Below are positions 1 through 35,917 of a DNA stretch of 35,917 nucleotides, in pieces. The stretch lies in the IMG/VR virus record IMGVR_UViG_3300050343_000065, positions 1 to 35,917 of that record. One strand, written 5' to 3'. The notes under the pieces were generated by a model. That model had not been told where the DNA came from. It did no database searches and saw only the letters and a program-made list of their open reading frames with translations. The stretch comes from a virus. Numbering within the stretch: position 1 is the first letter of the stretch; each line of letters opens with the position of its first letter. The position numbers were made by a program, and so were the translations under genes.

Positions 1-1233
1 CACCAGACAATTTATTTTATTATTGTTCTTCACACTCTGGTATGGGTGGAAAGATTGGTGTATTTGGTTCTACTTTAGAAGCTGGTTCTGGTCTTACAAT
101 AACAGGTAACAGTATTGCTGTAGATGCAACAGTTATTACAGGACAAACTAACGAAGGAACTGCTGACAATAATGATGTCATACTTATCTATGATGACTCT
201 GCTAGTGGATTAAAGAAACAAACAAGAAGTGCTTTCTTGTCTGGTACTGGTGTTGGTAATATGAATAGCTTTAATATATCAGATGGTTCTACATCAGAAA
301 CAATAAGTGATGCAAATACAATTACATTTAGTGGTACTTCTAATGAAGTAGAAGTAGCAGTAAGTGCAACAGACACAGTCACTATAGGACTTCCTGCTAG
401 TATTACAGCCAACCTTGTAGGTAATGTTACAGGTAATGTTACAGGTAATGTAACAGGAACTGCTGGAGGATTATCTTCAACATTAGCAGTAGGTAGTGGT
501 GGTACAGGATTAACTTCTTTCACAGTAGGTGACTTAGCTTACGCTTCTGCGACAACAACTATAGCTAAATTAGGCATAGGTACAGCAAACCAAGTCTTAG
601 CTGTCAATGCTGGTGCAACTGCTCCAGAATGGGTAGATGCAACAACAGGTGACATAACAGGAGTTACAGCAGGTACAAACATAAATGGTGGTGGAACTTC
701 AGGAAATGTAACAGTCAACTTAGATACAACAATTACAGGTTTATCATCAGTAACTTCTACTGCATTTGTAGGAGCTTTAACTGGTAACGCTACTACTGCA
801 ACAACTTTACAAACTGCTAGAACTATAGCTGGTAAATCATTCAATGGTTCAGCAAACATAACAATAGAAGCTGGAGATTTATCAAATGTATCTACTTCTG
901 GTGTAGCTGATGGACAAGTATTAGTTTATAACAATACTGCTAGTCAGTTTTGAACCAGGTTCAGTAGGTTCTGCAACAGCACTTATCGCTGGAGATTCAG
1001 ACTTTACATTATCAGATGGTGTTGCTAGTGGAATACACTACGAGTTAGACAACACAGATATGGCTGACTGGAATCAAGCAGGTGTAGTTCTATCTACAGC
1101 TGGTGGTATCTTCCAACACAATCAAGTACAAGCTGCTACATATACAGTACCAGCTAACACAGGTTCAGTTATGGCTGGACCAATCACAATCACAGGCACA
1201 GTAACGAATAATGGTACACTGGTAGTTATCTAA
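1..1233 (+). CDS. Tail fibre, C-terminal part (continues from base 35917)
   Basis: Codons run from the last base of the window through bases 1-2 and continue Pro-Asp-Asn-Leu-Phe-Tyr-Tyr-Cys-Ser-Ser-His-Ser-Gly-Met, closing the cupredoxin-like domain. The rest is Thr/Gly/Asn-rich beta-repeat fibre with 'GNVTGNVTGN' repeats near 420-460, followed by a C-terminal segment rich in hydroxyl residues. An in-frame TGA at 950-952 is created by a TTTT run at 946-949. With three Ts the frame continues Gln-Phe-Glu-Pro-Gly-Ser-Val-Gly through to TAA at 1231-1233, so I treat it as one gene with an indel. The stop overlaps the next ATG (TAATG). Confidence 0.85.
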
Positions 1234-1424
1234 TGGTAACTGTCAAAGTAAACACAATATCTAAAGCATCTGGCAATAATGTTGCTATGCAAAACTCTTT
1301 AAATTTAAAGTCTTATACAACTACACAGCGTAATGCACTAACAAGTGCTGCTGGAGATATAATCTATAACACAACAGATAGCAAAGTACAGTTTTACAAT
1401 GGCTCTGCTTGGAGTGATTTATAA
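1233..1424 (+). CDS. Short fibre attachment-module protein (63 aa)
   Basis: A small intact protein consisting almost wholly of a module repeated in the next genes: a short beta start with Asn-x-Ile, 'GNNVAMQNSLNLKSYTT', 'RNALTSAAGDIIYN' and a Trp-containing 'NGSAWSDL' end. Related segments occur in marine phage fibre proteins, where they precede variable tips. The start overlaps the upstream stop by one base and its own stop overlaps the next ATG, so translation is probably coupled. It may be an adhesin adaptor lacking a tip, or its tip may be supplied by the next gene. Function is inferred. Confidence 0.7.
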   Translation: MVTVKVNTISKASGNNVAMQNSLNLKSYTTTQRNALTSAAGDIIYNTTDSKVQFYNGSAWSDL

Positions 1425-2458
1425 TGTCAACTCTTGAAACTAACGCTATAGGTAAATACTCTGGTAACAATGTATCAGTTGATGATAGTTTAAATTTAAA
1501 GTCATACAGCTACAAGTGCTAGAAATGCACTGACATCAGTAGCTGGTGACACGATATACAACTCTGATGACAATAAAGTACAAGTATATACAGGTTCTGC
1601 TTGGGAAGATTTAGGTGGCTTAGTATCTTAATCTTTCATCACTGATAATTGGCTGGTGGTGGTGGTAGGAAGCGCATGATGGTGGTGGAGGAGCAGGAGG
1701 TTATATAAATAGTTACGCATCAGAACAATCTGGTGGTGCAACATCTATCTACAAAAATATTAACTTTTTTAGCACAAAATTATACTGTAACAGTAGGTGG
1801 TGGTGGTAATGGTGGAACTGTCTAGTACAGAGCAACAAATGGTACAATTCACAATATCATTATGTATGCAGTAGGTGGTGGTTATGGTAGGATTAAGTGG
1901 TGACACCTAACCAACGGAGGTTCTGGTGGTGGTGGTAGGTTTTCTGGTGGTAACTCTAATGGTGCAGTGGCAATAATTTTGCACAAGGATTTCCGGGTGG
2001 AAATCAACAATGCTTCACGGAGTTATCCAACTGGTGGTGGTGGTGGTGCAGGTGCTATTGGAGGAAACTGCTTCAAGCAGTACAGCAGGATGGAGATGGT
2101 GGTGTAGGTTTAGCATCTTCTATAACAGGTTCATCTGTAACAAGAGCTGGTGGTGGAGGTGGTGTGCAGCACCTGGACTACTGTAGGTGCAGGTGGAACA
2201 GGTGGTGGTGGATGGAAATCTACATCAGTGCTAATGGTGGTGCAGGAACAGTTAATACTGGTGGTGGTGGTGGTGGTACTACTTATGGTGGTAACTTACT
2301 GGAACTGGTGGAGCTGGTGGTTCTGGTAGTTATTAGATGGGCAACAGCAGATGGAACTATTACAGTTGCTGCAGGATTAACTTCATCAAGTACAACAGAT
2401 GGGTCTGATACAGTAGTAACATATTACAGCAGGAACAGGAACAGTGAGCTTTGCATAA
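1424..2458 (+). pseudogene. Glycine-rich tail-tip adhesin, frame broken (copy 2)
   Basis: Starts at ATG 1424 overlapping the previous stop. The first ~60 residues repeat the module of the 63-aa protein (NAIGKYSGNNVSVDDSLNLKSY, then RNALTSVAGD and GSAWEDLGG). A one-base shift occurs near 1505. After about 1650 the DNA is dense in GGT/GGA codons and encodes, across several frames, GGGGAGGY, 'YTVTVGGGGNGGT' and long Gly runs. This is the composition of glycine-rich phage adhesin tips that form polyglycine-helix sandwiches, as in T-even gp38. Its C-terminus, Gly-Thr-Val-Ser-Phe-Ala, ends at TAA 2456-2458. No single frame is open; sequence error in (GGT)n tracts or real decay are both possible. 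Confidence 0.6.
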
Positions 2459-3445
2459 TGAGTGAATTAAAAACAAATAAGATTTCAACAAATGACCAGA
2501 ACAATGTAGCAATAGATAATGCACTTGGATTAAAGTCATACATACAACTGCTAGAAATGCTTTAACTTCTGTTGCTGGTGATATGATTTACAATACAACT
2601 GACAGCAAGTACAAGTTCATAATGGTTCTGCTTGGGAAGATTAGGTGCAGGATATAGAAGTTTCCAAGTTCAATATCTTAGTAGTAGGTGGTGGAGGGCT
2701 GGTGGTTATAGTATGACACACAGAGCAGCAGGTGCAGGTGGTGCTGGTGGTTTTAGAACTCTACTACTGGGAAGAAACTGGTTATCCATTAACTAATCCA
2801 GAACCAAAATTTATTAGCTGCATTATCTACAAACTACACAATTACTGTTGGTGCTGGTGGCACAGGTGCAACTTATTCTTCATCATCTGGTGAAGATAGT
2901 AAATTTGGAGATATTGTTGGTGCTGTGTGGTGGTAGAGGTTCATCTGCATTTACTGGTAGAGCAGGTGGTGATTTCTGGTTCTGATAAAACACAAGTAGG
3001 TGGTGGTGGTGGTGGACAAATTGGAAGTTATGCTTCTGGAGATGGTGGAGGTGGTGGAGGTTCTTATGGTCAAGGTGGTGCTGGTATCTTCAAGAGGTGG
3101 TGGTGGAGGAGCTGGTGAGTCTCATCGGTTCTAATCACAACAGGTGGTGGCAGGTGGAAATCATCTTACTATAACAGGTTGCATGCTGTAACTGTATGCA
3201 ACATGGTGGAACTGGAAATAATAACGCAACAGGTGCAGCAAATACAGGTGATGGTGGTGGTTCAAATAGCTCTAATGGACAACACTGGTTAGCTGGTGGT
3301 TCTGGAATAGTAGCTTTAAAATGGCTAACAGCAGATGCTACAATAGGAGCAACTAGAACTGGTCTTACAGATGGTAATGTACAAACATCTGGCAGATTAT
3401 AGCTATATTGTTTTTACAGCAGGTACAGGTACAATCAGTATTTAG
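2458..3445 (+). pseudogene. Glycine-rich tail-tip adhesin, frame broken (copy 3)
   Basis: ATG 2458 overlaps the stop of copy 2. The N-terminal ~60 residues again carry the shared module (NKISTNDQNNVAIDNALGLKSY, RNALTSVAGDMIYNTTDSK, NGSAWEDLGAG), then a 'YLVVGGGG' entry into a Gly-rich tip with 'NYTITVGAGGTGATYSS' and many Gly-Gly-Gly blocks. The C-terminus 'GTGTISI' matches the ends of the other copies and stops at TAG 3443-3445. Frame shifts occur near 2540 and repeatedly after 2600. Likely receptor-binding tip if intact. Confidence 0.6.
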
Positions 3446-3464
3446 CTGATATAATAGGAGAGAT

Positions 3465-3856
3465 ATGGCACATTACGCATTTATAAACGATAACAACATA
3501 GTGACAGAAGTCATTGTTGGTATTAATGAGGACAATACAGAAACTTTACCAGATGGCTTTGCTGACTGGGAAGCGTGGTATGGAGATTTTAGAGGACAGA
3601 CTTGTAAAAGAACTTCCTATAACACCAGTAGCTAATACACATAGTGGAGATGGAACTCCTTTTAGAGGTAACTATGCAGGTATAGGATATACTTATGATG
3701 CAATCTAATGATGTATTCATAGCACCTAAACCTTATAGCAAGTGGATATTAGATGAAGATACTTGGTCTTGGAAAGCACCAGTTGATATGCCAGATGATG
3801 GTAAACAATATATTTGGAATGACAACACAGGAGCTTGGGAAGAACTAGCTGAATAA
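3465..3856 (+). CDS. Conserved marine-phage fibre-region protein (MAHYAF type), two indels
   Basis: Begins Met-Ala-His-Tyr-Ala-Phe-Ile-Asn-Asp-Asn-Asn after a good AGGAG site (3457-3461). Across three frames it reads through WEAWYGDFRGQTCKRTSYNT, NTHSGDGTPFRGNYAGIGYT and DVFIAPKPYSKWILDEDTW to a Trp-rich acidic end at TAA 3854-3856. I recognise this sequence type from marine phage tail-fibre loci; its function is not established, though a fibre-associated chaperone or cap is possible. Frame breaks lie near 3632 and 3705. About 130 residues if repaired. The stop overlaps the next ATG. Confidence 0.7.
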
Positions 3857-4315
3857 TGTCTAGTGAAATTAAAGTAGATACTATATCAGAAAAGACTTCT
3901 GCTAATGGTGTAGCAATAGATAGTGTTACATTAAAAGATGGTGAAGTAGTCGGAGCAATCTTAACAGGACTATGTTGAAAAAGATGTAGCAGTTACTTCT
4001 GGTACAACACTCACAATAGATTTAGCAAATGGAAACACAGGTTCAGTAACATGCAACATAACAGACATAGATTTTACAAATGTACCAACAGATGGTACTT
4101 CTTCATTTACATTAAAAGCAACACAGGATGGAACAGGTAGCAGGACTATGGCTATTAACGCTATTACAGTTAATGGTGGTGGTAATGTTACAGGACTAAC
4201 TCCAGGAGCTGCTGGTCTTACACTTAGTACAGGTGCAGCAGACATAGACTTAGTATCGTTCTTATTCTTTGATGCTTCAACACCCTTAATCAATTCATTA
4301 TTAGACTTTAGTTAG
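3856..4315 (+). CDS. Fibre-locus protein with shared N-terminus, one indel
   Basis: The N-terminus 'IKVDTISEKTSANGVAID' is the widespread marine-phage fibre lead-in related to the modules at 1233, 1424 and 2458. The remainder is a beta-rich domain (VTSGTTLTIDLANGNTG, FTLKATQDG, LVSFLFFDAS). A stop at 3974-3976 arises from a one- or two-base shift at about 3970; beyond it the frame Val-Glu-Lys-Asp-Val-Ala-Val-Thr runs open to TAG 4313-4315. About 150 residues if repaired. Likely a virion surface or tail-tip component; not homologous by eye to the Gly-rich tips. Confidence 0.6.
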
Positions 4316-4323
4316 GAGTTCAA

Positions 4324-5138
4324 ATGCCATTAGGTGCAACACGATTTGGATTTCAAGTGGTTAGCAGAAATGATGTGTTATTAGTTATTGCAGGTGGAGT
4401 GTTCATCTGGAATGATGGTGGCAACTTAGGCTGGTGGAGGTGGTGGTGACTTCGTATAGCAACTTTACAATACTGAAAGTGGTGGTATCTTTAAAACTCG
4501 TATGACAGTTGTTCTTGGAGATGAGTGGTCAAGTGGACAGTGCTATCAAACTTCAATGGATACTAGTATTTTTTCACAATCACTTCAACTAGGTGGGGGA
4601 ACTCTACAATGGTTCTAGTGGTTCTGGAGGTTCTGGTGGTGGAGCTTCTTTAGTGCTAAAAGTGGTGGTAGCAAGTACAGCTAATCAAGGTTTTGCAGGA
4701 GGTTCTAGTGCATCTCTTCTAAAGCAGGAGCAGGTGGTGGTGGAGGTGCTGGTCAAGAGTCATCTTCAACTAGGATTGGTGGCAATGGTGGGTTGGGATT
4801 CAATATTTATCATTACTAATGCACTGAAACTGTTGTGCGAATGTGTCTGGGTCAAATGTTCATATGCACAGGTGAGGTGGTCAATAGGTAGTGCTTGAAC
4901 TGGTCTACTGGAACAACAGGTTGGAGTAATGTGCTAAGGAATCACTGCAACATGGTGGAGTTTCAGGTGGTGGATCTGGTTCTGGTATCTACAGAACTAG
5001 GTGGCTCTGGATAGTAATATTAGTATCCACAATACAGAACATTAGCAGGTGGTGCTTCATCAGCTGGTGGAGAAACAAACAGTAGGCACAGAAAAATATA
5101 TTCAAATAGAAACAAGTGGTACAGTTACCTGGTCATAA
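4324..5138 (+). pseudogene. Glycine-rich tail-tip adhesin, frame broken (last copy)
   Basis: Starts MPLGATRFGFQ eight bases after the upstream stop, enters a 'LLVIAGGG' Gly-rich tip without the ~60-residue module of the other copies, and ends Thr-Ser-Gly-Thr-Val-Thr-Trp-Ser at TAA 5136-5138, parallel to the ends of the other tips. Many one-base breaks within GGT/GGA tracts leave no open frame longer than about 100 codons. Probably a further receptor-binding tip if intact. Confidence 0.55.
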
Positions 5139-5167
5139 ATACAAATCTATATGATAAAATTCATAGT

Positions 5168-5311
5168 ATGGATTATTTAATTGGTTTTCTTTTAGGTTAT
5201 TTTTTAAAAGAAGCTCTCGGATTTATTAAAAGAATAAGTGATTACGATTGGGATAATCGTATTTCATATCAAGATGAATGGGATTTCCTTACACAGGATG
5301 ACCTTCCATAA
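5168..5311 (+). CDS. Small membrane protein (47 aa)
   Basis: MDYLIGFLLGYFLKEALGF gives one N-terminal membrane segment, followed by an acidic, Trp-containing tail ending DDLP. No clear Shine-Dalgarno is seen. The TAA overlaps the next ATG (TAATG), so it is coupled to the following small membrane protein. It opens the lysis-like cluster; a holin accessory or spanin-like role is possible but unproven. Confidence 0.6.
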   Translation: MDYLIGFLLGYFLKEALGFIKRISDYDWDNRISYQDEWDFLTQDDLP

Positions 5312-5478
5312 TGACAGCTTCCAATGGCTTTACACAGAAAGAACTGAATCAAATGATATTTGATAAGTTAGATGACATAGATAAAAAGCTAGATGAGAAG
5401 TTAGATAAATCAGAATTTTATAAAGTATTAGGATTAGTTGCCACAGTTATATTAATTGTTGGTAGCCTAAGTATGTAG
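5311..5478 (+). CDS. XhlA-like coiled coil with C-terminal membrane anchor (55 aa)
   Basis: Residues 8-35 form a charged Lys/Asp/Leu coiled coil (KLDDIDKKLDEKLDK), and residues 37-55 a hydrophobic segment (VLGLVATVILIVGSLSM). This order and size resemble the XhlA/haemolysin-like small proteins of phage lysis cassettes. Start is coupled to the upstream stop. Role in lysis is inferred from architecture and neighbours. Confidence 0.6.
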   Translation: MTASNGFTQKELNQMIFDKLDDIDKKLDEKLDKSEFYKVLGLVATVILIVGSLSM

Positions 5479-5484
5479 GGATAT

Positions 5485-5697
5485 ATGAAAGCACAAGTAA
5501 ATTTAAGTCAAGTATTACAAGGTGGTTTAGCTGCTCTTGTTGGTTGGTTATTTAAAACAGTTAATGATTTACAACAAGAAGTTACTGCCTTACAAGTAGA
5601 AGTTATTAATTCAAACAGCAAACTTAGTGATGTATTGAACATCATACAGAATATTGATTCAGAGATTACAGAGATAATCTGGAAGATAGGTGGCTAA
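5485..5697 (+). CDS. Small amphipathic or membrane coiled-coil protein (70 aa)
   Basis: A weakly hydrophobic N-terminal half (LSQVLQGGLAALVGWLFKTV), then a coiled coil (LQQEVTALQVEVINSNSKL). Preceded by a GGGATAT spacer six bases after the previous stop. Sits between the XhlA-like protein and a 17-aa Cys peptide in the lysis cluster. Function not recognised. Confidence 0.6.
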   Translation: MKAQVNLSQVLQGGLAALVGWLFKTVNDLQQEVTALQVEVINSNSKLSDVLNIIQNIDSEITEIIWKIGG

Positions 5698-5751
5698 ATG
5701 ATTTGTGGTTTATGTACTGGTATGTGCAACACTTGTCCGATAGGTAAGTAA
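5698..5751 (+). CDS. 17-aa four-cysteine microprotein
   Basis: ATG 5698 directly follows the upstream TAA, with GGAAG and AGGTGG purine stretches 6-16 bases before it; its own TAA overlaps the ATG of the next gene. It encodes MICGLCTGMCNTCPIGK, with Cys at 3, 6, 10 and 13 (CxxC-x3-CxxC) and Pro after the last Cys, as in ferredoxin cluster motifs. It could bind Zn or an Fe-S cluster, or be a coupling peptide. Short length means chance cannot be ruled out; the four Cys codons and stop/start linkage on both sides argue for translation. Confidence 0.5.
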   Translation: MICGLCTGMCNTCPIGK

Positions 5752-6233
5752 TGTTTAAAAAACTTAAAGATAATCTAGGTTTAGTCGTAACAGGTATAGC
5801 TCTTATGTCCTCTGTTGGTGCAGGTATTCAATCTCTTAACGCTGTACTTATAACTCTTACAGGAATTGATGACAGGATGAATAACATTGAGTATGAATTT
5901 GTAACTCTTAAAGATAGCACTTATGTACAGAATGATATAGCTGTATTGTATGAGAAGATACAATCATTAGAGATGGCTGCACAGAATGTCGGTAGGTTTA
6001 ATGAAGAGATGGCTACCTTACAAGCTAACTTATATAACTTAGAACAAACAGTTAGAGATGGTGGGTTTGATTTAGATAGATATTACTTACTAGAAAAGTG
6101 GGAGTATCAAGACCTTAATGATTCGTTGACTAGGGTAGAAACACAAGTACAAACTGTTAACAATAATATGTGGGAACTTAACGATTTAAAAACTAGACTG
6201 GCATACCTTGAAGCTAACAACCATAGCCACTAA
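5751..6233 (+). CDS. Membrane-anchored coiled-coil protein (160 aa)
   Basis: Residues 8-38 are hydrophobic (GLVVTGIALMSSVGAGIQSL), followed by ~110 residues of heptad-like coiled coil (MATLQANLYNLEQTV, LTRVETQVQTVNNNM) and a His-rich end (NNHSH). Lies directly before the endolysin candidate. A spanin-like or holin-accessory role fits but no lipobox is seen. The ATG is in the TAATG overlap with the 17-aa peptide. Confidence 0.65.
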   Translation: MFKKLKDNLGLVVTGIALMSSVGAGIQSLNAVLITLTGIDDRMNNIEYEFVTLKDSTYVQNDIAVLYEKIQSLEMAAQNVGRFNEEMATLQANLYNLEQTVRDGGFDLDRYYLLEKWEYQDLNDSLTRVETQVQTVNNNMWELNDLKTRLAYLEANNHSH

Positions 6234-6242
6234 GATAAAGGT

Positions 6243-6823
6243 ATGAAATTACAAGTAGTCAGGACACAATTTGGTAAGGATGCAACTAATGGGATGCTGT
6301 TTATTGATGGTAAGTTTGAGTGTTATACTTTAGAGGACCAGTATCAAGCAGTCAAAGTAATGCACGAAACCTGCATACCAGAAGGTACATACAAACTTAA
6401 ACTTAGAACAGTTGGTGGATTTAATTCTCGTTACACCAAGAAATATCCTACCTTTCATAGAGGTATGTTGTGGTTAGAAGATGTACCAGGCTTTGAATAT
6501 ATCTTATTCATCAAGGTAACACTGATGAACACACCAGTGGTTGCTTAATCGTAGGAGATACACAACAAGACTTAGATGTAAACTTTAATGGTATGGTTGG
6601 CAGTAGTGCTAACGCTTACAAGAAACTCTATCCTAAAGTATCTGGTGCAATACTTAAAGGTGATGATGTCACCATAGAATATACAAAGATAAACCTTAGT
6701 GGTGAAGATAACAAAGCTAAAGACCATATGATACTAGCTGATAGCGTATATGAAAAACTTCAAGAGATAAATGGAAATGTTATCAAAACAAATGCAATGC
6801 TAAAAGGTAGACTTATTACATAA
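6243..6823 (+). CDS. DUF5675-like protein, candidate endolysin (one indel)
   Basis: About 193 residues if repaired. The N-terminal half reads as the DUF5675 fold (LQVVRTQFGKDATNG, CYTLEDQ, CIPEGTYKLKLR, HRGMLWLEDVPGFEYIL), and the next frame completes its signature His-Gln-Gly-Asn-Thr-x-x-x-x-Thr-Ser-Gly-Cys. The His and Gly-Cys arrangement recalls YkuD-type L,D-transpeptidase active sites; phage members often sit with holins. A one-base loss near 6508 breaks the frame after Tyr-Ile-Leu-Phe, and the 3' part is open to TAA at 6821-6823. Cell-wall cleavage is inferred from family and context. Start follows AAAGG. Confidence 0.7.
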
Positions 6824-7102
6824 TGTTTGAGAGATTCAAAAGAAAAAGAAACCAAGATGGTACATTCAAGATGGATGTAGGGTGGACTCCTTGGAACGAA
6901 GCCTGGAGTTATAAGATGAATGAAGAACTAAAAGATATGTTAGAGAGAGCTGTATGGACTTTCATAGAAGCCTTCTCTAGGTGCATTAGTTATCAGCCCA
7001 ATGGTAGGAATAGAGGCATCAGCCCTTGAAATTGCTGCTATATCTGGTGGTGGTGCTGCATTATCAGTCATAAAGACATTCGCAAAGAAAAAAATAAGCT
7101 AG
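6823..7102 (+). CDS. r1t-like holin (one indel)
   Basis: Read through a shift near 6977-6980, the protein is about 92 aa: a polar lead (WTPWNEAWSYKMNEELKDMLERA), then 'VWTFIEAFLGALVISP', a turn with 'EASALEIAAISGGGAALSVI' and a Lys-rich end 'KTFAKKKIS'. The 'ERAVWTF' entry and two weak membrane segments match phage r1t-type holins, common in phages of Gram-positive bacteria. Forms inner-membrane pores timing lysis in that family. Coupled to the endolysin candidate (TAATG). Confidence 0.65.
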
Positions 7103-7130
7103 GAAACTGTCTTAATATCTGTCTATAATT

Positions 7131-7148
7131 AGCCTTAACAGAAAGGCT
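7131..7148 (+). promoter_or_regulatory. Hairpin covering the phosphoesterase ribosome site
   Basis: AGCCTT (7131-7136) pairs with AAGGCT (7143-7148), six perfect bases with a 6-base loop. The 3' arm contains the AAGG that serves as Shine-Dalgarno for ATG 7153. A TATAAT at 7124-7129 just upstream could be a -10 box, but no matching -35 is evident. Confidence 0.45.
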
Positions 7149-7152
7149 GCTT

Positions 7153-8310
7153 ATGACAGAAGAACTAGGAAACAACTACTACAAATCAGGATGGTTACCC
7201 TCTATAGAGTTTGACCACAAGACTGGTAAGGGTGAGATTACTTATGTAGGTACTGACCCTGACTACGATAAGAAGTATGATTCTATATTAAAAGACTGGG
7301 GATTTGACCCTAAGTATTATGAGATTGAAGGTGCTGTCAAGGCATCTAGTTGGAATACACAGCTTAAAGGTGGCACAGTTGAAACCTTTTATGCGTTTAA
7401 AGGTGTAGTTAAAAGAAAAAATCCAGCATTAGATGAGTACTTTAATGAACTACTCAAGCTGTTTAAACACAAACCCCCATTAAAGAATAAAAAATATGGT
7501 GGTGACACTGCATTTATATTTACATTAGCAGACTGGCAATTAGGTAAAGCTGATTATGGCGTAGAAAATACCCTTGAACGCTACGAGGTTGCCCTACAAG
7601 AGGCAGTCAAACAGATTAAGGCACTGCGTAAGGCAGGTACAGCTATAGATGAGGTGTTCTTATTAGGATTAGGTGACCTCACAGAAAATTGTGACCAGAG
7701 CTTCTACTCCTCAATGCCCTTTAATCTAGAATTAAATCTATCTCAACAATATAGATTAGCTAGACAAATGATTATGAAAACTGTTGATACATTTCTACCA
7801 GTGGTTGACAAGATAACTCTTTGTGGAATCGGTGGTAACCACGGAGAAATGACAAGAGCTGCTAAAGGTCAGGTGTTATCTACAAGATTAGACAACTCTG
7901 ATATGATGCACTTTGAAGTATGCCAGGAGATTATGGCACAGAACAAGCGTTATAAAAATGTTAAAGTTATTTTGCCTACTGATTACCACCACCTTTTAGA
8001 AATAAAAGGTATAGGTGTAGCTATAACACACGGACATATGACTACTGGTGGTGCAGGACCTGAAGGTAAGATAATGAAATGGTGGCAAGGTCAGATGTTT
8101 GGGTGGTTGCCTAGTGGAGCTGCTGAAATTTTAATAACAGGTCACTATCATCATCCAAGATTATTGAAACAAGGCAAGAGAACTTGGATGCAGTGTCCAT
8201 CTATTGATGCGAGTAAAGACTTTACTGCTCGTACTGGTATGTGGAATGAGCCAGGTGTCTTAACTTTTACTATTAATAAAGATGGTTGGGATAATTATAA
8301 GATTGTTTAA
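7153..8310 (+). CDS. Calcineurin-like metallophosphoesterase (385 aa)
   Basis: All motifs of the family are present in order: Asp-Trp-Gln near residue 126, Gly-Asp-Leu-Thr-Glu-Asn near 174, Gly-Asn-His-Gly-Glu near 227, His-Gly-His near 293 and Gly-His-Tyr-His-His near 330. These form the two-metal centre. The N-terminal ~115 residues form a separate, unrecognised domain (SGWLPSIEFDHKTG). Related phage proteins act as nucleases or phosphoesterases in DNA metabolism; the substrate here is unknown. Last rightward gene; its TAA (8308-8310) overlaps the stop of the convergent SET gene within one GTTTAAAC palindrome. Confidence 0.85.
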   Translation: MTEELGNNYYKSGWLPSIEFDHKTGKGEITYVGTDPDYDKKYDSILKDWGFDPKYYEIEGAVKASSWNTQLKGGTVETFYAFKGVVKRKNPALDEYFNELLKLFKHKPPLKNKKYGGDTAFIFTLADWQLGKADYGVENTLERYEVALQEAVKQIKALRKAGTAIDEVFLLGLGDLTENCDQSFYSSMPFNLELNLSQQYRLARQMIMKTVDTFLPVVDKITLCGIGGNHGEMTRAAKGQVLSTRLDNSDMMHFEVCQEIMAQNKRYKNVKVILPTDYHHLLEIKGIGVAITHGHMTTGGAGPEGKIMKWWQGQMFGWLPSGAAEILITGHYHHPRLLKQGKRTWMQCPSIDASKDFTARTGMWNEPGVLTFTINKDGWDNYKIV

Positions 8311-8594
8311 ACAGAGTACATACTGTATTTGACAGTGAGTTCTGTACCTGCTGGAATAAATTCCTCTGTAAATAAATAGCGTGTCATCTTACCTGTAATC
8401 TTACAGTTAGGTGTTTCGCTATGATTAATAAAACCACCAAGTGGGGTACGCAGTAGGTTGTTATCTTCACCAAACCAATGTGCGTGTGTCATACCTAGTG
8501 ACTCGTAAGGTTCTAAATCTTTTAAGGTAAACAAACCTAACCCTTCTACCTTACTTGGTTGAATAGTAAGGTAGTCAGGTAAAGGTCTATACAT
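8307..8594 (-). CDS. Minimal SET-domain protein (95 aa)
   Basis: SET signatures are present: Ser-Lys-Val-Glu-Gly-Leu-Gly-Leu-Phe (residues 14-22), Asn-His-Ser-x-x-Pro-Asn-Cys (57-64) and Gly-Thr-Glu-Leu-Thr-Val-Lys-Tyr (83-90). These form the S-adenosylmethionine and catalytic site of protein-lysine methyltransferases. At 95 aa it is smaller than even the compact viral SET proteins (about 120 aa), lacking pre- and post-SET parts. It could methylate a host or virion lysine; target unknown. Start ATG overlaps the stop of the 57-aa gene upstream. Confidence 0.75.
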   Translation of the reverse strand: MYRPLPDYLTIQPSKVEGLGLFTLKDLEPYESLGMTHAHWFGEDNNLLRTPLGGFINHSETPNCKITGKMTRYLFTEEFIPAGTELTVKYSMYSV

Positions 8595-8767
8595 TATTCT
8601 TCTTCCTGTGTTACTTCTTGATTAGTAATAGTCATAGGATATAGAGGTAAGATTGCAGCAATCTCTTGCTTACCATCTGCTTTATTAAATATAATTGTCT
8701 TAAAGCTACCTCTCTTCTCTAACTCTGCTAATATTTCTAGCATATTTACTTTACTTAAATCACTCAT
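8594..8767 (-). CDS. Hypothetical protein (57 aa)
   Basis: Encodes MSDLSKVNMLEILAELEKRG..., an N-terminal amphipathic helix followed by a short basic strand segment (FKTIIFNKADGK) and an acidic tail ending QEEE. Start overlaps the upstream stop (ATGA) and its stop overlaps the SET start (TAATG), so it is tightly coupled on both sides. Family not recognised. Confidence 0.6.
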   Translation of the reverse strand: MSDLSKVNMLEILAELEKRGSFKTIIFNKADGKQEIAAILPLYPMTITNQEVTQEEE

Positions 8768-9177
8768 AGTATCTCCTTTGTATGTACTTTAGCATCTGAT
8801 TCATACAGATACCCTACTCTTTTGTTTTTGTTATCTCTGTTTTCAAACCTACTTGTTGTTGGCATAGGTCTTTCTGTCCAGTTAAAATTGTAACCACTAT
8901 CTGTTAGGTCTGTTATATTCCAAGTGTGAATATTTCCTTTGTATTCATTTAGATATATAAACTTTCTACCACTGTTAATAGCAAGAGCAAGATTAGTTTT
9001 GTATTTATCTTCTTGTATTATCCAGGAATCATACTTCGTATCTCTGGATTTTATTTCAACTAGATACAGTTCATTCTCTGCATCATATGGTGAGTACTCA
9101 TCTTCAGCCAGTGTGAGTTTACCCATAACATCTTCATACAAGTCGTTTAAACAGTTAACTATATCTGTTTCTTCCAT
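8764..9177 (-). CDS. PD-(D/E)XK-like nuclease candidate (137 aa)
   Basis: Leu-Tyr-Leu-Val-Glu-Ile-Lys-Ser-Arg (residues 37-45) is the E-x-K core of the PD-(D/E)XK fold, preceded by acidic residues at 25-36 and followed by Trp52-x-Ile-x-x-Glu-x-Lys58-Tyr, as in small phage and archaeal resolvase-like members. The C-terminal half has 'WTERPMPTTS' of unknown role. Sits downstream of the Rad52-like gene, consistent with recombination or end processing. Fold assignment is inferred from motifs. Confidence 0.6.
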   Translation of the reverse strand: MEETDIVNCLNDLYEDVMGKLTLAEDEYSPYDAENELYLVEIKSRDTKYDSWIIQEDKYKTNLALAINSGRKFIYLNEYKGNIHTWNITDLTDSGYNFNWTERPMPTTSRFENRDNKNKRVGYLYESDAKVHTKEIL

Positions 9178-9494
9178 TAGAACATCTCTTCTTGTTGTTC
9201 TTTTTTGATTGATTGTTTATCAACTGACTCTATCAAAGCGTGACACACTGCCCATTCCCATTTATAAGGATTGTTTTCATCCTGTAATTTATATCTATTA
9301 CCACAATAAAGATTACCTTCAAAGTCTAGGTACTTAATCTTATTGTCTTTACATAGGTAAGGAGCTTTGTGTGTCCTGTCAGGTGGAGCTGGTACATCAA
9401 AGTTATGATTAGGATATTTCTTTTGCAGTGTAGCTTTTAATCTCTCCACTGCAAATGAATCTCCTATAGGTTCTAAAGCCACTCTGTTGGGCAA
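9177..9494 (-). CDS. Hypothetical protein beside Rad52-like gene (105 aa)
   Basis: Soluble protein with Pro-rich 'VPAPPDRTHKAPYLC' and Cys-containing 'NLYCGNRYK'; no recognised domain. Its last residues, Gln-Gln-Glu-Glu-Met-Phe, loosely resemble the bacterial sliding-clamp-binding pentapeptide (QLxLF). Overlaps the upstream Rad52-like gene by 22 bases and its stop abuts the next start, so all three are probably co-translated. Confidence 0.6.
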   Translation of the reverse strand: MPNRVALEPIGDSFAVERLKATLQKKYPNHNFDVPAPPDRTHKAPYLCKDNKIKYLDFEGNLYCGNRYKLQDENNPYKWEWAVCHALIESVDKQSIKKEQQEEMF

Positions 9495-10375
9495 TCAGTG
9501 TCACCCCAACCTATCCAACCACAGCCTTCTTTGTCGCCATAATTGTTACAACTCCAGCTAGGTATCTTACCAAACTTATCTGGGTCATCCTGCTTTTTCT
9601 TTCGGTTGTCCTCTATCCATTCAGACTTACCACACTCTGGGCAGTTCTGTGTTATGTCTTTGAACTCACCTAATACTTTTTCAATATCACTTGTATCTTC
9701 AGACACAACTTCAATCATTGTTATATAAGTACTCATCTGTTCGCTGTTCCATTCAGATATATTTGTAGGAAAGCCTTGTGTTTCAGTGACATCTTTGTAT
9801 GTGTCATTCATCATTTTCTTTCTTACTTTCTCATCAGGTATCATAGCTGTAACAGTATGGTCAAGCTGCTGTTTGTTGTTAGGATTCTTTTCTACATCCT
9901 TAACAAACTCCTTCTTAGCTTCAACTAATGCTTTATCTTCTTGCTCAATAACAACATCTTTAACTCTACCCTTTTTCTCAATAGGTTCTTGTTTGTTATC
10001 ATCTGCATAGAAGTCATCAGTTCCTGACCATAGCTCTACGCCAAGACCGAATCTCATACAAGCTCGTTTGAAGGCATCACTCTCTGCAAGTTTAAGACAC
10101 TCACCTAGTGTTGCTCTGTTAAGTGCTGCAGATTCTACATCTCCTGCACCATCATATGAACCCATACCTTCTATGGTTATAGTTCCTTTACCACCAATAA
10201 CTTTGTCATTAATAATAATAGGTTCAAACTTCCAGTCATACTTAACATCACAATCTCGTAGTCTTTCTACATACACTGCGTGGTTAACATACTTTCCGAA
10301 CTTACCTTTAGGTGGGTCCATTACTACTTCCTTTGGAAAAGGTTTAAGTAATTTCTTTTTAGTTTCCTTATTCAT
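9473..10375 (-). CDS. Rad52-like single-strand annealing protein with zinc ribbon (300 aa)
   Basis: Residues 17-115 match the Rad52/Rad22-like annealing core: KGKFGKYVNHAVYVERL, DWKFEP, ESAALNRATLGECLK, then SDAFKRACMRFGLG, the typical Rad52-family helix. A charged linker follows (about 130-170). The C-terminal ~55 residues form a zinc ribbon: Cys-Pro-Glu-Cys near 245, then Cys-Asn-Asn and Gly-Cys-Gly-Trp near 280. Such phage proteins anneal complementary strands in recombination-dependent replication or repair. Start follows GGAG at 10379-10382. It is the only clear DNA-metabolism protein in the genome besides nuclease or phosphoesterase candidates. Confidence 0.7.
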   Translation of the reverse strand: MNKETKKKLLKPFPKEVVMDPPKGKFGKYVNHAVYVERLRDCDVKYDWKFEPIIINDKVIGGKGTITIEGMGSYDGAGDVESAALNRATLGECLKLAESDAFKRACMRFGLGVELWSGTDDFYADDNKQEPIEKKGRVKDVVIEQEDKALVEAKKEFVKDVEKNPNNKQQLDHTVTAMIPDEKVRKKMMNDTYKDVTETQGFPTNISEWNSEQMSTYITMIEVVSEDTSDIEKVLGEFKDITQNCPECGKSEWIEDNRKKKQDDPDKFGKIPSWSCNNYGDKEGCGWIGWGDTDCPTEWL

Positions 10376-10443
10376 TTATTCTCCTGTTATCATTAGAGGA
10401 ACAGAATGTTTTATTATTCATTTTGTTTCCTTTCTGATAGTAG

Positions 10444-10470
10444 AGCCTCTAGCAATAGAGGCTTTTCTAT
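10444..10470 (+). terminator. Rho-independent terminator facing right, inside leftward genes
   Basis: AGCCTCTA (10444-10451) and TAGAGGCT (10456-10463) form a perfect 8-bp stem with a GCAA tetraloop, then TTTTCTAT on the + strand. On the - strand no U-run follows. It therefore terminates rightward, antisense transcription, though it lies between two leftward genes. Confidence 0.65.
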
Positions 10471-10709
10471 TCACTATCTTCATCTATTAATTGATATAAT
10501 CTTTGTCTTGATATATCTAGTATTGTAGCCATATCAGTAAGTGGAACACCTACATTACGACCATTGTTTATTAGTTCTGTCCTCTGTTTCTTTAGAGTAT
10601 TAACTAAGTCACTAGCTTCCTGTATCAGGTAAGCTACATTATGCAATTCTTCTAAGACATTTTTCTTATTGTCCATAGATTGCAATAGATTATTAGTGCG
10701 TTCATTCAC
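10467..10709 (-). CDS. Small coiled-coil HTH protein (80 aa)
   Basis: Residues 15-50 are helical and charged (ELHNVAYLIQEASDLVNTLKKQ). Residues 55-76 read as helix-turn-helix: VPLTDMATILDISRQRLYQLI, like the C-terminal recognition half of phage Cro or small regulatory proteins. Likely DNA-binding regulator or accessory replication factor. It is the best candidate to read the genome's palindromic sites, but that link is only inference. SD GGAGAAG lies just upstream. Confidence 0.6.
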   Translation of the reverse strand: MNERTNNLLQSMDNKKNVLEELHNVAYLIQEASDLVNTLKKQRTELINNGRNVGVPLTDMATILDISRQRLYQLIDEDSE

Positions 10710-10741
10710 GCTTCTCCTTCTCTGTTCAGTCGCTACTATCG

Positions 10742-10945
10742 TTAGCTAACTGATGTTTTATATAGTTCTTTGAGTCCAATAAAGTCGCCACTATCGTTAT
10801 CAATAACAGATACAACATTGAACCCAGCTGAACGAAGCTCGGCAAACTTTAGTCTTGCCTCTGCTATCGTTGTAGATTTGTCACCATCAAAGTAGAACAC
10901 TTCTGAACCACCATAGATACTGTGACATTCTATTCGTATAGACAT
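10742..10945 (-). CDS. Hypothetical protein (67 aa)
   Basis: Compact alpha/beta composition (IRIECHSIYGGSEVFYF; AEARLKFAELRSAGFNVVSVID); family not recognised. A GAGG site precedes ATG 10945, and a TATAAT on the - strand at 10982-10987 may be its promoter. Its 3' end contains one arm of a 16-bp near-perfect direct repeat (10729-10744 and 10784-10799). Confidence 0.55.
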   Translation of the reverse strand: MSIRIECHSIYGGSEVFYFDGDKSTTIAEARLKFAELRSAGFNVVSVIDNDSGDFIGLKELYKTSVS

Positions 10946-10981
10946 AGAACCTCTTGGTTGCTTACTGTCATTGTAACTAAC

Positions 10982-10987
10982 ATTATA
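10982..10987 (-). promoter_or_regulatory. Candidate -10 box for the 67-aa gene
   Basis: TATAAT read on the - strand, 37 bases before ATG 10945 and just downstream of the GTTTAAAC hairpin at 11020-11047. No convincing TTGACA at -35. The transcript would carry a GAGG site before the ATG. Confidence 0.35.
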
Positions 10988-11013
10988 ATTAATGTATAGC
11001 TTGTTATAAATAT

Positions 11014-11053
11014 CTATCAGGTGTCAGTTTAAACAAACACCTGTTAGATACTT
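11014..11053 (-). promoter_or_regulatory. Stem-loop with GTTTAAAC loop, after 48-aa gene
   Basis: On the - strand a 14-base arm TATCTAACAGGTGT pairs with ACACCTGATAGATA with one mismatch, enclosing the 12-base loop TTGTTTAAACTG (palindrome at 11027-11034). It begins right after the stop of the 48-aa gene. No U-run follows, so it is not a classic terminator; processing, stabilisation or protein binding are possible. Confidence 0.6.
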
Positions 11054-11198
11054 ACTCTTCTAACACATTGAATAAACGCATTAGTCGTAAGTCCTCTTCT
11101 CTTTCCTTATCAATTTCTCTCTGTGATTTGTAACCACCATACTTTTTTACGAGTACTGTGAAGAGAAAAGATACTGCTAACATATCTAGGAAGGTCAT
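11052..11198 (-). CDS. Small membrane protein (48 aa)
   Basis: MTFLDMLAVSFLFTVLV is one membrane segment, followed by a Lys/Arg/Glu-rich cytoplasmic helix (REIDKEREEDLRLMRLF). Its ATG overlaps the stop of the upstream 41-aa gene (ATGA). Function unknown. Confidence 0.6.
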   Translation of the reverse strand: MTFLDMLAVSFLFTVLVKKYGGYKSQREIDKEREEDLRLMRLFNVLEE

Positions 11199-11320
11199 TT
11201 CTTACCTGCTTTCTTCCTGTCATCTTGTTCGGCTTTCATCTTCTTTACAAAAGTTGGGTGGTTTAATTGTGTACCACCTTTTTTGTTAGATTGACTTCGC
11301 CTACGCTGTGCTCTATTCAT
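11195..11320 (-). CDS. Basic peptide of the MNRA type (41 aa)
   Basis: Starts MNRAQRRRSQSNKKGGTQ and ends in a Lys-rich helix (VKKMKAEQDDRKKAGKK). Its N-terminus is similar to the 33-aa product of the adjacent gene, so the two look like tandem paralogues. Stop and start overlaps with both neighbours (ATGA) indicate coupled translation. Nucleic-acid binding is likely from charge; function unknown. Confidence 0.6.
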   Translation of the reverse strand: MNRAQRRRSQSNKKGGTQLNHPTFVKKMKAEQDDRKKAGKK

Positions 11321-11418
11321 TTGTCTTGCCTTCCTAAATTATTTTTTCTACGCCAAGAACTTTTAAGATGTAGTTTACTTTTATTAGATTTAGAAGCTCT
11401 ACGCTCTGCTCTATTCAT
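11317..11418 (-). CDS. Basic peptide of the MNRA type (33 aa)
   Basis: MNRAERRASKSNKSKLHLKS... with a Trp-Arg-Arg-Lys patch; similar over the first ~14 residues to the 41-aa product downstream. ATG overlaps the end of the 61-aa gene; its stop overlaps the next ATG. Short, but the linked overlaps and paralogy support it. Confidence 0.5.
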   Translation of the reverse strand: MNRAERRASKSNKSKLHLKSSWRRKNNLGRQDK

Positions 11419-11596
11419 TAGATTCAATCCTTTCTACTAGATTAAATTCAACTGGGTTATCCCAATCAATCACTACAAAATCCCCTGAACTTCTACCTAA
11501 GTCTGTTATGGTATCTATTATTTCAGTGAGATTATCGTATCTTTGTGTACTTGCAATGTAGACTGTCATTTTTTCTACGACTATATCTTTCATCAT
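11411..11596 (-). CDS. Hypothetical protein (61 aa)
   Basis: Small alpha/beta protein (DIVVEKMTVYIASTQRYDNL; FVVIDWDNPVEF), acidic overall. Its ATG shares a base with the upstream gene's stop. Family not recognised. Confidence 0.55.
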   Translation of the reverse strand: MMKDIVVEKMTVYIASTQRYDNLTEIIDTITDLGRSSGDFVVIDWDNPVEFNLVERIESNE

Positions 11597-11835
11597 TATT
11601 CTCCTTCTCCTCTGAACATATCCTCAAAACATTCAGGGTGTACACCAGTGAGTAGCTGTTCTCGTTCTGCTCTGCTATGCTCTGGGAATATATCCTGAAT
11701 CAATCTTCTCTGATGTCTTGGGGTTTCTGTAAACTCTTTATACTTAGCTCTGTCAACAACAACAGCACCTGTTTCCCTGCAATGTATACAGGTAGGTGTC
11801 GTTACTACTAACGAAGTATTCAGTTCCCAATCCAT
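11596..11835 (-). CDS. Actinophage-type Cys-rich protein (79 aa)
   Basis: Start at ATG 11835, overlapping the upstream TAA, is preferred to an in-frame ATG at 11868 inside the upstream gene. Contains Cys-Ile-His-Cys near residue 16, a central helix 'RRLIQDIFPEHSRAEREQLLTG' and a terminal His-Pro-Glu-Cys-Phe. The pattern CxxC, 'IQDxFP', 'REQLLTG', 'HPECF' is one I associate with small proteins of actinobacterial phages. Probably zinc-binding. Function unknown. Confidence 0.65.
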   Translation of the reverse strand: MDWELNTSLVVTTPTCIHCRETGAVVVDRAKYKEFTETPRHQRRLIQDIFPEHSRAEREQLLTGVHPECFEDMFRGEGE

Positions 11836-12050
11836 TAGACTTGTTCTTCTGTAAAAGGCGACAGACAATAGATACTTGGTCTGTGTCCATTGAAGGGTAG
11901 TCCATTTGTATCTGCCTCTACTAGCGTATCAACAGTTGTTACTGCCTCATCTAGCGTGACATCACTGTCAAAATAAAAATCTACTGTTAGTATATTTTCA
12001 TCTCGCTTCGCATTAACATCTACAAATTCGTAGACATCTGATTCTTTCAT
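11835..12050 (-). CDS. Hypothetical acidic protein (71 aa)
   Basis: Acidic beta-alpha protein (ENILTVDFYFDSDVTLDEAV). Good site GAAAGGAAAC before ATG 12050. First gene after the structured spacer 12051-12285. Family not recognised. Confidence 0.6.
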   Translation of the reverse strand: MKESDVYEFVDVNAKRDENILTVDFYFDSDVTLDEAVTTVDTLVEADTNGLPFNGHRPSIYCLSPFTEEQV

Positions 12051-12067
12051 AAGTTTCCTTTCAATAT

Positions 12068-12092
12068 GCTTCTATGTTTAAACATAGATAGC
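12068..12092 (-). repeat. 16-bp palindrome centred on GTTTAAAC
   Basis: CTATGTTTAAACATAG (12072-12087) is a perfect palindrome, extended by imperfect GCTAT/AGC flanks. It immediately follows the 3' arm of the 12089-12194 stem on the - strand. A second GTTTAAAC lies exactly 200 bp away at 12276-12283. Confidence 0.6.
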
Positions 12093-12194
12093 TTGTAACA
12101 CACAAGTATGAGATAGTTCGTACTTGTTAACCCCTACAACCTCGCTCTTGGAAGTAAGAAGTACTCGTAGTTCTGTCTTATGTGCTACAAGCTA
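12089..12194 (-). ncRNA. Candidate structured RNA in a gene-free spacer
   Basis: On the - strand TAGCTTGTAGCACA (12194-12181) pairs over 14 positions with TGTGTTACAAGCTA (12102-12089), perfect except for one G-U pair that would be an A-C mismatch on the + strand, so the RNA is likelier leftward. Inside are a hairpin CAAGTA/TACTTG with a 12-base loop (12103-12126) and a CTAC/GTAG arm (about 12134-12170), giving a three-way-junction-like fold. It is not a tRNA: no T-arm and no 7-bp acceptor end. No open frame. Function unknown. Confidence 0.45.
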
Positions 12195-12275
12195 CCTATT
12201 GACTTGGGTGTACTCTTTACAGAGGCAAGGTTTAGTAAGTCAAAATTTCCCCTCGCTCACCCTTATAGATAGCTC

Positions 12276-12283
12276 GTTTAAAC
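12276..12283 (-). repeat. GTTTAAAC palindrome after the 98-aa gene
   Basis: Lies two bases beyond the stop of the 98-aa gene, flanked by ATAGATAGCTCG, a near copy of ATAGATAGCTTG at 12084-12095 beside the other palindrome. A strong stem is not evident at this copy. Confidence 0.55.
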
Positions 12284-12285
12284 AA

Positions 12286-12582
12286 CTAACCTAGCTTGGC
12301 TTGTTGTTTAGTTAATGAATCAATCAACTTAGTAAGTTCTGTCTTGGCTTTCTTTGTACTAAATTCGCCTGACATATCTCGTAGTTGATTTACAGTTTCT
12401 TTCATTGTATCTAACCTACCTTCTGCATAATCTGCGTAGTCGTGTGCTTCATCAGCACTATTCTTCGCATCATAGGCATAGCTCTTAGCCTCTTGAACAT
12501 TATCTTCTGCTTGTTCTATCTCGCTATAGAGTTCCTCTAATAGGTCGGATACAGTTGTAACTGTATTACTTTCTTCATTCAT
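12286..12582 (-). CDS. Acidic coiled-coil protein (98 aa)
   Basis: Almost entirely helical: 'LLEELYSEIEQAEDNVQEAK', then an Ala/Asp/Tyr-rich heptad stretch (YAYDAKNSADEAHDYADYAEG) and a basic C-terminus. AAAGGAA precedes ATG 12582. No family recognised; possibly a structural or DNA-mimic-like small protein. Confidence 0.55.
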   Translation of the reverse strand: MNEESNTVTTVSDLLEELYSEIEQAEDNVQEAKSYAYDAKNSADEAHDYADYAEGRLDTMKETVNQLRDMSGEFSTKKAKTELTKLIDSLTKQQAKLG

Positions 12583-12586
12583 TTTA

Positions 12587-12645
12587 TTCCTTTCATATGC
12601 TCATAAAGAGCATTGAGTACTCGCTGTTTGAACAAGTACTCTATG
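12587..12645 (-). promoter_or_regulatory. Two mutually exclusive hairpins before the 98-aa gene
   Basis: ATGCTC/GAGCAT with loop ATAAA (about 12596-12613) competes with a longer stem AGCAT-T-GAGTACT (about 12610-12622) pairing with AGTACTC-T-ATGCT (about 12634-12646), since both need the GAGCAT segment. The larger loop contains GTTTGAAC (near 12627), a one-base variant of the genome's GTTTAAAC loop motif. It lies between a stop and a ribosome site. Confidence 0.45.
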
Positions 12646-12649
12646 CTTT

Positions 12650-12928
12650 CTACCACTCGTAATATCCATCAGGTATATCTGTTTCAACCCACTCACGACC
12701 ATCTGATGTGGTATGTGTGTGTTGGAAATTGCTTTCAATCTCAACAGCTTTGATGTCGCTGAATGTTTCGTGAACACGCCAACTACATTCGTTTAGCCTG
12801 ACATTATACATATTCTCGCCACCATTCTTCGTGTGTGCCTCTATCTTTTCTCGTGCTTCCTCTTCTGAATCAGCTTCAATATAGACTTCACTTTCTTGGT
12901 GGTACTTTAAGTAATATAAGTTACTCAT
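12650..12928 (-). CDS. Hypothetical protein (92 aa)
   Basis: Begins with strand-rich 'YYLKYHQESEVYIEADSEEEAREKIEAH', a pattern seen in small beta-alpha phage proteins, and ends in an aromatic acidic tail (DIPDGYYEW). Coupled to the upstream gene through a one-base stop/start overlap at 12928. Function unknown. Confidence 0.55.
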   Translation of the reverse strand: MSNLYYLKYHQESEVYIEADSEEEAREKIEAHTKNGGENMYNVRLNECSWRVHETFSDIKAVEIESNFQHTHTTSDGREWVETDIPDGYYEW

Positions 12929-13206
12929 TAGACATTCCTTTCTCTACTGTATATTGCTTCTTTAGTTTGGGGTGTATCTTTGTAACCCATAGCTACATTA
13001 CCTTTGTATAACAAAGGTAAAGCAAATTCAAAGTACTTGATTAAGTACTCTACATCTACTGATGTCAGCATTGCTGATACCTGTTTGCCATCTTTATTTA
13101 CTACACCTTTTATATCAATGTACATTATTGGTCTGCCACTATCTAGCCTTAGGCTATCTAGCAAGATAGCTTTTATTGGGCTATCATAATTACTTTTTAC
13201 TTTCAT
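12928..13206 (-). CDS. Hypothetical protein (92 aa)
   Basis: Mixed alpha/beta protein with 'PIMYIDIKGVVNKDGKQVSAML' and an aromatic helix 'VEYLIKYFEFALPLLYKG'. ATGA overlap with the 39-aa gene upstream. Family not recognised. Confidence 0.55.
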   Translation of the reverse strand: MKVKSNYDSPIKAILLDSLRLDSGRPIMYIDIKGVVNKDGKQVSAMLTSVDVEYLIKYFEFALPLLYKGNVAMGYKDTPQTKEAIYSRERNV

Positions 13207-13322
13207 CTCTTTACCTCTATCAATCCATCAGCAATATCTTTTCTATCTGCATAGAAAATAAAATCTACTGCCTCTTGTTTGGTATTGGTATTTACTTCAA
13301 CTTCCAATATAAATGTTTTCAT
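13203..13322 (-). CDS. Hypothetical protein (39 aa)
   Basis: MKTFILEVEVNTNTKQEAVDF...: one beta strand and one helix, ending in basic 'EVKR'. Strong AAAGGAC site, and stop overlapping the next ATG. A perfect TGGTGT/ACACCA hairpin (about 13340-13356) sits just upstream on the leader. Confidence 0.5.
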   Translation of the reverse strand: MKTFILEVEVNTNTKQEAVDFIFYADRKDIADGLIEVKR

Positions 13323-13461
13323 ATTGTCCTTTCTTTTTTGTGGTGTATTGCACACCATTGACAGCACTGATGAAAGGTACTAAACCAATGCTGTCTAGCT
13401 GTGCATACGCATAATAAAGATTGCCTCTACTAGCGTTTACAAAATGTCGTAAGTAAATTAA

Positions 13462-13492
13462 TAAAAAAAATAAGCCAGATATTTCTATCCAG
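13462..13492 (-). terminator. Rho-independent terminator, leftward
   Basis: On the - strand CTGGATA (13492-13486), GAAA tetraloop, TATCTGG (13481-13475; two wobble pairs) is followed by CTTATTTTTTTTA. It lies downstream of the SprT-like gene and before the 39-aa gene, so it should end or attenuate the upstream leftward transcript. Confidence 0.5.
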
Positions 13493-13502
13493 ATTATTTA
13501 TA

Positions 13503-13547
13503 TTTATATATCTACCCACCCGTTTAAACAGATGGGTAGTTATATAA
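13503..13547 (-). promoter_or_regulatory. Stem-loop with GTTTAAAC loop, after SprT-like gene
   Basis: TATATA-A-CTACCCA pairs with TGGGTAG-A-TATATA (one mismatch) around a loop containing GTTTAAAC (13522-13529). It starts a few bases beyond the stop at 13548. Same size and design as the hairpin at 11014-11053 but unrelated stem sequence. Confidence 0.6.
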
Positions 13548-14298
13548 TTATCTAAAATTACCTTCAGCAATAGTTAAGGTATTACCTTCACAACTAGAAC
13601 AAACAAATAATTCAGGCTCTTCAAAGCCATCATATAATTCAGGGTCTTTTATATCCCATTTCTTTTCCATCTGTTGTAGTACTGAAGCTGTACTAATTCT
13701 AATTATTAATCCGTAACCTTGTTTTCTGCTTCGTGTCAGTGGCACTGTAACAAGTATCAGGGCTTGTACAGGCTACCTTGACCGAGGTCTTAGGTGCCTT
13801 TGGTTGCTCTAATATTGCAATATGTGGAACTAAACCGAGCTTAGAAACTACAGGCTTAGCCCATTTATCAAATGCCCCACCTCTTACAGTGGCTGTTGGT
13901 TTTCCTTCAGCACCTAACATTTTTATAATTAGGTTACTGAATCCAGTCTTGTGACCAGTACCAACAGGTAACACAGCGTGACAAACTTCGTGGGCTAGTA
14001 CTTGAAAAATATCTAATGTATTTTCTAAGTTTCCAGCTTTTAAAGTTGGTCTAATAAATAGGTGTCGTGTTCCTGATGAATCATAATCTTCATTCTTGAC
14101 ATCTTCCGAAGAGTATTGACAAACTCCAATCGTGGAGTTTTTCATTCCCTTAGGCATATGACCGAATGAAGCCTTAATCTCATTTGGTTTCTTTACAAAG
14201 TTATTAAAGCCACTCGCTTTCAATTGTTTAAAGATTTCATTAATAGAATCTTCAAGCCATTCTTCGCGTGTGCCTTTATATGTTTTTGTTTTACTCAT
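13548..14298 (-). CDS. SprT-like metalloprotease (one indel)
   Basis: His-Glu-Val-Cys-His near residues 103-107 is the HExxH zinc site, followed by 'AVLPVGTGHKTGFSNLI' as in SprT/Spartan-like domains, with an N-terminal 'REEWLEDSINEIF' helix. The C-terminal zinc-ribbon region is split: one frame gives Ala-Cys-Thr-Ser-Pro-Asp-Thr-Cys and stops at 13699, while the other, open from 13745, supplies RKQGYGLIIRISTASVLQQM and Cys-Ser-Ser-Cys and stops at 13548. I read this as one ~250-aa gene with a shift within 13705-13745. SprT-like proteins cleave DNA-bound protein; the phage role is unknown. Confidence 0.7.
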
Positions 14299-14327
14299 TT
14301 TATTATTACCTTTCTAAGATACGATTC

Positions 14328-14376
14328 ATTTAGAATCGGTGTGCATACCAGTTTAAACAAGTACACACACCCATTT
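14328..14376 (-). promoter_or_regulatory. Stem-loop with GTTTAAAC loop, before SprT-like gene
   Basis: GGTGTGTGTAC pairs with GTATGCACACC (two mismatches) around loop TTGTTTAAACTG, identical in loop to the hairpin at 11014-11053. The palindrome is at 14351-14358. A second perfect hairpin CGATTC/GAATCG follows at about 14322-14338. It begins just past a stop at 14376. Confidence 0.6.
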
Positions 14377-14477
14377 TAAAAATTATGATTTGAGCACCTG
14401 AAGTTGTCAGCGTGGTAGTCAGTAGCGTAAACTCTACTTTTTCCATACAAGACAACCTCAGGGCACTCAGGGCATAT
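14376..14477 (-). other. Possible zinc-finger ORF lacking a start
   Basis: A frame encodes Cys-Pro-Glu-Cys-Pro-Glu-Val-Val-Leu-Tyr and, 18 residues after that, 'DNFRCSNHNF', ending at TAA 14376-14378. Four Cys/His ligands are plausible. No ATG, GTG or TTG begins this frame, so either an indel removed the start or it is not translated. Confidence 0.3.
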
Positions 14478-14479
14478 TA

Positions 14480-14575
14480 TTAATCTGTTAATCCTACAAT
14501 CTCAGCTATGTTTGTAGTTTTATGGGCTAACCATAATAAAACAAACAGTGTGAGAGTCAGGCTCAACATTTGCAT
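14480..14575 (-). CDS. Small membrane protein (31 aa)
   Basis: MQMLSLTLTLFVLLWLAHKT is a clear single membrane segment followed by a short polar tail. A 22-codon ORF from ATG 14588 overlaps it in another frame; the hydrophobic frame is preferred. No recognised family. Confidence 0.4.
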   Translation of the reverse strand: MQMLSLTLTLFVLLWLAHKTTNIAEIVGLTD

Positions 14576-14584
14576 TAGAAGCAC

Positions 14585-14700
14585 TCATAAACTTATTACT
14601 TCAGCTTGTGCAATATGTATGCCATTTATGATTCCAGAAATATAAGCATATTTTCAACTCAACCTTAAAGCAACGCACCCCAGTCAATCTTAAAAAACAT
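14585..14700 (-). pseudogene. Broken small ORF
   Basis: MFFKIDWGALL, VELK and YAYISGIINGIHIAQAEVISL lie in three successive frames between ATG 14700 and TGA 14585-14587, suggesting a ~38-aa protein interrupted by two indels. Evidence is weak. Confidence 0.25.
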
Positions 14701-14881
14701 ACACCCTATGTCAGAGTGAGTACATTATCTATAAGAATTATTTATTATGTTTCTATAGTCTGTTTAAACAAGTAGGTTAATTAATATATTTAGGCTGACA
14801 GGGTAGGTATGTTATGCATATGTCAATGTGCGTATGGGGGTATATATTTAGTAGGCAGTTAGTTTATTAGAGGCATCTAAA

Positions 14882-14910
14882 GTATGAAATAGCGTATGAA
14901 TACAGTATGA
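14882..14910. repeat. Three phased GTATGA repeats
   Basis: GTATGA at 14882-14887, 14894-14899 and 14905-14910, spaced 12 and 11 bases, about one helical turn, on one DNA face. The arrangement resembles small iterons or operator arrays. It lies one base downstream of the zinc-finger ORF stop. Confidence 0.4.
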
Positions 14911-15024
14911 TTAATCAGTAATAACCTTAGTAGACATACTACATATAGTGGGTGAACTATCACAATAGTATAAAGTATCTCTAATTGTTTTAAGTGTGTT
15001 TCCACACTCTTCACATTTCTTCAA
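14911..15024 (-). CDS. Possible small zinc-finger protein (37 aa, TTG start)
   Basis: Encodes LKKCEECGNTLKTIRDTLYY, then Cys-Asp and Thr-Ile-Cys: Cys-x2-Cys-x14-Cys-x6-Cys, a plausible zinc site. The only start in frame is TTG (or ATT codons upstream), and no clear ribosome site is seen, so the 5' end is uncertain. Confidence 0.4.
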   Translation of the reverse strand: MKKCEECGNTLKTIRDTLYYCDSSPTICSMSTKVITD

Positions 15025-15292
15025 TATATTAATAATAATCTTTATTTTTTCTTTGGGGCGTGAACAGGCATATATGGGGGTAGGCTCTAATTATTATTTT
15101 CTAATGACCTTGGGTAGCTTACTTGTCTTTCTAGTTGGTCTTACTGGTTGTAAGGTAAGCCTTTCGTGCTCCTGATGCCCACTTTACCTGTATCACTGTA
15201 CTAATAATTATGTTTGTTACTTGCAGAATACTATAGATTCCCTAGAATGTAAAGTATCAGATAAATTCCCTGTTTATCGTACATTAATTAAA

Positions 15293-15356
15293 AGTAGGTA
15301 GGGTGTAAAAACCAGAGGTACTGGAACTTGCAAAAGCTAAAGTACCTCCTTACCTA
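15293..15356. promoter_or_regulatory. Long stem-loop in control region
   Basis: GAGGTACT (15315-15322) pairs perfectly with AGTACCTC (15341-15348), and an outer TAGGTAGG pairs with CTTACCTA (one mismatch). On the - strand the inner stem is followed by TGGTTTTTAC, so it could be a leftward terminator; on the + strand an AT-rich run follows. Could also be a leader RNA element. Confidence 0.45.
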
Positions 15357-15404
15357 TAAAAAAATTTTTCTCACTTACTTCAACAGTATGACTATAGTGT
15401 GTGT

Positions 15405-15430
15405 ACCTAGAAAATCTAGGTGGAGCTATG
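15405..15430 (+). promoter_or_regulatory. Hairpin masking ribosome site of the 36-aa ORF
   Basis: ACCTAGA/TCTAGGT forms a perfect 7-bp stem with AAA loop (15405-15421); its 3' arm includes the AGGTGG that would act as ribosome site for ATG 15428. TATAGT at 15393-15398 is a possible -10 box without a clear -35. Confidence 0.4.
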
Positions 15431-15538
15431 AGGATAGCTTCTATTTATAATAAGAAAGAAAAACTTTCATCTAGAAAACAGTATGTGGTGTACAGTGTAA
15501 AAGAAGAATGTTTTTGTGGATTGTTATATTTTTCATAA
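15428..15538 (+). CDS. Short ORF in a self-contained unit (36 aa)
   Basis: MRIASIYNKKEKLSSRKQYV..., with Cys-Phe-Cys-Gly-Leu-Leu near the C-terminus. It stands alone on the + strand between a hairpin leader and a strong terminator (15564-15590). Either a small early regulator, or a short transcript whose RNA is the functional product. Coding status uncertain. Confidence 0.4.
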   Translation: MRIASIYNKKEKLSSRKQYVVYSVKEECFCGLLYFS

Positions 15539-15563
15539 CAGTTGGACAACTGTACGGAACGAG

Positions 15564-15590
15564 CCCTGTAGCAATACAGGGTTTTGTTTA
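15564..15590 (+). terminator. Rho-independent terminator, rightward
   Basis: CCCTGTA (15564-15570), GCAA tetraloop, TACAGGG (15575-15581), then TTTTGTTTAT. It closes the short + strand unit at 15428-15538 and its U-run overlaps the stop of the convergent zinc-finger gene. Same design, including GCAA loop, as the terminator at 10444. Confidence 0.75.
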
Positions 15591-15791
15591 TAGGGGTTCT
15601 TGTAAATCAGTAGGTGCCTGGCGACCTTTTATTCTTGGATAAGTCTTAGGCTTATGTTTGTTACAGTGTTTAAACTTATTGTACTTAGAAATAACTGTGT
15701 CACATCCTTTGTGAACGCAGACTCTTCCACTACTATATGAAGTAGAGGGTTTGCTATTAGGATATTTATTTCCTTTTATGTAATCACTCAT
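15588..15791 (-). CDS. Actinophage-type CVHKGC zinc-finger protein (67 aa)
   Basis: Start at ATG 15791 (MSDYIKGNKYPNSKPS) is chosen over an upstream in-frame start inside the divergent + genes. The core Cys-Val-His-Lys-Gly-Cys-Asp-Thr-Val-Ile-Ser-Lys-Tyr-Asn, then Cys-Asn-Lys-His, is a short zinc finger I associate with actinobacterial phages, followed by a basic 'YPRIKGRQ' tail. No ribosome site is seen; TATACT on the - strand at 15806-15801 would start transcription near the ATG, implying a leaderless mRNA. Confidence 0.65.
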   Translation of the reverse strand: MSDYIKGNKYPNSKPSTSYSSGRVCVHKGCDTVISKYNKFKHCNKHKPKTYPRIKGRQAPTDLQEPL

Positions 15792-15815
15792 ACAACATAT
15801 AGTATAGGAGATACA

Positions 15816-15881
15816 ATGCCTGGTAAAGGATATAAGCCGAAAAAGGCTATGAAGAAAAATAAAGTAAGAAAGAAAAAGTAA
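15816..15881 (+). CDS. Lys-rich peptide (21 aa)
   Basis: MPGKGYKPKKAMKKNKVRKK plus one Lys, with a strong AGGAG six bases upstream. First gene of the rightward structural operon; TAATG overlap with the next gene. Similar tiny basic ORFs precede terminase in marine phages. DNA or scaffold contact is possible from charge. Confidence 0.6.
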   Translation: MPGKGYKPKKAMKKNKVRKKK

Positions 15882-16138
15882 TGGCTGAATGGCGAGGAAT
15901 GAAAGTGAAGTTAAATTCACCTAGCCCTATATCAAAGGGTGAGCCTGGCTATGGTCGTAAAAAGTCTAAAGTCTTTGTAATGAAAAATGGGAAAGTCAAG
16001 AAAATAATGTTTGGTGACCCTAATATGAAGATAAGAAAAAATAACCCTAAAGCTCGTGCTTCGTTTCGTGCTAGACACAAATGCAGCACAGCTAAGGATA
16101 AAACATCTGCACGATATTGGTCGTGTAGAGCTTGGTAA
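15881..16138 (+). CDS. Conserved marine-phage basic protein (85 aa)
   Basis: Contains GEPGYGRKKSKVFVMKNGK, FGDPNMKIRKNNPKARASF and RHKCSTAKDKTSARYWSC, a sequence type I recognise from many marine phages, next to packaging genes. Two Cys near the C-terminus. Function unknown; basic and probably virion- or DNA-associated. Confidence 0.75.
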   Translation: MAEWRGMKVKLNSPSPISKGEPGYGRKKSKVFVMKNGKVKKIMFGDPNMKIRKNNPKARASFRARHKCSTAKDKTSARYWSCRAW

Positions 16139-16147
16139 GGAGAAAAG

Positions 16148-16288
16148 ATGGCAGCTAAAAAAGGTCTGTATCATAATATAAATAAAAGAAAAAAAGCTGG
16201 TACCAGTAGGTCAAAAAAGAAATCTACAATCAGTCCAAAGGCGTATGCCAATATGAAAGCTGGTTTTCCTAAAAAGAAAAAGAAATGA
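16148..16288 (+). CDS. Conserved marine-phage basic peptide (46 aa)
   Basis: MAAKKGLYHNINKRKKAGTS..., ending in a Lys run. Similar 'KKGLYxNI...RKKAGTSR' proteins sit near terminase in marine phages. GGAG site upstream; its stop overlaps the terminase ATG (ATGA). Function unknown. Confidence 0.65.
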   Translation: MAAKKGLYHNINKRKKAGTSRSKKKSTISPKAYANMKAGFPKKKKK

Positions 16289-18147
16289 AATGTGCAGGTC
16301 CTGACTGTAACAAAAAGTTAAAAAACGGAAACCAGAAATATTGTAGCAATCCCTGTAAACAAAAAGCTGCATACATAAGAAAGAAAAAAGAACCTGTTGT
16401 TGAGTCAGTAGGCGTAACTATTCGTGGTGTTCACTATGAAAAATTTGTTTTAGAATATGCTGCTGATATAGAGAACAGAAAGATAACTCACGCTAAAGTA
16501 GCAGAACTCTTAGATATAAATAAATCTACTGTTACCAGAATGTTTAATGCGTACAAAGAAGATAAACAAGTTGTTAAAGCACAAGAAAACTGGAGTACAC
16601 CACAAGAAGCTACAGCATCATTAAAAGATTTTAAAGAGTTTAGAGATAGGTATTTCAAAACAGAAACTGGTGACCAGTATGAAACTGCTGATTTTCACGA
16701 GAAGTGGATTAATTCTATTATTAAAGCTATTGAAGAAGGTGGAGAGCAAATGATACTTAGCCCACCACGACACGGCAAGACTGACTTACTGACACACTTT
16801 GCTGTATGGCAGATATGTAAGAACCCTAACATCAGGATTATGTGGGTTGGTGGTAACGAAGATATAGCTAAGAATGCTGTAGGTTCTGTACTTGACCAAC
16901 TAGAAAACAATGAACAGTTGATAGAAGAGATATGTGGACCTGGTAATAAATTCCAACCAAAGAACAGAAGTGGTAAGTCCTGGAGTTCTGGACAGTTTAC
17001 TGTAGGTACAAGAACAGTTACAGGTATTAAAAGTCCGACAATGGTGTCTGTTGGTAAAGGTGGTAAGATTCTCTCTCGTGACTGTGATTTAATTATTGCT
17101 GATGACATTGAGGACCACGGAACAACAATACAACCTAGTGCTAGAGAACAGACTAGGCAATGGTGGACTACAACATTATCTTCCAGGAAAGAGGAACATA
17201 CTGCTGTAGTTGTTATTGGCTCTAGGCAACATCCAGAAGATTTATATAACTTTCTTTTAGAAAACCCAGAGATGACCACGATTGTAGAAGAAGCACATAG
17301 TGCAGAATGTATATTGCCAGAAAACGAAATAGAAGTACATACTGATTGTATGTTGTGGAAAACTAAACGAACTTACAAATGGTTAAGGTCAAGAAAGACT
17401 GCAGCTGAAACTACAGGTGGTAAAGCTATTTTTGAAATGGTGTACCTTAACAAAGCATTTGTTGATGGTATTACTATGTTTAACTCTGAGGATATAGATA
17501 ATTGTAGAGATGTTAATAGACTTATAGGTCACATACCAGCTGGTACGCATTTGATTGCAGGACTTGACCCAGCTTCTACTGGATTTCAAGCCTGTGTGTT
17601 ATGGGCTGCTAATCCAGAAACAGGTCAGTTGTACTTAGTAGATATAGAAAACGAAGAAGGTGGAGGAATTATACAAGCTAGAGAGTCTATACAGAGATGG
17701 TATGAAAAATATAATTGTGCTCACTGGGTTATAGAAGAGAACGGATTTCAAAAAGCAATACGACAAGATGAGAAGATTAAAGACCTCTGTGCAAGATTTG
17801 GTATCTATACAGAAGGACATCAGACCCAGAGAAACAAGTTTGACCCAATATTTGGTGTAGGTTCAATGGCACAGTTGTTTAAAGAAGGCTTGATTAATTT
17901 GCCTTATGGTGACCCAAATAGCGAAGTTAAGAGTAATATATATCGTAGACAACTAATTTATTTTTCTTCAGCTGCTAATAAAGCTAAAGGTAATAAAAGT
18001 TACAAATCAGATGTTGTAATGGCATCTTGGTTTCCTTTAAAAGTTATTAGAAGGTTAGGCAAAGAACGCTTGGCTGAGGTAGGATTAGATTATGAACCTA
18101 GTTTTGGAGAATGGAATATAAGCGATATGAATGAGAGTCCTTGGTAA
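16285..18147 (+). CDS. terL: Terminase large subunit with N-terminal zinc finger and HTH (620 aa)
   Basis: Packages DNA into the prohead using ATP and cuts it. Residues 3-24 hold Cys3, Cys8, Cys20 and Cys24, a zinc-finger-like motif. Residues ~70-95 form an HTH (ITHAKVAELLDINKSTVTRMF). The ATPase follows: Walker A Ser-Pro-Pro-Arg-His-Gly-Lys-Thr near 158-166 and Walker B Asp-Leu-Ile-Ile-Ala-Asp-Asp near 267. The nuclease has Ala-Gly-Leu-Asp-Pro-Ala near 425 and Ile-Glu-Glu-Asn near 478. No separate small terminase gene is recognised; the N-terminal HTH may take its DNA-recognition role. Confidence 0.9.
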   Translation: MKCAGPDCNKKLKNGNQKYCSNPCKQKAAYIRKKKEPVVESVGVTIRGVHYEKFVLEYAADIENRKITHAKVAELLDINKSTVTRMFNAYKEDKQVVKAQENWSTPQEATASLKDFKEFRDRYFKTETGDQYETADFHEKWINSIIKAIEEGGEQMILSPPRHGKTDLLTHFAVWQICKNPNIRIMWVGGNEDIAKNAVGSVLDQLENNEQLIEEICGPGNKFQPKNRSGKSWSSGQFTVGTRTVTGIKSPTMVSVGKGGKILSRDCDLIIADDIEDHGTTIQPSAREQTRQWWTTTLSSRKEEHTAVVVIGSRQHPEDLYNFLLENPEMTTIVEEAHSAECILPENEIEVHTDCMLWKTKRTYKWLRSRKTAAETTGGKAIFEMVYLNKAFVDGITMFNSEDIDNCRDVNRLIGHIPAGTHLIAGLDPASTGFQACVLWAANPETGQLYLVDIENEEGGGIIQARESIQRWYEKYNCAHWVIEENGFQKAIRQDEKIKDLCARFGIYTEGHQTQRNKFDPIFGVGSMAQLFKEGLINLPYGDPNSEVKSNIYRRQLIYFSSAANKAKGNKSYKSDVVMASWFPLKVIRRLGKERLAEVGLDYEPSFGEWNISDMNESPW

Positions 18148-19901
18148 TGACACCTGAACAAATACAACACGCTATAACACAGTTACATTTTGATAACCAA
18201 AGTGCATACTCTACTCGTGGTCGTATTCGTGCAATTATGAATGGTGGACCTGATGGTATTCAGGCTTTACTAGGTGACAACCTCAAAGGTTTCCAAGACT
18301 GGCAAGTACCTGTACCAAACCTTATGATGTCAGGACTAGAGCATTTATCACAAAAAATTGGTCGTATTCCTAACTTAAAAGTAGATGTACCTAATGGTAA
18401 GGATAGCGATAGAGCAAGACAGAAAGCTGAAAAGATTGGCAGAATTGTTAATGCTTATGATGATGTACAGAAATTAGATTTACAAATGCCACAAGTAGGT
18501 AGATGGCTACCTGGCTATGGTTTTGCTGTTTGGGTTATTAGAGAGAAAAGAGATGCTAATGGTGTATCTTATCCTATAGCTGAACTTCGTGACCCTTACA
18601 ACTGTTTCCCAGGTTACTTCGGTGCAGACCAACAACCTAAAGATATGGCTATTGTTAGAAGAGTTCCTAAAGAAGCTCTAGCTAGAACATATCCTAAATA
18701 TGCAAATGAAATATTAAATAAAGATGCTTATAACACAGATTTCTTAGGTGTAGGTAATGCCTACGCTTCTGCATATACAGACCAGTACAATGGCTCTTGG
18801 GCTAACAGTAATGGTGATGGCGACCTAATAGCAGAGTACTATAACTTAGAGGGAACTTATATTTTCCATATGACCTCTGCAACTATTCTTGACTTCATAC
18901 CAAATCCACTAGATAGTGGACCTGCCTTTGTCATAGCTAAGAAATTTAGCTTTGATAGATTGCAAGGACAGTATGACCAAATCATAGGACTTATGGCTTC
19001 TATGGCAAAGATTAATGTGATGTCAATAATAGCAATGGAAGATGCAGTGTTTACAGAAACAAACATATCAGGAGAAATAGAATCAGGACAATATCGTAAA
19101 GGTAGATTTGCTGTTAACTATTTAGCTCCAGGTACACAGGTTTCTAAACCAGCATCTAATGTTCCTTATCAGATTTTTCAACAGATAGATAGAATAGAAC
19201 GACAACTTCGTGTCGGTGGTTCATATCCTTCGCAAGATGATTCGCAGTCACCACTTAGCTTTGCTACTGGTAGAGGACTTGAAGAACTAGGAGCATCTAT
19301 GTCACTTATGATTAGAGAGTACCATACTGTTATGGCTGACTCTATAGAAATGATTGACTCTAAAAGATTAGAGTGGGATAAAAAAATGTATGGTGGTACT
19401 AATAAATCACTATCTGGTTATATGGACAATACTTTTTATTCAGAAAACTATGACCCAGCTAAAGACATTAGTTCTTTCCAAACACGAAGAGTGTACGGAG
19501 CTATGGCTGGATATGATGAACCACAGAAAATAGTTACAGGACTGCAATTACTTAATGCAGGAATTATTGATAGTCAAACATTACAAGAAAACTTAGATGG
19601 ACTTGATAATATTGTTAGAGTCAATGAAAGAATTACAAAAGAAAAAGCAGACAAAATATTATTTGAAACACTGTTATCACAAGCCCAACAGGGCGACCCT
19701 AAAGCAACAATGACAGTTGTACAAATAAGAAAAAATCCAGGTGATATGCAAAATATATTGGATAAATTCTTTACTGCAGAGGAACCAGAAATTCCTGAAG
19801 CAGAACAAAGTCTGATACAAGGATTACCAGAAGGAGCTGCCTTGCCACCACAAGGTGCTCCACCTGGTATAGGACAACTACTACAAGGTTTAGGACAATG
19901 A
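18147..19901 (+). CDS. Portal protein (584 aa)
   Basis: Follows the terminase with a TAATG overlap; the ATG at 18147 is preferred to a TTG at 18141. Long protein with a portal-like profile: mixed alpha/beta wing (RWLPGYGFAVWVIREKRDANG, ELRDPYNCFPGYFG), helical stem region, and a low-complexity Gln/Pro/Gly C-terminus (LPPQGAPPGIGQLLQGLGQ). Position between terminase and internal proteins supports the DNA-entry ring role. Confidence 0.75.
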   Translation: MTPEQIQHAITQLHFDNQSAYSTRGRIRAIMNGGPDGIQALLGDNLKGFQDWQVPVPNLMMSGLEHLSQKIGRIPNLKVDVPNGKDSDRARQKAEKIGRIVNAYDDVQKLDLQMPQVGRWLPGYGFAVWVIREKRDANGVSYPIAELRDPYNCFPGYFGADQQPKDMAIVRRVPKEALARTYPKYANEILNKDAYNTDFLGVGNAYASAYTDQYNGSWANSNGDGDLIAEYYNLEGTYIFHMTSATILDFIPNPLDSGPAFVIAKKFSFDRLQGQYDQIIGLMASMAKINVMSIIAMEDAVFTETNISGEIESGQYRKGRFAVNYLAPGTQVSKPASNVPYQIFQQIDRIERQLRVGGSYPSQDDSQSPLSFATGRGLEELGASMSLMIREYHTVMADSIEMIDSKRLEWDKKMYGGTNKSLSGYMDNTFYSENYDPAKDISSFQTRRVYGAMAGYDEPQKIVTGLQLLNAGIIDSQTLQENLDGLDNIVRVNERITKEKADKILFETLLSQAQQGDPKATMTVVQIRKNPGDMQNILDKFFTAEEPEIPEAEQSLIQGLPEGAALPPQGAPPGIGQLLQGLGQ

Positions 19902-20101
19902 AAGATATTAATAATGAATTTGTTGACATAGTCAATTTTTGTTTAGATGATGTAGATGAAATTGGTAATGATATATTATTAGAAAAAAGATTAACTGAAC
20001 CTACAATCTACACAGACCAAATGCCACCAATGGTATTTCCATTTGGTTATATGATTATAAGTTCAACATTTGCTTTTTTTGAAGAGGAAGAGGAAGAATG
20101 A
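19898..20101 (+). CDS. Small acidic protein (67 aa)
   Basis: Acidic N-terminus (DIVNFCLDDVDEIGND), a Pro/Met-rich middle and a C-terminal hydrophobic segment ending in a Glu run. ATGA overlaps with both neighbours. Family not recognised. Confidence 0.55.
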   Translation: MKDINNEFVDIVNFCLDDVDEIGNDILLEKRLTEPTIYTDQMPPMVFPFGYMIISSTFAFFEEEEEE

Positions 20102-20454
20102 GTAGAGCACCTAAAGTAACAAAAACAGCATTAAATGTACCTCCAGCAGGTAGAAACTTTGTAGACAATAGCAAGATGGGTTATGGAGAAAAAGTAGAGA
20201 TGCAAAGATTTTTAGATGAATCACCTACAGTTAGTAATGAAATTGTTACAGATACTGTAGCTCCACAACAAATACCACTTGACCCTACTGTACAAAAACA
20301 ATTAGATTTAGATGTCTTTGCTGGTACTAATAGAAAGAATGAAAATGTACGAACAGGATTAGGTGTACCTAACAATATGAGAAGTACAAGAGAATTAGTA
20401 CAAGAAATGTATGACCTAACAGGTGACCCAGACTTAGCCAGATTATTGAGTTAG
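20098..20454 (+). CDS. Hypothetical structural-operon protein (118 aa)
   Basis: Low hydrophobicity, with basic N-terminus (SRAPKVTKTALNVPPAGRN) and a helical C-terminus (RSTRELVQEMYDLTGDPDLA). Ends one base before the next start. Possibly a head-associated or minor virion protein by position only. Confidence 0.55.
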   Translation: MSRAPKVTKTALNVPPAGRNFVDNSKMGYGEKVEMQRFLDESPTVSNEIVTDTVAPQQIPLDPTVQKQLDLDVFAGTNRKNENVRTGLGVPNNMRSTRELVQEMYDLTGDPDLARLLS

Positions 20455-20455
20455 T

Positions 20456-23400
20456 ATGTCATTTTCAATATTTGATGGCGATATTGCAGATGATGATATA
20501 GCAAGAAAAGAACAAGACAAAAGAAATACACCTTCAACTATAAATGAAGAAATGGCTAAACAAGCTGCTTCTATAGCAAATAAATACCCAACACTTCCTG
20601 CAGGTGCAGTTGTAGGTGCTGCTCGTTTAAACATATCACCTGATGACCCAAGACTACAACAAATTGTAATACAAGATTCAATTCTTAAAGAAGAAGAAGG
20701 ATATGGTGCTGTTAAAACTGCTGGTAAGTTTGCTAAAGAAAAAGGTAAAGCAGGTTTAAGAGGACTGTTTCTTGGTTTTCAATCAGCTTGGGAAGAAGGA
20801 TTACCAGAAAAAGTAAGATACTTAGAAGCTAGACAGCAGGGTATGACACCAGATGAAGCAAAAGCAGCTTCTGAAACAGAGTTGTTTAAAGCTGGTATTA
20901 CAGGTAAAGGTGATTTAGGAGATGGTTTATTTTTAGGAAGCACTGACCCAACAACAACTGATGAGTATAAAAATCTAGTTGAATCAGGTGTTAGTCCTAC
21001 AGATGCAAGACAGTTCGTTTTAGATAATGTTTTAGCTCCACAGATATACGAAGAGCAAAGACTTAAAGCTGAAACAGGAGTACAGTTCCAAGGTGAAAGA
21101 AGAGCTAAGTTTGAAGCAGCAGGTGTTGCTCCAACAGTAACTATTGGTCGTTGGTTGTTTAAACCATTTGATGAAGTTATAGAGCCAGGTACTAAAGCGT
21201 ATAGTTTTATGACTGGTGCTATTGACTTAGCTGCACAAATATTTGCTGACCCTATAGCTTTAGCAACATTTGGTTTATCTAAAGTAGGTAAACTAGGTAA
21301 AACATTTACTTCTTTACAAGATATGAAAAAATTTGAATCTAGTGGATTGATTAATGCTGCTAGAAAAACTATACACGGACCTACATCACAAGCATTCTTA
21401 GCTGGAGATGAAGGGTTAGTATTTAAAAAATTCTTATGGGAAAATGCTGAAGATGGCAATGTAATTATTAAACAAAGTGGTGAACAAATTAAAGACCAAG
21501 AGTTTTTGTTAGGACTTAGGAAACTAAAACAAAAAAATCCAAAAGCTACATATGATGATATTAATAAGCAGCTAACTGATTATGTAGATGATTACTTAGT
21601 TAATAAACAATTAACAAACAATATGCTTCCAACCATAGGAAAAAAAACAAATCGTTTAACAAAAATGATGGACAAAACATACGGAGCCAGAATGGTAACT
21701 GGAGATGTAGATGGTTCATTAGTTCAGATGACAAGATTACTTAATTTAGCTACTGACCAACTGGATGCTGATGCTGCACAAAAACTAAGTAGAAAATATT
21801 TTAACAAAACATTAGATGCTTTAGATAGTGATGATGCACCTACAGAGGTAGTTAATACATTAGTTGAGTTTTTTCAAAAAGATTTTAAAAATCCTATCGT
21901 AAAAAATATGGGTGGAAAAATAAATAAAGATGGAAGTATATTAAGCAAGGCAGATGCTCCTAACGACCCACAGGCGTTGTCAGAATTTCAAATAAAACTT
22001 ATTGAACGAGGAACTAATGTAATGGGTAAATTTTATGCAGATGGTGAAATGGCTAAGACTGCAGGTAGAAAATATAGTAATTTAGATTTAAACTACACAC
22101 CTACATTGCAAAAAATACTAAACAAAAAAGGTAAACCTGTAAATGAAGAAGCCTTGTTGATGAGTCCATTAACAGTTACACAGTTAGCAGATGAAATATT
22201 TTTACCTAATCCAACAGATTTATTAAGAGTAGGTAAAGCATTAGATAGTAAATTAGGACCAGTTGGTAATCAATTCTTTGCTGGTGAAAGTGCAGATACA
22301 GTTCGTAGATTTATGGATAATTATTATGGTGGTTATTTTAAACCATTAGTACTACTACGACCAGCTTGGACAGTAAGAGTTGTTTTAGAAGAACAAATTA
22401 GAATAATGGCATCAGGTATTACTAGCCCTATTAGACATCCAATAGAAACTATAGCTAGAGCGTTTAATGCACCGAGAGAGTCACAACTAGGATTACTAGG
22501 TTCATTTGAGAATAATGCACAATTTATGGATGGAATGACAGAAAGTGCTGGAACATTATCTTCTATACGAAGAAGATATGCAGGAGCAGGTACCTGGGGT
22601 ACAGTTGACAAAGGTAAAAACTTTCAACACTTGGAAGAACGCATCATTTAGAAATGTATTACAAGCATATTTTGACCCTTTGACAAAAGAGTTAGCAGCT
22701 ATACAACTGTTACCTTCAGCTAAAAGAGCAGCAGCTTTAAGAGCTTTAAAGAAAAGAGCTAACACCAAAGGTAGTAGTTTAAACAAAAATATTAAAAAAG
22801 TTACTGGTGCTAAATCACATATGTTTAATGGTGCTGGTAGACAGTCTGCTCCAGGTAGAGCATTATCTGATGAGTTTATAAATTATGTAAATGCTAACTT
22901 AGCAGACATAGCTGGTGGTAGTGTAAAAACTACAACAGCTGGTGGTGCTACAGCAGCATCAAGTAGATGGATTCAAGAAGGTGGTAACCCAGAACTATTA
23001 CAATTTATAGCTAGAAAAGATGCAGTTAATGATTTAGCTGGTTTAAAAAAGGTAGACTTTGATGCTTACTGGAGAGGTGAACTAACTGATAGTGAATACG
23101 ATAGAATTACTACACAACTAAGAAAAAACCAAGAATTAATTAAAAAAGATTTCTTTGATAAGTATTTAGATGTTTTACCTAAAACAGCTAAAGCTGAATT
23201 GTTTTCACAAAAAAGAAGTGTCAATATGGCAAATGATTTTGTAGATAAAGCATTTGATATGTTGATGTCTGTTCCTACTAATAAACTATCTAGGTCTGTA
23301 GCATTTAAAGCTAACTATTGGAATAAAGTAGCAGAGATTGCTGGACATACAAACAAAGCAACATTAAACAAATTAGTTAAACAAGCAGAAAAAGCTGGTA

Positions 23401-25166
23401 TTAATACTGGTACAGCTACAGAAAGAAAAGCCTACAAAAAAATTACATCTTATAAAGAAGGTCAAGTAGGTGGAATTAATGATATAGAGATTGTAGATAA
23501 AGCAGCAGCTTCATTTGCACTAGGAGAAACTAAAGCATTACTTTATGATGTAACTACTAGAAGTAGATTAGGTAACTCTACTCGTGCATTGTTTCCATTC
23601 GGTGAAGCCTTTGTTGAAATCTTTACCACTTGGGCAAAACTTATAAAACAAGAAAGAGGCAGACCTTTAAGAAGAGCACAACAAGTAGTACAGTCAGGTA
23701 GAAAAGAAGGTGCTAAATTTGAAGGTGATGACCAAAAAGGATTCTTTTATCGTGACCCTTTAACTCAACAAGAGTTATTTAATTATCCTGGTTCAGGATT
23801 ACTTAGAAAGTGGATGTTTAAAGACCTAGAAGAAAATGGTATTAAAGTTAATATGCCTGTGTATCTACAGTCAATTAACTTAGCTGCAAATGTTATTCCA
23901 GGTTTTGGACCAACAATTACTGTACCTGCAGCTTTTCTTAATGAAAAATATAAAGTGTTTAAACCAGAAGGTCTTGCACAGTTTATATTATTCGGTGACT
24001 TTTCGCCACCAAGAGCAGGTACTCCAGGAGAAATAGCAACATCTTTAGTTCCTTTTCCTAGTTATGCTAAAAAATTTGCTACAGCATTTGTACAAAACTC
24101 TGATGAAACTAAAAGAATGTTTAACAATACAACTATTGAAGTATATAAAGCCTTGTTGTATGCAGGTGAAATATCTGATGAGTCGCCAGAACAAGCAGCT
24201 AAAGGTTTAGACCTAGCTGCAGATTATGCACAAAATATTATTATGTTTAGAGGTTTAGCACAATTTCTTGGACCTGCTGGACCATCATCACCTAAGTATG
24301 AAATCACCGATAAAACAGGTAACTTCTTTTTGTTTGAAACATTAGCCCAAGAATGGAGAGATATTTCTACAGCATCAGGTGATATTGATGAAGCTATGAA
24401 TCAATTTACAGATAGATTCGGTTTTGACCCTATTGCTATTGCTACTGCTAAAACAGAAACTATAAAGAAAAGACCTATTACTGCTGATGGAGCAGAATGG
24501 GAAAGAAGCAATCCTGGTTTAGTAGATAAATTTGACTTAACTTATGGATATTTAATTGATGAAACAGATTCAGAGTTCTCTTATGATGCGTATTGGAACC
24601 AGATAGTAGAAGGAGAAAGAGCTCCAAGAACACCTGAACAATGGCAGAGAGCTAAGAATATTCTATTAGGTAACCTAGAGTTTGAAGCCTGGATGATAAA
24701 AAATGACTTAGTAAACAAAACAGACAAGGTTTCTACTGCAGCTAAGAGAAACAAAAAGGCTGATTTAGCATCAAGATATTATGGTTATGGACTATCTATT
24801 CCAGGTTCTATTAAGAAACCAGAGCTTGATGAGATTATTATGGAACTATATACTTGGTTCAACCCAGTCACCTACGAAATAATACCTGAACTAAAAGCAC
24901 AACCTGTAGCACAAGCACTGGTAGAATATATTAAAGAAAGAGATAAAGTTATTGAGTTGACTACTAACATACCAGGTACTAATTATTTAGCTACCTCGTT
25001 TAGAACATCAGCTAAACTTGTTCCTTTTAGAAAACATTTAAGAAATGTTAAAAGCCAAATAGAAGTAGAATACCCAGAGGCTAAGGCTTTGCTACAAGAA
25101 GTTTTTGAAAGAGAACTAAGAAACGAGTATGAGGATGAAGAATTGTTAAAGGCACTGAACGAATAA
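20456..25166 (+). CDS. Giant virion (internal/ejection) protein, ~1569 aa, one indel
   Basis: One product encoded across a frame break at a five-A run (22616-22620). The upstream frame ends at 22651; with four As it continues Lys-Thr-Phe-Asn-Thr-Trp-Lys-Asn-Ala to TAA 25166. Largely helical and Lys/Asp/Glu-rich with several hydrophobic stretches (FMTGAIDLAAQIFADPIAL, near 21210-21270; LYLQS-like and VIPGFGPTITVPAAF, near 23850-23940) that could be membrane-active. Its place after the portal and before a transglycosylase suits a podovirus-type ejection protein. No enzymatic domain recognised. Confidence 0.65.
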
Positions 25167-26197
25167 TGGAAACAACAGTATTTGTAGATAGAATTATAGA
25201 CATCCTTAGAACTGTCAACTCGCAAGTTAAAGCTGGTGAAAACAGATATACCTTAACAGATGAACAGTTTGATACTATAAACCAGACACAAGACTTAGCA
25301 ACAGTACAACAATATCTATTAGCTTATGGAATACCACCATATCTTATAGACATAGCATTAGATGAAAACCAAAGTATGGCTGATGTTACTGGTAGTGGAT
25401 ATGATTTAAGTTTACAACAAGCGTTTAATGAGTTTGGAGGAATAACTCCAGGTGCAAGTCCTATAGGAGTTACTGCTAGTTATGTAAGTCCTAGAGGTGA
25501 TGCAGCTTCTGAATACTATACAGAGAATGATTTAGTAGATGACTTTGCTGGTATGGGTGAAGAATCTATAGCAGGTATTCAAGCATCTTTAATAAATGCA
25601 GGTCTGTTAGAAACAGATGCAGGATTTATTGCAGGTGATTGGGGTCCTACAACACAAAGAGCTTTCTCATACATCTTAGGTATGGCTAATAGAAGGGGTG
25701 TAACTACACAAGAAAGAGAAACTGGTTCAGCTTGGCGTAGTGCATTATCAGAGTTTGAACAAAATCCTTTACCTAAGTACCCAGATGCAGAAGCATACTT
25801 ACCACCAGACTTTGACAGTGTTGCTAACTCAATTACAACTATGTTTAGAAGAGGTGTTAATCGTGACCCACAACCTTATGAACTTAAACTGTTGGCTAAT
25901 ACTTTATACTCTGAAGCACAACAAGCCTATCAACAATCAGTAGATTTAAACCAAGCAACACAACAACAAGATGTAAGTGCTGGGGGTTTACTTGCTGGTC
26001 AGTATGGTAACTATTCAAAAGAGAATGTACAAGCTAAAATAGATGCAGAGGGCTTGACACAGATTGACCCATTAGCTGGTGCACAATTTAGATTTGAAGA
26101 AATCATTGCAGATGAAAAAGGAAGGTTAGGAGAGAATGTTGATTCAAGGCGTTCTAGGGCTCTTATGCTCAATTCTCTTAACCAACGCCCAAATTAA
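25166..26197 (+). CDS. Virion protein with peptidoglycan-binding-like motif (343 aa)
   Basis: Residues ~145-175 read 'GIQASLINAGLL', then Gly-Asp-Trp-Gly-Pro-Thr-Thr-Gln-Arg-Ala-Phe, the pattern of PG_binding_1 domains (short helix, G-x-W/F-G-x-x-T-x-x-A). The remainder is acidic and Gln-rich (AQQAYQQSVDLNQATQQQ). Start overlaps the upstream stop. With the transglycosylase next door, a role in wall crossing during DNA entry is plausible. Confidence 0.65.
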   Translation: METTVFVDRIIDILRTVNSQVKAGENRYTLTDEQFDTINQTQDLATVQQYLLAYGIPPYLIDIALDENQSMADVTGSGYDLSLQQAFNEFGGITPGASPIGVTASYVSPRGDAASEYYTENDLVDDFAGMGEESIAGIQASLINAGLLETDAGFIAGDWGPTTQRAFSYILGMANRRGVTTQERETGSAWRSALSEFEQNPLPKYPDAEAYLPPDFDSVANSITTMFRRGVNRDPQPYELKLLANTLYSEAQQAYQQSVDLNQATQQQDVSAGGLLAGQYGNYSKENVQAKIDAEGLTQIDPLAGAQFRFEEIIADEKGRLGENVDSRRSRALMLNSLNQRPN

Positions 26198-26198
26198 T

Positions 26199-26906
26199 AT
26201 GGTAGATAATAACGAACTATACGCATTTATGGAAGCTGTAAGACAGCAAGAGAACGCTGGTGGTGACTATCTAAAGAAACATAGAAAGACACAGACAATG
26301 ACTAACAATGGTTTACAAACAGTACAAGCATATGGTGCTTATGGAATACTAGATATTAACTGGGATGCCTGGGCTAAACAAGCTGGGTACGAAGGAGCAG
26401 ACTGGAGAATACCTGTTATTCAAGATATAGTTGCAGCAAATAAAATTCAAGAATACCACAACAATTATGGTTCTTGGGATTTAGTAGCAGTAGCTTGGTA
26501 TGGTGGTCCAGGTAAAGCTGACATAGCTATGAACTCTGGTATGGATGCTGTAGGAGATATTGAAAACCTAGAAGGATTTGGTCCTAATATCAAAACATAT
26601 GTCAATAAAGTTATGAATACATATGAATCAGAAAAAGATAAACCACAACCAGATATGAATATACAAGCATATGCAGAACTTAGAAACAAAGATAGTTTCT
26701 TTACTACTGCATATAACCCACAAGGTGAAATACTTGATGCACCTAACAATAACATAATGAAATTAAGTTCACCAGATTACACAAGTTTAAACAGAGAAGT
26801 CGTACCACAGAATGATAAGATAGCTAAGTATGGTGCAGAGATAATAGATGCTCTTACACCTAACAGAAAAGATATAGCATTTGAATTACCTGAAGGGATG
26901 ATGTAA
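26199..26906 (+). CDS. Virion transglycosylase-like protein (235 aa)
   Basis: 'RQQENAGGDY', 'AYGAYGILDINWDAWAKQAG', 'GADWRIPVIQDIVAANKI' and 'YGSWDLVAVAWYGGPGKA' follow the lysozyme-like transglycosylase domain known from phage virion and tape-measure proteins; Glu in Gln-Glu-Asn is the likely catalytic acid. ATG 26199, one base after the previous stop, is preferred. An ATG at 26136 would add a hydrophobic lead overlapping the upstream gene by 62 bases; an AGGAG sits before it at tight spacing. It probably opens the wall locally during infection. Confidence 0.75.
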   Translation: MVDNNELYAFMEAVRQQENAGGDYLKKHRKTQTMTNNGLQTVQAYGAYGILDINWDAWAKQAGYEGADWRIPVIQDIVAANKIQEYHNNYGSWDLVAVAWYGGPGKADIAMNSGMDAVGDIENLEGFGPNIKTYVNKVMNTYESEKDKPQPDMNIQAYAELRNKDSFFTTAYNPQGEILDAPNNNIMKLSSPDYTSLNREVVPQNDKIAKYGAEIIDALTPNRKDIAFELPEGMM

Positions 26907-29390
26907 TGGCATTTAAAGCATATAACTTATTAGGACAAAAAGGAATTAAAGGTGAAAGGAATCCAGACCCAAATCTTTCAGAAGCAGAAGCAACATATCT
27001 TTATGAATTTCCACCTGGTAGAACTGGTGGAGATAACGCAGGAGTTACCAAAACAAGTTCAGGCGAACTTAATTCCTGTTGACCAAGAAGTTCATAATAA
27101 AAAATTAGAACAAGTTGGAACAACATCTTCAAGTTCTAGTACTAATAATGTTTCTCAATCTACGAAAAGTGTTGATATAGATAGTGCTATAAAAAACTCA
27201 TCAGGAAAAATTAGAAGTCTTACTGCAGCAGAATATAATGAATTTAAAAAATTACCTATAGAAGAAAAAAGAATTAAAATAGCTGAACTTGCAGCAGCAA
27301 ATATTAACTTTAGAAGTTCACAAATAGAAGATTTAGAAGAAACATATCGTATTACTGAACAAGAATTTAATGAAGCTGTTGACAAAGGTAGGTCTGGAGA
27401 ATTAGATGTTATGCAATCTGGTCCACTTAATTCAGGAGTAGATACTTGGTGGCAGTTACTTGGTTACGACACTATCAATGAAGTTAACAGAGATTTAGCT
27501 TCTGGTGCTTTAAATATTAATGACCCTGAAGTTCGTAGAGCTAAAGATAACGCAGAAGAAAAAAGAGGTATGGGTGGAATTAATGATACTAGAGTTCAAA
27601 AACCTTTTGGACCACAAGAATTTAGTGACATTGAAGGAACAGTTACTGTTTTTAAAGATGATAAAGCTATAGAAATTCTTGAATCAGATTTACATTTATA
27701 CGAATTACAAGATTGGACAGCAGATGAAAGTGCTGCTGTATCCACCAGTACATCTTCTACTGATTCATCTGATGATTCATCTGATGATTCATCTGATGAT
27801 GTTTTAACTGAAACAATAGGTAGTACACAAGTTGTTGTTTATGGACCTAATGGTGCTAGAACAACAGCTAATACAGCTAAAAGAGATGGTGAAGAGATGT
27901 CTGAATATGACAGACTTATTGCTGGTCTTATAGAAGGTAGAGAAGGTTATGCAGGTGCTACAAAGACAGAAAAACTAACATCAGATTATCCAGGTGATTA
28001 TGGTGGAGAAGATGCTTCTACTCCAGATGACCAAAGAGAAAGTGTTGTAGGCGTAGGTAATACAGACTACGACAATAAAGATTATTCTGCAGTAGGTGAT
28101 GTAGTTGGTCAAAGTAGTTCAGGTGACCAAAGTCTTGGTACAGCTGGAGGTACAGTAGGAACACCAGGAGCAACAAAACTTAATCAATTTAATAACATAC
28201 CTGAAGGTGCTGTATTAGTACAGTCAGATGAAGATAGATTATATCTTATGTACACAGTGCCTGGTGCAGGAACATTGTACAAAGGTTTACCATTAAGAAT
28301 GTTCTATGAAGTTAAAGGTAATGATTTGTATAAAGCAGGTATATTAACCCAAGATGCACCTTACGAAATTAATTATTTTATGACCGAGGATGAGATTGAT
28401 GACTTTATCGTTGCAGGAAACACAGCAGAACTACCAGGTAACGACCCTAATACAGGACAAGCTCCACATCCTTTCCTTAGTTTTGTAGATAATCTAACTA
28501 CACAGGCACAGATTGCACCTTGGTTATTAGATAAAGAATCAATATCTTTATTAGCAGAGGCTGCATTAGAAGGTAGAGAAGTAAGTGAAGCTGAATGGAG
28601 AGTTACTGATTGGTACCAAGAACATTCAGAAGCAGAAAGAGATTGGTTAAGATTATACAATGCTGACCCTTCTACTGCTACAGCACAAAAGAATGATTAC
28701 AAGATACAAGTAAGTAGAGCATTACAAGCAGCAGGAGTTACTGGTGGGTTTGATTCTGCTACAGGTCAGGAGAAAGCTCCACCTGATGCTTTAGTTAGTT
28801 GGATTGCAGATAAGTGGGTAAGTGGTACTTGGTCAGAATCACAAACATCAGAACAAATAGCTTTGTTTGCAGACCCATTTAGGTCTGGTGTAAGAGATAC
28901 AGACTTTACTACATACTTATCTACAGCTGGTGTTGATGGATTAGAAAGAACAGCTGAGAAAGAAGATAGAGTTAGACAACTGTACACACAATACTTAGGT
29001 CCAGTGTTTGGAAAACTTAGTGATGCAGAAGTATCACAAAAAGCTGGAAGGTTAAGAAACGATACTGACTATGAAGCAGCTTTAATTGAACAATTAAAGA
29101 ACAATAGATTAGGATTGTTTCCTAAGTACACTAATCCAGAACTTACTTATGAAGATATAGTTACACCTTGGAGAAACCTAACTACTTCTGTATGGGGTGA
29201 AGCTGCAGATGAAACACAATCTTGGTGGCAAGATATGGTTGGAACAAATGATTTTACTTCTGGTACTGCAACATTAAGGTCTAAAGGTTTAGAGATGGGT
29301 AATAACCAAGTTACAATAGAAGCAACTGAAGCATTACAATCAGCGTTAGGTGATGGTTCTGCATTACAAAATTTAGGAGCTAATCAATAA
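26906..29390 (+). CDS. Large virion protein with Ser-Asp repeat (~827 aa, one indel)
   Basis: ATG 26906 overlaps the previous stop and gives MAFKAYNLLGQKGIKGERNPDPN...; the frame shifts near 27030 into 'QELPKQVQANLIPVDQE' and is then open to TAA 29390. Contains a Ser-rich linker, three exact Asp-Ser-Ser-Asp repeats (27762-27797), and a helical C-terminal half with Trp-rich segments. Lies between transglycosylase and another internal protein; probable ejection or internal head component. No catalytic motif recognised. Confidence 0.6.
27762..27797 (+). repeat. Three perfect 12-bp tandem repeats
   Basis: GATTCATCTGAT x3, encoding Asp-Ser-Ser-Asp each time. A likely copy-number-variable linker within the large virion protein. 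Confidence 0.7.
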
Positions 29391-30214
29391 TGGAACAGTA
29401 TTTATTACTTGCACAATCTTTATATCCCAATATGCCTACACAAGTCCTTAATGCTTTCGCTACACAGTGGGCAGAAACAGGTGACCCTAACATTGCTATA
29501 TCACAATTAAGACAAACAGATATTTATAAAGATGCTTTTCCAGGTAATGTTTTACCTAATGGACAAGTACGATATGATGAAGTTACTTATCAAGGATTAA
29601 AAGAATCTTACATAGGTACACTTGCAGAGTTTGGTTTACCTAGAGCTACATCTGAAGAGATGTTATCAGAAAGATTTACTTCTTTAATAGAAGGAGAAGT
29701 ATCAGCTAGAGAATTTGAACAAAGAATTACAGCAGTTTATAGAGGTATAAACGATAACTTAGAACAAGTACAAAACTTTTACAAGAGTAACTATGGTATT
29801 GACTTGACATCCGAAGCTATCTTCTTAGGTGCATTAGACCCAACAGTAGGAGAAGAGATTATTGCTGGTAGAATTACTTCAGCCCAGATAGGTGGAGAAG
29901 CAGCAAGAGCTGGATTTAATATTACTACTACAGTAGCTGATAGATTAAGAGGTGCTGGTATAACACAGAAACAAGCAAGAGAATTGTTTACTGCTGCACA
30001 AACAGAACTACCTAGATTACAAGAAATACAAGAAGTATCACAACCAGGTTCAGAAGCTATAACCTTAGAAGAGTTTACTGATGCAGCTATATTTGGTGAC
30101 CCAGAAGTTACAGAAAGAATTACTAGATTATCAGCGAGTGAGCAGTCTAGGTTCTCACCTACTACAGGTGCTGTTAGAACAGGTCGTGCAGTCACAGGAT
30201 TAACTGAAGAATAA
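29390..30214 (+). CDS. Internal virion protein candidate (274 aa)
   Basis: Helical, Glu/Ala/Gln-rich protein beginning MEQYLLLAQSLYPNMP, with repeated short motifs (LTSEAIFLGALDPTVGEEI; ADRLRGAGITQKQARELF). TAATG overlap with the upstream gene and last before the capsid leader spacer. Related by position to ejection proteins; no domain recognised. Confidence 0.55.
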   Translation: MEQYLLLAQSLYPNMPTQVLNAFATQWAETGDPNIAISQLRQTDIYKDAFPGNVLPNGQVRYDEVTYQGLKESYIGTLAEFGLPRATSEEMLSERFTSLIEGEVSAREFEQRITAVYRGINDNLEQVQNFYKSNYGIDLTSEAIFLGALDPTVGEEIIAGRITSAQIGGEAARAGFNITTTVADRLRGAGITQKQARELFTAAQTELPRLQEIQEVSQPGSEAITLEEFTDAAIFGDPEVTERITRLSASEQSRFSPTTGAVRTGRAVTGLTEE

Positions 30215-30455
30215 ATACACACCATTCGTTTAAACAGTGGTATAATAAATTATAGCCTTGCAGGTTTCGGCTTAGAATAGATGCTGCACCCTCCAGTTTA
30301 TCTCTGGCGTATAAACTGTGTACTTTAAATCGCCCAGTATCGGTACAGCTAGAAGTGGCTGACAATTCTCATTTGTACTTTAATTATAACTTGTCGCCTA
30401 TCGCATTATTTACCCCAGGATAATGTAGTTAGTAGAAACTGGGAGAGGAGAGAAT
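30215..30455 (+). promoter_or_regulatory. Structured spacer before scaffold and capsid genes
   Basis: 241 bases with no open frame. A stem ACCAT/GTGGT holds GTTTAAAC (30228-30235) in its loop, 13 bases after the upstream stop; a TATAAT follows at 30241-30246. Further pairings: CAGTTTAT/ATAAACTG perfect 8 bp (about 30295-30319), GGC(T)GACA/TGTCGCC (about 30357-30403), and CCCAGT/ACTGGG long range (about 30334 and 30440). AGAGGAGAG before the scaffold ATG is a strong ribosome site. Likely a capsid-operon promoter and/or leader RNA. Confidence 0.5.
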
Positions 30456-30920
30456 ATGGAAAACGATATGGAAAATACAGTGGATAACACACAAGATGAT
30501 AACAATGCTATCAAGTCAATGCGAGAACGCATTAAAGAACTTGAAGGTGTAGAGAAAGAATATAAGTCTGTACAAATGGGTAATGCCATTAAAGATGCAG
30601 GTTTTGACCCTAGCTCTGGACAAGGTAAAGCATTGAAAGACTTGTATAAAGGCGAAATGGATTCTGATTCTATTAAGCAGTTTGCTTCAGAGAACTACGG
30701 ATGGGGTGCAAGTCCTGACCAAGTTACTGAACAAGAGGCTCAAAGGTCAAGAGTTATAACTAGCCAAGATAGTTTAGATACTGTAATTGAAGCATCAGTA
30801 CCAGTTGAACCAGTAGGCATAGATGACCAAATAAATCAGGCACAGTCTGATGGTGATTGGCAAACAAGTTCAGCTCTCAAAGCAGAAAAATTAAAAACCT
30901 TAATGGAGAGAAAATTATAA
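30456..30920 (+). CDS. Scaffold protein candidate (154 aa)
   Basis: Acidic, helical, directly before the capsid gene: 'AIKSMRERIKELEGVEKEYK' coiled coil, a GlyPhe-Asp-Pro-Ser-Ser linker near residue 50, and a Lys-rich C-terminal helix (SALKAEKLKTLMERKL), the usual capsid-binding end of phage scaffolds. Starts after AGAGGAGAG. A second in-frame ATG lies four codons inside. Confidence 0.7.
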   Translation: MENDMENTVDNTQDDNNAIKSMRERIKELEGVEKEYKSVQMGNAIKDAGFDPSSGQGKALKDLYKGEMDSDSIKQFASENYGWGASPDQVTEQEAQRSRVITSQDSLDTVIEASVPVEPVGIDDQINQAQSDGDWQTSSALKAEKLKTLMERKL

Positions 30921-30963
30921 AAATTACTCTTTATTAATTAACAAATAAAAAGGAGAATTAACT

Positions 30964-31902
30964 ATGGGTGCAATAACAGGTCAAGGACAATCCTTTAACC
31001 TCCCTAATTATGTAGGAGAACTATTTAATGTTTCCCCTACAGATACTCCATTATTGAGTGCAATTGGTGGTATGACTGGTGGTATATCAGTTTCATCAAA
31101 ACAATTTACTTGGCAGACAACAGACCTCGCAGGAGCTGCTCAAACAGCAGTTGTTGAAGGTGCTGACCCTACTATGAAAGGTAGAACAAGAAGCGAAGTA
31201 AGCAATGTTACTCAAATAATGCAGTATGGTGTTGAAGTATCATACACCAAACAAGCAGCAGTCGGAAACATAGCTGGAGAATCTATCATTGGTAATCAAC
31301 CAGTTCAAGATGAATTGGCTTTCCAATTAGATATGGCTATGAAAACAGCTGCAAGAGATATTGAGCATTCCTTTATTCAAGGAGCTTATAACGCAGGTGC
31401 CAACATAACTACACCTAGAAAAACTAGGGGTATGTTAGCAGCAGTAACAACTAACGAAGTTGCTGGTGGTGCAGCTGCTTTGACACAAGCAAAAGTAGAA
31501 TCAGCTTTAAAGAAAATGGCTGACTCTGGTGCTCCATTTGAGATGCCAGTTATATTCGCTAATGCTTTCCAAAAGCAGAAACTATCTTCTATCTATTCAA
31601 GTGCTTTAGCTTTAGCACCAAGAGATAGAACTGTCGGTGGCGTTAATATCACAACAATAGAAACAGACTTCGGTCAAGTAGGTATCGTTTTTGAACGACA
31701 CATACCAGCTGATGATGTTCTTATTGCTGACCTTGCGTTTATGAAGCCAGTGTTCTTGGACATTCCAGGAAAAGGACACTTCTTTGTTGAGCCATTAGCT
31801 CAAACAGGAGCAGCTTATAAGTACCAAGTGTATGGAGAAGTTGGATTAGAATATGGTCCAGAACAATTCCACGCAAAAATAACAAACCTATCTGTCGCCT
31901 AA
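30964..31902 (+). CDS. Major capsid protein (312 aa)
   Basis: Matches the DUF5309/SU10-type HK97-fold capsid family: 'NVSPTDTPLLSAIGGMTGG', 'KGRTRSEVSNVTQIMQYGVEVSYTK', 'PVQDELAFQLDMAMKTAARDIEHSFIQG' and 'ADDVLIADLAFMKPVF'. Strong site AAAGGAG precedes ATG. An intergenic gap on each side, a scaffold before and a strong hairpin after fit a highly expressed capsid gene. Confidence 0.85.
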   Translation: MGAITGQGQSFNLPNYVGELFNVSPTDTPLLSAIGGMTGGISVSSKQFTWQTTDLAGAAQTAVVEGADPTMKGRTRSEVSNVTQIMQYGVEVSYTKQAAVGNIAGESIIGNQPVQDELAFQLDMAMKTAARDIEHSFIQGAYNAGANITTPRKTRGMLAAVTTNEVAGGAAALTQAKVESALKKMADSGAPFEMPVIFANAFQKQKLSSIYSSALALAPRDRTVGGVNITTIETDFGQVGIVFERHIPADDVLIADLAFMKPVFLDIPGKGHFFVEPLAQTGAAYKYQVYGEVGLEYGPEQFHAKITNLSVA

Positions 31903-31927
31903 TTAGGGGATAGCTAGTATATTTATT

Positions 31928-31953
31928 AGAGGGAGATAAATACTTCTCCCTCT
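31928..31953 (+). terminator. Strong hairpin after the capsid gene
   Basis: AGAGGGAGA (31928-31936) pairs perfectly with TCTCCCTCT (31945-31953), 9 bp with an 8-base loop. No U-run follows (AGTAATATGG), so it may be a partial terminator, or an RNA stability or processing element that lowers downstream expression. Confidence 0.55.
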
Positions 31954-31969
31954 AGTAATATGGAGATAT

Positions 31970-32869
31970 ATGGCAGCAGTAGGCACACTCGTAGATAGAA
32001 TTTATAGAGATTACTTAAATAAACCTGATGACTTATCAGCTTTTTCTAGGTTAGATGGTGCTATGACTAACTCACAAAACACACTTTCTTATGAAGATGG
32101 ATTGTTTAGTGTAGAGGAAGAAAACCTTTTAGGCAATGGTGCAATCGTAGAGGTTGGACTAGAGCTTATGTTAGTTACCAGTGCAAACACTTCAACAAGA
32201 GTGTTATCAGTATCAAGAGGTTACTCTGGTACAACAGCTGCTACACACGCAGACAAAGATAATATATTTATTAACCCAACATTCCCTCGTAAGTCTGTAT
32301 TTGATGCAACATCAGATAACATAGAAAGACTATATCCTACGCTATGGAATGTAACGACAGCAGATGTAACTTCTAATGCAACATACGCAGAAGTACCAGC
32401 ATCAACAGTAGAAGTTCTTAACTCCTATGTACAGTCTGCATCAGGTAGTCAGTACACATCAGCAGGTATAGAATTACTAAGAGATTTCCCACCATCAAGT
32501 ACAAACGCAGCAGTACAGTTTTATAACACTGCAACAGGTAAGACAGTACACCTTGTAGTTAAAAGAAGATTTGTTAGACCTACTGATGAAACAGTGGACT
32601 TAGCTACTTTCTGTTTACTAGATGACCAAACATATCATCAGATTGTAATGGTCGGTGCAGTAGCTGACATCATAGGTGCAACTGATATAGATGCCACAAC
32701 ACAAGAATTTATTACAGAAAAATTAGCTGCTGAAAACTATCCTGTCGGTTCAGGAGAAAGATTAAGAAACGCATTACTACGACTAAGGTCATTGTTGATT
32801 GATGAAGCAAGAGGTAATCTACGCTCTCTGTATGCACAGCCAGTAGCGATAATGAACATTAATTACTAG
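31970..32869 (+). CDS. Head-tail connector or tail-tube protein (299 aa)
   Basis: Follows the capsid gene. An N-terminal 'VDRIYRDYLNKPDD' lead, then a beta-rich domain with 'VEVGLELMLVTSANTSTRVLSVSRGYSGTTAATH', a motif frequent in marine-phage neck proteins, and a helical C-terminus. GGAG site upstream. Exact class (adaptor or tube) uncertain. Confidence 0.6.
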   Translation: MAAVGTLVDRIYRDYLNKPDDLSAFSRLDGAMTNSQNTLSYEDGLFSVEEENLLGNGAIVEVGLELMLVTSANTSTRVLSVSRGYSGTTAATHADKDNIFINPTFPRKSVFDATSDNIERLYPTLWNVTTADVTSNATYAEVPASTVEVLNSYVQSASGSQYTSAGIELLRDFPPSSTNAAVQFYNTATGKTVHLVVKRRFVRPTDETVDLATFCLLDDQTYHQIVMVGAVADIIGATDIDATTQEFITEKLAAENYPVGSGERLRNALLRLRSLLIDEARGNLRSLYAQPVAIMNINY

Positions 32870-32875
32870 GTTCGT

Positions 32876-34854
32876 ATGGCAGTATTACCATCACCTAGCA
32901 ACACAGCACAACCACAAGCACAAGGCTTTGAAGCTAACTTAGATGATTTATTCTTACGATTTGCTGTAGGTCCTGGTAGGCAGATGAACATAAACACTGC
33001 TCCACTACAGGCACAAGCTATACAAACATCAGAAACACCAGAGGATTTCCAACAGGAGTTTGGTCAAATTTATTCAAGAACAAACTTTACTGGTGGTGAA
33101 GGCTTAGATAAAGCACATAGAAGAGAAGGTACACCTAATGATTTCTCTAGGTTTTGGGATAGCAAAGGTATTGATGTCTTTCACGCAGAACAAGATAACT
33201 CATACAGTGTTAGATTACTGAAAGATGTAGAACAAAAGACTTTAACTTTATCATCAGAGAATAACTACTTAGCACAAACGACTAATGGTTATATGTATAT
33301 CACAGATGGTACAAGCATATATCAATCTATTAATGAAGGTGTTACCTGGACTGCTATGACAAGTACTGGTGTTAGCTATGCAATACAAGGTATAGTCGCA
33401 TTCGGTAATGATTTATTTATTGTTACAGGAGATGGTGGAACAAACAAACAACTTATATCTTATGATTTATCTGCTACAACATTCACTACAGAAAACTTAG
33501 GTTCAGTATTTACTGGTGCATTTACAGGTATCTGGTTTGCAAAAGGAACTTTATTTGTTAGTGGTAAGTCCACAACAGCAGAGTTTTTATGGCAATCAAG
33601 TCCATTCACAGCAAACTTTTCTGGTGACTTTGAAACAACAGATGCTTTAGTTACAACAGAACCAACACATCAATTCACAAGTGTTACTGATGCAGGTGCA
33701 GTAGTTCTTGCAGGTAATACAGATAGTAATGTCTATTCTTTAAAGATTGATGGTGGTACCTGGAGTCTTAAAGGTCAGACACAATTAGCTTTTGAAGAGA
33801 TACATTCACTTGCATCAACAGAAGGTATTGTTTATATCGGTACAAAAGGTTATCAATCTAATACAGGTAGATTCTATACAGCAGAGTTAACTGTTGCAGA
33901 TAACTTGTATGTCTTAGCTAACAGACAGTTAATAAAAGAATGGGATAATGGTGTTGACCAAAGTCCACATAGTATGTTTGTTACTAGAGATAGTGTCTAT
34001 ATGGGCATACACGAATCAGCAACTGAAACAAACTTGTGGAGATATTACTTACCTACTGCTGGTATAGCTAGAGATTTAAGTGTCACACATAGCTCTGATG
34101 CTAATGCAAAAGTTACAGGTATTACACAGACTGGTACAACTGGAGGTAAATTTATCATACTTATCAGTGGTGTTGGTGTGTATAAACAGACAGATACTTT
34201 TGTCAGTACAGGTTATATTATCTCTGCTTTAGCTGACTTCTATACATCTGAAAAGAAACAATGGGTAGGAGCAAAGCTAAATACAAATGGTGTTAGTTCA
34301 GGAACTATAGCATTAGCAACAACAACTATTCCTAATGACATAAACAACTCTGCATCTAGTACTTGGACACCACAAATATCTGTTGCCTCTGGTACAGGTG
34401 GAGAAGAAGAAGTTTTAGAGTTAGTACAAGGTAGATGGATGTCTGCAAAACTTACTATAACTACAAGTGATACATCACAATCACCAGAGTTATTATCGTT
34501 TGCTGTTAGAGGTTTCCAGTTAGTCAATGACTTGGTTGTAGATATGCCAATAAATATATCTGACCAAGTAGAAAGACCATTTAGGAAAGCACTAAGAGTA
34601 ATGGTCAAGGGGATTTAATCTATCAGGCACTAAGAAATAAAGAAGGACAGAATGTCCAATTAGAGATATTCAGACCAGATACTTTATTACGAGGTATAAT
34701 AGAAAATGTTAGTAGTCCTATTGAAGAAATTTCTCCAAGAGGGTCTGTAACACAATATTGTCTAGTAAGATTTAGAGGTAGTAAGGTTATTGCAACTTCA
34801 GCCAGTGGTGAAGGATTAGCCATAGGATTACTAGGTGTAGAGAGATTAGGATAG
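32876..34854 (+). CDS. Large beta-rich tail protein (~659 aa, one indel)
   Basis: Beta-propeller-like repeats (YMYITDGTSIYQSINEGVTW; LFIVTGDGGTNKQLISYDL; IVYIGTKGYQSNTGRFY) suggest a tail nozzle, hub or spike. The frame ends at 34618 beside a four-G run; with one extra G it reads Val-Lys-Gly-Asp-Leu-Ile-Tyr-Gln-Ala-Leu and stays open to TAG 34852-34854. Directly followed by the tail fibre gene. Family not identified. Confidence 0.6.
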
Positions 34855-34855
34855 A

Positions 34856-35917
34856 ATGACAGCACAAGAAACAAAGCTATTTAACGCTTTTGAAACAACC
34901 TTAACAGCAACTATGGGTTCATCAGATACAACCTTTACTGTTAATGCTGTAGTTGATAGTTACCCTACAACTCTTGCTGCACCTTTCTACATAGTTATAA
35001 ACCCTGATAGTGCAACGAACAGAGAAGTAGTATTAGTTACTGCTGTCAACACAGGTACAAAACAATTAACAACCTCTGTACCAAATAGGTATTTACCAGG
35101 TTCAGCAGCTAGTTCAGGATTATCACATTCATCTGGAACTGTTGTACGAATGGCTCCTTTACAACAACACATAGAGGACATTAACGACAGAGTAGATGCA
35201 AACTTTAACGAAGCTGGTACACAGATAGTTGCAGGTAATGCAGTCAAAGATGAGGACAATATGTCATCTGATTCTGCTACACATTTAGCAACACAACAAT
35301 CTATCAAAGCGTATGTAGATACACAGTTAGGTGCAAGTGACTTAGACCTTATCTGCAGATACTGGTACAAAATAGCTATAGATTTAGATACAGAACATTA
35401 GATTTAGAAGGTGGTACTGGTATAGACACAGCAACTGGTACTAACAAAATAACTTTTGGAATAGATAGTACAGTAGCAACTCTTACAGGTTCACAAACTT
35501 TAACAAACAAAACTATAAACAGTGCAAGTAATACTCTTACAGTTAATTTATCACAAGCTACTTTAACAGGTACTTTTGCACAATTTAACACAGCAGTATC
35601 TGATGCAACATTAGTAGATTTAGATGACACACAAACTCTTACTAACAAAACAATAAACTTTGAAAACAACACAGCAATAGTTGTGTATGCAGTCACAGAA
35701 TCAGGTGGTAACTTTTTAATTGATGGAGAAGCAAATGCAACAATATCATTTAGACCTGGTGTTGTACATAGATTTGATGTATCTGATAGTTCAGTAGCTT
35801 CACATCCATTTGTATTATCAGAAACAAGCGAAGGTACAGCTTATACAACTGGTAGAACTGCTAGTGGTTCACAAGGTAGTGCTAATGCTTATATTCAATT
35901 TACTGTAAATGCTGATA
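34856..35917 (+). CDS. Tail fibre, N-terminal part (continues at base 1)
   Basis: Long fibre-like structural protein, likely host-contacting. It starts at ATG 34856, two bases after the preceding tail-gene stop, and runs off the window end in frame into bases 1-1233, about 764 codons in total. The N-terminal ~130 residues look like a virion-attachment module, including an H-IEDINDRVDANF segment. Then come 'TLTNKTI' repeats at about 35495-35520 and 35637-35655, typical of marine phage fibres. Near 35690-35917 lies a cupredoxin-like beta domain with His codons at 35767 and 35803. The frame is disturbed at 35350-35395: Asp-Leu-Asp, Leu-Ser-Ala-Asp-Thr-Gly-Thr, Ile-Asp-Leu-Asp-Thr-Glu and Thr-Leu-Asp-Leu-Glu lie in alternating frames, which needs at least three indels; one fits a shortened AAA run. 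Family role is inferred; the frame and junction are seen directly. Confidence 0.85.

Follow-up and report, generated by a model that had tools for sequence, protein, structure and literature searches.

The genome of this marine phage raises the question of why one eight-base palindrome recurs in it so often, and what might read it. The window, the whole stretch of 35,917 nucleotides that was analysed, contains 16 exact copies of GTTTAAAC, every one at the position given in the initial annotation. The Markov expectation is 1.2 (order 0–2) to 1.8 (order 4) copies, in line with the one or two that had been allowed to chance, and the Poisson p value is ~1e-10. No other 8-mer palindrome in the window has more than seven copies, and palindromes collectively are depleted in relatives of the phage (observed/expected 0.73).

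Seven of the copies are wholly intergenic (11027, 12076, 12276, 13522, 14351, 14762 and 30228; p = 0.0008, with intergenic DNA forming 11% of the mapped part), one (8305–8312) lies across the stop codon of an SbcD-like exonuclease gene, and the remainder are inside genes. The intragenic copies in the left part include one within the exonuclease gene (7461–7468), one close to the start of a leftwards-transcribed gene (9145–9152), and one that is poorly retained even among near relatives (15668–15675). Among those in the late genes, the copy at 20625–20632 is retained at 75–81% nucleotide identity and that at 21157–21164 in every relative covering the site (74–81% identity), those at 22777–22784 and 26785–26792 are shared by the closest relatives only, and at 23957–23964 the more distant relatives mostly have ATTTAAAC. 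The intergenic copy at 12076–12083, 26 bp upstream of a leftwards gene, is within a 16-bp palindrome, as previously described, and that at 12276–12283 is 10 nt after a stop codon and is retained at 77–81% identity, with GTATAAAC at this place in L093 and L094. The copy at 14762–14769 is in a 1.3-kb non-coding control region, where the word clusters in relatives, with some copies in tandem 16 bp apart. No tRNA gene was found in the window.

Among the relatives, enrichment of GTTTAAAC is confined to one branch, within which a sub-branch carries GTTTATAC in its place. The word is retained at fixed places, including intragenic ones, and the amino acids adapt to it; at 7461, for example, motif-rich relatives have [SK]LFKH encoded via CTG/TTG TTT AAA CAY, and motif-poor relatives have KIYLKK, KDYIKK or KEYSRK. 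The non-palindromic forms occur in both orientations, as GTTTATAC/GTATAAAC in the sub-branch and as GTTTACAC/GTGTAAAC within a single promoter type. The general form of the word is GTTTANAC, where N is A, C or T but not G, and GTTTAAAC is under strong selection. A search of the word-poor relatives for other palindromes yielded no comparable word. Their apparent avoidance of GTTTAAAC (24 copies vs 33–45 expected, both strands) is simply ordinary palindrome avoidance.

Several copies are associated with stem-loops. On the leftwards strand, these are at 11003–11058 (word at 11027–11034), directly after the stop codon that ends the upstream leftwards gene, with an A.A mismatch in the stem and compensatory changes in relatives; at 13498–13552 (word at 13522–13529), just beyond the end of a SprT-like metallopeptidase gene; and at 14334–14378 (word at 14351–14358), in the leader of that gene, 52 nt upstream of its start codon. 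A fourth stem, at 12607–12649, has the variant GTTTGAAC (12626) in its loop, much as had been reported near 12627, and several relatives (L005, L013, L017 and L026) read GTTTAAAC there. Of the stems initially described, those at 11027, 13522 and 14351 are present, as is one at 12076, and that at 30228–30235 is weak; a position just past a stop codon applies to 11027, 13522 and 30228 (25, 26 and 14 nt, the last after a late gene) and not to 14351, which is in the SprT-like gene leader. The branch has 99 distinct sites, only 18 of them with a strong stem, which is still far above the 0.7–0.9% in controls. The stems at 11027 and 13522 covary across relatives, and overall there are compensatory changes in 13 of 18 pairs (61 cells vs 18 in shuffles), the preservation of stems that the initial annotation had looked to as a check. 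Since the stems covary, there is, on comparative sequence grounds, a structured element between the leftwards genes of this lineage. No known RNA family was matched in Rfam.

It could be argued that the stem-loops are the functional unit in RNA processing, stability or termination, that the loop is read as RNA, and that the intragenic copies are incidental. The strong compensatory changes, an A.A mismatch and TA(A/G) stop that are invariant in the hairpin family, and the placement of stems after stop codons agree with this, but a strong stem is lacking at 81 of the 99 sites, intragenic sites are retained and shape the protein, loops reading GTTTATAC or GTATAAAC would be different RNAs, similar hairpins exist without the word (L017 7911, L016 7174, L117 1239), and unrelated phages have copies in promoters; we regard it as decidedly improbable. 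The earlier suggestion of a selected RNA element is upheld for the covarying stems but not as an explanation in RNA alone, most sites and the unrelated phages being stemless. Pairing between kissing loops is disfavoured too, since loops in the sub-branch lack self-complementarity and no loop is present at most sites. The word itself behaves as double-stranded DNA, given its stemless intragenic sites, both orientations, tandem copies, and association with promoters and with one protein gene. The stems of this lineage probably form elements of their own, for mRNA 3' ends or processing, and the operator would have been placed in their loops.

The protein gene is that of the SprT-like metallopeptidase (13548–14298, leftwards). 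Presence of the word tracks this gene across phages of unrelated hosts and, among isolates, tracks the sequence of its C-terminal zinc ribbon; word-bearing phages of marine, soil and laboratory bacteria usually carry a SprT-like zinc protein gene too. Eighty marine loci fetched by the SprT-like protein alone contain 804 copies of GTTTAAAC (11.3 expected), with at least three in every locus, and 313 of GTTTACAC (19.6 expected), with other variants at expectation; these counts are not independent because many of the loci are related. When loci of the phage's own lineage were picked by other genes, 26 with the SprT-like gene are enriched and five are not, the five carrying 8–9 copies of GTTTATAC/GTATAAAC, and 63 of 66 loci lacking the gene are not enriched. 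Isolated phages of Arthrobacter, Microbacterium and Streptomyces with a SprT-like gene have 13–41 copies of GTTTACAC, in promoters and the SprT leader: VroomVroom has 18, Zeta1847 22, phage 4A 13, Marky 32 and Powerpuff 27 (0.05–0.22 expected), and Emotion has 17, Gretchen 14, Cen1621 28, Honk 33 and Araceli 41. Comparison of the VroomVroom and Zeta1847 proteins with the word-rich contigs shows the SprT-like protein as the sole recurring one. Relatives of SprT with a diverged ribbon (Dismas, Quenya, Armstrong and Franklin22) or none (Bordetella phage CN2) are from phages with 0–1 copies. A pattern scan also recovered 11 word-rich contigs of at least 8 kb with no SprT-like gene on the stretch covered, and these contigs may be truncated. 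We note that L013 and L093 have near-identical SprT-like proteins and different mixes of GTTTAAAC and GTTTATAC, which counts against this protein as the reader of the word.

In the window the SprT-like gene is frame-broken (13699–14298 and 13548–13745), with the break interrupting the ribbon and the GTTTAAAC sites intact, an observation that also counts against a role for this protein; in L005, L085, L086 and L138 it is a single frame of 253 amino acids. The window protein scores 24.1 bits against the PF10263 profile (curated cut-off 25.6; E 3.4e-5), seven of 11 relatives match with E values up to 0.01, and the isolate homologues are annotated as SprT-like. An HExxH motif with a downstream histidine (HEVCH...H) is present in the window protein and A4 but lost in seven motif-rich relatives, which retain the ribbon and 4–19 copies of the word, and the ribbon cysteines are present in alignments. 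An AF2 model (pLDDT 88.5) has a minigluzincin-like domain followed by the ribbon; among the best 50 matches listed in a fold search, abylysin (4jiu) is at the top (E 0.013) and SPRTN does not appear. The ribbon in this lineage (KAPKTSVKVAC) is without the TRM signature, a further point against the protein's involvement, and L286 (KQTTRMVK) bridges the two forms. Ribbon residues KKQxTRM correspond to KSRSGKS in Dismas.

Most lineages have a copy of the word in the SprT leader or promoter. It is 8–65 nt upstream of the SprT start in the window, in L017, L026, L031, L286 and L238, and in eight actinophages, and ep3, Persinger, Mano and Mica, with only 4–7 copies of GTTTAAAC, each have one 16–20 nt before the start. 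Predicted promoters read from the sequence of Powerpuff and VroomVroom have the form TTGCGCAAG-N17-TAGACT-GTTTACAC, with one of the 27 Powerpuff copies (0.13 expected) in the promoter of the SprT-like gene, and in Zeta1847 the site is within the predicted -35/-10 spacer in both orientations. Seven word-rich marine phages (L253, L258, L282, L293, L245, L229 and L221) have no site directly before the SprT-like gene, which is perhaps within an operon there, and the 80 marine loci have a weak upstream excess (15 copies in 100 nt vs ~10). The final 50 nt before the SprT stop codon at these loci contain 26 copies vs 5.

We consider it likely that GTTTAAAC is a double-stranded DNA operator of the phage-encoded, autoregulated SprT-like zinc protein, which is probably a repressor. 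Operators of a phage repressor were among the candidates named initially, and this one gains support from the way the word follows one protein gene, together with promoters, across unrelated phages. The C-terminal zinc ribbon would read the word, binding beside the -10 box or in the promoter spacer would repress initiation, and copies within or between genes would serve as stoperator-like roadblocks. More speculatively, the peptidase part may cleave the SprT-like protein or a partner upon DNA damage, lifting repression. That these proteins form a widespread class of phage repressors, with the ribbon on scattered GTTTANAC operators and a damage-sensing peptidase whose self-cleavage replaces that of LexA/CI-type repressors, is a tentative proposal that we would hold to be possible rather than likely. 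The operator reading predicts that the SprT-like protein binds GTTTACAC, GTTTAAAC and GTTTATAC but not GTTTAGAC.

Phage metallopeptidases can be anti-repressors, as in ImmA/ImmR, and the SprT-like protein might similarly be the anti-repressor of another phage protein that travels with it and binds the word, such as a small HTH protein (10467–10709) or an actinophage sigma-like protein. Close homologues of the HTH protein are restricted to word-rich relatives, and sigma-like or DNA-binding proteins are encoded near the SprT-like gene in AZ and EH phages, but no second protein of either VroomVroom or Zeta1847 is widely shared with the word-rich contigs, and the word goes with the sequence of the SprT ribbon and persists where HExxH is lost, leaving this rather unlikely. 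The HTH protein as binder was set aside, its recognition helix being identical in the GTTTAAAC and GTTTATAC sub-branches. Host factors can also read such words; chi is a genome-wide host octamer with selection inside genes. A HIP-like, chi-like or nucleoid-associated host factor for DNA binding or processing, with the SprT-like protein as an accessory, would be consistent with other genome-wide octamers selected within genes, such as HIP1 (PMC4390886). The isolate hosts, however, span Arthrobacter, Microbacterium, Streptomyces, Escherichia, Pseudomonas, Burkholderia and Achromobacter, and SprT-less relatives of this phage are without the word, which makes a host factor very improbable. The large terminase subunit matched three MAG contigs only (55–57% identity), with no clear host.

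The SprT/Spartan family (PF10263; SPRTN, PMC12279946) similarly combines an HExxH...H metallopeptidase fold with a zinc-binding domain that follows it and binds DNA, which in human SPRTN is ssDNA (PMC12279946). Unlike the regulator proposed here, SPRTN is a protease that acts on DNA-protein crosslinks and is activated by DNA structure (PMC12279946), and none of the family members found in this analysis is described as a sequence-specific regulator. In the literature searched, no relevant paper treats GTTTAAAC or GTTTACAC as a motif of phages, and among papers joining SprT-like proteins and repressors PMC8758107 alone looked relevant. It reports that the Arthrobacter phage Powerpuff (Cluster AZ) forms stable, homoimmune lysogens and that no repressor is identifiable in Clusters AZ and EH, and we propose that the SprT-like protein (gp49 in Powerpuff) may be the repressor that has been missing from Powerpuff and other Cluster AZ phages. 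No integrase was found in the present contig, so that for this phage a repressor of lysogeny is no more than a possibility. If the operator reading is correct, the AZ/EH repressor question is reduced to a one-gene test, many marine and soil phages gain a regulon predicted from sequence alone, and a family known from DNA-protein crosslink repair acquires a regulatory branch.

Other phage and bacterial repeats share some of these features. T4-type PeSL cassettes (Arbiol 2010 and Comeau 2014, as cited in PMC4503421) likewise have stem-loops among the small early genes of a shuffled region and join a terminator of stem-loop type to an early promoter, but the hairpins described here have no U-run and a conserved loop octamer that is also found hairpin-free; separate terminators exist in the window (e.g. 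10437–10470). The SAS/ESAS of Cluster K mycobacteriophages are also short multi-copy genome repeats, about half with inverted repeats, but SAS are 13-bp asymmetric sequences at translation starts whose inverted repeats have a consensus sequence (PMC3203893), whereas here it is the centre that is conserved, between arms that vary. HIP1 of cyanobacteria is a highly iterated octameric palindrome too, but is genome-wide in the host and linked to DNA methyltransferases (PMC4390886); the word here is phage-borne, tied to the SprT-like gene as the sole widely shared gene, and located in promoters and leaders. In Cluster A mycobacteriophages such as L5 and Bxb1, 20–30 repressor sites (stoperators) share one short sequence, some in promoters and most not, and the consensus shifts between subclusters along with the repressor (PMC6550527, PMC9283540). 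As with stoperators, the word is one short motif with tens of copies per phage genome, far above chance, and some copies are at predicted promoters (Powerpuff, VroomVroom and Zeta1847). A stoperator is a 13-bp asymmetric site whose orientation follows transcription and to which the Cluster A immunity repressor binds (PMC6550527, PMC9283540), whereas the word is an 8-bp palindrome or pseudopalindrome linked to a SprT-like metallopeptidase. It has no single orientation relative to transcription: GTTTACAC is oriented in VroomVroom (15/18) and Cen1621 (24/28), and mixed in Honk (18/15) and Araceli (19/22).

The palindromic 8-mer GTTTAAAC (the word) occurs 16 times in the window, a 35.9 kb IMG/VR virus record, with every copy where the initial annotation had placed it, and the Markov comparison proposed there (order 0–4) predicts only 1.2–1.8. 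Seven copies are wholly intergenic, with non-coding DNA making up 3.2 kb of 30 kb (p = 0.0008). GGTGGT-rich repeats in the tail-fibre region (2000–4900) account for the most frequent 8-mers in the window.

Among relatives retrieved from IMG/VR through TerL, SSAP and exonuclease, the word is about 12-fold enriched (after dereplication) where TerL identity is about 79% or higher, and enrichment is absent from more distant relatives; single-base variants are not enriched in the closer group, with the exception of GTTTATAC. The copies at 7461, 11027, 12276, 13522, 14762, 20625 and 21157 are preserved at homologous places at 70–80% nucleotide identity, and in one branch (contigs L016, L093 and L101) several homologous copies are instead GTTTATAC or GTATAAAC. 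The exonuclease gene codes for LFKH in motif-rich phages, for IYLK, DYIK or EYSR in the others, and for LYK, via GTATAAAC, in contigs L101 and L167; the nucleotide word itself is therefore under selection within coding DNA.

A pattern scan beyond the lineage, for two copies of the word close together, yielded contigs at 36–55% GC with as many as 19 copies within 12 kb (0.05–0.5 expected). Apart from TerL, which occurs in word-poor relatives too, the gene common to most of these contigs and the window codes for a SprT-like zinc metallopeptidase (13548–14298, leftwards), with an HExxH motif and a C-terminal zinc ribbon. Within the phage's own lineage, enrichment and SprT presence are concordant at loci of at least 8 kb, the exceptions being five loci with the gene, which bear GTTTATAC/GTATAAAC in place of the word, and three without it, which are late-region pieces. 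An unbiased set of 80 loci, many of them mutually related, was retrieved with SprT-like alignment alone, ignoring the word, and contains 804 copies of GTTTAAAC (11.3 expected) and 313 of GTTTACAC (19.6 expected), with GTTTATAC, GTTTAGAC and GTTTGAAC matching expectation; the word is within the top three enriched 8-mers at 76 of the 80. At loci L344–L423, GTTTANAC is concentrated in the final 50 nt upstream of the SprT stop codon (26 vs 5 expected).

In the fully counted SprT-bearing phages of Arthrobacter, Microbacterium and Streptomyces, GTTTACAC is the top 8-mer (VroomVroom, 18 copies; Zeta1847, 22; 4A, 13; Marky, 32; Powerpuff, 27); Emotion, Gretchen, Cen1621, Honk and Araceli have 14–41 copies, and the control Mendokysei, with no SprT match, has zero. 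Besides the SprT-like protein, phmmer (E 0.01) found no protein widely common to VroomVroom/Zeta1847 and the word-rich contigs. Among SprT-bearing isolates, the word accompanies a K.Q.TR..K..C ribbon with a Y.[VA]R.T..W-type strand after it. There are 0–1 copies in Dismas, Quenya, Armstrong and Franklin22, whose ribbon is KSRSG[KR]SIKL...SISK.RL, and in Bordetella phage CN2, whose SprT has no ribbon. Seven contigs whose SprT lacks HExxH and retains the ribbon still have 4–19 copies. L388, L391, L392, L416, L418, L420 and L229 form such a SprT-like branch of pseudo-peptidases.

Powerpuff and VroomVroom have a promoter type, TTGCGCAAG-N17-TAGACT, with GTTTACAC immediately 3', the SprT gene promoter among them, and in Zeta1847 the site lies within the -35/-10 spacer, in both orientations. 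Copies of GTTTAAAC number only 4–7 in the E. coli phage ep3, Pseudomonas phage Persinger, Achromobacter phage Mano and Burkholderia phage Mica, yet in all four one copy lies 16–20 nt upstream of the SprT start codon (chance product about 5e-11). The window copy at 14351 is 52 nt upstream of the SprT start, and L017, L031, L286 and L026 each have one copy 26–58 nt upstream. Repressor operators were one option in the initial annotation, and the tracking of the SprT-like gene by the word, with sites in promoters and the SprT leader, favors it.

The SprT association, the selection and the site positions are established, and operator position, autoregulation and copies within and between genes point to the SprT-like protein as a candidate repressor with stoperator-like sites. 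Repression is suggested by site position, and the zinc ribbon would bind the DNA word, judging from their co-variation and from the zinc domain of SPRTN, which binds DNA (PMC12279946). A switch by self-cleavage is speculative, and cannot be universal because the HExxH-less branch exists. Cluster A stoperators (PMC6550527) work in a similar mode but differ in site symmetry and protein family. Powerpuff is a temperate, homoimmune phage in which no repressor is identifiable, and the SprT-like gene is common to AZ and EH phages (PMC8758107); for these we propose the SprT-like protein and the word as repressor and operator.

A selected RNA element had also been suggested, and the stem-loop structure is real. 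Strong flanking inverted repeats are present at 18 of 99 distinct sites (0.7–0.9% in controls), and one stem family has a stop codon at its start, an outer stem and an inner stem (the latter 6–7 bp), an A.A mismatch (T.T on the opposite strand) that is invariant, and the word within the loop. Across 17 hairpins, homologous and paralogous copies pooled, 93.8% of cells are paired, both sides have changed in 13 of 18 pairs, and 61 cells are changed on both sides, vs 18 in shuffles and 8–12 in slid versions. The compensatory changes thus uphold the structure, but the majority of word copies have no hairpin and look-alike hairpins occur without the word, which speaks against an RNA element as the general role of the word. 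Classic intrinsic-terminator-like hairpins, distinct from these, are seen at 10437–10470 in the window, at 9078 in L016 and at 6016 in L098.

No integrase was found on the window contig. Its SprT-like gene is in two overlapping frames, with a break near residue 190, and intact copies in close relatives are a single 253-aa frame; the break is a recent mutation or assembly error. A GGGGG(G)TATATATA element, a possible origin or promoter, lies near the control-region GTTTAAAC cluster in unrelated phages (window, about 14800–14870; L026, about 3680; L265, about 6200). Sixteen word-rich contigs (including L226, L232, L234, L264 and L282) encode a LexA-like winged-helix protein of about 76–85 aa, and GAACGTTC-type palindromes are interspersed among GTTTAAAC copies in several contigs (e.g. 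L264, L282 and L293), possibly a second operator/regulator pair. Probably another regulator is the small coiled-coil protein encoded at 10467–10709, which has a C-terminal HTH (SRQR.Y), is located upstream of SSAP in relatives, and has a recognition helix that varies between word-poor branches.

Follow-up and report, generated by a model that had tools for sequence, protein, structure and literature searches.

A modular array of exchangeable structured RNA cores, carried by a conserved adaptor stem between early genes of related phages

A gap among leftward genes and the parts of its array

The window, meaning the whole stretch of DNA analyzed here, is a virus record of 35,917 bases with a GC content of 36%. 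Positions 12051-12285 form a gap bounded exactly by the stop of a 98-aa gene and the start of a 71-aa gene, both on the - strand (Table 1). As the first-pass annotation had stated, this gap among leftward genes is free of frames; apart from a 56-aa TTG frame on the + strand (12124-12294), no ORF of at least 50 aa extends into it. The family of the 71-aa gene neighbours arrays of the kind described below in 37 of 128 loci. The AlphaFold model of the 71-aa protein was poor, with a mean pLDDT of 57.7.

Folding of the - strand of the gap gave -70.7 kcal/mol and a z score of -4.37, and none of 200 shuffles was equally low, compared to a z score of -1.96 and 6 of 200 shuffles for the + strand. For the hairpin cassette alone, the z scores were -5.98 (-) and -3.54 (+). 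The 14-bp closing stem reported earlier (12089-12102/12181-12194) was present, as the inner part of a 22-bp stem (12198-12177/12106-12085). G-U pairing had been claimed for the - strand only, and the 22-bp stem indeed contained three G-U pairs that are possible on that strand alone. ARAGORN found no tRNA in the window, in line with the earlier view that the RNA is not a tRNA. The proposed three-way junction did not hold up in the same way; it is just one predicted fold of the core, for whose own folding covariation gives no support. Covariation, strand-specific G-U pairs and the sense orientation to the flanking genes strongly support the candidate non-coding RNA on the - strand, and we regard it as practically certain that the gap RNA is real. 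A decayed gene was rejected as an explanation: the gap is without a long frame, and 0 of 108 cassettes lay wholly inside an ORF bearing a ribosome-binding site (RBS).

Table 1. Features of the array in the window and of the genes discussed
Feature	Position	Strand	Remarks
98-aa gene, alanine-zipper-like	12286..12582	-	upstream of array
GTTTAAAC, lineage-specific motif	12276..12283	.	5' boundary of array in RNA sense
R' arm, GAGCTATCTAT	12265..12275	-	can pair with cassette 5' arm (11 bp), closing M_L
Module M_L, linker, pseudoknotted	12199..12264	-	10 homologues
M_L P1	12262-12258/12210-12206	-	
M_L P2	12256-12251/12230-12225	-	
M_L P3	12224-12222/12215-12213	-	
M_L pseudoknot	12242-12237/12205-12200	-	
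Cassette 5' arm (L), TAGGTAGCTTGTAGCACATAAG	12177..12198	-	22-bp stem with 12085-12106; stem covaries in relatives
Core module M4, own fold uncertain	12107..12176	-	9 homologues
Cassette 3' arm (R), CTTGTGTGTTACAAGCTATCTA	12085..12106	-	stem with 12177-12198
16-bp palindrome, CTATGTTTAAACATAG	12072..12087	.	around second GTTTAAAC, overlaps end of R arm
71-aa gene	11835..12050	-	downstream of array
80-aa HTH protein	10467..10709	-	PHROG 686, E 4.3e-7

In the RNA sense, the array reads R', linker, L, core and R. The ATAGATAGCT[T/C]G repeats noticed earlier, at 12084 and 12265, are arms of this array. L has two alternative partners, R' and R (the latter over 22 bp, closing M4), and both pairings were predicted when parts of the gap were folded; the prediction for the whole gap picked the longer pairing with R. 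The M_L fold predicted from the parts was the one without the pseudoknot. When M4 of the window was aligned with 8 further sequences, RNAalifold supported the closing stem only.

The 16-bp palindrome reported beside the RNA was present. The two GTTTAAAC sites, at 12076 and 12276, are 200 bp apart as had been observed, and this exact spacing was rejected as a coincidence without meaning because the gap spans 191 to 467 nt in relatives. Nor do the sites belong to the RNA family. Of 134 distinct cassettes, only 19 have GTTTAAAC at a distance of up to 300 nt and 32 have it anywhere in the fetched locus, so we regard it as a separate, lineage-specific motif. The window contains 16 copies against 1.29 expected, 7 of them in non-coding stretches, and GTTTAAAC was the top enriched 8-base palindrome in 24 sources of at least 9 kb. 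It is enriched in the clade of the window, where it marks the array ends, and rare in or absent from most distant relatives. It is often placed centrally in a hairpin whose complementary arms vary (window 11027, 13522 and 14351; L023, L028, L152, L188, L308 and L352); at least 6 contiguous Watson-Crick pairs were found at 34 of 214 distinct sites, compared to about 2.4 per run with shuffled arms. This hairpin would be a further element, whether a dimerising loop in the RNA or an operator in the DNA, and the 80-aa HTH protein is a possible reader of GTTTAAAC. In locus L136, CTCCGGAG is over-represented about 100-fold, with four copies in 14 kb.

Elsewhere in the window, the + strand of 954-5400 showed GGTGGT repeats, glycine-rich like those of tail-fibre genes, in short frames only, which points to a gene that is broken or frameshifted, or to a faulty assembly. 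A small SET-domain protein, here in a phage, was found on the - strand at 8307-8594 (PF00856, E 1.8e-7).

A conserved stem encloses interchangeable RNA cores

Relatives were fetched via the terminase, the single-strand-annealing protein, the 98-aa neighbour and the 71-aa neighbour. In relatives with both neighbours, the gap measured 191-467 nt and contained between one and three hairpin cassettes, built as GTAGGTAGCTTG...CAAGCTATCTAT, whose arms agreed and whose interiors often differed. Together the arms make up an adaptor stem, TAGGTAGCTTGTAGCACATA / TGTGTGTTACAAGCTATCTA, that is conserved along with its G-U pairs. The single copy of the first-pass annotation is an RNA as suggested, and belongs to a large modular family. 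Viral contigs scanned with the 5' arm as sole pattern yielded at least 120 stretches. With the 5' pattern as the only criterion, a complementary 3' arm scoring 19-20 of 20 lay within 220 nt in 126 of 128 distinct 5' arms with enough sequence, compared to control partner scores of mostly 12-15; in the control, 20 of 384 placements reached at least 18, a number that probably reflects real 3' arms within segments drawn at random from the same loci.

In the stem alignment (A1), which consists of 40 dissimilar cassettes picked by the author as cluster representatives for length and variety, 10 of 21 pairs were changed on both sides (46 cells) and 98.9% of cells were paired. None of 500 shuffles reached any of five measures, and slid versions were 21-43% paired. 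Among these 40 cassettes the outer nine pairs were near-invariant and the inner pairs covaried, a pattern that would fit sequence recognition of the outer half and a need for pairing alone in the inner half; this contrast is to be taken with care because the search pattern favours the invariant part. Cassettes were listed if at least 17 of 22 pairs formed, and a strand was kept if its G-U cells equalled or exceeded its A-C cells; the pairing rate and strand preference of the list are therefore partly built in, and the 5'-arm-only partner search and the count of gene directions given below serve as independent tests. Clustering took 129 of the 134 cassettes (60-165 nt) and gave 80 clusters by a crude k-mer rule, a number in which some cassettes count with both strands (L013, L093/L086).

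A covariance model built from the 40 aligned cassettes (R1) matched 20 of the 23 larger contigs. Among the 31 loci obtained through the 71-aa protein it matched 23, and among the 100 sources fetched first, many of which do not cover the region, it matched 15. Two terminase relatives, the contigs of L021 and L062, were without a model match over their whole records, which indicates that phages can do without the array. No model match was found in the 83-kb contig of L202 either, and this locus was taken as a chance match to the pattern, as were 28 of 44 further loci with neither modules nor related proteins. The scan of cellular-genome contigs for the arms gave 5 matches, none with a 3' arm within 200 nt, and the arms were rejected as a cellular-genome sequence.

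The stem encloses dozens of different cores, several with proven covariation, and cores within one array differ from each other. Core M1 (24 distinct sequences) combines a hairpin with a pseudoknot NGGT/ACCN. In M1, 18 of 32 pairs were changed on both sides, the variable pseudoknot pair being UA in 14, AU in 6 and GC in 4 sequences; 39 of 101 columns were invariant, 18 of these being fixed by the search pattern. Some copies of M1 sit in unrelated stems (L136, L149, L159), and the core is therefore a unit of its own. The pieces between cassettes are structured modules too, bounded by the same arms in the order R-linker-L-core-R. The frequent linker M2, which has a covarying hairpin, reads AGTARGA-stem-CCCTGTT-stem-RACYGAA, and its 40 distinct copies had 175 of 200 stem cells paired, compared to a mean of 119 and a maximum of 137 with shuffled partners. 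Linker M_L (10 sequences) showed compensatory changes in P1, P3 and the pseudoknot, and two of its five measures failed against shuffles (further pair types, 469/500; pairs changed on both sides, 30/500); two matches to an M_L-like regular expression (L061, L114), coding or chance, were excluded from its alignment (A5). The check in related phages proposed with the first-pass annotation thus revealed compensatory changes in the adaptor stem, M1 and M_L.

Module M_P has an inner stem that varies from phage to phage between TACC/GGTA, AACC/GGTT, GGCG/CGCC, GTGC/GCAC, ACTAC/GTAGT and GTACAG/CTGTAC, pairs that were read by eye because alignment A3 was out of register, and it possibly forms a pseudoknot GGAA/TTCC. 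The variants L095 and L222/L256 were left out of the alignment.

A T-arm-like hairpin (such as TAGGTTCGAATCCTA) was observed in the cores L187:3225-3366, L233:1688-1843, L208:2785-2890 and L167:9252-9353. These cores are tRNA look-alikes, and in those of L187 and L233 an extended arm replaces the anticodon arm. ARAGORN found 0 tRNAs in 34 cassette loci, those with T-arm-like cores included. The palindrome GTGTACAC recurs in otherwise different cores (L245, L247, L013, L222, L265, L266, L219), and in L219, L245 and L247 one core bears GAACGTTC, GTACGTAC or GTGTACAC at the same position. A kissing-loop reading of the core palindromes was set aside as weak: 10 of at least 10 bp were seen, compared to a mean of 4.8 and a maximum of 12 in shuffles.

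Gene context, exchange between phages and possible explanations

Among 108 cassettes, 97 were co-directional with both neighbouring genes, 10 with one and 1 with neither. This count needs RBS-bearing frames on both sides; it leaves out 26 of the 134 distinct cassettes, which either showed no preference for a strand or lacked qualifying ORFs within 1500 nt on both sides. The early genes around the array run in the same sense as its RNA.

Comparison of close relatives showed that nearly identical phages exchange both cores and linkers. Flanks of 200 nt were 97-100% identical yet gaps only 29-56% identical in L135, L095 and L231, and in L150 compared to the kind found in the window; other near-identical pairs retained the same gap (96-100%). 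L287, L288 and L291 have the first cassette in common and a different second core in each. A single core occurs near different genes, and a single gene follows different cores.

A blastn search of 10-16 kb against named phages found no near relative, and blastn of the cassettes gave three chance-level matches in phages and none in plasmids. Capsid relatives at about 48% include actinobacterial phages, and the best among the terminase matches listed were Streptomyces phages at about 24-26%; WhiB was found in 0 of 23 contigs. Judging by such contigs, the array phages may be marine. Phages of Ca. Actinomarinales with a similar GC content have been described (PMC7771536).

The explanation that we favour, tentatively and at somewhat less than an even chance, is that the gap is a slot of a modular array of exchangeable RNAs that are transcribed with early genes, released when their stems are cut and act in trans, probably as decoys of host proteins. 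The array would be transcribed as part of an early transcript, and its stems would be cut by a host double-strand-specific RNase. Phage RNase III was sought in 23 contigs and found in none, so the processing would rest on the host. The compact cores would remain and work in trans, most likely tying up host proteins as decoys or inhibitors, with RNA-reading defence proteins as the foremost targets. Their rapid exchange would mirror the differing defences of hosts, and the conserved arms would supply the homology for exchange. The decoy reading best explains the replacement of whole cores in near-identical phages and the presence of a single core near unrelated genes. Against it stands the proximal half of the stem, which is nearly invariant in sequence, beyond what an RNase III site needs.

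RNase III processing elements between early genes are known for T7 early mRNA. The stems may likewise be cis-acting processing or stabilising elements, with cores that tune the cleavage, stability or translation of the next gene. The position of arrays between co-directional genes (97/108) agrees with this, a 22-bp stem is a good double-strand substrate, and the pairing of the 5' arm with R' or R is a possible switch. We nevertheless consider a purely local role unlikely, though worth serious attention, because the cores keep pseudoknots with compensatory changes and, in M1, invariant loops, and because the same core stands beside unrelated genes and the same gene after different cores. The compact pseudoknotted cores, their tandem arrangement and their location before genes would also suit a set of riboswitches or leaders that sense metabolites or the state of the host and control the downstream early genes. 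The gene families downstream of a single core vary, however, and complete cores are swapped ahead of one and the same gene, which makes sensing leaders improbable.

Conserved inverted arms, variable interiors and exchange between genomes could also point to an element acting as DNA, such as a mobile element's terminal inverted repeats or attC-like hairpin sites of recombination, whose interiors would be irrelevant. The attC sites of integrons are hairpins with conserved arms and a variable centre, occur in arrays, and work as folded DNA with an integrase. The array shares the conserved arms and variable centre, but its arms differ from the attC core, and tyrosine integrase (PF00589) was found in 0 of 23 contigs (controls positive, 14/14). 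Furthermore, the arms are not identical inverted repeats, G-U pairs are kept on the gene-sense strand, compensatory changes occur in arms and cores, and M1 recurs in unrelated stems. An explanation at the DNA level is thus very improbable.

Relation to known phage RNAs and meaning of the array

The window had 0 matches in Rfam 15 at the gathering score, and searches of 5 and 17 further loci likewise gave none. At E<=5, the gap matched only CRISPR-DR42, on the + strand, with 17.6 bits compared to a gathering score of 40. Type III antitoxins (ToxI, CptI, TenpI) are tandem repeats of one short RNA, whereas the cores of an array differ mutually. The ToxN family (PF13958) was found in 0 of 23 contigs, and also in 0 of 14 controls. 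In phage PhiTE, non-coding pseudo-ToxI repeats evolve by expansion and recombination and serve as RNA mimics against a defence protein (PMC3475682). The array resembles them in consisting of phage-encoded, recombining RNA units, with a mimicry that is here only presumed; as presented in that source, pseudo-ToxI is one RNA type with a known toxin target (PMC3475682). The array, in contrast, has core types by the dozen within a long stem that they share.

Racr, likewise a small RNA in phage genomes, inhibits immunity by mimicking CRISPR repeats (PMC10651486). Going by the account given there, its mimicry is of CRISPR repeats (PMC10651486). The array cores are varied, and the gap reaches the gathering score of no CRISPR family in Rfam. 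GOLLD and ROOL are structured RNAs borne by phages, ROOL with pseudoknots, but are portrayed in the source as single RNAs of roughly 600-800 nt or more, compared to array cassettes of mostly 60-165 nt with exchangeable cores (PMC12286853). The abiF antitoxin RNA motif RF03085 also consists of tandem structured motifs upstream of a gene, and acts on a protein (PMC12373285). Unlike that motif, the array comes without an Abi_2 gene (PF07751, 0 of 23 array contigs; one control was positive, below the cut-off) and without an Rfam match. Marine and phage RNA motifs are listed in PMC2864571, and in the portions of that paper drawn on here none is described as a constant stem with exchangeable cores. 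We found such arrays undescribed in the open literature searched, a scope that excludes most subscription papers and all preprints. To our knowledge, the architecture of the array is new within this literature; its function is a proposal only.

Phage anti-defence RNAs in the literature examined are single types. We suggest, more speculatively than the decoy role itself, that these phages may possess an RNA equivalent of anti-defence gene islands, in which the adaptor stem displays and releases an open-ended library of small structured RNAs and lets them recombine. Dozens of cores, some pseudoknotted and some tRNA-like, would each disable a different host protein. The common adaptor is a search handle, by which the stem interiors list the structured RNAs under selection in these phages, and each interior is a candidate inhibitor or aptamer. 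Exchange between phages at the level of RNA would become directly testable. These findings suggest that these viruses trade small functional RNAs as other phages trade genes.
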